From: Uranotaenia lowii | Lineage: Eukaryota; Arthropoda; Insecta; Diptera; Culicidae | Direction of reading: 5' to 3' | NCBI RefSeq assembly: GCF_029784155.1 | Contig: NC_073692.1 | Location: forward strand, 161,477,582 to 161,541,581 | DNA length: 64,000 nt | Shown: one piece after another, positions 1 to 64,000 of the stretch | Position numbering within the stretch: the stretch's first letter is position 1 | Layout of the letters: each line of letters starts with the position of its first letter | Program-made: the position numbers and the translations under genes | Notes under the pieces: model-generated | What the model was told of the DNA's origin: nothing | The model's input: only the letters and a program-made list of their open reading frames with translations | Databases searched by the model: none

Positions 1-764
1 GCACAAGTTTGGCGTGACGTGACGTGACGAGACGACAAAACTATGCGCAGGTGCATCTCGTGAACGGCTGAATTGATTATCGAGTTACTTGACTTTTTGT
101 TAACACTTTTTGGAAAGCGTTTTCCAAGATCATGATGATCACAAAGTTTGGCAGTTTTACAAACTTTATGTAAGTAGCGTGAAAACAAAACCAATGTACC
201 TTTTTATGATGTGATAAAGTAAAATACTGGGGTAAAATGCAATATTTTTTCAACATCAATGGCTTCTGAAAAATGTATATGATAAGTCACGAATGACATA
301 AAGATATTAATACGGCTATAATCGAATAAAAAAATAAGAATGTATGTCCAAAGATAATCCTACGAATTAAAAGTTTAAAGGGGGATGGGAACTCACATTG
401 TTCCAGTTAGAAATATTCACTTTTTCACTTTTAATGGCTCAAAAACTTGGGTGTCTGGCAACAAAGCTAATTGCTAATGGAAAATCTTATGAAAATCTGA
501 GAAAATTGATAGTGTTACGCAAAATGTATGATGCCATAATCACTACTCACTTATCGTACTTCCACAGCCAGACGTTGTGTCTAAGTCACAAAGAATAATA
601 AGGGAACGTTTTTTTCTTTCTACATGCTTTTGAATGTTTTCACATAAAAAAAATTAAAATAACCAAAAACATAAAATGGTTGGGCCTACCATGGAGCAGA
701 TAACGCAGAGACATCTGGATCACAAGAACCGAAGAAATGTGGACCACCAAGACCATACACGGTC
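1..764. other. AT-rich non-coding DNA
   Basis: No gene or classified repeat is recognised. A short run of GTGACGT/GTGACGA units lies near 12-36. The open frames here are short, lack family motifs and are consistent with chance in AT-rich DNA. Confidence 0.5.
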
Positions 765-772
765 TGTTTATA

Positions 773-2404
773 GAAGACTAGCTGATTTTACCCGGCCTTG
801 CTCGGGTTCGCATAAAAAATAAATCAAAATGAGTCGTTGGACTTTTCGAAATTTTGGAAGCTTTGTATTCATCATTAGATATAAGAAATTTCGCCAATTT
901 TAGGCCATGTGAGCTATGTAAGTTTTGTTAGTCTTTTTTATGTTTTGATTGAGAATATTTATTGTTTTTCTCGTGTTCAAAATTTAAAAAAAATTGTTTG
1001 TATTTAAAGAAATTTAAACTATTTCCCTAGAATGCTTGTTCATCCTATCATAACAAACATTTTTTTTCACCCACCATTTCTAAGGAAGCTTGAATAGCAT
1101 TTACCTGATATCTTCAGCTGATTAAACTGTTTTTTTTTTTACTTTCACATCCCCCATTCAATATAAACTTCTTTTGGAAATCATTCCAATTTTCAAGTTA
1201 CATGATCTCCCTGTACAATGGTATATTCAAGTTTTAGTTACTTAGAAATTTTCAAAAAAGACTTTCGAATCTTGTTGAATTATGTTCAAACTCACATTGC
1301 ATGTTTTCAATTGTATGTGTGCTTTTAAAATCACACTGCTTTATGAGTACTTGTTCTTAAACGATAAAAGTTCCACTAATAGTTTTTTAAAGTTATCGAG
1401 AACAAACTATCTCTGAACCGAAGTTACCATTATAATGCAATGAAATAGATTTCATTTGAGTTATATTTCAATGTTTCCATTGTTGGACACAATCATGCCA
1501 TTAATTATTGTGAAAAGTGATCAATGTTGTCAAATCACATTGATGACCTAAAATGACTCAAAAGTTAGAAATTTGTCCAATGAAAGTGAATTGTATAAAA
1601 CTCAAAACCTTAGATTTAATTTCTTAATCAATTTTCTAAACTCCCGTTTGAATTCCTCGAAGGCTATCTAAGAGGCTGAAAGCCGAATCTAATAAATTTT
1701 TCTTTCTCTATGAAAAATCCCATAAATATTAAAATGGTTGGCTCTTTAAAGCTGGAATTTATGAAAATCGGTTCATAAGTTTTTCAACATTCAGCCCAAA
1801 TTGTTGTTCAGCTGAAAAATTCAATTCATTGTTCACTGTTCAGTTCACTGTTTGCTTTTGTAGACCCTTAAAGCCACCCAGCCGCGGTAAAGATGTACTA
1901 TGAACAATTCTTGTCAATATCTATATTCCTAACAGGCTAGTTAGATTTTTCAACTCAAAATGTAGGCATATTATGGCATCCAAATATCTCGTACCGGTTT
2001 CACGTGCTTTGAAGTAGAATGACAAAAAACACCCGCCAAAATTTTCCCTTTCAAATTTTGAATGCTCAGCAAGCTTTGATTTGCTATCCAGTACACGTGA
2101 ACTCTAGATGGTCGTTTCTAACGCCCAGTCCATGGGGGTGGTGAAAACAATCCCGCCAAAGGTAACGAAAATCGGTCGACAAAATGGTGCCATGACTTTT
2201 GGTTCGTGGGAGAAAAAACGAAAGTTGTATGGGAGGGTCCCTTTTCTTAGATGGGAGGGGCTCAAAACTATTACTAAAACCTCACCATGGTCCAAATACA
2301 TAACTGTACCAAATTTCAGGCTGATCGGTTAAGCGGTGTGGATTTGTATAAGGTGCATACAAACAAACAAACATATATAGTCCAACTCATCTTTATATAT
2401 TAGA
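773..2404 (+). repeat. unclassified dispersed repeat with TSD-like flanks
   Basis: The left end starts near a CCCGGCCTTGCTCGGG motif. The right end (about 2290-2404) carries text common at the 3' ends of dispersed insect repeats: a translated-looking stretch, then 'ctgatcggttaagcggtg', then an AAAC-rich tract and 'tatatattaga'. The flanks TGTTTATA at 765-772 and 2405-2412 could be an 8-bp target duplication. The interior is AT-rich with no intact ORF. The two overlapping ORFs at 2104-2332 lie in the conserved 3' part and show no known domain. I cannot assign a class; a decayed non-LTR or Helitron-like element are both possible. Confidence 0.4.
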
Positions 2405-2798
2405 TGTTTATAAGAAAAAAATACCTACTGTATTTGTAATACTGTATACTCTTATTTTTTCAGCATTAAACAACATTTAAATATTTGGTCGGTGAGTCCC
2501 CAGTTCCCATGTAATCCATATTTAGAAATTTTCATGTGTAAAATTATTCCAGTACAACGGAATAGTAACTTTTTTCATTGAAACTTGTTTTTTTTATTCA
2601 AGTTTTTGTCATTCTGAAACAACGAAAAATTTCAACGCCTGGAAAAATAAGTGAGCTGGATTTTCTGAAAAACTTATTTTTATATGAACATTTTGTTTAA
2701 GATTGTATTATTTGGAATTTTCTTGTTATAATTGGTGTTACCCAAATGTAACATAAATTTAAATTCATATGTGTACATCTTGGTGAACTTATTCTGTA

Positions 2799-3258
2799 AG
2801 GTTGCCAAAATGCTCGGTTTTATCCGCGTTTGCCCGGATGTATGATACATAATTTTAGAACAGTCCGGCCCGGCCCGTTTGCCCGGATTTCATAGAAAAA
2901 TGCCAAGATTTTGCCCAGATTTATTCATTTCATTTGAAATCAAACAAAAAAAATGTGTTGATAATTTTTTTTCATTTATGTCTCCAAAACGTTTTTTTTT
3001 TATCAATTTTTATAAACATTATCATGCAAGATTTTTTGGAAGACTTTAATACGATTTAAAATCTTTCGAGTTTTGATGAAAAAGCATTTTTTTTCTTGAG
3101 AAATTTTTAGATTTAGACAAAAACTGCCCAGATACTGCCCGAATTTCTGGTCGTCAATTTTGAAATCAGTTGCCCGGATTTCGCAAGGTTAACATATAAA
3201 ATTGAATGGATTTGTCCGGCCTAGATACGTGCTGATTTTAAAGTTATTCTGGCAACCT
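2799..3258. mobile_element. AGGTTGCC MITE, copy 1
   Basis: Terminal inverted repeats AGGTTGCC...GGCAACCT are flanked by TA on both sides (2797-2798 and 3259-3260), as in Tc1/mariner-type MITEs. The interior repeats motifs such as 'gcccggatt' and 'gtccggcc'. A second copy at 47121-47441 shares the ends, the 'cagtccggcccggcccg' stretch and the 'gatacgtgctga' stretch near the right end. No ORF, so it is non-autonomous. Confidence 0.75.
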
Positions 3259-4925
3259 TATATTCTGTAAAAAAAATTATGATTCGTGAATAAGAACAGT
3301 GCAACACCATTTGTTTTATTTTTTCAACAAAATATTTGAATCTTCTTTTTTTCAAAATTGTTCTTTAAAATATTTCCACAATATTTGCAGGCTCTTATGC
3401 AGATGGTATAGCACTTGTGGCAATTTCGGATGGAAGAAGAATAACTACTTCTAGGTTTAAACTTATACTATGTCTTTGGAACCTCGTTCCACTTTATTTA
3501 TACAAGAAAAGACCGTCAACAGTGGAGGACCTTTCCCACGGCCCTATGCAGCGGGAGAACTAAACTAAGTTAAAGATAAACATAAACTAAGTTAAAGATA
3601 AACATAAACTAAGTTAAAGATAAACACCCGTAAACCCCAGCGTGGGAAACAGAGGGAAATGACTAATTCTAGCCAGGTGGCTGAAGCATAAATTATGCTG
3701 AGCCACACACTTTAGAAAACAAAAATCAAATTATTGACTATACCACTCGTTTATGTCATTTTTGAATTTTGTTTGCCTCAGATTAAATTTAAACAAATCT
3801 TAGCAGACCAGTTTTCAATAAAATTTAACATAAGAAATTTACTTAAAAGTTCAAGTACTTTCACTTAAATCTGTTTAACTTCTGCTACATAACATCAATT
3901 TAAAATTTCTTTTTCTCATATTGAAGGTGAATAAATTTTCTTTCAAACATTTAAACTTCATTTTCACTTAAGAATTTAAGTATTTTCGAATTCATGATCA
4001 ACAAAACGATGAAAAACGATTTTTAGACACGACTAATGCGTTTAATTTTTTTTTGGTTCTTATGAATTTTTATGGTTTATTCAAACCAATGATCTAAACA
4101 GTTTTTACCATAATTAATTAGTATAAAATTGTAGAAGCTATGGTTGTTTTTTCGTAACATAAATGCTTCATTAAGGTTCTATTTAATAATGAAGAAGAAC
4201 TTCAGTGTATAGTACAATGACTAAAATAAGTAAGGGATGAACAAAATATGATGAACCTTACGTGCTGCAGGCTAGCTTGCTATCGATCATTAACAAATCT
4301 CTTTTTGCCAACAATAGGTACTGTTGATTTTTGTAAATTGAAGATCGACAAAAAGATTGAAATGCATTTTTTTGAAAAAAATTCAAATCTATCATAGTTT
4401 TAGACTAGATTCATCCATTTAATATAATTATTTCCAAAAAAACTGTTTAATTCAAATTCAAACAAAAAATTCAAGAGATTATTGAAATAATATATTAATT
4501 TGCCAATATTTAACTTTAAGGATTAGAAAATACTTTTGAAGCGTTTATTTTTACGTTTAAACAGCTCTGTAACGTGTTTAAAAAAATTCGAAAAATTTTC
4601 AAAGTTTTTGATGACATTGCTGAGTTATCAGTTCAATTTAAAAGTATCATTATTTAAAATTTAGATAATTCGCATCTTTGAAATCATGAAACACTAAACA
4701 AAATTATTTTGAAGAATTTAAATAGAAAATTTTAAAAAATATATTTTATATGGAGGTTCACCGACAAAAAAATTAAATTTTTGGTGAAAATGAACCGGAA
4801 AGAAAAAGCTCTACTTTCTGCCTGTGCAAAAATTAGCGTTACTGTTTTTTTTTTCTTTGGGCCCTTCTACGAAACACACTGTGTATTATTTGTCAATTTT
4901 GTGTAACTAAGTTGACCAAGTACAA
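3259..4925. other. AT-rich non-coding DNA with a short tandem repeat
   Basis: Three tandem copies of a unit of about 21 bp (aaactaagttaaagataaac) lie at about 3556-3627. The flanking sequence is less AT-rich (3475-3720) and could be the remnant of an LTR or other element, but I find no paired end. The rest is AT-rich sequence with no feature I can support. Confidence 0.4.
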
Positions 4926-4995
4926 AAGGGTGATACGGTCAAAATTTGGTCAATATTAACTTGACATTTTTCTTTCAATTTTGCATTTAAAAAAC

Positions 4996-5000
4996 CTGAA
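4996..5000. repeat. target-site duplication CTGAA, left
   Basis: CTGAA lies immediately left of the LTR at 5001 and is repeated at 10447-10451 immediately right of the other LTR. A 5-bp duplication is in the range for Ty3/gypsy integrases. Confidence 0.85.
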
Positions 5001-5203
5001 TGTCGAGTCTCCGATTCCGAGAGTAAAGAGCTTCCTATTTCGGTTTTCCACTTCCGTAAATCTTCCGGCGTCACCACTTTTCACGTCCGCTTCTTTTACA
5101 CACTCCCGATAGATTACCCGCCACTTGTACACGCTCATTATCTATTCCTTATTTTTAATACACGATCGTTAAGTTTTAGACATTCTTTTATTAGAACCCT
5201 ACA
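5001..5203 (-). repeat. 3' LTR of the retrotransposon
   Basis: A 203-bp copy identical by eye to 10244-10446. On the minus strand it begins TGTAGGG and ends CTCGACA. An AATAAA hexamer lies just inside its start (5187-5192, minus strand). It carries the same ATG-initiated open frame (from 5138) as the other LTR. Confidence 0.93.
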
Positions 5204-5213
5204 TCCACCCCTT
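5204..5213 (-). promoter_or_regulatory. polypurine tract
   Basis: Read on the minus strand, AAGGGGTGGA directly abuts the 3' LTR, 19 nt after the integrase stop codon. This is the expected place and composition for the plus-strand primer of an LTR retrotransposon. Confidence 0.8.
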
Positions 5214-5232
5214 ACAATAAATGATAATTCAT

Positions 5233-7350
5233 TTAATAAGTTATGTAATCTTTCAAATGCTTGGCTTCAGTTCTTATCCTTTTCGATACAGGTGCACGGC
5301 TTTGGTCATCTTCCGGAAGTTCCGGTGCGTTGTCTTCATCGTTGACTATCTTACTCTTCTCCGAAGATGACGGTACTCCAGAGACATTTTCTGTATCTGC
5401 ATGTACCACCTTCAAGTGAGCAGAACACTTCCTAAATTGTTTTCCCGTTACTGTCGATTGAATCTGAACATCAGCACCATTGCGCTTGAGCACTTTGAAG
5501 ATTTCTGGTGAGAATTCAGAAGACAATTTATTGTCCTTCTTGGTGCGTTTAACCAGAACTCGATCGCCTTCTTTTAAACCGCTCTCCACAGCTCCTCGTC
5601 TTTTATCGGCGTATATTTTACCCTTTTCTTTTTCAATCAAGTCTTGGTCATGTACATCCTCATATATCTTGATTGGATTTAAAGCTGAGGGTAGCTTTGT
5701 TCTCAATTGACGTCCAAACATCAATTCGGATGGTGCTTTGCCAGTTGTAGGGTGAATCGCTGAATGATACATAAGAATATAACGCCGTAACTCTTTACGC
5801 CAATCTTCCCCAAGCTCTTGTGATATGCGTAATCGCTTCAGAATAGAACGGTTCTGGCGTTCAACCTCACCGTTCATCTGAGGCCAGTATGGGATAGAAT
5901 GAACCAAACGTATTCCGTATTCCCCACAAAACAATCGAAATTCTTCTGAAATAAATTGTGGCCCATTGTCTGCCCGAAGACTTTCTGGTAAGCCATATCT
6001 GGCAAAAACGGTCATAAGCTCAATTACAGTTGACGCTGTCGATATGTCTTCCATTTCAATCACCTCCACAAATCTACTAAAATAATCCACGCAAACGAGT
6101 AAATTTTCTCCATTCGGCAATGGTCCCAAAAAATCTACGGCTATTTGTTCCCACGCACGGCTCGGCAGTTGCTTTCTTATCATAGGTTCCGGAGGATTTG
6201 GTGCCGAAACTAAAATGCAACCACGACAGTTCTTTACGAACTCTTCGGCTTGTTGATCCATCTTTGGCCACCATACATGGGTGCGAAGATGACCTTTCAT
6301 GACTCGTATACCTGGATGCCCTTCGTGTGCCAGCTGTAGAACACGCAGGTGAAGTGTTATCGGGATGACGATTCGATCGGTTCGCAAGAGTACGTCATTT
6401 ACTCTACAAAGTTCGCGGAAAATCACTTTATATTGAAGTAATAATCCCTCTGCATTACCTGAAACGAGAGCATCTAATACTTGTTGTATTTCAGAATCGT
6501 TCCTACTAGCATCTTCGATTTCATCCCAGGACAAGGCGATAGCGGAGGCTGCTGCTCCTACGATTTCACGAACTAAAAGCTCATCAGAGTCGTCGAAAGG
6601 TTTCGGCGGAATTGTCGGCAATCTGGACAGGACATCCGCTATATTAGCTGGACCTGGTATATGAATAACTCTGTATTGAAAACCTTGTAGTCGCAGAACC
6701 CAACGCTCAATCCTTGCGCAAGGACGAGATGATGGAGAGAACAAAAACGTTAATGCCTTACAGTCGGTCAACAGATTGAATTCTCGCCCTATCAGGTAGT
6801 TTTGGAAACGTTCTACGCTCCAAACCAGTGCCAACGCCTCTTTCCCGGTTTGGCAGTACCTCTTTTCTGTGTCCGTGAGAGATTTAGACGCAAAGCATAT
6901 TACTCTGGACTCGTTGGAACAGGTTGTTTGTATCAAAACAGCCCCTAATGCAAAAGGACTCGCATCGCACATGACTGAGGTTTCATCTTCTAATTTATAG
7001 AACCCCAGACTTTTGGCACTACCAATACAAGTTTTGATTTTATCGAACGCATTTTGTTCTGCGTCACCCCATTTGAATGATACTCCCTTTTGTGTCAATT
7101 TCCTCAACGGTTCGTCTAGCTCAGCCAAATTAGGCACAAATTTACTCATATAATTTGCCAGACCTAAGAAACTGCGTGTTTCACTTTCGTTGTGTGGCGT
7201 ACGAAACGTTAGAACTGCATTTTGTTTGGCAAATGATGGAAGAATGCCGTTAGTCGAGATATGATAACCGAGAAAATCAAACTCAGTAACGCGAAATTTG
7301 CATTTTTCCGAATTGAGTACAACACCACGTTCCTTAAAGCGTTGTAAAAC
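5233..7350 (-). CDS. pol: Pol exon 4: end of RT, RNase H, integrase
   Basis: Open for 705 codons on the minus strand from 7350 (the proposed intron 3 acceptor) to the stop at 5233. The ATG at 7149 is internal, because the upstream part already encodes RT thumb/connection motifs such as SEKCKF, FLGY and FLGLANYM. Counting from that Met, RNase H shows CDAS (D62), E104 and TDCKAL (D129), then ADVLSR. Integrase shows an HHCC zinc finger (about 275-311), catalytic D339 and D394 (DNGPQF), and E430 in a DD35E arrangement. A basic C-terminal tail ends at KRIRTEAKHLKDYITY. No internal stops are present, so all catalytic residues for RNA degradation and cDNA integration look intact. It lacks its own start codon in the proposed spliced form and continues from exon 3. 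Confidence 0.9.
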   Translation of the reverse strand, partial: VLQRFKERGVVLNSEKCKFRVTEFDFLGYHISTNGILPSFAKQNAVLTFRTPHNESETRSFLGLANYMSKFVPNLAELDEPLRKLTQKGVSFKWGDAEQNAFDKIKTCIGSAKSLGFYKLEDETSVMCDASPFALGAVLIQTTCSNESRVICFASKSLTDTEKRYCQTGKEALALVWSVERFQNYLIGREFNLLTDCKALTFLFSPSSRPCARIERWVLRLQGFQYRVIHIPGPANIADVLSRLPTIPPKPFDDSDELLVREIVGAAASAIALSWDEIEDASRNDSEIQQVLDALVSGNAEGLLLQYKVIFRELCRVNDVLLRTDRIVIPITLHLRVLQLAHEGHPGIRVMKGHLRTHVWWPKMDQQAEEFVKNCRGCILVSAPNPPEPMIRKQLPSRAWEQIAVDFLGPLPNGENLLVCVDYFSRFVEVIEMEDISTASTVIELMTVFARYGLPESLRADNGPQFISEEFRLFCGEYGIRLVHSIPYWPQMNGEVERQNRSILKRLRISQELGEDWRKELRRYILMYHSAIHPTTGKAPSELMFGRQLRTKLPSALNPIKIYEDVHDQDLIEKEKGKIYADKRRGAVESGLKEGDRVLVKRTKKDNKLSSEFSPEIFKVLKRNGADVQIQSTVTGKQFRKCSAHLKVVHADTENVSGVPSSSEKSKIVNDEDNAPELPEDDQSRAPVSKRIRTEAKHLKDYITY

Positions 7351-7467
7351 CTATTGCCGGAAAACAACAAGGAAAAACCAAAATAAAAATATGAACCTTT
7401 AAGATGGAGTTTATTTATTTAATTGATGAATAAAAAATACAAGAAAACAGTCGAGCTTCTTCTATAC
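7351..7467 (-). other. candidate spliceosomal intron 3 (117 nt) inside the RT gene
   Basis: Minus-strand junctions read AAG|GTATAG ... AATAG|GTT. The interval is AT-rich, carries a stop codon (TAG at its 5' end) and ends in a T-rich tract before AATAG. Exact removal joins LNK to VLQRF, the usual continuation after the YLDD motif of gypsy-type RTs. It has no terminal inverted repeats. The 5' site is only a fair match to GTRAGT. A chance insertion that happens to be bounded by GT and AG is the alternative. Confidence 0.65.
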
Positions 7468-8529
7468 CTTGTTCAGCCGCATATCGTGTTCCTCTTCAGA
7501 GCTTCCTTGAACGCCAACATCATCTAGGTACCAATAAGCACCTTCGCAGTCGGCCAAGATGCCGTCGATAACTCGTTGAAAACATTCGGGGGCCGAGACG
7601 AGCCCGAACGGAAGTCGCTTGAACTGGTACAACCCACGGTGTGTTATGAAAGTTGTCACTTGTCTACTGTCCTCGTGTAATTCTAGCAAAAAGAATGCGT
7701 CCTTTATATCTAAAACACTCCACAAGCGTCCTTTTCCTATTTTAGCAATGATATCATCGATGATAGGCATTGGGTGTCTTTCTCTGACGACCGCCTGGTT
7801 GACGCGACGTAAATCAACACACAATCGTATTTGCCCATTAGCTTTCTTGGCTACAACCAAAGGTGATACCCAAGTGGTGGGTCCAGTTTTCTCCTCAATG
7901 ATATCCCTGGCTAGCAAATCGTCCAGCTTTTTGTTGACTTCACTTTCCAGCGGAATGGGTATTCTACGTAGCGGTTGGAATACTGGTGCCACATTGGGGT
8001 TCATGACTATCTGTATTTGTACATCCTTGATTTTTGAGAAAGGTTGCATTGCACTTTCGCTTGTCACTTGGTTAATGTTCGATCCTACTATCAATACACC
8101 TAGCTGTTTGGATGTAAAATCCCCCAAAAGGTTGCGCTGTCCTTTAGCAATCACGAGAAATTCCGCTTGTGCACTTCGTTTGCCGACTTCAATAATTGCA
8201 TGGAAAGTTCCAAGAATTACCAAAGGATTGTCACATCCATACGCTTTTAAAACCTTGTTGCTTCCTTTAGTGCAACGCTCCACTCTGACATTATTCGCCT
8301 TTAAAAACTCCCATGTATCCGATGTGATCAAATTTGCATCTGAGCCAGAGTCAACAAACAAATCAATTGGTACTCCACCAATATGGCACACGATTTCATT
8401 TGATTTGTTTCCAGTATAAAATGTGTAGTAGACCTTTTGCTCTTCTTGAGAAACTTCTTTTTCGACATCTTGTTGCTCAGGTTTCTCTTCGTTGGATTGG
8501 TTGATTGACATTACTGAGGTAGACATGCC
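7468..8529 (-). CDS. pol: Pol exon 3: aspartic protease and reverse transcriptase
   Basis: 354 codons, from GGC at 8529 (after the proposed intron 2 acceptor) to AAG at 7468. An ATG lies at 8526. Counting from that Met, the protease active site is FVDSGSDANLI (DSG at 59-61). RT follows from about residue 180, with SPLVVAKK, RLCVDLRRVN, FKRLPFGLVSAPECFQRV and the catalytic YLDD at 333-336. Read without splicing, the frame stops at 7462, 17 residues after YLDD, which would leave the RT without its thumb. The gag frame differs from this one, so Pol needs a frame change or the 67-nt intron to be joined to Gag. Confidence 0.9.
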
Positions 8530-8596
8530 CTGGGAAAGGATTTAATTAACATAATTATCATGAAATGTGTTATGGAAATAAATTCACCAAGATTAC
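8530..8596 (-). other. candidate spliceosomal intron 2 (67 nt) between gag and pol
   Basis: Minus-strand junctions read AAAAAG|GTAATC ... TTAATTAAATCCTTTCCCAG|GGC. The size is typical of short insect introns. The 3' end has a possible branch point (TTAAT) about 20 nt upstream and a good pyrimidine tract. The interval holds the gag stop codon (8570-8572) and is not a multiple of three, so its removal both deletes the stop and shifts into the pol frame, in phase 0. This is the best-supported of the three introns. Confidence 0.78.
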
Positions 8597-9493
8597 CTTT
8601 TTCGATGTACGTTGATCTTGCATATGACAAAATTGTCTATTGACTGTCTGCCTACGACAGACATTTTCCGAGTGATCAAATGCATTGCATCTTGGACAAC
8701 GTTTTCCTTTTGCTGGACAATTATAAGACTTGGCAATATGTCCATAACCGCCGCAACCATAACATAAAATCTTAGATTCCGGTCGGTCACTTGCTGCTTG
8801 AAATTTGTAGAAACGATTAACGACTCTATTTTGTTTCTTATCAAATCTGTACGGTCGCGATTGAATCTTATGAACATCTAGTTGATTCTTATCGTGAAAA
8901 CCTGTAGCATGTTTGTTCATTTCGCTCTCCTGTATCTTGACACTTTCAAATGACTGGCCAAGGGCTTCAATTTCAGCTAATGTTCTATCCTTTTCGAAGA
9001 TTTTACGTCGTAGATCCAGAGAAGTACATCCTTCAGCTATGCCGTCCGTAAGGAGAATTTCTTCCAAAACTTCTCGTACTTCGAGGGAGTATTTTTCGAG
9101 ACCGCAATCTTTGATTTGCTGACGTAAACGCAATACAAAATGTCCAAAACGTTCATTCGAGCCTTGTCTTATTTCACGCAACTTATGTCGTTCCAAAACA
9201 TCTTGCCTCTGTGGTTTAAAATAAGCATCCAAACAATCCACGGCTACGTTGTACCACGGTTTTTCGATTAAGACCGTAGCAAAACTTTCGGTTCCCTCGA
9301 GACTTCGAAAAACTTTTTGCAATTGTGGTCCACCGAGATGAAGCATTTTGGCTCGCATTAGTTTCTGATCCGTAATTTGGCATGACTCAAAATAGCACTC
9401 TAGAGCTCCTCTCCAATCAGCCCATTCCTTTGCCAATTTACTATTTTCGATCTGCTCACAACGGAACATTGGCAAAGCACGGCTCTCATCCAT
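8570..9493 (-). CDS. gag: Gag (unspliced form), exon 2
   Basis: 307 codons from ATG 9493 to a stop at 8570; the last nine codons lie in proposed intron 2, so the spliced exon is 9493-8597 (299 codons). The N-terminal two thirds resembles a gypsy capsid in layout (W-rich start, then LRLRQQIKDCG and related helices). The C-terminus has two zinc knuckles, a variant CX2CX4HX6C and a canonical CX2CX4HX4C, at about residues 243-282, for RNA binding. The ATG directly follows TTTTGTTTTAG, itself an acceptor-like sequence, with TACTAAT upstream as a possible branch point. Gag alone would therefore be made from RNA in which intron 2 is kept. Confidence 0.88.
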   Translation of the reverse strand: MDESRALPMFRCEQIENSKLAKEWADWRGALECYFESCQITDQKLMRAKMLHLGGPQLQKVFRSLEGTESFATVLIEKPWYNVAVDCLDAYFKPQRQDVLERHKLREIRQGSNERFGHFVLRLRQQIKDCGLEKYSLEVREVLEEILLTDGIAEGCTSLDLRRKIFEKDRTLAEIEALGQSFESVKIQESEMNKHATGFHDKNQLDVHKIQSRPYRFDKKQNRVVNRFYKFQAASDRPESKILCYGCGGYGHIAKSYNCPAKGKRCPRCNAFDHSENVCRRQTVNRQFCHMQDQRTSKKVILVNLFP

Positions 9494-10210
9494 CTAAAAC
9501 AAAACATTCAATTAGTATCCACTTCAGAATCTATTTTTGTTCACTTCGATACTTTAATTTTTCTTTAAAAACCATGTGAAAATAATTCGCATGTTCTCGT
9601 ACCATACATTATGCTTCCTATCAAGATATTTATAGCCACTGATTTTCATTTGTCGGACCCCCTAGCCTCTACGCTCATGAACAGGACCCCCTAGCCACTG
9701 TTGTTTAATTTTGTTTTTCGGGCCCCCTAGTCACAGTCTACATCAACAGGACCCCCTAGCCACTGTTGCTAATTCTTTCCATTTCCGGGCCCCCTAGCCT
9801 CGACGCTTATGAACAGGGCCCCCTAGCCTCGACGCTTATGAACAGGACCCCCTAGCCACTGTTATTCCTCTCATCGGGCCCCCTAGCCACGAACTCCATT
9901 AACAGGACCCCCTAGCCACTGTTGTTCTTTCGGTCATCGAGCCCCCTAGCCACGACAATCAGCAACAAGGCCCCCTAGCCACTGTTGTCACTTCTTTAAG
10001 AAACTTATCCTGAAGCGGGCCCCCTAGCTTCGCTCGTTAGCAATCATATATTCAATAAAAAACTTCCATCACTACCGTTCTCATTATTCTACAATGATTG
10101 CCGAACGCGTTTTTTCATTTGAAAATTAAAATCTAACCTAACTTAGTGTATGCAGCAAACAAGAAAAAAAAATTCCTAATCCTCGAAAATGTATTCAAAA
10201 ATAAACTTAC
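9494..10210 (-). other. candidate intron 1 (717 nt) in the retrotransposon leader
   Basis: The minus-strand 5' site is AAC|GTAAGTTT, a full GTAAGT match, starting 31 nt past the LTR edge at 10244 and 18 nt beyond the primer-binding site. The 3' site is TACTAAT...GTTTTGTTTTAG|ATG at 9494. Exon 1 and gag are in the same phase across it (phase 0). It contains the 12-copy CTAGGGGG array. Without splicing the leader is long and has several in-frame stops. Confidence 0.65.
9653..10038 (-). repeat. 12-copy CTAGGGGG array in the retrotransposon leader
   Basis: The + strand octamer CCCCCTAG starts at 9658, 9687, 9724, 9753, 9790, 9819, 9848, 9879, 9908, 9942, 9971 and 10020. Six of the eleven steps are exactly 29 nt; the others vary from 29 to 49. 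Two flavours alternate: one reads 'ggaccccctagccactgtt', the other 'cgggccccctagcc' followed by variable bases. In the first flavour the octamer is bracketed by AACAG and CTGTT (CAACA and TGTTG in the copy at 9971), so the RNA could form short stem-loops showing the octamer in the loop. The second flavour contains GGGCCC, a self-complementary hexamer. Role unknown: packaging, dimerisation, export and insulator functions are all possible. Confidence 0.85.
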
Positions 10211-10381
10211 GTTGAGTTTCGTATTACCCTCCTCGTCGCCAGTTGTCGAGTCTCCGATTCCGAGAGTAAAGAGCTTCCTATTTCGGTTTTCCACTTCCGT
10301 AAATCTTCCGGCGTCACCACTTTTCACGTCCGCTTCTTTTACACACTCCCGATAGATTACCCGCCACTTGTACACGCTCAT
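10211..10381 (-). CDS. proposed exon 1: 57-codon N-terminal extension starting in the LTR
   Basis: An open frame begins at ATG 10381 inside the 5' LTR, crosses the LTR edge at 10244 and the primer-binding site, and reaches AAC at 10211, where GTAAGT follows. It encodes a charged peptide of 57 residues (starting MSVYKWRVIY, ending EGNTKLN) and joins gag in phase 0 if intron 1 is removed. The ATG is only about 65 nt from the LTR start, so transcription would have to start very close upstream. A small upstream ATG with a quick stop precedes it. The alternative is that translation starts at ATG 9493 and this frame is untranslated leader. Confidence 0.45.
10231..10241 (-). promoter_or_regulatory. 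primer-binding site, tRNA-Ser type
   Basis: Two nucleotides past the 5' LTR the minus strand reads TGGCGACGAGG. This is complementary to a tRNA 3' end of the form CCTCGTCGCCA, which from memory is the end of insect tRNA-Ser(GCU). Mag-clade elements are known to use tRNA-Ser primers. Confidence 0.75.
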
Positions 10382-10446
10382 TATCTATTCCTTATTTTTA
10401 ATACACGATCGTTAAGTTTTAGACATTCTTTTATTAGAACCCTACA
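10244..10446 (-). repeat. 5' LTR of the retrotransposon
   Basis: 203 bp, identical by eye to 5001-5203. It must hold the promoter. A TATTAAAAAT stretch lies about 30 nt upstream of the ATG at 10381 on the minus strand and could serve as a weak TATA-like element. Confidence 0.93.
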
Positions 10447-10451
10447 CTGAA
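10447..10451. repeat. target-site duplication CTGAA, right
   Basis: Matches 4996-5000 and is followed by transposon A sequence (ATTTTAAAGGTGTGTGTTTAG), aligning to the equivalent place in transposon C at about 15875. Confidence 0.85.
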
Positions 10452-10527
10452 CACCCCTCATTTTAAAGGTGTGTGTTTAGAATGTTGCTCCTATTTTGAT
10501 TTTGGAATTCACTCTTCAGTTGTCAAA

Positions 10528-11512
10528 ATGCCGTCCAAGGAAGAAGAGCAGCGTATCAAAATTTTGCTCACGCATCGCGAAAATCAGAGCTACTCGCATG
10601 CAAAGCTGACAAAATCGCAAAAAGTTGTCAATTCGACCATTACAAATGTAATTAAAGTGTTAAGGGAACGGTTGTCGACAGCCAGGAAGTCTGGATCGGG
10701 GGGAAATCGGAAACCGGAAGCCGCTAAAACGACAAAGAGAGTTGCTGGTAGTTTCAAGCGAAACCCTGACCTCTCTCTCTCCGAGATGCCGCAAATAAGA
10801 TGGGTGTATCGTCTACAACCATGCATCGAGCCAAAAAACCGAGCTGGACTATCGACTTACAAGAAGGTAGTGACACCAAATCGCGATGATAAACAAAATA
10901 CGACGGCCAAAGCGCGATGCCGGAGGCTGTACACGACGATGCTGACGAAGTTTGACTGCGTGGTAATAAACGACGAAACCTACGTCAAAGCCGACTATAA
11001 GCAGCTTCCTGGACAGGAGTTTTATACGGCAAAAGGAAGGGGAAAGGTGTCAAATATTTTCAAGTACATGAAATTGTTAAAGTTCGCGAAGAAATATCTG
11101 GTTTGGCAAGCCATCTGTACCTGTGGCTTGCAGCATTTTCATAGCTTCCGGGACTGTCAACCAAGAAATTTACGTGAAAGAGTGTTTGAATAAACGTCTG
11201 CTGCCTTTCCTGAAGAAACACGGTTGTTCCGTACTGTTTTGACCGGATTTGGCATCTTGTCATTAAGGTAAAAAGACCATGGAGTGGTACGCCGCCAACA
11301 ACGTGCAGGTAGTTCTCAAAGACAAGAACCCTCCCAACACGCCAGAGCTCCGCCCAATTGAGAAATACTGGACTATTGTCAAGCGGAACTTAAAGAAGAC
11401 CAAAAAACTGCTAAGGACGAGCAGCAGTTCAAGGCAAACTGGCTTTCTGCGGCGAAGAGGTTGGACAAGGTGGCTGTACAAAATCTGATGGCAGGGGCAG
11501 CGTAAGGCCCGG
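10528..11512 (+). pseudogene. transposase of element A, broken
   Basis: Starts MPSKEEEQRIK at 10528, the same start as in element C. It keeps an N-terminal HTH-like region and the first catalytic Asp context (NDETYVKAD, where C has MDDETYVKAD). Breaks compared with C are a small insertion in the CTCTCT run near 10780, a deletion near 11126 and a TGG-to-TGA change at about 11240. The last third is readable in another frame (TPELRPIEKYW at about 11340-11370). The 3' end is cut by the 310-bp insertion at 11526. It cannot make an active transposase. Confidence 0.88.
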
Positions 11513-11525
11513 CCATTCGGATTTG

Positions 11526-11835
11526 ATATTTAAAAACAACTCGAAAACCAAAACAGTCCACAGTGCAAAGTTCGGATGCAGAAAATTGTAAAACTCCCAA
11601 AATTCAATAGAAAAACGAATATTCTACGAAAATTCGTCAGCAAAACCCAATGACAGCAGTTCAAGATAAGCCGAATCAAACTTAACAAGAAAACGACACT
11701 TTATCGCCCCTGATGAAGATCCAATAAGGATCGAAACGTTGGAGTAAAAAACAGTCGTTTTTACTTAAAAATCCGAGACTGATAGCCGTTAAAAATCCCT
11801 AAAAAATCAACCAAAACAGTCGTTCCATTCAAAAA
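11526..11835 (+). mobile_element. 310-bp insert in A with a hammerhead-like core
   Basis: Flanked by GATTTG at 11520-11525 and 11836-11841, with the empty site visible in element C at about 18850. There is no ORF and no obvious TIR. It contains three 'aacagtc' motifs and a CTGATGA-stem-GAAAC motif at 11710-11737. A SINE or a fragment of a Penelope-like or other retroelement is possible; I cannot classify it. Confidence 0.7.
11710..11737 (+). ncRNA. hammerhead-ribozyme-like core, probably inactive
   Basis: CTGATGA, then a 5-bp stem GATCC/GGATC with an AATAA loop, then GAAAC. This resembles the hammerhead core (CUGANGA - stem II - GAAA), but one extra A lies before stem II, and I cannot draw convincing stems I and III around it. 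Similar motifs are frequent near the ends of animal retroelements. Confidence 0.25.
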
Positions 11836-11927
11836 GATTTGGAAAAGCAGAATTCCAACTGAATATTTTTCTTGAATTTTATACTTATTAATCTAGACCA
11901 AGAAATTTAATTTAAGTTTTTTTAGTA

Positions 11928-13219
11928 AAGTCTGCTTCATTTAATATTGGAACACAAACAATTGCGTGTAGTTCAGTCATTTATTAACGAATTCATAATT
12001 TGTTTTTCATACAAATGTAGCATTTTCTTTACTCTTTCATAAAAAAAAATTAAAAAAATTATTCATTGCTGTTTCGAAGAAATTTTCGTACTTTTCCCGT
12101 AATACGGCACATTAGGCGGCGCACACCCTTTTCGTCCACCGTTTTGGCGATTTGATTCCACCAGTTCTTCATTTGAGTCATGTTCCTAACAAGTTTTCCC
12201 TTTGCCTTGAGCCTCCGCTTCGTGATTGCCCAGTATTTCTCTATCGGCCGGAACTGGGGGCAGTTTGGGGGGTTGAGGTCCTTCGGTATTACGCTGACCC
12301 CGTTCGTTGCGTACCATTCCATAACCGTTTTGCTGTAATGGCAGCTTCCGAGGTCCGACCAAAACATTACTGGACGGTCGTGGGCACGAATAAACGGCAG
12401 AACCCGTTTCTGTAGGCACTCTTTTTTGTAGACTTCTGATGTCATTGTCTTGTCAGTGAGAAAGACTTTGGTTTTCTGTCCACAACTGCATATCCCCTGC
12501 CAAATCATGTACTTGCGGGCGAATTTATCCGCAAACACGAACTTAAATTTTGCAGGTACATCCCCCCGAGCCGTCGCCAAATAAAATTTTTGACCTGGGA
12601 TTTGCCCAAAGTCCGCCTTCACGTAGGTCTCATCGTCCATCAGAATACATCCGTCGAACTTGGTCGTACAGCTTTCGAGCACGGATTCTGGCCACATTGT
12701 TCTGCTTCAGCGTCCGATTTGGCTGTTTGTTGGCTCGGAATGACCTTATTCCTTCCCGGAGACGAATTCTTTGCACCGTACTGTGAGCGGCCTGGAACTT
12801 ATTGGCCAAATCGCGGTCTGAAAGATTGTGATTCCTCTTGACGGCCTTGATGACATTCCCACGCAGTTTCCGGTCGACAGTTCCACTCCGACGCTTCGAA
12901 TGCGCCTTCCGAGCCGTCGTCAATGTTTCCTTGTACTGCTTGATAACACGCCATACGGTATTTCTGGGCATTTTAAGCTGTTTAGCTAGCTTCGATGCCG
13001 ACAACAATGGATTTTCAAGAAAACTGTGCACAATTTGATCTCTCCGTTCGGCTTCCATGGCGGTTGTTTACAAAATGCTATCGTTTGGTGTTATGACATA
13101 AATACATGGTGAAAGGTAATGAATTTCCCGACACGTGGGGGAAAAAAGTTTCCAATTCGTCCACTAGGAGCGCCACAATGAGCAAAAGAATTTGTTCCAA
13201 TATTAAATGAAGCAGACTT
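11928..13219 (-). mobile_element. ITmD37E-type transposon B, nearly intact
   Basis: 1,292 bp with TIRs identical over at least 27 bp (starting AAGTCTGCTTCATTTAATA) and TA duplications at 11926-11927 and 13220-13221. It sits in the tail of element A; removing it joins 'tttttttagta' to 'aacgatttcac', matching element C. Its TIRs differ from those of A and C, so it is a separate subfamily. Confidence 0.93.
12059..13058 (-). pseudogene. transposase of element B, one small deletion
   Basis: On the minus strand, ATG 13058 opens a frame to 12630 with paired helix-turn-helix regions (SASKLAKQLKMPRNTVWRV and SDRDLANKFQAAHSTVQRI). A second frame (12697-12059) continues with MDDETYVKAD, FWSDLGSCHY and RPIEKYWAITKRR. 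Thirty-seven residues separate the second Asp and the Glu (DD37E). The two frames are offset near 12670. Alignment to element C (CTGTAC...AAGTT) suggests a deletion of about 11 nt between KLYD and KFDG. Otherwise full length (about 335 residues). The protein would bind the TIRs and carry out cut-and-paste transposition; as read it is frameshifted. Confidence 0.9.
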
Positions 13220-13508
13220 TAAACGATTTCACCGATTTACACGCGTTTTCTCTTGACCAAATTTTGACCGTATCACCCTTTTTTTCAGAATAAAGACGTT
13301 TTCGATTTTTTTTTATGTTCTGTTGCCTATTTTGAGAAAAAACGACGTAATAGAAAGACTATTGAACCAATGAATTGAACCAATGAATTGAAATTGAGGA
13401 TAAAGTTTGATTTTTTCCAGTGTAGGTCAGTGAACTTTGTAAAAGTTTTCCATGAAAAAAGCGGGACATTATGGGGAAAAAGCGGAACAGCGGGACATTC
13501 AAAAAAAA

Positions 13509-13532
13509 AGCGGGACATGTCCCGCTTTTGCG
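13509..13532. repeat. 24-nt perfect palindrome
   Basis: AAAAGCGGGACA followed by its exact reverse complement. Other GCGGGACA copies lie just upstream (about 13460 and 13490). Probably the core of a decayed MITE; no boundaries found. Confidence 0.7.
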
Positions 13533-14576
13533 ATACGGATAGCAACCATAGGTTAAGAAAAAAAAATCATACTCACATGCGGCGAGGGAAAGAAACAATC
13601 TGTTGGTTTTTGTTCTCAATCCTCGAACGTTCTGATAGTAGATGCTGACGGGACGTTTTGAATCAGGCTGGACGGGTGGGGTGATGAAAGAGGAGTGATG
13701 ATCAACTGGGCTAGTTGTTTGGATATGCGCAAACCTTGTGACATAACCCTAACTGCGAGGCTATTAGAGTAAAGTCACAAGGTTTTGCACACTTTCTTAT
13801 GAGGTGTCGCTCTGAAGAGATCGTGTAGCTTCAAGCTTCGAAAGCTGTTGAGCCGAAGTTGAGCATGATGCATTTGAAGAGTTCACTGATAACAAAATAC
13901 ATAACCGAGAAGGTGGTGATCACTTTTAAGTTTTAATGCTGTTTTCAGCATAAACATTCATGTTGCATTACAGTTAAATCGCGTCACATTTTATCTACCA
14001 GCGTTAATAAATAAGTGGTAATATGTTAAGTGGAAAGGTTCAAATAGCTCTGTGAGCAGCAATAAAAAGGTAAAGACTAACTTGATTTGAAAATTATTCA
14101 TCACGAAGTAAGCTGTTCTTACCAAGTACAACAACCATGCAAAGCACACTCTGGCGGCTGTGTTTCAGTTCAGAATCACCGTCTAATCTGAAAGGTTGGG
14201 GTTTGAATGATTAGAAAAAGTAGCAATATGAACAACTACATGAAGCTATTCCTGAACGAATACCGATACTTCATGATCTATTTAGTTATCATCATAAGAT
14301 TTTAAACCAAAATGTCTATTAATTCAAACCTGTCTAAAGGTTCATGAAATTGTTAGGCAGAATTTGTTAGAAGTTGAGATGAGCAGGTTATATCTTCTCC
14401 AGATCTTATCTTATGAAGATTTTTTTACTCGATACTTTGATAAATAACAAGGCCACAATCTTTCAAATAAATCAAACAAGATTCACAGACCATGCTTCTG
14501 AGTGATTTAAGAATTCAATATATTGACATTAACAGTGCAAGTCGTTAAATTCCATAAATTTTATTTCCACTTTCAG

Positions 14577-14856
14577 CTGCCAGATTTCCCACATACTCGT
14601 AATTTTGAAAATTGCGATACGTGAGCCCTTTTTCAAGCATATTAACACGCTTTACGACATCGCCAACAGCCAGTTAGCCGGTGTTGAGTATTTATATCAC
14701 TACCATATGTTCTGCTGTCGAGTTCCCGATGGCAACATATCACTGATGCTTAAAGCTCCAGCGTACCCCCATCACCCGAAAAACCACGGCATCGATTTGT
14801 CGAAACCACAAATCTCAATCTGTTGCTGCGGATTCCCATATTCATTGGTGAAATGA
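14577..14856 (+). other. possible exon-like open stretch, unidentified
   Basis: A good acceptor-like sequence (TTTTATTTCCACTTTCAG) ends at 14576, and the frame is then open for about 92 codons to a stop at 14854-14856. The translated text contains VPDGNISLML and DLSKPQISICCCG and matches no family I recognise. Base composition is less AT-rich than the surroundings. It could be a terminal exon, a conserved non-coding island or chance. Confidence 0.15.
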
Positions 14857-15874
14857 TGTCCCATAAAACACGCGTCCGGACATACGCTTGGGGATTTCGA
14901 AAGCAAGAGTGGGGAAAAAAATCCATCCGAAATCGAACACTTTGCGCTTAACTATACAACACGCCTCGACATACGCAACGCATCGCTCGGTTGCCCTCGT
15001 CTCCTCGTTCGGTGTACGCATGAAGCCCGCTTTAAGAGTCGCTGGAATGGAGCTCAAGAGAAAAGTTCCGGGGGAAAAAAACATCCGCGAAACATGATAC
15101 CTACATCGAGCCAGCCTTTCACGCCTTTTGGGATGTCCCTGTGTGGATCGAAATCACAGAAACATCCCGAACTCGATATGCGGCCCTGGCAAATTGGACA
15201 TTAATCAGCATCATTGTTCAGGGATTTTCCGCCGATTCCGATTGGTCCTTGCTGGTTTTCGCTGGGCCCCCGGAACCGATAATGATCTGTTGGATCGGAT
15301 ATGGATATTATATTAAATCGAGAGTGTGGTTGGTCTCAGCTCTGCCAGTGAGTCCTCTCCGTTAGCTAGTGATAATCGTTCGGATTTCTATAATTAGTGA
15401 GCCCTCGGGAGAGTAGCTACAACCGGAGCGTATGAAATTTTTATGGTACCTGTTTATTTATAAATTTATTAGCTCACCAGCCGTGAATAAATCATCCCAA
15501 AATGAGCACTTTCCAATCAGTGATTCCGGTATAAATGATAGCCCGGAATGTTTATTTGTTTGATGTTCAAACGATGAACCAGACTTTTTATGGGAAAAAT
15601 GACTGACTCAAAAAACTTTAGATGAAAAATTCAACTTACTTCTTCGATCGCACATAAGAGTATAAAGAACAAAAATTTGGTCAAAAGTGTTTTTGATGTT
15701 TATACTCAGTCATACATTTGAATATCTTGGGATCAGACTATTAAAATGATATTAAAGTTTAAGAAAACAATTTTTAGCCAATTCAATCACCCAAAGGGTG
15801 ATACGGTAAAAATTTGGTCAATATCAACTTGACGTATTTCTTTCAACTTTGCATTTAAAAAATTTTGATTTTTA

Positions 15875-15876
<2 letters not shown>

Positions 15877-15909
<33 letters not shown>
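15877..15909. repeat. (GT)n microsatellite
   Basis: About 16 GT dinucleotides in the leader of element C. Element A has only 'ggtgtgtgtttag' at the same site, so this is an expansion of a short GT run. Confidence 0.9.
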
Positions 15910-15912
<3 letters not shown>

Positions 15913-15959
15913 AATGTTGCTCTTATTTTGATTTTGGAATTCACTTTTCAGTTGTCAAT

Positions 15960-16049
15960 ATGCCGTCCAAGGAAGAAGAGCAGCGTATCAAAATCCGAGC
16001 TACTTGCACGCAAAGCTGGCGAAATCACTAAAAGTTGCCAAATCAACCG
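15960..16049 (+). pseudogene. transposase of element C, N-terminal piece
   Basis: Starts MPSKEEEQRIKI. A deletion of about 20-25 nt compared with element A follows and shifts the frame, and element D then interrupts the gene at 16053. Confidence 0.8.
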
Positions 16050-16052
16050 TTA

Positions 16053-17965
16053 GAGCAAGTTCACTGGTTGAGATGGAGTTGGAAATTTCGAAGGTTTACA
16101 ACACATCACAACACATTTCCCGTACACCGGTGTTGGGAAAATCTGATATTCGAACAGTTTCGCGCTGCAAAATTTGTATCGTATAACACTTTTTGGCTGA
16201 GGGTGATATAAAAACACGATGTTTTGCAACACCGAACCGAGTGATAGAGTCGGCGTTGCAATACAGTATTCGTGCATGAAACGCTTAGGTGCTGCCATCT
16301 ATCTTATGCTCAAAACCTCAGTTGAGGGGAAAATAAAGGAAATTGAGCAATTTCAGGATTAAAACATAAAGTTATATTTTCTTTTTTTTTTTTTAATCTT
16401 TTATCACTTAAATTGATACGAATTGCAATGAAGTTAATTAACTCTTTAAAACTTACAGCCAATTTTTTTCATGCCCTTGCCAATCGAATAGATTTTGAGG
16501 CGCAGAGATGCCAGATAGCTGTGTGAATAAATAAATTCTGTTGGTATGTTTTGTTTGAGCCGTTTTCGGGAGTAGGAAATTGTTTCGCTTTTTTATTTGA
16601 AAAAGATATTCCGTCGGAATGTACGGTAACAAGTTCAGAACGCCGTCTTTAATGGATCCATCATCTTAAGAAAACGGAACCCTCGCTGTTGATTCGACAA
16701 GTGTCAATCATATCAAACGTAAGGCGTCGTATCGGGAGTAAAATTCAGCTTGTGTCTGAAATATCTATACTTTTTATTTGTCACTTACTTAATTATCACT
16801 TTGAAAATGAAAGTTTTAGAAAGAGTTCAAAAACTTTATCAACTCGTGTTATCAAATGCACTCCAATACAAAACTCCTAATTCTGCAGAATACATTTTAA
16901 TATTGGGATGCATTATAACTTAAGGGGGGGGTAGGGTCTAACGGGTATAAAAAAACACCATTTTCACGATTTTTTTCTAGAGCTATCGTTCAAACAAATG
17001 TATTCAAATTTCTTGCATTATACAAAGCATTGTTAAAAGAACATTTAGTAATTTTTTCGTAGAAAAATATTGAAAAATGAGCCGGTGACGGAACATTTTC
17101 GAGGATGCCTTTTAGAAAACAGGATTTGCGGTGGACACTGTATCTCAGCACAGAATTATCTGAAGTCAAAAAATCAGAGCAAAATATTTTTAATAGATGT
17201 TTTTCTGGACCCCAACGTTTTTATTTAACTTAAAAATATTTTTATGAAATTTTTGTGGCTGTTTGAAGTAAAAACTACGATTTTTCACTTAAAAATCCGC
17301 CATTTTTCACCTGTAAAATCTCCCCAAAGTAAAAAAATCAAAAAAGAAAAACGTTGGGGTCTGGTATTTTATATGTAGAAAATATGTTCCAAATTTGAAA
17401 AGAATCGGATAAGTAGTTTTCAAATGACGGTGTCCACGGACTTTAAAAATGTGCTTTCGAGAAAAACGCGTTTAAAGTTTCTGCTCTTGCTTTCTTGCAG
17501 TATTAGATAGGAGGAGATAAAGGCCTATAACTTCTACAGTTTTGCTTCAATTGACTTGAAAATTTGACACAACATTCTTGAAATGTTTTACAATAAGAAA
17601 ATAAAAAAATAAAAAAATCGATTTTTTGAAAGTGTTAGACCCTACCCCCCCCTTAAACAATACTTATTCATACATATAACTAATAAAATTTTCATATTGG
17701 CACTACTATTTCAAGTTAATGATCAAGTAAAATGAATTTGATTTCAATTTTCAAACGGTGAATTCAAAATACAAATAGTCAGTAAAATTACTGAAAAGCA
17801 AATTCTCTTGGCATCGCTGGTTGCTTTCAATTTTATACCTTCGTATTCTATCACACCGGTGGACGGCCAAGCTTTTTGGTCTATATTTCACGATAGAAAA
17901 ATTCCCATCTGTGCTACAGACGTCAAAATTCCTACCACTTTTTCCCAACACCATTGGACTTGCTC
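16053..17965. mobile_element. TTA-flanked element D, non-autonomous
   Basis: The ends GAGCAAGTTCACTGG and, inverted, GAGCAAGTCCAATGG form a TIR of about 15 bp with two mismatches, flanked by TTA at 16050-16052 and 17966-17968. Element A shows the empty site (CCATTACAAAT). A 3-bp TTA duplication is typical of PIF/Harbinger elements (family knowledge). No transposase ORF. About 1.18 kb once element E is removed. Confidence 0.75.
16924..17652. mobile_element. TTAA-flanked element E inside D
   Basis: Inverted ends GGGGGGGGTAGGGTCTAAC are flanked by TTAA at 16920-16923 and 17653-17656. TTAA duplication is the hallmark of piggyBac-type transposition. 729 bp, no ORF. An internal inverted pair (GGACCCCAACG near 17212 and CGTTGGGGTC near 17352) lies in the middle. 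Confidence 0.82.
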
Positions 17966-18873
17966 TTACAAATGTAATTAAAGTGTTTCGGGAACGTTTG
18001 TCGACAGCCAGGAAGTCTGGATCTGGGGGAATTCGAAAACCGGAAGTCTCTGGGACGACAAAGAGAGTTGCCGGTAGTTTCAAGCGAAACCCTAACCTCT
18101 CTCTCCGAGATGCCGCAAATAAGCTGAGTGTATCGTCTACAACCGTGTATCGAGCCAAAAAACGAGCCGGACTATCGACTTACAAGAAGTTAGTGACACC
18201 AAATCGCGATGATAAACAAAATACGACGGCCAAAGCGCGATCCCGGAGGCTGTACACGACGATGCTGACGAAGTTTGACTGCGTGGTAATGGATGACGAA
18301 ACCTACGTCAAAGCCGACTACAAGCAGCTTCCGGGACAGGAGTTTTATACGGCAAAAGGAAGGGGAAAGGTAGCAGATATTTTCAAGCACATGAAACTGT
18401 CAAAGTTCGCGAAGAAATATCTGGTTTGGCAAGCCATCTGTACCTGTGGCTTAAAAAGCGGCATTTTCATAGCTTCCGGGACTGTCAACCAAGAAATTTA
18501 CGTGAAAGAGTGTTTGAATAAACGTCTGCTGCTTTTCCTGAAGAAACACGGTTGTTCCGTACTGTTTTGGCCGGATTTGGCATCTTGCCATTACGGTAAA
18601 AAGGCCATGGAGTGGTACGCCGCCAACAACATGCAGGTGGTTCCCAAGGACAAGAACTCTCCCAACACGCCAGAGCTCCGCCCAATTGAGAAATACTGGG
18701 CTATTGTCAAGCGGAATCTAAAGAAGACCAAAAAATCTGCTAAGGACGAGCAGCAGTTCAAGGAAAACTGGCTTTCTGAGGCGAAGAAGTTGGACAAGGT
18801 GGCTGTACAAAATCTGATGGCAGGGGTTAAGCGTAAGGCCCGGCAATTCGGATTTGGAAAAGCGGAAGCCTAA
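17821..18873 (+). CDS. chimeric ORF: D-derived start fused to intact DDE domain of C
   Basis: 350 codons. The first 49 or so come from the end of element D; the rest, from TNVIKV at 17969, is the transposase of C. The catalytic region is complete: MDDETYVKAD, FWPDLASCHYGKKAMEWY and NTPELRPIEKYW, with 37 residues between the second Asp and the Glu (DD37E). A second helix-turn-helix remains (SLRDAANKLSVSSTTVYRAKK), while the first DNA-binding helices are lost. Probably a relic kept open by chance, since its ATG is an accident of the insertion. Expression is unknown. Confidence 0.7.
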   Translation: MLSILYLRILSHRWTAKLFGLYFTIEKFPSVLQTSKFLPLFPNTIGLALTNVIKVFRERLSTARKSGSGGIRKPEVSGTTKRVAGSFKRNPNLSLRDAANKLSVSSTTVYRAKKRAGLSTYKKLVTPNRDDKQNTTAKARSRRLYTTMLTKFDCVVMDDETYVKADYKQLPGQEFYTAKGRGKVADIFKHMKLSKFAKKYLVWQAICTCGLKSGIFIASGTVNQEIYVKECLNKRLLLFLKKHGCSVLFWPDLASCHYGKKAMEWYAANNMQVVPKDKNSPNTPELRPIEKYWAIVKRNLKKTKKSAKDEQQFKENWLSEAKKLDKVAVQNLMAGVKRKARQFGFGKAEA

Positions 18874-19000
18874 TTGAATATTTTTCTTGACTTTTATACT
18901 AATTAAACTTGAAAAAGAAATTTAATTTGATTTTTTAAATAAACGATTTCACTGATTTACACGCGTTTTCCCTTGACCAAATTTTGACCGTATCACCCTT

Positions 19001-20809
19001 TAGAAGTGATTTTAAGACTTTCTTATAATAAAAAAAAATCGATATCAGTATCGAATCCGCTTGATACTTCGAATATTATCTTCCACCTTGATCAATACAA
19101 ATATCATTAAATTATTCCTTTGAAAATCGTTTTAAATTTTTACCACTTGGTGCAATTCAGCCGCTTTGCCAGGTGTCTTAGAAACTTTTTTGATTATTTT
19201 GATTATTTTCAAAGCATGCGTATATCGTGCTGCCTTTATATAGTTCATTTGTACTGCATAGCTTAAAACATCCATTGGCACGATTTTATGGAGTTCTTGT
19301 GTTTTTTTTCGCTTATTTTTCGTCTATTTAGAGCTCATCGTAAAATTTCAATGAGCCATTACTCAAAAAAATATAAGATTTGATTCTATAGAGCGATTTC
19401 TATATTCTTTACGGCATGATTATTCTAAACAACTGAGCTCCGAATATATAACGTTAACTTTGCAGACAAAAAATTTCAAAGTTATTTGAATAAATGCTCG
19501 ACTTGAAACCCAAAAATAAAAATCCAAGAGTTTTATTTGTTGACATTTTCAAAAAAGAATAGAGAATAACTTTCGAAGACTCGACAATAACACTACGAGT
19601 TTTATGCATGTTACAAAAGATTAACAAAAATGAAAATGATTCATAAGGTGAATAAATTATTTGCAATAAGCACGAAAAAAAAACAATTTGAAACTTTTTT
19701 TCGAAAAACTTTTTTTTTTTGTGAGCAACTCAATCAAGTAAACATGGCGTGCATTGAAACGATTTTACAAAAAAAGAAGACTAATTTATCAACTTCAACA
19801 TTCAAAATATCATCAGTGCGGATGTATGCGGGAGTTTTTTCTTCTGTCCATGGTTCACCAAGTTACGAATTTTCACATGATGTAAAATTTGTTGCTGGGC
19901 TTACTGGGAACATAAACAAAAATACTAATTTATCAAAAACAAGCTTTGAAAACTGCAAATAAAAAAATAGTTTTTGAAAGCTCCATAAACAGTATCTGAA
20001 TAATTTTTTGCAACCATTTATTCTAAAATATAACGTTCTAACGTTCATTTAAATTCTCCTTTTAAAAATTTGTTGTTAAATTTCTTCTAAAACTTGTACC
20101 TAATCACATGTTGAACTTAGACACGAATGCCATAATGCTGGTAAAGTGTAAAAAAACAAAACCTAAAAAAATACATGTTGAACTGTGGCGCAATTTTTAT
20201 GCGGTTTGTTGTAAAATTGCAGTTCATAGAAATATTGCAGTTCGTGGTACGTGGTATCCAATCTATACAAGAAGCAAATGAACATGAAAATAACAATAAA
20301 AGTTCATTTTGGAATTTTGACTTTTGGCCAGGTTTTCGGGTGAAATACTCCTGTGTGCATCGTTAGGTCGATGTAAGTATAGCTTCAAAGAGCGGAACAA
20401 AAATGGAAAATTTTAATTTTTCAACAGATTGTTAGTTAAACTGTAAATGATTTTTTTTCGTTGAATAATTTGGCATTCAGCCATAAAACACGTAAAAGGG
20501 CGGGAATGAGCAAAAACAACACTTATAAAATCCTTGCTATATTTTTTTTAAATACTTACTTACTTAATCATAATTCAATTCAATTTAAAATTGTTTGATT
20601 GGAGATGAGGTCTGGTGTGGGTTATTCGATGATTGGCTAGATAGGCCGTTATCAAAACAAAACAAGCAGTTTGATTGTATACTAGAGTTAGTTGTTCTAC
20701 CTTGGACCGATACCCTACTTTGATCCTATTTGACAAATGACTATCGATAATTCAATCAACTCGCTTCATTCAACGTAGTTCTCCAACAGGCAACATAAAA
20801 CAAACTATT
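19001..20809. other. AT-rich non-coding DNA
   Basis: No gene recognised. The 110-codon ORF at 19630-19962 is lysine/phenylalanine-rich with no family signature. A SINE 3' fragment lies at about 20115-20168. Confidence 0.45.
20115..20168 (+). repeat. SINE 3'-end fragment
   Basis: 'agacacgaatgccataatg' followed by 'ctggtaaagtgt' and an A-rich tail matches the 3' part of the complete SINE at 45288-45485 (cgcgaatgccataaagatgg...). A similar fragment lies at 39688-39735. Confidence 0.55.
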
Positions 20810-21735
20810 GGGGAACTGGGGGTATAATGCCCAGTGTGGCAAAACGACCCACTGTAATATCTAGCTAGATATACACTTTTTTAAAGAATTCTGTACGTTA
20901 TTCCGTTCTAATTAACAGTAGACACCTTTTGTACAAAAAATTAGCATCAAATTTGCGATAAATCCCTGCAAAAATCCAAAAATATTTTTTAAGCCATATT
21001 CCTTGCAATTTGTGCCTTGACTTTCGTAAGGAATTACGGCATCTCTCGTCAAAAAAAATACCTGACATCTGTTAAAATGATGAACATTGGTCTTGAAAAG
21101 CATCACAAAACGAAACATTGCGTTATTTAATTATTTTTTCTGTTATTTTGAACGATTTTTAATAAACATGTCTAGGTAGGGCAAAACGCGCCATGTCCGT
21201 TTATCTCTAAGCATGTTTCATATTTGTTTAAATGTATATGCAGTTTCATCATAACAATTTTAAAGATATTTATAAGTTGTATTGGAAAACATAACTTGAA
21301 TATAAACGAATATGTTAAAAATTCCTAAATTTAATATAGATTTAATTAACTATTCACAAGAATTTCAGTATATCTGGCAGCACTGCGCGTAGCAATACAT
21401 TTTTCCATCTGTGAAGTAGAATAGTTGTTTTTTTGCCTGGCAAAAACTTTCGGAAGCACTTGAATCAATAAACACTTATTTAACGTTAAACGGCGCGATA
21501 GGGTACACACATATGCGCATTATGCCCCTACTGAATCTGAAATCCAATTTTCAACCTACTCTTCAAACTTCATTAAATTTGTGGCCTTTTTTGAACCTCC
21601 AGTTATTCTAACTATCAGATTTAGACAAAAAAATAAACCAAACTTCCAAACACAATCGAAAATTAAGCTAATCTTTTCAAATGTACTCTCAAACAAGGCT
21701 TTTTTTTAACGTGGGCATTATGCCCCCTCTTCCCC
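20810..21735. mobile_element. MITE with ATAATGCCCA ends
   Basis: Left end GGGGAACTGGGGGTATAATG, right end inverted GGGGAAGAGGGGGCATAATG: an imperfect TIR of about 25 bp. The interior is AT-rich with no ORF longer than 68 codons. Target duplication unclear. Confidence 0.65.
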
Positions 21736-21817
21736 TTCTGTATTGATCAACGCCAATAATTACCTTATCATAATATTAAAACCACATGTTTTCATAGATT
21801 AAAAAAATCACATTTTC

Positions 21818-22917
21818 AGCAAGTTAGCAAGTCAGTTGCTTACTGAGCCGATGTACGCGAGTTCAAGCCCAAGAGTAGGGGAGAATTGAGATGCTCGACC
21901 CCATTTTCTTATTTTCGTCATATTTTTTGGCAAAATTTAGCAACTTGCCGTTTTTTACATTTTCTTACAGCGTGTAATTTCAAGTTTATATGCTTCAAAT
22001 GTTAGAATGATACATTAACTCGTAGATGAACTAGAATAAATTTTCGTGAGATTAAAAAAACTGTGACATTTTTTAAGTAACATGAGAACTGATCCTTTAC
22101 TAAAGGAGACTTGATCCTTAATTCAGCTTGCCCTGATCCTACGCAGAAAATCTAGTTAAATCCGAAGATAAAAGGTCCGTTGACTATCTGTTGCCATATT
22201 AGGTCTCATTTCACAGTTTGTATTTATCAGACAAAGAGAGTTCTTAAAGATTATCTACTACCCTACAGTCATTACAGTCATAAGTCTCAATTTTCTAGTT
22301 TTTAGATGAATACAGTATTTAGTCCTTTTTAAAAGATAATTACTGGATAAACATTAGTTATTGGACAGATATATGTTATTTTTATGATAACCTATGATCA
22401 CGATCCATTCAGAAGAAAAATATATCTTATTTGGACTCTAGGGATAAATTTTACTCATAACATTCATTTTAGAAAACTTCTTCATCGAATAATTGAACCG
22501 TTAGTAGTGCTTTGTAAATATGGCTTTATGGAGTTCATATTATACTCAAACGATTGACATATCGGAATAAATAATTTTGTTATAATTTTTTTCATGTGAG
22601 AATTTTTTTAAAGCGATTAAAAAGATCATCAAATCGCATTTTGATAAATTTTTCAAAAAAAGTTCAATAACTCAAAAAACAAAATTTTCAAAATTTGTGT
22701 AGATAACAGGATTGTTGCTTTGGTCTTTTTGTCACATTTTTATAGAACATTTGATATTTGTAAGACATTCCTGTTTCGAGATATTGCGAAGGAATCAAGT
22801 ATCCCCAGGGATCAAGTATCCTCATTTTCCCCTAAACATGGAACACAGTTTTATCGTAGAGGTTCTTCAATAAGACGGTAAAACAACTATAATCGAAACA
22901 AAACAAAAAAAAAGCTT
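21818..22917 (+). mobile_element. tRNA-derived SINE, split by MITE G1
   Basis: The left part (21818-21877) has a decayed A box and a B box (GCGAGTTCAAGCCC). The right part (22833-22917) continues with 'aacatggaacacag' and ends 'gactataatcg'-like text with an A-rich tail. Removing 21878-22832 and one TA gives a sequence collinear with the SINE at 45288-45485. Confidence 0.78.
21878..22832 (+). mobile_element. MITE family G, copy 1
   Basis: 955 bp, with ends GGGGAGAATTGAG and (inverted) GGGGAAAATGAGGATACTTG, flanked by TA at 21876-21877 and 22833-22834. Inserted in a SINE. Shares internal text (ATCCTTAATTCAG, AAGATATATTT and others, inverted) with the copies at 45216-46766 and about 62085-62940. 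No ORF. Confidence 0.82.
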
Positions 22918-22959
22918 TTTTCACGGCCTAGTTCACAACACCATTAAGCACCACATCCA

Positions 22960-23213
22960 TTTTTAACACTGAACTCAAAATCACACCTAAAATAACTTGA
23001 CGTTTCATTAAAAAGTGGAAGTTCAGTGAATTTCTTCATTTCAAGTGGCTCATGTACATTTCACTTACTCGTCACTTAAGTTTCAGGTGACCGAATCAAT
23101 GTTTACTAACTCATCACTTGAGTTTTACATTACATGCTCACTTAAAATTCACTTGACCCGTCACTAAATTGTCAATTTTACTTGACTGGTCACTTAAATT
23201 TAAATGAATGTAC
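22960..23213. repeat. AAGTGA/TCACTT-rich dispersed repeat, copy 1
   Basis: Built of many TCACTT motifs (cgtcacttaag, actggtcactt). In reverse it matches 52606-52680 plus 54700-54870, and more loosely 50345-50480. An unclassified dispersed repeat. A different fragment ('agtagggtgtccc') starts right after it at 23215. Confidence 0.6.
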
Positions 23214-24024
23214 AGTAGGGTGTCCCAAAATTGTATAATTTCTGGGAATCTGGGGGCTCACCCTCCAAATGGTAGCTAAGGATGTGGAGAACAAACTTTT
23301 GTATGGGGCCGACTAGAAAAAATCATATTTAGAGGTTCCGCAAGGGCGATCTTTGAAAAAAAGTCCAATTTCAAAATATTTGATTTTATATAAATTGTGG
23401 GTCCAACAAATTTCACAAAGTTTATATATTTTATATTTTTTTTTTTTGGGTTAAATACTACACGTAAAAAAATGAACCAAAATCGTAACAAAATTGAAAA
23501 TAAGCAAGCTATTTCTAGGAAAAACTATTTTTTTGGTCCAAAAATTTTGTATTCAACTGACAAAAATGTGTACCTAGCGTAAAATATTTTTTATACCAAT
23601 GCCATCAAAAGATACGGATTTTTGTGCAATTAAACTTTTCTGAACTAACTGTCGTGTGGCGGACGGGACTAAGGGATCACCCCTAGTTTTTATGCAGACC
23701 TATGGAGCCCCGGCAGACCTAGACCAATGTATTGATGCCGCCGCTTCCCACGGCGGGTCGGAGGCCACCTCGGGTTTGGGAGCTTCGGCGGCTTTGTGCC
23801 GTTGGTGTGTTGAAGCTTCATCCTCATGAAGTGTGTTGAAGCAAAAAAAAAACCAGAATGTGGGAAGAAACACATCAGCTTCAGAGACTTCGGTTGCAGT
23901 AGGTTTCGATTCCGGATTCCGAAGCGACGGTTCCGAATCAGTGAACATTTTGTCCTGTCGATGATAATCTATTTGATGAGATCTAATCTTTTCCATGATA
24001 CCAGACTTTTACATTGTATGATTT
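23214..24024. other. repeat fragments, unassigned
   Basis: 23214-23640 begins with AGTAGGGTGTCCCAAAATTG, which looks like a MITE end; no partner end is found. 23650-23960 is a GC-richer stretch with a small hairpin (CTTCATCCTCATGAAG) and no identifiable protein. Confidence 0.35.
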
Positions 24025-24028
24025 TTAA

Positions 24029-25838
24029 CACTAAACCTACCGGAGGCGGTCAAATGACGGTTTTAGAACTTTAAACGATGATTACGCCTTGTATATTTGT
24101 TTTTTCGCAAATTTAACGACAGGACTATTTTTGTTTTTGAAATGCAAGTGTTTTTGCGTTTTTAATTTTTTTAAGTGTTACGGTTTTCGAATAACGCATG
24201 TGGTATACCTATTCATACCGCGAGCGGTCAAATTACGGCAAACATCGTTTTCGCTAAAACTCCCTTGTTTTTCAACCGATTTCTATTAAGTTTATAGTTT
24301 TAAAAAGCTTATAATTCGACTCAAATATGTTTCTTAGACAATTTTCAACTACAATCAATAACTTTAAAGTTATTTATAGTACAAGAAAAATTTTATGAAA
24401 AAACATGCTTCAGGAAAAAGGTTATACATCAGTTATTAAGTGCTCGAAAAAAATTTCACTTAATGCCTGAGAAAGCTGAAGTTAGAAGCTATATGTTGCA
24501 CATATTGCACATTTTTTTAAAAAATTTCTAAGATCATGGCCACAAAAAATGTAAAAAAGTTGTGTAAAACCCGTACTTTTCAATCAATCAACCGCCAAAG
24601 CTGTTCATGTTACAGTAGAAAATTTTGAAAAAGTGAATTGAAAAGAAGACGTAATTTGTCACATTTTGGCATCTTTAGATTTTTGAAATACGAAATACAT
24701 AATTTATGACGACTTTTCAAAGGTAGCTGTTTTTCGAACTTTTTATCAATTTGGATTTTCTAAGACAATTCCTACACCTAAGCTCAGCTTTGCACTGGAT
24801 TTTGAGTACGTTAACGTAAAGTTTAGGCAATAAAACTATATGCAAAAGAAAGCTTACTTCATACCGGTTCTAGTGGTGTAACTGCATTGGCGGTGCAATG
24901 CTTGGCAAAAACCTGATAAATAAAACAGTGAACTAGTTTCTGCATTTTGAGAAGTCAGCACAAATTCTTGCTTGGCAGACGGGCGCAGTGGGTGGTAATA
25001 TCTCAAAGCTATTTTGCACACGAAGACGGGTGAAAGGAAACGAAAAAAACAAACAAGCATTAGCTCAAATTTTCTAGTTTTACTTTCAGAAATATATTTA
25101 TTATATTTTTGTAAAGCATTGCACCGCCAATGCAGTTACATCACTAGAACCGGCATGAAATTTTCTTTCTTTTGCATATAGTTTTATTGCCTAAACTATA
25201 TGTTAACGTACTCAAAATCCAGTGCAAAGCTGAATTTGGGTGTAGGGATTGTCTCAGAAAATCCAGATTCAAAAAAAGTTCGCAAAACAACTACCTTTGA
25301 AAAGCCGTCGAAAATTATGTATTTAGTATTTTAAAAATCTAAAGATGAAAAAAATTTGACAGATTACGTCTATTTTTCAATTCACTTTTTCAAAATTTTC
25401 TACTGTAACAGGAACAGCTTTGGCGGTTGATTGATTGAAAAGTATTGATTTTACACAACTTTTTTACATTTTTTGTGGCCATGATCTTAGAATTTTTTTA
25501 AAAAAATGTGCCATATGTTGCACATATAGCTTCTAACTTCAGCTTTCTCAGGCACTAAGTAAATTTTTTTTCGAGCACTTAATAACTGATTTACAACTTT
25601 TTTCCTGAAGCATGTTTTTTCATAAAATTTTTCTTGTACTGAAAATAACTTTAAAGTTATTGATTGTAGCTGAAAATTGTCTGAGAAACATATTTGAGTC
25701 GAATTATAAGCTTTTCAAAACTATAAATTTAATAGAAATCGGTTGAGAAACAAGGGAGTTTTAGCGATAACGGTGTTTGCCGTCATTTGACCGCTCGCGG
25801 TATGAATAGGTATATACAAAGTGTCGGTATGTTTAGTG
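24029..25838. mobile_element. TTAA-flanked foldback element H
   Basis: Long inverted arms: left about 24029-24902, right about 25099-25838, with a spacer of about 200 bp. The left arm has extra sequence at about 24070-24180. Outer ends CACTAAACCTACCG and inverted CACTAAACATACCG are flanked by TTAA (24025-24028 and 25839-25842), as in piggyBac-type elements. No transposase. Motifs such as 'ccgcgagcggtcaaa' and the pair 'cattgcaccgccaatgc' mark the arms. Confidence 0.8.
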
Positions 25839-25842
25839 TTAA

Positions 25843-27474
25843 ATAAATCATTGAACATTATGCACATTATTCATATTCATTTGTAGAGAGTACCCCCTCC
25901 CCCTTGAGACAGTTCTTCCTACGGCCTTGGCACGAACTTTAGTTCGTAACATCTTACTGGAGACCTTCTGCCCGCTATTAAATTTTATGACGCTTGTTTA
26001 GCAGATAGTTAACATCTTAATCGGAAAACACTTGAAACCCACGTGCTAGAAAAATATGACCCCTCTGAGACCTAGCGGCCATAACCAACGGCAATGAATG
26101 AACCAGCTGGCCTGCAGCATTTTTCCCATCTTCCAAAACAGAAGGTTAAAGCAATAAAACTGTCGATCAGAGGTTCCGATTTGAATGTGCCAATCAGCTG
26201 TCAGAGGGCAGCTTTCTTCCTTTTCCGGGACCCGATGGCGTTTCAAGCGTTCTCTAAAAAAAGAATCCGGGATGATTTTTCACTCCTCGCATTGCTTATA
26301 AGAGGAAAGCCCCAGGCAAATGGGTTTTCCCAGCGGATTTTGGGAAAACTGAAAACGGCGTCCGCGTGGTAGAACGAGATGAAAAAAAAATCTTCCATTC
26401 GAAGGTCCTTTTTCGGGGAAGCGCAATCCTTAGCGGCTTAAATGATTGGGGGTATCACATACACACGAAAAGAATTCGGAGAAAAGCTTCATCTACAACT
26501 TTTTTACATTTGTGTGTCCGGGTGATTTTCGAATTTACAAGCCATTTTCACGAAAGCTGGTTGGCTGTCCCAAGTTCGATTACAGAGTGTTTTTAAAGTT
26601 CAGAATAGTTTTACTTAATCTTTTAAAAATGTCTGAAATTGCATTCAATGGTTTTAGATAAAATGTTTACGTATATAGAAAAGTGCAATCAACATTTTTC
26701 AGATAAAATATTTATCAACTTGAACCTGAGTGTTTGAAAATTTCAGAAATTATTAAGAGAAGCAAGATTGATGTGGGCCAGTTATTACATTTAAAATTAA
26801 ATTAAATTATTAATTTGTTTCTTTCAAGTCACCCATTTGAAATGTTTTCAAATATTTGCTTTAGGAAAAAGATAACCATTAGTATTTAATCTGGTATCAC
26901 GAAGATTTTATCCTTCTCTGACGATCGACAAATAAGAGTATGTATCAAGGTTATTCATATTAATTATACATTTAAACGATTTTTTACGGTGTTTCTACAT
27001 AATAAAAATGAAATTTCAAAATCAAGTGACTTTGATGCAACTATAATTATTGATTTTCTGATCAAAGCTTTTTCTAGCCGATAACGCGATACCAAGGGCT
27101 TATTTTTCTAACAAAATCATCCAGCAAACTCTGGATGCTTCAATTCAATTTAAGCCAAGAATCTAAGTTGCATCATTTCACGTCATGACTGCCAAAAGAA
27201 ATTTCGTAAAAACCTTTTAAACATTTTGGAATGATAGGAATCTCCTAAACATACATATATCTTACCAAATAGTTCGTAGAGGCACTATTTATTAATTGAA
27301 CACAGTTGATATAAAGAAATAATTAAAATTTTGAATAAAATCACAAGTTCTTATATCGTTCCTTTTTTCATATTTTGGTCCTCAACGCTTATCCCAAAGA
27401 GTAAACTTATGCTTTATTTATCTGTTGGACAGTTTAAAATAAATGATAGCAGAAAATTTAGGCAATTGTCAATA
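25843..27474. other. non-coding, partly unique island
   Basis: 25880-25930 has a C-rich tract and 'cttcctacggcc', also seen near 42785. 26040-26600 is less AT-rich and non-repetitive with short ORFs only; it may be host regulatory sequence. 26600-27470 is AT-rich. Confidence 0.4.
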
Positions 27475-28679
27475 AGGCGGCATCCATAAATTACGTAACG
27501 CAAAAAATGCACTTTTTTGACCCCCTCCCCCCCGTATGTCACAGATCGTAACGCTTCGACGTACTAATTTCTGCAGGTAAAAAAATATTTTAACATAAAT
27601 TTTTCTATGTTCTTCAAAATGGAATAAATATATATATCCAAATCGCTTCTTAGTGCTCATTGATGATAACTCTCTGATAAAATATATTGATTGTCTTATT
27701 GCGAGTTGCTCTGTGCTTGTTAATTGATGATCTACCTTGTTTACTTCATTTTGTTCATGCACCTGCACTGCAAACTTGTTATGCAAAATATACCCCACGT
27801 AGTAATATTCGTAGGAATAATCAAAATTGCATTTTTAATACCAATTGAGAAAAATGTACAATATTCGTCTTAGGCGGCATCCATAAATTACGTATCGCAA
27901 AAATGCACTTTTTTAACCCCCTCCCCCCCGTATGTCACAGATCGTAACATTTCGACGTACCCCCCTATGAAAATTACGTAACGCGGATAATAACCCCCCC
28001 CCCCCCCCCCCAGGTTTTCGTTTACTGATTTTTTGAGGTAAAAAAAGATTCTAACATAATTTTTTAATGTTCTTCAAAACGGAATAAATAAATATCCAAA
28101 CCGCTTCTTAGTACTCATTGATGATAACTCTCTGATAAAGTATATTGATTGTCTTACTGCGAGTTGCTCTGTGCTTGTTAACTGATGATCTACCTTGTTT
28201 ACTTTATTTTGTTCATACTCCTGCAGAACTTGTTATGCAAAATATACTTCACTTAATAATATTTGTCGGAATAATCAAAAATGCATTTTTTATACCAATT
28301 GAGAAAAATTGTAAAATTTTCGTCTTATGGTTGAATTGAGTTCTTGGGGGTAAATTTACAAATATTCGATTTTCCGCTAGATATTTCACGTATATTCAAT
28401 ACACTTTTTAAGGAGTCTATCTCAGAGTCTTTAAAAAGGAAAGGTGTCAAACTAGTTTCAATTATGTTGTAGCTTACAAATTTTAAGCTGATTTTGGTTT
28501 GCATATCATTCTGCAAAAATTGCATGACTTAAAAATAGTTGCGATAAAACTGAAATTTTTAAGGAAAATCGTTACGTAACGATGAGCGTACCTCCCCCCC
28601 TCCCCTATGTCACAAGTTGTAACACTTGAGCTTACCCCCTCCCCCCCCCCTAAGAGCGTTACGTAATTTATGGATGCCC
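27475..28679. mobile_element. MITE with internal tandem duplication (family K)
   Basis: The left end GGCATCCATAAATTACGTAA and an inverted right end ending near 28679 form the TIR. Inside, a unit of about 397 bp starting with the TIR at 27475 is repeated from about 27872; both units carry a C-run, 'ttgatgataactctctgata' and 'gtgcttgtta'. C-runs up to about 18 nt occur at 27995-28012. No coding potential. Confidence 0.75.
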
Positions 28680-29095
28680 CCTAATTCATTTTTTAACAAA
28701 CAAAACATATAGTTTTATTAATTTTGCGAAAAATGCTAGTTTTGCTCATTTTTTTTGTGTTTAATTCAAAATAACTTCAATTAGAATTTTCCGATGCTGG
28801 AATTCAATTAAGTAGCACTCCAATAACTGACACCATCTTCTAATACAAGCTTTTACTTCACTCTTTCAGTTGAATATTCTAATTCAAATCCACCAAGATT
28901 ATTTCTTCTTAAGTTTCAATTCTCATGTTCTCCTTCTCATCTCTAACTTTACACATATGAAATCTCACTTCTTACGTCTCCCGTGTTATGTTTCATGTCT
29001 AACTTTTTCACACCTTACATCTCACCTTCCCATCTCACGTGTAATTTAACCTCTAAATCTCACTTTGCGGCTCATCACTTCTCCCTTTCGTCTTA
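28680..29095. other. AT-rich spacer
   Basis: Nothing recognised except pyrimidine-rich text leading into the satellite. Confidence 0.5.
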
Positions 29096-29757
29096 CGACT
29101 TACATTTTACGACGTAAGACGAAATACGAAAGACGTAAAACGTAAGACATAAGACGTAAGACGTGAGACGTAAGATGAAAGACGAAAAACGTAAGGGGTA
29201 AGACGTTAGACGTAAGACGTAAGACAGTCTTACGTCTAACGCCTTACGCCTTACGTCTTTCGTTTTTCGTCTTATGTCTTACGTCTTACGTCTTTCGTAT
29301 TTCATCTTACGTCTAACGTCTTACGTCTTACATCTTATATCTTACGTCTTACCTCTTACGTCTTACGTCTAATGTCTCACGTCTTACATCTAACGTCTTA
29401 CCTCTTTCCTCTTACGTCTTACGTCTATTGTCTCACGTTTTACGTCTTACGTCTATTGTCTCACGTTTTACGTCTTACGTCTCACCTTTTACGTATGACG
29501 TCTTACATCTGACGTCTTACCTATTACGTCTTACGTCTTACGTCTAATGTCTCACGTCTTACATCTTACCTCTTACGTCTTACGTCTAATGTCTCACGTA
29601 TTACGTCTTACGTTTCACCTCTTACGTCTTACGTCTTACGTCTTACGTCTTACGTCTTACGTCTTACGTCTTACGTCTTACGTCTTACGTCTTACGTCTT
29701 ACGTCTTACGTCTTACGTCTTACGTCTTACGTCTTACGTCTTACGTTCTACGTTTGA
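29096..29757. repeat. TTACGTC 7-bp satellite with inverted centre
   Basis: About 29112-29225 reads GACGTAA-type units and 29227-29757 reads TTACGTC units, so the array turns over near 29226 and could form a long hairpin. The segment 29618-29745 is an almost uninterrupted run of about 18 perfect units; outside it the units vary (ATGTCTC, ATCTTAC). The 71-codon ORF here is the repeat itself. Confidence 0.92.
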
Positions 29758-32700
29758 GTTGAGTGAAAACAGTTACAGTTCAATCATTGGACGCAATATT
29801 TTGTCCACGTCACGATTTGTTTGTACTTTGGACGCCTGTGGCTGTTTAAGAGAGAACAAAAATGAAAACTAACTGTTTTGATAATCATTAAATGTGTGCA
29901 TTAATTACTTGCAGAAAACCCTTTTTTTATTACGAAAGAAATATGTTTTTTTAAAGTGTTTTTTATTCCTTCAGCACCGAATTTTCAGTTTAAAGAGAAA
30001 TTAAAGCTTATTATTTTGTATATGAAACTCTGTAGGTTGTCACAACGTGTTTGAGAAACTCTTAAAAGATTTGCAACGTTTTTTTGAATCCTTATTTCAA
30101 TATGATTTTTTTTAATTGAACACTCATATAACCTATTTATTACAAGAACTTTTTTTTAATAAATCTGAGAGAACACTCACTCCAGACCACCAAGAAGAAA
30201 GTGAGAGTTATAACTTAGTGTTTTAATAATATTAAATTAATTATTTAAAACTACGTATAGCCTTGTCACAATTCTGGAACAAATCGAGATGGAAAATTTA
30301 ATTTGGTGTTTCCAGGAAGCTACAATATATTGTAAAATTATCAAATCGTAACTTTCTTCACTCAACTCAAAACTACATTTCGTCTTCAATGGAAATGATC
30401 ACAGAGAAAATAGCTTCATTTCCAAGCTCTTGTTGATTTGCTACAGTGTTGTCAGTTGATTTAAAGGCTAATTAAAGGTCATTTTATTGTTAATTTTCAA
30501 ATTGTCTATAACTTTCTTTTTTGTCAAAATGAATTCCTAAAATTCATTTTAATCAAAATTTTTAAACTTATAATTCATTTTTGAAGAAAAATAACACATC
30601 TTAGCCCAAAAATGTAAAACTTGAAGTTCTTTAAAAATAATATTTGTGAAATTTTGAAAATATAGACTTCTGTGTTTTGTTCGCAAATTTTTGAAAGAAA
30701 ATGTTGTTTTAGAACCCCGGTCAATTTTATTTTTGAATAATGCGATAGAAAGGAGAGAGCATCTTCTATCATGTGGCAAAATTTCAAAGTAAAAATAAAA
30801 AGAAACAGCGAAAAACATTCTCGAAGACCAGGAGGGTTCGGACCAGTACAAGGAACAGTTCAAGGTTCGGTTTTGGTGTAAAATTAGATTCTTCATGGAA
30901 AATTATATTCAAATTGAAAAAAATAATCGTAATTTATTAATCGGATTTGTTATATTGTACATTATCTTGTGCAAAATCAAAATTTAAAATCAAAATTTTT
31001 ATTAAGAAATATATTTTATAACCGCAAAAATATAATCGAGTTCTTATTTTCTAATTATTGTGAAGAATAAACATCATAAAATCAATACTTTTTCAGGTTT
31101 TGTCTATGATTTTAACGTATAAGAGAGCAGAATCACAACTCAGATTTGGATTTTTTTTTTAAATTTTGCAATTATATTATGAAATTTAAAAAATTTCAGA
31201 GTAAAAAGAACAATGCAATTGTTTTTTCATGTTAATTAACATTGGAATAAACAACAGCATTTCAAGATTAGAATTTTATAAAAACGAGATAAAGATATAA
31301 TAGAATTTAATAATTAGGAGTTTAAAATATAAATTGAGGGTCAGCATTTGGTTCAGCCATCAAATCCAGATAAAAATTCAGTATAAGACTGTCATTAACA
31401 TAACATAAATTAAAACACAGATTTGAATGTGAAATGATAATCTGAAAAATGTATCTATATGTAAATTGTTTATAAGAATCGTCGAAAACTTTAAGAAAAT
31501 AATGAATAATTCATTGTTTAGCTAACAAAACTAGCAGAACAATAATTCAAAAAAAGGAAATCGAATGTTTACAGATAGTTATAAATTTTGTGATTGGGAA
31601 ATTTAAGAATGTATTTATTATTTATTATCAGAAAAATTTAACTCTCTAGATCAAGCTTCGTTCTAGAATTTTGGAAAAATTAAGTTAATTGTTTAAAAAA
31701 TCTAAATTTTAAAATAAAAAAAACTATATCATGACATTGATACATTGCAGTTTCAAAACTTTTCGTTCGTTTTTATTTAACAATATTATGTAGACCAAAA
31801 GAAAAAGAAATAATCAATTATGATTTGTAACAATTTATTGCTTTTTTTAAAGTTTTAAGGTATGAAGTATTGCTTTACCATTTTATCTAAAGTGTATTTA
31901 ATTGTTATCTCCAATGTATATTTTCAAATTTTAAATTTTGGAACTTTTAAAAATTTGTTTTTGCTTCTGAAGGAAGTTATGAAGTCCATTAAGAAATCTA
32001 TTACTGAAAATGTATGTAACACCATCTAGCGGGCCCGTGGAGATTTTTTTTCTAAATGTGTGTTACCATACGCTGAATTATAAATCTTTTACAATTTATT
32101 TTGGGGGGGGGGGCCTGTCTAAGTTTCAGATTTAAATAAGTTTGATATTTTAATGTAGTTTACTGGTTTTGATATGTAGCTATTAAGAGCAATACTTTCA
32201 ATTTTTTTCCTTAACCCGGTCTTGGGTCTCGTAGGCATTTTAACTTTTTTTTTAGATTAAGGCCTAATTCCTGTGTTTCGCCAGTTCGTTTCGCCCAAAA
32301 TAATCGGCAGATTTGAATTCCTGATAAAATATCACAAATAATGAATAGGTAGTATTATTTCATGGTTGTTCATAGCCTTCAATTTTCATTGATTAATGGT
32401 CCAAATTATTCGACTGTACATATTGTAAGGAAGGAAGGGTCCCAAAACATTGAAACCATTTATCATCATTTATCAGCCCTTCAGTCATAAGAGTGGGAAG
32501 CAACCATCATTAAATCTAAAATTTCAGGTACATTTTATTTTTGATGCCAAAAATGTATGTAGGGAGTACTTAACATTTTCATCAAACTTAAACGTAGAAA
32601 AATTATACATTGATTCCATTTTGTTTCATAATAAAAATGTTGTTTCTACTCATTTATTGATTTTGAAATAAATTGCCTGAAATTGACTTCAACCAAGATA

Positions 32701-34866
32701 AAAACAACTCATAACTACAAAGGTTTTCAAAAAAAAAGACATCACACTGTCAATACCCATCGATTGATGAAATAATCGCTACGTTTAGCGCGCGTGTATG
32801 TGTATGTGGATGGGTGCACATTTTTCAATGGCTCTGTTAACAACGACAGGTTACATCAGTGGGACATCCTCGTCAATGAACAAATGGAGGGGGTCTAGGA
32901 AGCCACCATCAGGTGAGAAAATCATTTTGCATACCGTGAAGTGGGATCGAATCCTGCACACCATCGTCATCGTCAGCCAATATGAGCGAGGCAGGGAGGC
33001 GAACAAACAAAGTGATTTTATTTTCGACCCATTTCTGCACTTCTTGTTTTCCGAAGGTTAAGCTCCAAGCCGGCCATCAAACGTCGGGTGACATCATTGG
33101 GTGAACTCTTTCTCGCTTTTTTTTCCCTTCATTCATCGAAACCGATGTGGCGCCAAATGAGCGTCCTGATCTGCGGCAAATGGACCCCGTGACATCTAAC
33201 ACATCAATGGACCGACGACGAACGTGTGAAAATCCCCGTGTGCTGTTGTTGGCCGATGATGATGGCCCTTCACCGGATCGTTATCAGATGAAAGGCAGTC
33301 ACATGGAATCAAATTTATGAACCAGGCAGGAGACCTGATGGGATCGTTTCACTGGAATCTTCGAATGGTGGGCAGATTCCAACATTAGCACGATTGCAGT
33401 TCTTTCGGAGAAGGTTTATGTGTGAGCCCAAGAATTAACTTTTTTTCTGACTAAGTAGCATTAAGCTTTTAGTATGTATTTGTAATCGTGAATCCTCAAG
33501 CAAACTAGCACGTAATTGACGAGTTATTTATAAAGTAATTTCTTGAGAAAGCGGTTGTTGACAACGATGCGATGATAACAAGCCGGAAGCGTATCCAGCT
33601 GTTTTCAATTTGAAATGAAACAGCGAATGATCCTTGAAAGCAAGTTCACCGACACTAACCTAGTGAGCAATTTTCCCCGCAAGTTATCACTAGAGAGCAA
33701 TGACTTCGGCAAATCTGTTGCAGATAATCACGCGGAGTAATCTGTGTAATTTCTAGTCATTATTTTACATCTTGTTTGAACCTGACACGTGAACTTTGAA
33801 AAAGTCATACAACCCAGATTGAACTCTTAAATCACATGATCCAACGCGTGATACTGAATTAGCAGTTAAATCGGTTGATGACGACTCAAGAATTTCCTTT
33901 TAGGTACGGGGGTTTTAACTCAAGGTTAATACGGAAAAGTGGATAATTTGATTTGATAATGGATTTTTAAAAAGCTATGTTTTAAAGCTTTGCTTAGTTT
34001 AGCAAAGTTGATTACTCATATCCATCTTAAATTATTGAACTCGAATTTAAAAATCAAGTTTCTGAGAAGAGATAAAATTTCAGACCCTTATTCTAGAAAA
34101 AATGAAAACATATATTTAAGTTTCAATCTTGCGCAAATAAAACATTAAAGAAAACAAATCAAGCAAAAGTCTTCATATCGTTTTTTTTTTCAATCTATTT
34201 TAAGGGTATAAATGGTGTTCAAAATGTTTGAATACAGATTATATCCATGGTAATTTTAAATCAACTCGTCAGAGATAATATTTGTTAATTGAAAATGATA
34301 GGCAATTTAATGAAGATTAATGATCATTCACACCAATTTCTTTGAAAACTTTCAACCTTTACCACATTTCTAAATACGGGCCTAAGACATTTTCCAAGTA
34401 TCACAGATTAAGTCAATTGGCTTTTTGAGTTTGATTATTGTTTTATGAAGACTTTTCCATGGCATCCAATTTTTAAAACGGTTTTATTGTAACATAGGAA
34501 ATGCTTCATTTATCGTGTATTTTAAAAGACCCCTTAAAATTTGCAAAAACTTGAATACAACACTATCTTGAAAGTGTTTTGTATGAGGTGCAAAAGTATT
34601 GCCAAAGCACATCTTTCCTGTTTTTGAGAGATTTAGTACCTATCAGATTTTGAAAATGCGCTCAATGCGCTTTTAAAACTAGCATTCAAGTCAAGTTGAA
34701 AAACTGTTTTATTGGAACAGATCATGTAGGCATGATAAAACTAAGTGACAGATGATTTGACAATCGAGAAGAACGTATACACGCTTAATTTTTTTACCTC
34801 TTTTTGAGATAGCATAACCTGTTTTGAAAGGATTATCACTAAAAATTGAGATAACGGGCTATCAAA
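29758..34866. other. AT-rich DNA with a less AT-rich island
   Basis: 29758-32760 is AT-rich with no supported feature except a G-run at 32102-32113. 32780-33780 is richer in GC, non-repetitive and has short ORFs only; a host enhancer-like island is possible. 33780-34866 is AT-rich. Confidence 0.45.
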
Positions 34867-34868
34867 TA

Positions 34869-35737
34869 GAGTGTCCATTTCCCGGCTATTGTTACATTCC
34901 CGAGAATCGGGAATTCTGGTGGCCTGTTTCCCGGGAATTCCCGGGATCCCGGGAAATGTTCAAAAACATGTAAAATATATGCACTTCGATTCAAATATAC
35001 TTCATCAAACCATTCGTGCATACAAGCCCATAATTTGTTCAAAATGTACTCTTCCTTATGGGTTTCAAATTGTTTTTAATCAAATAAATCGAACTGTTTT
35101 CTATAATGATAAATTAAAAACAGCCAAAAAAACAACTATGAAATAAACTGAATAAATCAAATGAAAAATTCATTCATGCAATTCGGAATCAAATAAAAAA
35201 AATGTTTTTATTTGTTTGATTAATACAACCTTTTTTCGTTTTTCTAAACACTTTACATATTTTCTCTTCATATGAAAAAAAACTATGTCTTCTTCATTTT
35301 TATGTTTTGAAATTCATCTGACCGAAGGCCATCAAAGCCAAAGGGAAACAAGTGCATAAATGTAACTTTCAAGAAAACATATTGTACCTACCTGCTGCGC
35401 GATTTTTCATATATTTTTCGAAGTAATGTGGATTTCCGTTCAATAAAAACGGTGTGGAAAAACATATGTGTAATCTTTTCACACATTTCTTTGCACACAA
35501 TGGCTGCAAAAAGTCTCCTGCTACAGGAATCGGCATATTCTCAATGAGTATTGTTTGACTACATTTTCAAAAAGAACAATAAGAATGGTTCCGGAGGCTA
35601 TTAGGCCTTTCCAGAGAAATAATTTCATACATGTCGGGAATTCCCGGGATTGAAACTATAATTCCCGGGAATCGAGAATTCCCGAATTTTTCAAATTCCC
35701 GGGAATATCCGACCGGGAAATCCCGGGACGGACGCTC
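34869..35737. mobile_element. CCCGGG-rich MITE
   Basis: Ends GAGTGTCCATTTCCCGG and inverted GAGCGTCCGTCCCGGG, flanked by TA (34867-34868, 35738-35739). Both subterminal zones are packed with self-complementary TTCCCGGGAATTCCCGGG-like text; the interior (about 34980-35620) is AT-rich. No ORF. Confidence 0.8.
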
Positions 35738-36297
35738 TACTATCAAAATGATATAAATTAACACAGCCAAATTTATCTGAAAAATAAAAAACAACTTTGT
35801 TGCATACGCATTCAAATTTCAAAACAACCTCGAATCAGTCCACATCATTATTCCTTCAATTCAAAGGGTTTGAATAAAAGCACACTGTGAATAATTTTTT
35901 TTATGATTCGATAAGAATAAATGTATTAGACAATTAATTTACAAGTACGCCAAATAAAGTATTTGCTTATCCATCTCTGTCTCTCAATGCTAAGTTAATC
36001 TATATTACGTCATCTAATCCAGAGTTAACAAAATAGGATTTTATCAAATTTTTGTTAATTTCGTATGGGCGCCCCCACCCCCATTTCTTAAAATTCATTG
36101 GTTTATTTTTGTACTCCATCTTTGCTGTAGACTGAAAAACGATTTAATCAGAGGTAAAATTGTAAAAGTTACCATTATCTACATTAATTTTTCCAACTAA
36201 TAAAAAAAATTGTGAAATTCGAAGTATAGTTTCGACAGATGCCATGATTCGGCAACGATTGAACTTATGTATGGTTGAGGTTTTTTTTTTGGGTTCT
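35738..36297. other. AT-rich spacer
   Basis: Nothing recognised. Confidence 0.5.
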
Positions 36298-36525
36298 TCA
36301 GTAGGTAGGAGTTGGAACCGGACATTCAGCCGAAGATGTAAGGCCGAAGGTCGCTAGGACGAATCGGTTAAAAGGCCGACGGATGTTCGACCGAATAGGA
36401 CAATAGGCTAAATGGGACATTAGGCCGAAGTTTATTTTGCCGTATATCATTTGGCCGAATGCATGTTAGGCCGAATGATCATTAGGCAGAATGGTCGTCT
36501 AGCCAAATGGCCGTAAAGGCAAATG
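36298..36525. repeat. GGCCGAATG minisatellite, left block
   Basis: About a dozen diverged units of 16-20 bp around GGCCGAA (aggccgaatgatcatt, ggccgaatgcatgtt). The tract is interrupted by foldback element FB1 and resumes after it. Confidence 0.85.
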
Positions 36526-38649
36526 CACAGTGGTCCAGAAGAGAAATTTAGCGGGAAACAATTATTTGCGCTCTCGCCTTAGGTTTAGGACATTTGGTGT
36601 CCAAGACAAAGTTATACAACTTTACAAGGTGCTACTTTTGAATGAAACAATTTTGAGGTTGTTCATAAATCTCCTTAGATACGAAAATTAATTTTTTACT
36701 GTAATGAGATAGTGCTGTATTATGTTCAGCAAGTATGTAGAACAACAAAATTGATGAAACTTTGTAGAAGGCTATGAATGTCTATCTATCACCGTTTAGG
36801 TTTTATGATTATTTTTCGTGTACAAGTTAGGGTGGTCCTACAAAAACAAGTTTTTCTGGTATAACTTTGTTGTGTATGAACTTATCAAAGTTATGTGTTT
36901 GGCAAATATTTTGCAAATTATTATGCGCATCTTTCGTAGCAAACAGATATCAAATATCTGTTTTTGATTCGCAGTTATCATGAATTTTGTGTTCAAAAAT
37001 GGCCGTTTTGTATGAGGCATAACTTTAAAAGGAGCAAACCAAAAAATTCAAACTTTGATTTGTCTGAAAGAACATGTTAAAATCTGCATCATATAAAAAA
37101 AAACTAGAGAGGTGTTTTTTGTTTTACATTTAAACTTGATCAAAATTTCCATTTCTCATATAACGTAATAACGTTTCTATATTATTTTTGACTAAATTTG
37201 ACTGTGAGGAATTACTGTACACATCGTAACATGTATATCATAACGACAGTTAACAGGTCTGAACAACTTTTAAAAAACGATAAAAAGTTTATTTTGAGAA
37301 ATCAATCATAAAATTCATAAAACCAAAGAAAAACACTTATTGCTAGAATGTAATGGAACTAATAACAAAAATGCATAAGGGGCCACGGATCAAATGACGA
37401 CTGCATTCAGGAAGGTTCATTTTTAAGTATAGCATACATTTTATATTTGATAGTGAGATGTACGGATCTGAATACATGTCTATGGGTAAAATATGATATT
37501 TAATGACTGCTGCTCCATGCACTAACAATTTGTGTACGGTTAGAGAAACGGGATACCAGCTATATAAATTGTTATAAAGCTCCCGAGTATCTACAGCATA
37601 TATTTCAAACGCTCATGTTCTAACTTTTCTTTGAATGTTTATCACGAATAATCGAAACTCTTGTACTAAAACTGTGTTGTTTTGAACAAAATGATCACCG
37701 GAGCAACCAAAACTAGCTTTCACAGGCAAAAGGACATAAGTGAATAATAACTCCTTCTAAGAAAAAAACAAATCAAAATTTTCTTGTTAGGTGTTTTTTT
37801 TTCTTTTTGTTAGTTTTTGGTTTTATACATTAATAATCAAAAATCCTCAATTTTTTTTTTATTTGTGCCCCTCTGACTATGTTAGTCTTTCAAAATGTTT
37901 ACAAAAGCCATTGAATATGCAACTCTGCTTTGTAGTGGTGAAAAATTTAGTATTGTTGACTAAGGATGCGAACGCAAAGAAGTCAATTCCATGTCGCAGC
38001 AAATAAGTGGTTCATACTGTTATATAAAATATGGAAATTTTGGTCAAGTTCAAATGGGAATAAAAAGCTAAAAACAAAAAAAACCTCTCTAGTTTTTTTA
38101 TATAATGTAGATTTTAACATATTCTTTCAAACTAAACAAAGTTTGAATTTTTTGGTTTGCTCTATTTGAAGTTATGCCTCATACAAAACGGCCATTTTTG
38201 AACACAAAATTCATGATAACTGCGAATCAAAAACAGACATTTGATATCTGTTTGCTACAAAAGATGCGCATAATAATTTGAAAAATACTAGCCCTGCACA
38301 TAATTTTAATAAATTCATACCCAACAAAGTTATAACAAAAAAACTTGTTTTTATAGGACCACCCTAACTTGTACACGAAAAATCATCATAAAACCTTACT
38401 GGTAATAAATAGACATTCATAGCCTTCTACAAAATTTCATCAATTTTGTTGTTCTACATACTTGCTGAACATAATACAGCACTATCTCATTACAGTAAAA
38501 AAATAATTTTCGTATCTAAGGAGTTTTAAAACTGTTTCATTCAAAAATAGCACCTTGAAAAGTTGTATAACTTTGTCTTGGACACCAAATGTCCTAAACC
38601 TAAGGCGAGAGCGCAAATAATTGTTTCCCGCTAAATTTCATTTCTGGTG
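36526..38649. mobile_element. foldback element FB1
   Basis: Inverted arms of about 640 bp (left 36526-37170, right about 38008-38649) around a spacer of about 840 bp. The left end CACAGTGGTCCAGAAG is intact; the right end is decayed to TTTCTGGTG. It shares the CACAGTGGTCCA terminus with FB2. Arms match with some mismatches and small gaps. No transposase. It sits inside the GGCCGAATG minisatellite. Confidence 0.85.
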
Positions 38650-39112
38650 CTAAGTCGAATGGTCATTAGGCCGAATGATTGTTAGGCTGAATGGTCAATG
38701 GGCCGAACTAATGCTATGCCTATAAGACATATTATCGCTTTCTTGCATGTTTTGCCGATCTGTAGTTAGGTCGAATGGTCGTTAGGCCGAATAGTCATCA
38801 GGCCGAATGTATGCATGGTCGGATTGGACCATTCGCTTTTCGACCATTCGCTTTTCGACCATTCGGCCTTACGGCGATTCAGCCTTACAGCCATTTGACC
38901 TGATGACCATTCAGCCTAACGACTATTCGGCCTGATAACCATTCGGCATTAAGACCATTCGGCCGAACATCCATTCAGCCTTGCGTCCTTTGGGCCTAAC
39001 AGCCTTCGTCTGGATAACCGTCGGCCGAATAACCCATTCAGCCTAGTGGCCTATTCGGCCAGATAACCCATCCAGCCTAACGTCCATTGACCGGATGACC
39101 TTCAGCCATGGC
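38650..39112. repeat. GGCCGAATG minisatellite, right block
   Basis: Units run GGCCGAATG up to about 38830 and then in the opposite sense (CATTCGGCC) to 39112, so the array has an internal inversion. It ends at a G-run next to 'gccgtaggaacggg'. Confidence 0.85.
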
Positions 39113-41219
39113 CGTAGGAACGGGAGGGGGGGGGGCCCAAAAGGCCAGCGAAGTATTCTACTCTTCACTAAAAATTTGAAATTTTTAATCAAATTTTGAT
39201 CACTGAGTAAGGCTATTCAATAATAACAATCTTGACTCATAGATAGTGCCAAAAACTCATCACGGGCTAAGATTTCTGCGGCAGTTTTTCGAAATTTTCT
39301 TCCTCGTTGATTAAAACTCGTTTCTGAACATTAAATTTTACATGAAATTAAACTCACTCCAAAGGTTTTTGTTCCATATTGCCTATAAAATTTTAAACTG
39401 CATTTTTTTTCATATTGCGAATTTTGTATCCATTTTTGGTTATCGGTCCGAATCATCATTTTAAATCTTTAACATTTGGTTTTGCATTTCATTCAAAATT
39501 TGAATTTTTTTTTTTGAATCTCATTCTCATTTCCAATACGCAGATAATAATTTTCCAAACATGAAAAAAAGAATAAACCATCCTGAGTTTATCTTTGATA
39601 TTCAATAGAAGTTCTAAACTCCATTCTTTGAAACCCCATTTTAAAAAAGGATCTTATGCAAAATTCAAAAATTTAAAAGCTTCAAAAACAGACACGAATG
39701 CCGCAATGGTGGTAAAGTGTCTCAAATAAACAAAAAAAAAGTTTCAAAATGGCCATTCTAAATTCTGAAATCGTTTTTTTTTCTGTAAATTTAAAAAATC
39801 GTATTGAAATTCGGAAACAAATCCAAAAATCAAATTCTAAGTTCAGATGCAGAATAAGGATTATTCAAAATACACATTCAGATTCAGCACGTAAATGAGT
39901 TTAACAATCAAGATAAAATTATCAAGATGAGTTTTTTGTTAGGAAATTCAAACTGCAGGAATTCACATTATTAGAACTTTGGGTTATTAGTCACAATACA
40001 AAATTTTAAATTTTTCACCAAGTCATTTTTAATACCTACATGATTCTTCAGAAATTTACAAATTTAAAGTAAAATTTGAGTTTATTTTGCCATTTTTAAA
40101 TGAAAAAAAAAACTGGTTTCTACAGGGTGCACCATCAGGACGTATCAGATTTCACCTTCGAATAACCCAGCCAATTTCAGTTGATTTTTAAAAATAAACA
40201 AGATTCTTTTAGAAAATTTTACGCCATTTATTCCAAACCAGATTTAGATTACGACATCGATAAAATGTCCTTCTCCATTTGATACACAAAAGCAGCTCTT
40301 TTACATGCATTCTGCTAAACATTGACCAGCATTTCGGGATTTTAGTTCATCAGTGTTCTTCGTTACTTACCAAATTTATCCTCACAGACGCTGACGAATA
40401 GAAACCTGGCGATTTGCTACATACCCGTACTCGAAGAAATTCGTCACCGAACTACAGATCGTCTTTTTGTAGGCGCTTAGGTTCTGCCATATTTTCTACG
40501 AAAGCACGCATAGTTTTCATAGTTGAACAATATTTTTTATGTAAAGCGCTACAATTTTATCGCGTTCATAAGATGCGTATCGACTCGAAGCTAAAATGGC
40601 ACTTAATTACAATTCCAAACTGTGTTCATTTGTAAAAATCGGCTGAAAAATGGCAGAGTTATTCTACGTTGAGATCGGATACATCCTGTGGGCGCATGCT
40701 GTATATTTAAAAAATCATCTACAGGATTTTAATAATGGAATTGATTTTCAATGGCAAATATTTTCTAACATCTTTTTGGAGTATTGTTTAACATTGTTTA
40801 TGTTCTAGTTTTTTCAAAAGCCAAACTTTTAACTAAAATTTAAAATTTGAATGATTCAGCAAGAATTAGATTTGAACCATTAAATTTAAGACTATTCTTC
40901 TACTTTTGAACGCTTGATTCATTGTGAAGGCTTTCTTTAAAAAGATTTCAAATCAAATGAGCTTAACTAACCTAATTTTTTAGATAAATAGTTCGAATAT
41001 TTCAAGTTTCCTATTTTGTTTCTGAAGGATTTCTTATAATAACATAGTTTACCATTTCAAAGATTTAGTGATATATTTTCAAAATTTTCTATGTAATACA
41101 TAAAGCTGTTAAGGTGAAAGAACTAAAAAACAGTACAAATACAATTCTTTTAATTTATATTATTTATGCATTGTTTGAGCAAAAATATCATAGAAAAAAT
41201 GGGTGGCCTAAAACACCCC
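39113..41219. other. AT-rich DNA with a G-run and a SINE fragment
   Basis: A GGGAGGGGGGGGGG run lies at about 39122-39136. A SINE 3' fragment (agacacgaatgccgcaatgg) lies at 39688-39735. Nothing else is recognised. Confidence 0.45.
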
Positions 41220-41224
41220 CTATG

Positions 41225-42773
41225 CACAGTGGTCCAAAATGCGAAAGACGTGATCGTTGCTTATAACTTTTTTAGGTCACATTTTAGCATATCGGTGTCT
41301 TCGGAGAAGTTTTTCAGTAAAATCAGCTCTATAACAAAAAACTATTATTTTTCTGATTAATCCCCCTACAAGTGAGATAAAATTTCTAACTTCTCTGTTA
41401 TAGGTTTTAGCTCTTTGATGTCTTCGACAAACTTGTTAAAAATCAAATTTTCTACAACTTTGTTTCAGATGCCAAGTTTCTAAAATAATTATTATCCGAG
41501 ATATCGGCCAAATAAGAAACTTAACCTCTAAAAATCAGTTTTTTAATAATAACTTTTTTCAGTAAATTTTAAGTTTAATAAAATGTTCCACAAAGTTGTT
41601 TGTCTTACTAAAATACACCACTTTGTTGAACATTTCAAGTTTGTAAAATGTGATACTGCAGAGCTATGTTAAAAAGATTACCGAAAATAGGGCTTTTTCA
41701 CGCCTTATTTTACAAACACCGGGCAACATCGGGCAGCCCGCTTTAGATGCAAAATAAAGTCGAAGATTTCGTCTACAAGATGCAGGTACAATCGTCAGTA
41801 TCCACTTGTATCCAAGCGAGATACATCAATTTTACTTTTCCATGTTTGCATTAAAAACAACGATTTCTATGAAAGCACATACAGTGCATTCTACTAGGTA
41901 CGTGTGTTTTCTTCTAGCTTTTCCCTGCGCGATGTCAGAAGCAAACGTTTGGAAGCGCATTTGTATTATTAGCATCTCCAGCTTGTAGAGGATATCTATT
42001 TCAATTGAACACACAATAACCTGTACTAATAATACTAATGCGCTTCCAAACCTTTTCTTCTGACATCGCGCAGGGAAAAGCTAGAAGAAAACACACGTAC
42101 CTAGTAGAATGCACTGTATGTGCTTTCATAGAAATCGTTGTTTTTAATGCAAACATGGAAAAGTAAAATTGATGTATCTCGCTTGGATACAAGTGGATAC
42201 TGACGATTGTACCTGCATCTTGTAGACGAAATCTTCGACTTTATTTTGCATCTAAAGCGGGCTGCCCGATGTTGCCCGGTGTTTGTAAAATTAGGCGTGA
42301 AAAAGCCCTATTTTCGGTAATCTTTTTAACATAGCTCTGCAGTATCACATTTTACAAACTTGAAATGTTCAACAAAGTGGTGTATTTTAGTAAGACAAAC
42401 AACTTTGTGGAACATTTTATTAAACTTAAAATTTACTGAAAAAAGTTATTATTAAAAAACTGATTTTTAGAGGTTAAGTTTCTTATTTGGACGATATCTC
42501 GGATAATAATTATTTTAGAAACTTGGTATCTGAGACAAAGTTGTAGAAAATTTGATTTTTAACAAGTTTGTCGAAGACATCAAAGAGCTAAAACCTATAA
42601 CAGAGAAGTTAGAAATTTTATCTCACTTGTAGGGGGATTAATCAGAAAAATAATAGTTTTTTATTATAGAGCTGATTTTACTGACAAACTTCTCCGAAGA
42701 CACCAATATGCTAAAATGTGACCTAAAAAAGTTATAAGCAACGATCACGTTTTTCGCATTTTGGACCACTGTG
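41225..42773. mobile_element. foldback element FB2, nearly perfect arms of about 747 bp
   Basis: Left arm 41225-41971, right arm about 42027-42773, with a 55-bp spacer. Ends CACAGTGGTCCA are flanked by CTATG on both sides (41220-41224, 42774-42778), probably a 5-bp target duplication. By eye the arms differ at only a few sites. Two mirror-image ORFs (41806-41988 and 42001-42192) give the same first 45 residues, which simply reflects the inverted repeat. No transposase. Confidence 0.93.
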
Positions 42774-45215
42774 CTATGAGGCGGTTCTTCCTACGGCCCT
42801 GCCTTCAGCCGAATGGTTTTCGACCGAATTACCCTCGGCCGAATGGCTATCGGCCTCATGACTTTCGATCGAATGACCCAGCCTTGGAAGAAGTACTATT
42901 TTTGAACGAAAAAAACTTACGGCATTGGATTAAATAGCATATTTTTAATGAGAAATATTTGAAGATAGAATTGCAAATTGTAGACCGAATAGGACTGCTA
43001 GTTTTTCAAATTAAGCCATCGATCTTCAGAATACATCAGAATAACATTTCCCACATCTTCTTCAAATTCATTTCTTATACCGCTGCTCCAAGCGTTTACT
43101 TAAGTTTACTGATGAAACACAGTAGGAGTCAAAAATAATCTAACACTTTGACTCTTAGGGGAAGTTCAATGCATTATTATTATTATTATTATTTTTTTTT
43201 TGAACTGGAAGGTGCAGCTCCCAATAATCTTTTTCATGTCTCCAAACTAGGTAATGTCTTTATTTCATCGATAGTTACTGTACATCTGCCAACTGTCCCG
43301 CCATTAAACATTAATCTTAATACATTTGTTCCGAAACACCGCACTAATAGGCTGAAATAAATCAACTTTTTATTTTGCAAGCATTGTGCCGGTTGAATCG
43401 CGACTGCTCAGCTAAGCTAACTGCTTCCTCCTCCTGGTGGTGGTACTCAACTCATTAATATTCAATGCGACTGTTTTCGCATAATTCTTCATTCAAATCG
43501 CCTTACGGCTATTGGCAATGCAACTTTCACACATACAAACATACAAGTATACGCTACCCAACTGCCATTCTGCTCTTTTAATGATTGTATAGGAATTCCG
43601 GTCAACTGCCATGGCCACTCTAGAATGAATCGGAATGGAACCGGAGAATAGAACCGGCCTTAGACCAAGGACAACAACAAGCATGGCACGTCTACAAATT
43701 TCTCGTTTTTCTCGAACTCGAGTCGAGTTCGTCGCGATTTCCCAGGATTGCCATTAGAAAGTGAGTTATAATTGCAAAAATGGGAATTTTATTGCTCGGA
43801 AAAGTGTTTGCTGCCGGCTCGTTTTCTTCTTTATGAATTGGCCAGCCAACAATCTCACACATACATTCTAGGGAAACACACATACCCACATAAACACCAC
43901 CAAACGTTGGCCCACATACATTTGAATTGCGGCAGTTATTACTGGTCCTATTGCTCAATTTGGACTGAGCTTCTGGTATCAGAAGAGCATATTTTTCTCA
44001 GCATTCTGTATCGAGGTATTTGCGAAGTCTGGTTTCGATTTCTGTTCGTTCTCCCCTAAAAGGTGGACTTTCGAGGGAAAAAAAACAAACCAGAGGCAAA
44101 AAGCCAAAAACGGTTGGTCCAACTGTGATGACCACACTACAATGAAGGTTTATCGGGTCAAATTTATTGTTATGTTTCGAATCGACAATTCAGATGTTCT
44201 AGGCACGACCCACATTCATGTTCCTGCTCGGCCAACATCACAGGGATTCACTACAATTAACAATAATTTTAAGCTCTCTTCTTTCCGAAAATGTTGTTTA
44301 TGGAGCAAAGGATTTGCGATACCAGGAACAATTTTCGTTATTAATGACCTTCAGTGCTTCCCGGAAATATATCAATGGGAAGTGACTTGGAAAAATAAGC
44401 TATCGTATTTCAAGAATACCTGTCCTAATAAATGCATGATTAATAAATTTTCAATATTTTAAAATGAACGGTAAATGAGTTAAAGAACAATAATAAAAGA
44501 TTTATGGCTGGTTTTAACCATACAATTTTTATGAGAAAATCATTTTTGATCATTGTCTGAATCATTAGAATGTTAAATTCAAATCCTTTGACCAAACATA
44601 ATAACAAATAAAATCCACGTTTCTAATGATGTTGTCCCTCAAACAGTAATGATGGCAATAGGGACATGTTTGCCGCAAGCTATACAGACAGAGGATTTCC
44701 TCGAAAAGTAACGAGTGTGTAAACAACATATCCGGCCAAAAAATAAAAAAAGACAATTCACTTCACTTCCTGCGCCCAAATGTGTTTCCTGGTAACTTAA
44801 CGTCTTGATCCTTGCTCACGTCATCGTTTGTTCGGGTGGGGCAAGTAATTGGAAAAGTTAGCTAGCAGCATGGCTCTCTCTAACTCACCACAAGTAGGAT
44901 CTTGACTTTTCCTGGCAAGTTTTCTCTGTGTCGTGAAGAAAATGATGTTTCAGCAATCAATCAACGTGGTGTGACTGCTGCTCGGATGATAATATACCAG
45001 CTTCTTGGAATGGCAATTTGGGCACGGAAATGCAATTGGATTAAAAAAAAAAATCATTCAAATATGATTGAACTAAAAAAATCTTCAAAATTCGAAGTTG
45101 TATTTTCCTGAGGTATAGATATACTGTGAGTGACAAATTTAGTAACCAAAGAAAATTACCAGAATCATTTTGCTCATTTGTCTTGCAAAATTAATGTTTT
45201 ATGAAATAATCTGCA
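42774..45215. other. minisatellite remnant and a unique island
   Basis: 42800-42890 holds CCGAATGG-type units again, in the orientation of a flank of FB2. 43175-43200 is an (ATT)n/T-run. 43380-45110 is less AT-rich and non-repetitive, with short ORFs (for example 44142-44462, 106 codons) that match nothing I know; possibly host regulatory DNA. Confidence 0.4.
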
Positions 45216-45287
45216 GGGGAGAATGAGCATACATAATCCCTGGGGATAATTTATTCCTTTGCTAAAATTCGAAACAGGAATGTTTAA

Positions 45288-45485
45288 TTTATTTTTATTT
45301 TGTTTCGATTATAGTCGTTTTACCATCTTTATGGCATTCGCGACTTTATAAACGTTGCAGTTGGCGAACCGTTATTGAAAAACTTATCCGGTACAACGGT
45401 GTTCGATGTTTACACTTGGGCTCGAACTCGCGGACATCGGCTCAGAAGACAACAGACTTGTCAACTGAGCTATATAACAAGGCCT
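45288..45485 (-). mobile_element. tRNA-derived SINE, complete
   Basis: On the minus strand the SINE has a pol III A box (TAGCTCAGTTGACAAG) and B box (GAGTTCGAGCCC), and ends 'gactataatcgaaac' plus an A-rich tail. It is flanked by a 13-bp duplication, caggaatgtttaa, at 45275-45287 and 45486-45498. It resembles the mosquito Feilai/TwinSINE type from memory. It is not a functional tRNA, since it has no matching acceptor stem. Confidence 0.88.
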
Positions 45486-46082
45486 CAGGAATGTTTAAGA
45501 AATATCAAATGTTCAAGAAAAATGTGCCTAATAGAACATAACTGTTGAATCCGCCATTTCCATTTAGATTCTAAATATTTTGCACATAAACAAAACGCAT
45601 TGGTATATTGCAATGGTCGTAGAACAACTGAATGTTTGCTCTGCTCCTGTTAGCGCATTTAGGATTTTTTCTTGCTCACTCTCAATTTACACGATGAAAT
45701 GCGAAACCCAATAACGCGTTTTTGGGTTTACCAATATTAACATTCTTGTTATATTTACGTACCCTTTTATACATTTCATCTATCCTCTACAATAACAACA
45801 ATGCTTTCACCTCAACAAATTATAAAAAATTTATATTTCAAGTTAATGCATTTTGTTTGAAAAATTGAACAAAAAGTGATTTGAAGATGTTTTTTCATCA
45901 CTTTAAAATGCTGCTCATATGAGAAAACTACAACAAAAATGTATATTCCCAAATGTCAATCGTTAGAGTATAGTATTAACTTCATAAAGCCATATTTTCA
46001 AACCAAAAGTAAATTCTCATTTTTTTTAAGAAGAAGATTTCCAAAATATATGTTATGGATATAATTGATCCCTTGAGTCCAA

Positions 46083-46257
46083 CAAGATAGACACACGACG
46101 TATTACAGGACACGTCACTTAACGTTCTTACTTGACGGAAAAAGGGTTTAAAATTACCTTTTTCCGTTTAGTAAGAACGTTAAGTGTCGTGTCCTGTAAT
46201 ACGTCGTTTGTTTTGTGTCTAGTAAAAGTTCTTACATGAGCACAAAGCATTTAAAAT
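46083..46257. mobile_element. 175-bp insert with a long hairpin
   Basis: Flanked by GAGTCCAA at 46075-46082 and 46258-46265; MITE copy G1 shows the empty site (agagtccaaataag). A near-perfect stem of about 52 bp with a loop of about 17 nt (about 46091-46223) pairs 'acgacgtattacaggacac' with its complement, with 'taagaacgtta' inside the stem. The hairpin does not lie at the ends of the insert. It could be a small MITE or a structured RNA-derived element. Confidence 0.78.
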
Positions 46258-46766
46258 GAGTCCAAAAAGATATATTTTTCTTATGAATGGATCGTGATAA
46301 TTTGTTATCATTTAATTTCAAATATCTATTTAATAACTTATGTTCATCCAGTAATTATCTGCTAAAAAAAGACTAATATTACTGTATTTATCTAAAAACT
46401 AGAAAATTGCGCCTTAAAGTAAGCAATGATTCTAGGAAAGTAGACAAACTTTTTGAATTTCCTTTGCCTGATGACTAAAAATAGTAAAAGGACCTTTTAT
46501 CTCAGGATTTTACTAGATTTTCGCCTAGGGTCAGGGCACCCTGAATTTAAGATCAAGGCTCCTGTAACTTAAAAATATCACAACTTTTTAAGCCTCACGA
46601 AAATGCTTCTAGTTCATCTACAACTTTGTGTATCGTTTTAACTTTTGAAGCATAAAAACTTGAAATTACACGATGTCATCAAATGCAACAGGTGGTGAGT
46701 TGCTTAATTTTCTCAAAAAGATATGATGAAAATAAGAAAAGGAGATCAAGTATCCCCATTCTTTCC

Positions 46767-47120
46767 TACTGACTGATACTTTTTGAGTCCCTTAGGACAG
46801 CCATGAAGTTTTTTTTTTGGAAAAAATATTTATGAAATGTGTATTATTGATTATATTTTATATCATAGGAATTTTTTGGTCTAAAAGAAAGTAACCGTAT
46901 AAGGAAAAGGAAATGAATTCTGCAAAATTCAAAAGACAAACAGAATTATATGCACTCAAAATAGCGACAATTATAAAATCAAGCATCAAATGGGACCACT
47001 TCTGGTATTCACGAGTAAACTCGAGCGTCGCGAAGCCTATTAAGCAAAAGTTTCTGGACACTGTTTTAATATACATTGTCAGATCTCCTTAACTGTTATT
47101 TTATACTTGTCTAATGACTA
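46767..47120. other. AT-rich spacer
   Basis: Nothing recognised. Confidence 0.5.
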
Positions 47121-47441
47121 AGGTTGCCAGATTGCCCGGTCTATCCGGGTTTGCCCGGTCTATCCGGGTTTGCCCGGATATTTAATACTAAATTTAAGTA
47201 CAGTCCGGCCCGGCCCGGTTGCTCGGATTTCATTGAAAAATGCCCGGATTGATTGACTTTGTTTGGCAAATTAAACAAAAAAAAGCATCAAAAACCTCCA
47301 AAACGAAATTTTTGAGCCAGTTTAAAAAACAATCATGTGATCGTCAATTTTAAATCGAATGCTCGGATTTTGCCAGTTTTTTATAAAAAAATTGCCTGGT
47401 TTGTCCAGCCCGGATACGTGCTGAAAAAGTTCTGGCAACCT
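47121..47441. mobile_element. AGGTTGCC MITE, copy 2
   Basis: TIR AGGTTGCCAGA...TCTGGCAACCT with TA on both sides (47119-47120, 47442-47443). A short internal duplication (gtctatccgggtttgcccg) lies near the left end. Confidence 0.82.
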
Positions 47442-47454
47442 TAATATATACGAA

Positions 47455-49885
47455 ATTGGCATAGGAAGCGCAGATTTTAAAGGCTGCTGCAGCTGAATGT
47501 TTGTTTGATTTGGCCTTTAAGTAAAAGAAGACGAATTGACATAGAAAGCGCGGATCCTCCTAAAATAAAAAAGAATTGGCTAAGGGATCGCAAATTTTAA
47601 GGCTGCTGCTGCTGATTGTTTGTTTTTATTTGGCCTTCCGATAGATAAATACGGAGTTGGCTTAAGAAGCAAAGATTTTGAGCTTGCTGCTGCTGATTGT
47701 TTTTTATATGACGGATTGGCTTAGAAAGCGCAGATTTTTAAGGCTTTTTAAACCTGATTGTTTGTTTTGATTTGGCCTTCCGATGGATATAAACAAAATT
47801 GGCATAGGAAGCGCAGAATATTAAGGCTGTTGCAGCTGATTGTTTGTTTGATTTAGCCTTCCAGTAGAAGAAGATGAGTTGGCTAAGGAAGCGCAGATTT
47901 TTAAGGCTGTTGCAGCTGATAATTTGTTTTGATTTGACCTTCCAGTAGAAAAAGATGGATTGGCTAAGGAAATGCAGATTTTTAAGGCTGTTGCAGCTGA
48001 TTGTTCGTTTTGATTTGGCCTTCAAGTGGATTAATACGGTATTGGCTTAGTTTTTAACTCCTCACAAAAATGAAAAAAGGAATTGGCAAAGGAAGCGCAG
48101 ATTTCAAGCCTACTGCTGCTGATTGTTTTTTTTATATGACAGATTGACGGACTGACTTAAGAAGCGCAGATTTTAAAGGCTTTTTAAGCCTAGCTGTTTG
48201 TTTTGATTCGGCCGTCCGATGGATATATACGAAATTGGCAAAGGAAGCGCAGATTTTTAAGGCTGTTTCAGCTGATTGTTTGTTTTGATTTGGCCTTCCA
48301 ATAGAAGAAGATGGATTGGCTTACGAAACGCAGATTTTGAAGGCTGTTGCAGCTGATTGTTCGTTTTGATTTGGCCTTCAAGTGGATTAACACGGAATAG
48401 AATTAGTTTTAAACTCCTATTTAAAAAGGATTTGGCTTAGGGAGCGCAGATTTTTAGGCTACTCTTGCTGATTGTTTGTTTTGATTTGGCCTCCAAGTCG
48501 ATGAAAACGGAATTGGCTCAGGAAGTGCAGATATTTAAGGCTTTTCAAACTATTTTATTTTGATTTGGCCTCCCGGTAGATAAATATGGAGTTGGTTAAG
48601 AAAGTGCAGATTTTAAGGCTGCTGCTGCTAGTGATTGTTTGATTTGATTTGGACTTCCGGTGGATAAATACGGAGTTGGATTAAGAAACACAGATTTTAA
48701 GGCTGCTCCTTAAGCTGACTGTGTGTTTTGATTTGGGATTGGCTTAGATTTAAACTCCTATCCGAAAAGAAAAGAAGAATATCTAAGGCTGATGCAGTTG
48801 ATTGTTTGTTTTATTTAGCTTTCCGGTAGAAAAGACAGATTGGCAAAGGAAGCGTAGATTTTTAAGGCTGCTGCTTCTGATGGATTTTTTTTATGTGACG
48901 GATTTACAGACTGACTTATGAAGCTCAGAATTTTAAGACGAATTGTCATAGGAAGCGCAGATTTTGAAGGCTGTTGCAGCTGATTGTTTATTTTGATTTG
49001 GCCTTTCGATGTTCCCTGTGAATTAATACGGAATTGGCTTAGAAAGCGCAGGTTTTTAGGGCTGCTGCAGCTGATTGTTTGTTTTTTTTTTGTTGGTCTT
49101 TCGGTAGAATAAGAAGGATTGCCTCAAAAAGCTCAGATTTTTAAAGCTTCGGTTGTGGATTGTTTGTTTTGATTTGGCCTTTTGGTGGAAAAAGACGGAA
49201 TTGGCTTAGGGAGCGCAGAATTAAAGGCTGATTGATTTTATTTGGCCTTCCGGTAGATAAAGGCGGATTGACTGAGGAAGCTCAGATTTTAAGGCTGCTC
49301 CTGCTGATTGTTTGTTTTTGTTTAGAAAAAGACGAAATTGGCTTAGGGAGCGCAGAATTAAAGGCTGATTGATTTTATTTGATCTTCCGGTAGAAAAAGA
49401 CGGATTGACTGAGAAAGCTCAGATTTTAAAGCAGTTTCTGCTTATTGTTTATTTAAAATTGGTCTTCCGGTGGATAAATACGGAATTGGCTTAGGAAGCG
49501 CTGATGATTTAGGTTGTTGCAGCTGATTGTGTGTTTTGAATTGGCCTTCCGATGGATAAATACGTAATTGGACAAGGAAGCACAAATTTTTAAGGCTGCT
49601 GCTGCCCCTGCTCGTTTTTTTTTTGATTTGGTTTTCTGGTAGAAAAATACAGATTGACTAAGGAAGCTCAGTTTTAAAGGCTGCTGCTGATGATCGTTTG
49701 TTTTGATATGGCCTTCCGGTAGAAATAGACAGATTGGCTTAGGAAGCACAGAATTTAAGGCTGCTGCTGTTGATTGATTTGATTTGGCCTTCCGGTGTTA
49801 AATTGCAGATTGGCTTAGGAAGATCAGGCTTTAAGCCTGCTGCAGCTGATTGTTTGTTTTGATTTGACCTTCCGGTGGATTAATA
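47455..49885. repeat. 2.4-kb minisatellite, unit about 80-100 bp
   Basis: Roughly 25-30 diverged copies of a unit running 'gaattggcttaggaagcgcag', 'attttaaggctgctgcagctg', 'attgtttgttttgatttggc', 'cttccggtggataaatacg'. Unit length varies by deletion and small insertion; adjacent copies differ by point changes. The ORFs here (47738-48025 and 49453-49749, minus) are translations of the repeat, with recurring KSKQTISCNSLK-like text, not genes. Confidence 0.9.
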
Positions 49886-50478
49886 GTTTGCAATATAGAC
49901 TTATAGAATTGGTAGGCAGGGTATTTGATAATTAAATGTTGTTTAAAAGAGAACCATAAATCTTTGAATAAATGTTTCAATTGGAAATAGAGGAGAGAAG
50001 GAACGTAGAGATATGATTAAGAATATGCAGAAAATCAATAAAGTTTAATAAATTTGAAAAGCTTGTACAAAGAATGAATTGTGAAATTTATAGGAAGGAC
50101 TTGTGGAAAAATAAACAAAGGCTTTTGCTCAGAATGGAACGTAGAGTAAATATAATAAATATATTTTGTTAAGAAAACTAAAATCGATAAATAAAAGATT
50201 TGATTGAAAATAAAGGTAAGAAGGAATGTAAAGATAAGATAAAGGTTATATAAAAAAAATCAAATTTAATAAAGATAAAATAAAATAAAATATAAGCTGA
50301 ATTCAGCAACACTGAAGATACATAAAATAAAATAAAATTGTACACTGAAAATAATTTTCACTTAAAATCTCAGTGACCTCTGAAGTGAAATCTGGCCATT
50401 TGTGAGTTCATGTGAGTTTAATTGACCGTCACTCACTTAAATGACGGTCAAGTAAATGAAAAGTGAAAGACGAAGTGA
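49886..50478. other. AT-rich DNA leading into an AAGTGA-type repeat
   Basis: 50345-50478 is rich in AAGTGA/TCACTT motifs, a loose copy of the family at 22960-23213, interrupted by the element at 50487. The rest is AT-rich. Confidence 0.45.
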
Positions 50479-50486
50479 GTTCCAAG

Positions 50487-51326
50487 CAGGCTTCCGAAAA
50501 GTACTGGCGAACGACAGTATTCTTGCGAAAGTCGCACATGCACCTCGATGAAAGCTTCCCGAATATTTCTTCCCCAACAGTTTTAAAAGGAACGGTCGAG
50601 CGATGTACAGCGAGGCCTCGTTTTATCCCATGCGAGAGTTTGTTCGTGGGTATGAAAATTTTTTAAGCTTCGTGACAGTTTTGGGAATATCTTCGTGACA
50701 GTTTTCAATGCGTTGAATTTCGCATGGCGGTACTACTTACTCCGTCCGACTGTAGCCGAGATTAGCTCGCCGAGATTTCGAACGAACGTATTTTTCTTTT
50801 GCTTGAAGCTACGGCGGGTGGTGTTCACCCCAATCACCCTCCCCTTCCATCTCGCCTAACCTGCACCGGCACCACACATTGCGTTACGCCTCGGTCGTAT
50901 GCTGCTGCTCGGTACGAATAGATGGCTCGTTCGATCTATTCGAAACCAAGCAGCAGCGCATACGATCGGGCATGGGTACGGGGTACGGTATGGGCATGAC
51001 AGTCACACGTGACAGTCCTGCAAAAACTTTCACGCCCTGCAGCCGACAGTTAGGATGAAATTTTTTCTCGAAACAGTAGGCATAAAGGGATGAAAACCGA
51101 ACTGTCGGTTGGGTTCGCTACAGCTTAAAGCACAACATTTTCGGCAACGCTTGCTTTGAGCCAATTGTTCAGATACAGCCTGGGTTCTCGCACGTGTTCG
51201 ATGTAGCCGAAGCGTTTCGATTCGTTACCGACGGTACAGCAGCGAACCGAGTGGTAAGGAAAACCGAGACAGTTTGTTTGGCAAGAAAAAGGCTGTCATA
51301 GCAAAGCTGTACTTTTCGGAAGCCTG
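50487..51326. mobile_element. hAT-like non-autonomous element
   Basis: Perfect 18-bp TIR CAGGCTTCCGAAAAGTAC with an 8-bp duplication GTTCCAAG (50479-50486 and 51327-51334). The CAG start and 8-bp duplication are typical of hAT elements. 840 bp, distinctly more GC- and CpG-rich than its surroundings, with an internal hairpin (about 50899-50970, 'cgtatgctgctgct' pairing with 'agcagcagcgcatacg'). No transposase. Confidence 0.9.
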
Positions 51327-51334
51327 GTTCCAAG

Positions 51335-52605
51335 TGAGCATGAAGTGAATATGAAATGAATGCTCAGGTCATTAAAATCTTTTAGCAATAGTGATTTTTA
51401 GATGAAATTTCGGAATATCAATGATGACTTTCTTTTCTTTCTTTTATCAAAACGATGATTCATTTAACTACTAATTGGAAAAAATAAACTATATTTGATT
51501 CATTTATTGATGGTTTAAATCGAAGGTATGCTTTAAAAAAATGCATCCAACTTATCAATTTTTCGCCGAATATTTAGGGGGATGTTTTCTGAAAATAATA
51601 AAAAATTAATTAATTATATTTCGAGGCCTTTTCTCTTTTTATAATATGTTTACTCTTACTTTTATTCGCACTGTATTTGAAAAGTTACAAAACTCAAATA
51701 TCATTGAGAAGCATTTCAAAAACCTGTTTTGAAAGGAAGCAGAAAGAACAGTAAAAGTTGAATTAAATTATTTGCTAAATCAAAATTCTTCACAACTTAC
51801 CTCCGACAAAGATTTCCCACCTTAGCTTGTTTATTCATAGTTGCTGTTGGATTACTAGCGAAACTAATCAAGGACCCTTCCTACGTCTCTGAGCCTTGAA
51901 TGAAGATAGACGGATTGATAGAGATCAAGATAGCCAACTGTCAGCATCTCTAATGAAGCAGCTGATCGATGCTCCTAACTGAGGAGTTCGAAAAAAAATG
52001 CACCTTTTATGCTTAGTCTCGTACCGATTTCTCCATTTGTAATATTGTATAATTTAGTCTTAAGAAAACCCGCCATTGGCACAGATGTTTTGTAATCTTG
52101 TAGTTAAATTAATGTCGAAGTTAGAATAAATGTTTAATAAAAGTGTTAATTTTCCCCTGAAATTGCTGTGTAAACAAATTGTGCCCAAAAACTCAATGTG
52201 TTGTGAATAAATTGTAACTTACCTGCAAATCGGAGTTTAATAACCAACCCAAGAAGTCACAACTATTGCCGAAGGAATCCATCGATCTTCAAGGAACCCA
52301 TACCCCAAAGCCCCCAACCATTGGAATCGGAAATACAGTCCACGGAAGGTACCCAGCAACCCAACAGTTGCTCTGTTGAAGTTACAACTTCTGACGATTC
52401 CTTATTTGGTCACTCATTTTGACGAATAGTTGCTCTACGATAAGTAACTCGATTCACAGGATATTTTTCTCAGGCTCCGGAAGTATATAATTGTTATGAA
52501 ACTTAAAAATTCCTCATTTCTGTACCAACCAGCTGAAACACAACACTGCTACATTTCCATCATAAAAACAATCTTTCACAACAACGCTAACGGTACATTA
52601 ATTTA
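51335..52605. other. AT-rich DNA, possible LTR remnant
   Basis: 51335-51380 resumes the AAGTGA-type repeat cut by the hAT-like element. 51830-52450 has text (for example 'gaataaatgtttaataaaag', 'ttgtgaataaattgtaact') that could belong to an old LTR, but no boundaries or duplicate are found. Confidence 0.35.
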
Positions 52606-53309
52606 AAATTTAAGTGACCAGTCAAGTGTAATCGACAATTAAGTGACGGAACAAGTGAATTTTAAGTGAGCATGTAACATGCCCGTGCGAAGGATACGTC
52701 CTTGTGGGGTTTCGAAATTCTAAATTCAAAATAAATAAGAATCAATGTTTCAAATCAGTGTTTTCACCGGTAAGTTATTGAAAAGTAATTCAATAAGATA
52801 ATCCTTATTCTAAGCAAGAAGTTTTAAGTCAATATATTCGAAATACCAGAAAAATGCAAATCTAAATTAAGAATCAAATCGGTGTCAGAAACAAACCATG
52901 ATTTAAATAATATTTAATCAGGATAACATCTAAAGAGAAATTATTGAAAACACAAAGATAATGATAAAATTCAATCTGATAAAAATAAAAAAAACCAGCC
53001 TGTGATGAAAGAAAGAGATGAGATCCAATTTTATATTCATACATTTATCCAAATAAATGTCTAAAAAACTTCATATTTGATTGAAGTTCACAATAATAAC
53101 TTTCTCGAGTTAAAAAAAAACAACATATTCAATTCATCATCTCTGACAATCTTCAGGTTTTGAAATAGATGATATCTTGAATGAATTAATACGAAACTGA
53201 TAAAAATAAAAAATAAGGAATTCTAAGAGGTGTTGTAAATATTGAGAGTACAAAGCATTAATTAAATTAATATTTGCTTATTGAAATTAGCTCTTCAAGT
53301 AACTGTTTC

Positions 53310-53501
53310 GAATTTTTTTGTTTCGATTATAGTTGTTTCAACATCTTTTGACATTCGCGACTTATATGAATGATGCAGTTGGCGGACAGCCATTGGAAAC
53401 TTATCCGGTACAACTGTGTTCGATGTTTACTCTTGGACTCGAACTAATGGACAACGGCTCAGGAAGCAACTGACTTGCCAACTGAGCTATATTACAAACT
53501 C
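53310..53501 (-). mobile_element. tRNA-derived SINE, second full-length copy
   Basis: Minus-strand A box (TAGCTCAGTTGGCAAG) and B-box-like text (TTAGTTCGAGTCC), then 'cacagttgtaccggataagt' and the 'actataatcgaaac' tail. More diverged than the copy at 45288; target duplication not clear. Confidence 0.8.
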
Positions 53502-53692
53502 GATTACTATTAAGAATCGTTTTTCTAATTTTTCATAAATATGGTCAATTCTTAAAAGATTATTTAAAATAATAAAAATAAATGAAAACATATTAACAAA
53601 AACATATTAAACTTATGAACTAACGAATCTACATAAAAGTAAATCTGATTCTTAATTTATTTATTACAGTGTTTCATTAAAAAAATAATATT

Positions 53693-53741
53693 TTGATGAT
53701 GATGATGATGATAATGATGATGATGATGACGACGATGAATG
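53693..53741. repeat. (GAT)n microsatellite
   Basis: About 15 GAT/GAC units with a few substitutions. Confidence 0.9.
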
Positions 53742-54872
53742 ATCTAAAAAGTTAAACTCTTCATTTTCTTAAGTTTGGAAAAATAAGTATTTTTAACATT
53801 ACTGAAGAAAGTTTAAATAAATGTTTTATTTCATGTAATAAATTTGATGAAGTCTGCAAAACGATTAGATTTTTTCTTGTAAAAATATCTTAAAATAAAG
53901 TTAGGTAATAATTGCTGAAAAAATCTTTAAAATTCCAATTATTTACAGAATTGGAATAATTTGCCGAAAAGATAACATATCTAGTTTTTTCGCAGAAGTA
54001 TAATTTAATTGCGGTCTAGAAGATATATGATATACCTATAGCTTTTTTTTGTTATTCTTCAAAGTTTTGTCAGAAAAGCGCAGAATTTTCTTTATTTTTT
54101 TTAACCTTTTTTCAAAAGTTTTAGAGCATCAAAATTAAAAATTAAAAATAAGGGCCAAAATGCACCACAGAAAAGGGCGAATTTTTTAAAACCGTTTTTA
54201 ATGTAGAGTTGAGTTGGATTTAGAAGAACAAAAAAAACTTAATAAAATTGAGGTAAAAAAGAGTTTCCTGAACATTTCTCATCAGCTTAAATATGTAATG
54301 AAATAAACTTAATATTTTATTTTTTCCTAAAAAATAAGTAATAAAGTAATGGATGAAATTGTTAAGATAATTTTCTTAATCAATACCAATTTTAAAGACG
54401 AGGTAGCGCTTTTGTGTGTCAAGATTTTAGTTTCAATACAGAAGGCTTAAAAAATTGCCGATCGAAATTGACAATTAAACATAATTTTCAGTTTATGAAC
54501 GACATATAGTGTCGTAAAATGAAATGTGTAAATTTTAGAGTGATATATTACTAAATACCGCCGAAATCGACCCAATTTTCAGAAATGTTTATTAACACTT
54601 ATTTTTAAACATCTTTTGGTATCAAGTTATTTCACATTACTATTGTAAATTCATTTCTCATTCAGCATAAATTAAAGTGAGCGACGAAGTAAGTTGACAT
54701 TCAGAGGAATTTTAAGTGCCGGTCAAGTGATGGATCAATGAATATTGATTTTGTAACTAGAAACTTAAATGAGGGTTAAGTGAGCCACTTGAAATGAATA
54801 AATTCACTGAACTTTCACTTTTAAGTGAAACTTTTAGTGTTTTTTAAGTGTGATTTGGGGTTCAGTGGGGTT

Positions 54873-57039
54873 CAGACAAAACAAACAAAACACATAGGTC
54901 AATGATCTGTTCTTGTGAGCGACAGACATGTTTGAGTGAATTTCTTAATTAAGATTCGTAAGAATCTTTTAATGACGACACTTATCTCTACGACAGCTCA
55001 TCAATTTTTAGCTTTGTTGATGTAATGTTGATACGAGTGTAACAGCACTGGGTTTTTTGGGGCTTGTTTCTGAAAAATCTGATTTTGAAAAAGCAAAACG
55101 TCCGAAAGTCGAATCTGGTGTTCGGTTTAATGTTTGATCTGGGGAAATTGTGATTCCAAATTAAAATGACCATTGGTTTTATATAAACCTGACGATTTTG
55201 ATGATTTTATAATTCATTAAAAACCAAATCTGATAAATTAATATGAAAAACGTTCCACACATTTCCTAAATGTACAAGTTTGAGTTTTAGAAACTTCAGA
55301 AATTGAAGAATTTCCAAAATTTAGTTGATAGAACTATAATATCTTTTGGGCACTTCTAAAAAAAATCCTTGCATGTATATATGTAATTTCAAAGAAAACT
55401 AATAAAAATCCTTGGTTCATGAAATAAATAAAAATTAAACTTTTTTCCAAGCATAACATATTAAATGCAAACTTGTTATAAATAAAATGTTAAAATTCAG
55501 TTCTTAAACAAATAAGACTTAATACAGATTCAAGATAGACAGAATTAAAAAAAACTCGTCCTCAATATTGCAAAATAAAAATTTAAATTTCATGACAGAA
55601 TTGCAGATGCAGAATTTATTATTTTTATCGCATTTTAAACTGGAACACATATCAATTTATCAATCCAAATTAAATTTTTGCCGCAATAAACACATGCAAC
55701 ATAAACGTTTAAAAAAAACGCCGAAAGCTAAAAATAAAACCTTGTGAAAACAAATCGGATGATCGATCCACGTGCCGGTGTGATGATTGATGCATGTAAT
55801 AGGAATATTTGTGAGTTTTCTCGCCTCTCCGTGCACGTGCCTGGGTAAGCCGATTGGTGCGAGAATGTTTCTTTGCGGTAAATTGTGATGTCTTGACAAG
55901 TGGTTTTACCCAAATTTGAGAGATGTCTTGCTTAGGTGCTGCCCGCTGCTCGTTGAAACGGTTCTTCGGTTGCCCTGGCTAGAGAAGATCTGATGAATCT
56001 GTAGGATTTATCGGACAAATGATATCGCCTTTTGGCGGAGATAGACATCGTCGTCGTCGTCGTCTTCTTCCTTGGATGGGACTGAAGCGCAATAATGACA
56101 GGCAGTAAGCAACATCCGGCTATTCTTCAACGGATGGCCATAAATCGAGAGCCTTTCCAGCACCACTGTTCTACTATTGCGTAGACCCCCTCTGGACCAG
56201 TTTTGTTCTGGAAGCAGCAAGGTTCTCATCCCCCAGCTCGGCCAAATTTTCCTCACCTCTGCCTGCTGGAGCCAGCCAGGAAGCAAGAAAGCAATGGACC
56301 ATGCTAAGTCCGACGAATTCATAGGAAATGGTTGATGGGGCTTTGGGAAATAGCATCACGAGTTGGGTTTGTAAATTTCCCCAATGGACGAATTTATCAT
56401 CCGTTATCGGCTCAGCTGCCGCTGTTTTGGCGCAGGATATTCAACACCAGTGGACCGGAACGGCCGGAAGTGAAAAAACATTTGCACACTGCAGGCTCTG
56501 ACTCTGGCCAACAAAAACGCAAAAACGGGATAGTCACGTTTAAAATGATGTAACTTTGGATGTGTTGTTTGATTGTTCTGGAAGATGAAAGCCTCCGGGC
56601 TACGTGAATGAGCTTTCGGTTTTTTCGGGTGCGTTTGTTTACGAGTAGCTGGAGTGTTTAATGTTAAGGGAATATTTTCTTTCAAGGCAAAAGAAGAACA
56701 TAAGAGCATATGAAGTCCATAGACATGACGATTTCATTTGCCTGATTATCGGGGCTTTAAACGAAGAAAAAATACTAAAAAAAATGATGTTTCTAAAGAT
56801 AAATTCAAAATTTTTATTCATTCTATAAAATTTCGACATCTTTATATCAAAAGCATGCCTTTGAATTATCTAAAATTAAATAACAATTTTATTACATTTA
56901 ACAGATGTTCCATAACTTAAAAGAAATTGTTGTACCTACAGTCCCTGAAATGTCAATTTGACACTCTTGACTAAAATCAATATTGCAGCGATTAAGTAAT
57001 TACACCTCTTAAATCGGCATGAAATTACCTTTCTGGTGA
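54873..57039. other. AT-rich DNA and a unique less AT-rich island
   Basis: 55740-56660 is less AT-rich and non-repetitive, with a small (TCG)n/(GTC)n run near 56050 and only short ORFs. No family match; possibly host regulatory sequence. The flanks are AT-rich. Confidence 0.4.
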
Positions 57040-57475
57040 ATATAAACTTATTGTGGAAATTTTGAGTTGATATACTCAAATCCAGTGCAAAGTTGAATTT
57101 TAGTGCAAGAAAATTTTAAAAATTGCAAATTGACAAACAGTTCGAAAAACAGCTACCTTTGATAATTCATCAAAAATTCTGTGTTTCGCATTTCGACAGT
57201 CTAAAAATGCAAAAATGTGCCGCATTATGTCAACTTTTCAATTCTTTTTCCAAAATTTATCTGGTGTGACTTGAACAATTTTTACGGTTCATTGACTGAA
57301 AAGTAAGGTTTTTACTCGACTTTTTTACATTTTTCAAAATTTCAAAAAAATATCTCCGTGTGTGCAACGTATAGCTTCTTACTTCAGCTTTCTTTGAATT
57401 CAAGTGGAATTTATTAATAGCATGTAATGTCTGAAAAAATATATTTGAGTTACGTCGTGAGGTTTCCAGAACTAT

Positions 57476-59357
57476 TATTTTATTTACATAGTGTTCCGTC
57501 TTACGACATAACTTGACGAACATAATTCCTTAAATTCACTCGGTCCATGGCAACCGTTCTCCGATTCCTCGGGCACCCCACGTTCGCCAGATCACGCTCC
57601 ACTTGGTCTAACCACCTCGCTCGATGCGCCCCCGCTCGTCTTGTTCCTACCGGATTCGTGGCGAACACCTGTTTTGCAGGACAGTCATCCGGCATTCTCG
57701 CAACATGTCCCGCCCAGCGTATCCGGCCAGCCTTCACCACCTTCTGGATACTGGGTTCGCCGTAGAGTCGCGCGAGCTCGTGGTTCATCCTTCGCCTCCA
57801 CATTCCGTTCTCCTGTACGCCGCCAAAGATGGTTCTTAACACTCGTCGCTCGAATACTCCGAGTGTAAGCAGGTCCTCCTCGAGCAATATCCATGTCTCG
57901 TGCCCGTAGAGAACAACCGGTCTAATAAGCGTCGTATACAGGTTACACTTCGTGCGAGGGCTAAGTCTTCTCGACCGCAGTTGCTTCTGGAGTCCATAGT
58001 AGGCACGACTTCCGCTGATAATTCGCCTCCGGATCTCACGGCTGGTGTCATTGTCTGCGGTCACCAGTGAGCCGAGATAGACAAAGTCTTCGACTATCTC
58101 CAGCTCGTCGCCGTCGATTGTGACCTTGTTATTACTGGACAAGCGGGTTCGGGCCAGCATGTACTTCGTCTTGGACGTATTAATCATCAACCCAATCCTT
58201 CCTGCTTCGCGTTTCAGTTTGCGGTAGATCTCCTCCACCGCCGCAGATGATCTGCCGACTATATCAATGTCATCGGCAAAGCAAATAAGTTGACTGGATC
58301 TGTTGAAAATCGTGCCCCGCATTTCGCCCACCGCTCGTCGAATAACACCTTCTAGCGCCACGTTGAACATCATGCAGGATAGACCATCACCTTGTCGAAG
58401 CCCCCTGCGAGATTCGAATGAACTCGACAATTCACCCGAAATCCGCACACAGCACTGCGTTCCATCCATCGTCGCCTTGATCAGTCTGATCAGCTTCCCG
58501 GAAAAGCCGTTCTCGTCCATGATTTTCCATAGCTCGTTACGGTCGATCGTGTCGTATGCGGCTTTGAAGTCGATGAATAGATGGTGCGTAGGTACTTAGT
58601 GTTCACGGCATTTTTGGAGGATTTGCCGTAATGTGAATATCTGGTCCGTCGTAGACCGTCCCTCCATAAAGCCGGCCTGATGACTTCCCACGAATCTGTT
58701 TGCTTGTGGCGTTAGGCGGCGGAGTAGGATTCGGGACAAAACTTTGTAGGCGGCATTGAGGACAGTGATCGCTCGGTAGTTCTCACAGTCCAATTTGTCG
58801 CCCTTCTTGTAGATGGGGTATATTACCCCCTCCTTCCACTCCTCCGGTAGCTGTTCAATGTCCCAGATCCGGATTATCAACCGGTGTAGGCAATCGGCCA
58901 ACCTGTCCGGGCCCATTTTGATGAGTTCAGCTGCGATGCCATCCTTCCCAGCCGACTTGTTTCTATTCAGCTGGCGAATGGCTTCCTTAACTTCACTCAT
59001 CGTTGGGAGTGGCTCGTCTTCGTCGTTGGCTACGCCGGCGATGTACCTTCCCCCACCGTCTTGATCTCCTGCATGTGTGCCGTTCAGGTGTTCATCGAAG
59101 TGCTGCTTCCACCTTTTCATCACCTCACGATTGTCCGTCAGGATACCCCCGTCCTTATCCCGGCACATTTCGGCTTGCGGCACGAAGCCTTTGCGGGATG
59201 CGTTGAGTTTCTGATAGAACTTTCGTGTTTCTTGGGAACGATGCAGCTGCTCCAGCTCCTCGAGCTCCTCCTCCTCCAGGCGGCGCTTTTTCTCCTGGAA
59301 AAGTCGGACTCGCTGCCTCTTCCGCTGTCGGTGATTTTCCACATTTCGACGGGTGCC
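57476..59357 (-). mobile_element. RTE/JAM-like non-LTR retrotransposon, 5'-truncated
   Basis: A 13-bp duplication TTTCCAGAACTAT flanks the insert (57463-57475 and 59358-59370). The 3' UTR is only about 25 bp and ends in a TAAATAAAATAATA tail, as expected for RTE-type elements. The 5' end is truncated inside the reverse-transcriptase frame. Confidence 0.88.
57501..59357 (-). pseudogene. RTE-like reverse transcriptase, single nonsense codon
   Basis: One open frame on the minus strand from the truncated 5' end to the stop at 57501, broken by one TAA at 58596-58598; both sides are in the same frame. RT landmarks are NKSAGKDGI, PIYKKGDKLDCENYRAI, GFMEGRSTTDQ, then FKAAYDT, RGLRQGDGLS and the catalytic FADDID, followed by the C-terminal domain ending NLRNYVRQVM. 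The endonuclease domain is missing by truncation. Together with the short 3' tail this places it near the RTE/JAM group. Dead on arrival because of the truncation, whatever the stop codon does. Confidence 0.9.
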
Positions 59358-59640
59358 TTTCCAGAACTATAAGTTTTGTAAAAATCGGTTGAGGAACAAG
59401 AGAGATATGGCGGTTTTAAGCGAGGAGTGTTAAATTGACACTCAAGGTATGATTAGTGAGTTTTTATCCTGGTCTTCCAGGGGGCGTCCATAAAAAAGTA
59501 ATGATTTAAAATGAAAAACTTCAAGAATTCATTGCGGGTCCCCAAGGAAAATGTTTTATTTGGATGCATCCGACTAAAGTTACAAGCCGTCAAACTTCCA
59601 GTAGTGTCATATTGTCACTCAAGAGCGGATTAGGGTTAAT

Positions 59641-62084
59641 ATTTTGTGTAGCATATTTAGCCAAATTTTTTAAAATTCTTTTTGGTTGGCATGCATATTA
59701 TAGTTTTTCATAGAAGATTCATATTCACTTCATCATTGCTTTTTTTACAGCATTTTTAAGAAACAAATTTCAATTTGATTTTTTGGAATTAATTACAAGA
59801 GCTTTTCTAGAAAACTAAACTACTTGCGTGATTCGATAAGCCAACCACTTTCCACTGTCTCAACGTTGCACAAGATGACAAAAATTGTCGATATTTCAGC
59901 CTTCATCCATTTCTACCGATAGAATTGGCCTAATCTTCAATTTTAAAATGTAAATTTTTTGTTAACTTGTACCAAATTCTTCTCTGAACTCTGTAAAAGT
60001 TTGAAATACTCATTCTTAGCTATAATTTCTGAAATATAACATGTTCTTTAAATGTGTTAATGTCCCTAATTGAGCATTAATTGTTCCTAATAGTTAACAT
60101 ATGTGTTCTTAAATATGAGGGAAGACTATATCGGCGTTCACATTATACCCTTTTGTTCCTGATTTTTAATATGGTTTTATATCTTATTATTTTTTTGAGA
60201 AAAATATTAAATTTCATCAATTCACCATGACTTTTATAAATTTTTTGAAATATGTTGAAATATTGGTTTTTCTTAGTCTTTCTTCAATCTTGTGTTTCTT
60301 TTCCTATTCCAACTTCTTTTTCATACACTGCTTTTGTAATTTTATCAGGGCTGGTTCCAGCTGATGAAACAAGGTTTTTTTCTGTAGTTCCAATATTTTA
60401 ATAAACTTGACTGAATATTCAACTTATTTACTAATGCTAATCCTATTTTCAATACATCATGCAGAGCATACAGTATTGTTGGTAATTCAAAAGTTTTTCG
60501 ATAATATCACAATCAAATAAAATTTAGGCTTTAATTTTGCGAAACTGAAAAAATATTAAATATTAATATTAACTTTTCAAGAAATATTGAAAACGATTTT
60601 CGCATAAGATCTAAGCCATCCTGATAGAAAAGTTTCGATTTCATAAATGATTTGAATACGGTTTTTCAATAATTTAATTTACTGCTGTTAAAATAACATA
60701 CACAAACTCCATTAATACTTTTGGATATATATTAAGACCGATTTCTCGAACTGTTCAACTATTTTTTTTAAGGAAAGCGTGCTAAAATCAAACCAATAGC
60801 TGTGATAATATCAAGCGTGAATTTGGCGAAAAGTGAAGTAGTGATACTAACGGATAATCATTAAACCTAAAAACTGTATAAGTTTAACCATTCGTCGTCT
60901 TCACTTGCATAAACTAGAATGATTATTAAACTGTTTATCTAATTTATTAACCTAAAACAGTAGATTGAACAAGAAAATTTTCTATATTTAGTAGTGTCGC
61001 GTTATATTAACCAGATAAAAATATGTTTTCGTCATTTTTAACTTTACAGTACACTGAAGTTAAAAAACTATCAAATTTTAACAAAAAAACCATTTATTTT
61101 CAAATTCATTGAAAATAAAGTTAAGATAAACTCAGTTTCAACAACTTTACGTAATTCAAATTCTTTTCAGAAGCATAATATAACATCGAAATAGTTTGGA
61201 ACACTTTGACTATGTCCATAATTAGGAACACATTAAAAGAAGTGTTCCATTTTAAGGACCTACCATATTTTTTAGTTTTTACTTGAAAAACACATGGTAT
61301 AACATACTACTAACAAAAATCGAAATGAAAATAATCTTACAAAATATTTCAAAAAATTTGGTAGGAAAATTCAGTTGATAGCTTCCATTGATGAAAAGGT
61401 GTTTTTCTAGTAAAATGCTAAGAATTCTGTTCAATTTGAACCTACTTTGAAACAATCTGATATTTACTAGAAATATTGAATGAATGTTTTGTAAAATTTA
61501 AGTTCAGATGATCCGTTACATAATCATTTTTTTTAAGTTGTGATAAGTGAAAAATAACGTCACAAACAGTCAAAATCAAATGGTATGTTAACATTAGGCA
61601 CACATTCCACATTAGGAACACCTACCATATCAATATTTTTGCTGTGAAGGATGCATCTAAAATCAGTTTATGCGCTAATTATACTTCCTTCATCGAAAAT
61701 TAAAGTTTTACACCTGACTAAAACATATTTTCTCATTCGTTTTTTTCTTAAATAGTTTGTTGGACAATTCTAACACCATTTTTTAGATACAAAATAACGA
61801 TCCATAAAAAAGTAATGAAACAATCGGATCATGCAGCAATTTTTCAGCTGGATCTTCTTTTGCCCAATAGTGGTTAATCGATTTATTCTCACCTGACCGA
61901 ATAACTTGTCCGTTTAACAAGATGTTGAAATTCGTAAAACACATTGAACTACTTAAAACTCGAATTGCCTCCTAACACTCTAGAACCCTTATTTTGTTTC
62001 TCATACAAATTCAGAAAATTAGATTTTTTTTATAACAAACTTATTCTGCTCTACGAAAAACTTCACAAATAAAGAAAAAAATCT
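59641..62084. other. AT-rich DNA
   Basis: No gene. 'attaggaacac' motifs recur (near 61215 and 61600; related text near 60060-60110) and may mark another MITE, but ends could not be fixed. Confidence 0.45.
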
Positions 62085-62940
62085 TTCGCTTAATTTCGAA
62101 ACCGGAATGTTCGACAATTATCAAACGGCCTAGAAAAATGTGCCAATTTGAACCAAACAACAATGCTATTCTCTCAACAAATATTATAAATTTAATTTTT
62201 CGAGTATTTGAAATTTGTTTGAAAAATTTATCAAAATGTAATTTGAAGATCTTTTATTGATACTTAAATATGTTTCCCAAATGAAAAAAGCAAAATACTT
62301 TAAATTTTTATTCCAATATGTGAGAGTATAATATGAACAAGAAATAATGAACTCTTAATTTTTTCTAAGAAAACAGTTTTCTAAAATATATAATGGGGTT
62401 TAACTGATCCCTAGAGTTTAAAAAGTTGTATTTTTTTTTCTGAATAAAAAGTAATCATTGATTATCCAAAATTACTAATATTTGTACAATAGGGAATGTT
62501 TATCTAGTATTTATCTGTTAAAAAGACTCAAAATACTGTATTTTTCTAACAACTATAAAATTGCTCCCTAAAGTATGCCATAACTTTTCTGTAGTAGACA
62601 AACTTTTAGAATTCTCTTTGTCTGATACTCACAAACTGTGAAAAGAGAACTTAAATAGGCAAAAATAATCAACATATCTTTTGTCTTTGGATTTTTCTTG
62701 GATTTTTGCCTTAGGTTAGGGCACCCTGAATAAGGGATCAAGTCTCCTCTCGTAATGGATCAGATTTCCTTTTAACTATTTTTCGTCTCATGAAAATGTT
62801 TTTAGTTCATCTACTAGTTCGTTGTTCGTTCTTTCTTTTGGTCCATATAAACTTGAAATTACACGCTGTCAAAAAAAAATGCAAAAAACTGCGAGTTGCT
62901 AAATTTTCCCAAAAAGATATAATGAAAATAATAAAAACCC
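62085..62940 (-). mobile_element. MITE family G, copy 3, decayed
   Basis: Shares order and text with copy 2 (TTCGAAACCGGAATGTT, 'aaaaatgtgcc', 'gttagggcaccctgaat', 'aaaaagatataatgaaaata'). The terminal GGGGAGAAT ends are not preserved. Confidence 0.65.
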
Positions 62941-64000
62941 ACGAAGCAGTTTTATTTTTTGTTTAATTTTTTTTTTCGTTGAAATTGTTCCACAAATTAG
63001 TGAGATAATTTAACTTGAATAAATATTGAAAATTATGTTTATTATACGAATTGTTGTCGTTGTTTCCCAACCCCGCTTTTAGACGGGATTTATGTTTCAT
63101 CCCTTCAACCTAACTTAGAATTATTTTTTCTTATAAAATTGTTGAAAACGCAGGTTTCAGTGGAGGAAAAGAGTTATCTTTATTCATGCTTGGTCAGTCT
63201 AGTGGTTACATAATTACACAATTCATTAGCGATTGCTATCATCGCACTCTCCACTTATCAAATTCTCTTCGGGAAAGTACTCTTTTCTGAATAAGTAAGC
63301 CGACAAATCTACTCATTTTCATCTGTCAACACTGCATTGTTACTGTTAACCACAGTTTGGGTAGGTTTGCTTTACAGTGTGATGATGTAAACATTTGTAA
63401 AGCTTAGTTCTTTTAGAAATGGGACACTTTCATCTGTTAATAGCTCGTTTACTTGTAATCGGATATTCAAAATTTTGACAGCATTTTGTTGCCTGTAAAA
63501 AGTACTATTCGACCTATTTTTTTCAAAATTTAAAATTTACGCATTGTAGAGATATATTCGATGCAAGAGAAAAAGAAAAAAAATATTTAGCACAGTTTCC
63601 TTCAAAATCCGTCATTATCCAATTGATTGCTGACAAAACCGTTGATTCTTCAAAAAATTACTGAGTTAGTGTGGTGGATAAGTATGCAAACACTGTCAAT
63701 AATGTCTACAAAGTTCAAATCAAGCATTGGAGTGAAGCACATGATCGGCAACTACGGTTAAGGGTCATTAGGGAAGTCAAGTCTCATACCAGCATTTTTA
63801 ATTTTCAATAAGAGAAAAACTTAGGGTAGATCGCTGAAAGGTCCAAAACAATTTTCTCCGATAAGCTGAAAGTGTTGCCTAGTGATAAGTCATTCAAATC
63901 TAACCTCAAACAACAATTTTTGCTAGTTGCAGAGCTCGTAAGTTGTAAAGCCGGTACCGAGGTTATAGGACAGATGATTTCTAATGAACGACAATACTTA
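62941..64000. other. AT-rich DNA, nothing recognised
   Basis: A non-repetitive stretch from about 63150 to the end without a supported gene. Confidence 0.5.

Follow-up and report, generated by a model that had tools for sequence, protein, structure and literature searches.

The window analysed here is a 64,000-nt stretch of the Uranotaenia lowii genome (GCF_029784155.1, NC_073692.1, 161,477,582-161,541,581), and all coordinates count from its start. It holds a young Ty3/gypsy retrotransposon, a member of a mosquito clade, with the following features in the direction of transcription.

10447..10451, no strand: target site duplication (TSD) TTCAG, upstream copy, from the sequence
5001..10446, minus strand: whole Ty3/gypsy-type LTR retrotransposon, 5,446 bp, defined by its LTR pair, domains and copies
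10244..10446, minus strand: 5′ LTR, 203 nt
10230..10241, minus strand: primer binding site (PBS) TGGCGACGAGGA, a motif just 3′ of the 5′ LTR in four families, with one base different in the copy L010
10211..10446, minus strand: exon 1, the 5′ LTR plus PBS, probably 5′ UTR
9494..10210, minus strand: intron 1, the leader intron, 717 nt, AAC/GTAAGT .. TTTTAG/ATG
9649..10038, minus strand: 12 hairpin units with the constant core CTAGGGGG, inside intron 1, a putative packaging signal
8597..9493, minus strand: exon 2, Gag with a zinc knuckle, 299 codons, from the ORF, domains and relatives
8530..8596, minus strand: intron 2, 67 nt, phase 0 (TSKK/GMS), between Gag and protease (PR)
7468..8529, minus strand: exon 3, PR and reverse transcriptase (RT) to 17 residues past YLDD, 354 codons, from domains and the ORF
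7351..7467, minus strand: intron 3, 117 nt, phase 0 (RLNK/VLQ), inside RT, from copies, relatives and a gene model
5233..7350, minus strand: exon 4, the end of RT, RNase H (RH) and integrase (IN), 705 codons plus stop, from ORFs and domains
5204..5213, minus strand: polypurine tract AAGGGGTGGA ahead of the 3′ LTR, by eye
5001..5203, minus strand: 3′ LTR, 203 nt
4996..5000, no strand: TSD TTCAG, downstream copy, from the sequence

The element is bounded by two LTRs with TG..CA ends, its TSD falls within 4-6 bp, and the two LTRs match at all 203 positions, in agreement with the first-pass annotation, which had called an LTR retrotransposon with identical LTRs. The same annotation had listed motifs for Gag, PR, RT, RH and IN; the RT, RH and IN matches lie above the Pfam cut-offs, whereas those for PR, Gag and the zinc knuckle are weak and lie below them. 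The domain order PR-RT-RH-IN, with its weak PR match, is that of Ty3/gypsy elements, and among solved structures Ty3 Gag-Pol comes closest to the RH-IN piece. No env-type ORF of the kind expressed by splicing in retroviruses follows pol in the window, where 29 nt separate the pol stop from the 3′ LTR, and no relatives were found in the viral contigs scanned. Exons 2, 3 and 4, with their 299, 354 and 705 codons, all read open in the window copy, which is possibly still mobile.

A donor, AAG/GTAAG or AAC/GTAAG, lies 12-23 nt 3′ of the PBS in the four families where its place was located, and TTTAG, TTCAG or TGCAG directly precedes the Gag methionine in all ten loci compared, which puts a leader acceptor in six of six families. 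A PBS for tRNA-Ser or tRNA-Leu is expected in the Mag lineage, and the one here may match tRNA-Ser; no tRNA genes were found in the window or in 34 loci scanned. Exon 1 had been read as a 57-codon coding piece, giving a frame of about 1,415 codons in phase 0 throughout. This frame begins inside the LTR and is open in the window copy, but an extra base present in both LTRs of L009 and of L010 shifts it into stops, and in L012 a stop falls within the frame in phase. Because the 57-codon frame is thus broken in all three other copies, a coding exon 1 was rejected and Gag probably starts directly after intron 1, the leader intron lying just past the PBS. The probable coding sum becomes 1,358 codons, and phase 0 stands for introns 2 and 3, the piece upstream of intron 1 being probably 5′ UTR. 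Some caution is called for: L017, L019 and L020 have a separate frame of 50 codons that starts at a different ATG and runs open into gag; in L018, a sister copy of these three, it contains a stop.

Because retrotransposons replicate by way of RNA, they are expected to lose introns. A search of the element's own genome, in which 40 of 107 candidates were scored, nevertheless yielded four LTR-bounded copies (the window copy, L009, L010 and L012) with four different TSDs, each of which keeps the three intervals and their splice sites; none of the full-length copies found lacks them. Introns 2 and 3 of the window copy differ by 0-1 nt from those of L009 or L010, and those of the C1 copy differ at 3 of 67 and 0 of 117 positions, respectively. 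The proposed survival of the introns through transposition is thereby borne out, as are the coordinates and GT..AG ends of the intervals.

Intron 2 is removed exactly in the RefSeq gene model P0241, and the junction of intron 3 is likewise matched letter for letter by P0008, both being NCBI models that may be predictions without RNA support. Seven loci, which belong to four other families, have a stretch from gag to PR that is open without intron 2; a pattern search for an empty intron 2 site returned weak matches only, at unrelated places. In the window copy no nucleotide is shared by the gag and PR-RT frames (8570 versus 8541), for which reason a gag-pol frameshift was rejected there.

Of 31 other loci examined in the same genome, three were unreadable, and 23 of the remaining 28 have intron 3 at one codon boundary. 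It occurs in both deep subclades. Among the 120 PR-RT relatives listed, of 186 passing the cut-off, 82 stop at this boundary, 61 of them no more than a residue away from the donor codon (a raw count). The 82 comprise 46 of 64 lgn/ena rows, which were treated as raw contig ORFs, and 36 of 56 gene models; the latter read into the intron 3 donor and end there rather than splicing, and so tell against the proposed splicing. The downstream ORFs P0015, P0030 and P0055 carry a read-through tail whose last residue ahead of the boundary is Q, which a pyrimidine tract ending in CAG would produce. Five lgn ORFs of the clade (P0032, P0037, P0042, P0045 and P0059) run unbroken from the Gag/PR region to IN through the intron 3 site, which suggests that a coding intron may be dispensable if these contigs are not RNA-derived. 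Since the intron 3 boundary recurs at one codon while the intron interiors mostly differ from family to family, a chance occurrence of GT and AG was rejected.

One related locus, L028, lacks exactly intron 3, keeps the leader intron and has an open frame of 1,351 codons from gag to IN. The search for intron-less copies therefore gave a precise case, though in a related family and for that one intron only. L028 implies that RNA spliced at intron 3 may be copied and that spliced templates are not strictly excluded. It could also be the product of a 4-nt microhomology deletion, which would make it uninformative on splicing: AGGT flanks intron 3 on both sides in L027, and neither a 3′ LTR nor paired LTRs were found for L028. 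We regard such a deletion as the less likely origin, though one to be taken seriously, given that what was lost is exactly the intron, that the frame was left open and that, by reasoning, most AGGT-type deletions would miss the intron bounds.

In every comparison made between sequences, the three intervals behave as spliceosomal introns: they have GT-AG ends, presence and absence are precise between relatives, and one codon site is shared across families. A reading in which they stay in the RNA, and frameshifting, readthrough or internal initiation connects or starts the segments of Pol, could draw on the length of intron 3, a multiple of three in five of eight families measured (117, 111, 120, 114 and 114), and on the fact that splicing here is deduced from DNA. 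We consider it very improbable, as the window gag and PR-RT frames are disjoint, translation into intron 3 of the window copy would halt in frame at the second codon (GTA TAG), the exon downstream begins in the middle of RT, the GT..AG ends are kept where the interiors mostly differ, two gene models splice at introns 2 and 3, and L028 is devoid of precisely the latter.

Purifying selection is strong on the exons of related families: dN/dS is 0.02-0.09 in the 11 of 18 comparisons that yielded a dS, all of them between related families; for the window family itself, none of six comparisons had a computable dS. This selection acts on every exon in the related families that bear introns and speaks against these copies being non-autonomous and mobilised in trans by intronless relatives, as do the long aligned exons of the intron 3-bearing loci L017-L020, L022 and L023, whose LTRs are 99.6-100% identical, and the differences in LTR and leader between families. 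Potential helpers do exist, namely relatives outside the clade that are continuous through the intron 3 site and L028 with its uninterrupted gag-IN frame, yet mobilisation in trans seems highly unlikely.

Sister families carry introns at other places, and the family-specific introns (I2, that is intron 2, g111, g180, R235 and R149) differ between close families. Two families of the same genome that lack intron 3 each have another intron inside RT. Introners, which are transposing introns, leave near-identical copies elsewhere in the genome. Seven introns tested here showed no mutual similarity, so that a common origin of the extra introns was rejected, and matched only their own families when compared with the loci examined and the window. 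Across the clade, introns appear to have been repeatedly gained and lost.

Inside intron 1, the 12 hairpin units have 88% of their cells paired, compared with 28.7-56.5% when the units are slid, and their covariation of 0.360 exceeds the 0.245 (sd 0.040) obtained by shuffling, with only 3 of 500 shuffles attaining it. Two of five hairpin measures were not unusual, namely pairs changed on both sides (4 versus 3.4, reached by 215 of 500 shuffles) and pair types (12 versus 10.2, 81 of 500). The pairing signal is confined to single units: the repeat-bearing 431 nt at 9630-10060 fold no better than shuffled sequence (z of −0.49; 26 of 100 shuffles equal or better). Long-stem hairpins are more numerous than in shuffled sequence in the leaders of the relatives L022 (16 versus a mean of 5.15, maximum 11) and L014 (9 versus 3.35, maximum 7), but not in those of L017 (4 versus 3.75) and L027 (4 versus 4.95). 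The covarying G-loop hairpin array is a possible packaging signal.

Combining these observations, we propose that the element probably depends on the host spliceosome. As the introns lie inside genes needed for copying, spliced RNA would probably serve for protein and unspliced RNA for new copies. Transcription would start in the 5′ LTR; removal of the leader intron would bring the Gag AUG directly behind the 5′ UTR, removal of intron 2 would fuse Gag to PR, and removal of intron 3 would complete RT and add RH and IN, the product being a Gag-Pol mRNA. Intron-retaining RNA would not encode a complete Pol; in the window copy its translation would end after Gag at intron 2, and inside RT at intron 3. 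Such RNA would hold the leader intron, whose G-loop hairpins are its likely packaging signal, enter particles and be reverse transcribed, and the introns would survive transposition because this leader-bearing form is the one packaged and copied. We infer that splicing may be a built-in control of the element, as the first-pass annotation had suggested, and that the extent of intron retention may set the Gag:Pol ratio. The hairpin-bearing leader intron and the RT introns of the two families without intron 3 are observations in favour of such control.

The introns might instead be real and spliced but harmless passengers, the unspliced RNA being copied for other reasons, such as packaging or export signals, so that splicing controls nothing. 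I2, g111, g180, R235 and R149 vary between close families as neutral insertions would, and L028 remains open from gag to IN without intron 3. Against it stand the spread of intron 3 over both deep subclades, the presence of another intron inside RT in the two families without it, the in-frame stops at or next to its donor codon in most of the relatives that end there, and the leader acceptor in every family compared, and we find this explanation rather unlikely.

Copies that retain spliceosomal introns occur in Penelope-like elements, which resemble the window element in this respect and belong to a different class of retroelements, not to LTR Ty3/gypsy. Among the latter, the Mag lineage of Culex quinquefasciatus has LTRs of mostly about 140-300 nt, a mostly 5-bp TSD, many elements near 5 kb and, in three elements, tandem repeats in the 5′ UTR (PMC3286476). 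As judged by these descriptions of LTR length, TSD and leader repeats, all of which it shares, the window element is Mag-like. The accessible part of that account describes no intron inside an element and no splicing; its table gives ORF counts of 1-3, which might hide split RT frames. Legume Ogre elements are also intron-bearing Ty3/gypsy elements, with RNA spliced between ORFs, according to the accessible parts of two papers that cite them (PMC3735527, PMC12786077), while splicing of the window element is a prediction from sequence. Intron 2 does sit between the Gag and PR frames; unlike the Ogre intron, intron 3 lies inside RT, 17 residues past YLDD, another intron occupies the leader, further introns vary by family, and the host is an animal. 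Copia and BARE1 are described, in the available portion of one source, as removing or disabling pol by splicing to yield a Gag mRNA, with separate RNA pools for translation and replication in BARE1 (PMC3735527). Splicing in the window element would, in contrast, complete pol, since the exon ends at introns 2 and 3 continue in frame into the Pol exon that follows; the likeness to BARE would be that of separate RNA pools. Cer1 of C. elegans, a Ty3/gypsy element with splice sites, makes gag and pol from unspliced RNA that needs export and an export protein from spliced mRNA, as far as the accessible text goes (PMC10309623), whereas the Gag-Pol mRNA proposed here is spliced. The available parts of an Anopheles (PMC3026039) and a bdelloid (PMC5408684) account make no mention of an intron in the gag-pol of an LTR element, and no report of such introns in insect LTR elements was found in the titles and abstracts of the open literature searched.

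More tentatively, the whole clade may use splicing as a life-cycle switch, the spliced form being mRNA and the unspliced form with its hairpin-bearing leader intron the genome, and may also be a hot spot of spliceosomal intron gain, with seven sites in addition to that of the leader intron, almost every one at AG/G, perhaps occupied by host introns that were reverse-spliced into element RNA and fixed in DNA by the element's RT; this extension is speculative, and we would not bet on it. The conserved RT intron, the leader intron and the apparent gain of introns make the separation of genomic RNA from mRNA testable. The clade also makes the origin of new spliceosomal introns testable, as the presence/absence pairs (g180, g111 and R235, between sister families), together with L027 and L028, provide before-and-after sites within one genome.

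The element occupies the following interval of the window, where it is recognised by its paired LTRs and its domains:

LTR retrotransposon, 10446 to 5001, minus strand.

Its two LTRs, judged identical in the first-pass annotation, are indeed a 203-nt pair without differences, and TTCAG forms the target duplication. The PBS, TGGCGACGAGGA, starts two bases past the LTR, and a purine tract precedes the 3′ LTR. Matches to RT, RNase H and integrase exceed the Pfam cut-offs, and protease and Gag-type matches lie below them. The host, U. lowii, is a mosquito of the subfamily Culicinae. A database relative of Gag at 97% identity, the U. lowii gene model P0241, corresponds to another copy of the family, L009.

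Perfect 30-nt inverted arms at 4924-4953 and 13253-13282 suggest that a larger DNA transposon was the target of the retrotransposon. A transposase-like ORF just downstream of the latter (10438-11193, plus strand) resembles by eye a 364-aa frame at 17779-18873; the DDE_3 match is weak in this frame and absent at 10438-11193. The window also holds a second transposase-like gene (12059-13067, minus strand) which lies in two frames and matches HTH and, weakly, DDE_3; a reverse transcriptase, apparently of the non-LTR type (57501-59366, minus strand), in two adjoining ORFs split at 58595/58596; about 74 GTCTTAC heptamers (29227-29746) in the strongly skewed region at 28-30 kb; and degenerate tandem repeats of ~67-84 bp and longer (47715-49876), which adjoin strong GC skew at 48-50 kb.

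A whole-genome search, in which 40 of 107 first-look candidates were scored, found four LTR-bounded copies: that of the window, L009 (C3), L010 (C2) and L011+L012 (C1). The three intervals that the first-pass annotation had read as introns recur in every one of them: the leader intron (intron 1), the Gag/PR intron (intron 2) and the intron inside RT (intron 3) are retained at the same splice sites in 4/4 copies. The 5-bp duplications are distinct (TTCAG, CCACC, CAGGG, GTGCC), the private LTR variants of a copy are present in both of its own LTRs, and the LTR-LTR differences are 0/203, 3/216, 1/216 and ~4/215, the last figure being taken from an alignment offset by one base. Introns 2 and 3 of the window copy differ by 0-1 nt from those of L009 or L010; in the C1 copy, intron 2 differs at 3/67 positions and intron 3 at 0/117. 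This copy carries inserts of ~5.3 kb in pol and ~0.3 kb before the 3′ LTR, and L009 has ~200 bp inserted in the protease region (L009 position 2557-2756), where the RefSeq model P0241 ends. A further locus, L013, has an LTR and, within the stretch covered, no other part of the element.

Intron 1 is assigned to the leader because a pyrimidine-rich YAG directly precedes the Gag start codon at 10/10 loci printed (the window family and five others) and, in the four families in which it was placed, a strong donor lies 12-23 nt downstream of the PBS. Between the LTR start and the Gag ATG there are 18 ATGs in the unspliced sequence and 2 in exon 1. The proposal that exon 1 encodes 57 codons had to be abandoned: this frame, open in the window copy from an ATG inside the LTR, is shifted into stops by an extra base in both LTRs of L009 and L010, and in L012 it is in phase and contains a stop. 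An in-phase exon 1 ATG was looked for in L022 and L023, and neither has one. Exon 1 is probably not coding. A different 50-codon frame, with an LTR-borne ATG, runs open into gag at L017, L019 and L020 and contains a stop at L018 of the same family, in which it may have some coding use as an N-terminal Gag extension.

Exon pieces were searched by tblastn against 12 + 19 further loci of the same genome, of which 28 were readable on both sides of the intron 3 site and three (L016, L029, L040) were unreadable there. At 23 of the 28, L009 and L010 included, a GT..AG interval of 94-145 nt precisely separates RT codon 354 from the exon that follows; it is absent from L028, L038, L039, L041 and L042. 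Among eight families, the intron interiors have short stretches (18-30 nt) in common in the pairs L014/L030 and L017/L027 only, the others giving no match at E 0.001. In the protein database, 82 of the 120 PR-RT relatives listed (the best 120 of 186 above the cut-off) end ≤12 residues from the intron 3 site, a proportion that is no frequency estimate, as the length limits of the search leave out proteins of more than ~628 residues. Among these 120 matches, the enders comprise 46/64 lgn/ena rows, taken as raw contig ORFs, and 36/56 gene models, and 61 of the 82 stop within one residue of the site; by our own judgement, this is more than chance would give. A possible function of keeping intron 3 is immediate termination of the protein. 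The downstream-exon search could return rows with or without adjoining RT; among the best 120 of 1,778 matches, RT lies directly upstream in 71 and not in 49. Two of the 49, P0067 and P0085, fall in the outgroup, and P0031, P0043 and P0056, in the subclade with a further RT intron, R213, are probably mislabelled.

Of 18 comparisons, 11 yielded a dS; in these, all between related families, the dN/dS ratios of gag, PR-RT and IN are 0.02-0.09, rough values since that dS is 0.95-3.1. dS was not computable in the other seven, six of which are those with the window family. As exon 4 starts mid-RT, such constraint on this exon would be difficult to account for if it were not joined to exon 3. The NCBI model P0008 (L022) uses the predicted intron 3 junction, with 719/719 downstream and 30 upstream residues identical, and P0241 uses the predicted intron 2 junction; both models may themselves be purely computational predictions. 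The introns are very probably real.

Loci L027 and L028 are ~99% alike from gag to IN. Intron 3 is 120 nt long in L027 and replaced by the exact exon-exon sequence in L028, which has an uninterrupted 1,351-codon frame from gag to IN and retains its repeat-filled leader intron. Copying of a partly spliced RNA that still contained the leader intron would produce this pattern; the outcome of a deletion between AGGT repeats could look identical. L028 (C1:14039700-14047500) begins ~105 nt inside the LTR and ends ~28 nt short of the equivalent of the L027 3′ LTR, which was looked for at the locus and not found, and is possibly not a normal insertion.

The leader intron of the window copy contains 12 repeat units with an invariant core, CTAGGGGG. 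In the nine-pair hairpin, a structure taken from single-unit folds, 88% of cells are paired, versus 28.7-56.5% with the partners slid. Eleven cells are changed on both sides (reached by 6/500 shuffles), and the covariation score, which kinship among repeat units can inflate, is 0.360 versus 0.245 (sd 0.040; reached by 3/500). Two further counts, pairs with changes on both sides (4; 215/500) and pair types (12; 81/500), are not unusual, and the repeat-bearing stretch as a whole folds no better than shuffles. Long-stem hairpins are more numerous than in shuffles in the leaders of L014 and L022, where many of them are repeated and have G-bearing loops; in those of L017 and L027 their number does not exceed shuffles. 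In the best model, the mRNA of the element would be spliced and its genome RNA unspliced. We infer a packaging role for the leader repeats from their position past the PBS and the donor, which would leave them only in unspliced RNA, from their G-rich loops and from the L028 pattern.

Five further introns were found at other codon sites:

g111, gag, from DNA: L015 (83 nt), L016 and L037, shortened in L035.
g180, gag, from DNA: L017 (66 nt), L018-L021 and L029.
R149, RT, from DNA: L034 (91 nt) and L036.
R213, RT, from DNA: L038, L039 (188 nt); L041, L042 (~144 nt).
R235, RT, from DNA: L014 (82 nt) and L024.

Database ORFs ending at LDIKDAF|LQV suggest one more, R285; its candidates P0205 and P0018 both have a source contig 4,991 long. 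The 14 introns compared are all GT..AG and all preceded by exon AG, and 13 are followed by G, R213 of L041 preceding A. Intron-free versions of the g180 (L027, L028, L022), g111 (L014, L030) and R235 (L015, L030) sites were identified, and the remaining loci searched had no match inside the mismatch limit; gag-PR is open without intron 2 at seven loci of four other families. The g180 intron has a 9-nt direct repeat on both flanks, the other introns 2-6 nt. This repeat, TAGGTGAGT, surrounds the 66-nt intron at gag codon ~180 in L017 and its sister copies, and at the sister locus L027 the GGGTGAGT site is single and intron-free, an arrangement reminiscent of a target duplication.

The RT-upstream count used 120 rows; a set of 105 (67 clade-side rows, 10 of the outgroup rows and 28 loci) supplied the 48 rows of an IQ-TREE phylogeny of RH-IN. 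A 41-row clade (support 100/100) unites the window element with all intron-bearing rows, and intron 3 occurs in each of the two deep subclades (100/99; 97/89). Its presence requires five changes, where we assigned the state of each database row from ORF ends only; given the continuous outgroup, our reading of these changes is a single gain and four losses. The two own-genome families that lack intron 3 (L038/L039 and L041/L042) carry another intron in RT; the exceptions are lgn ORFs (P0032, P0037, P0042, P0045, P0059) of uncertain DNA or RNA origin. The apparent repeated gain of introns in this clade of retrotransposons is the most surprising part of these findings.
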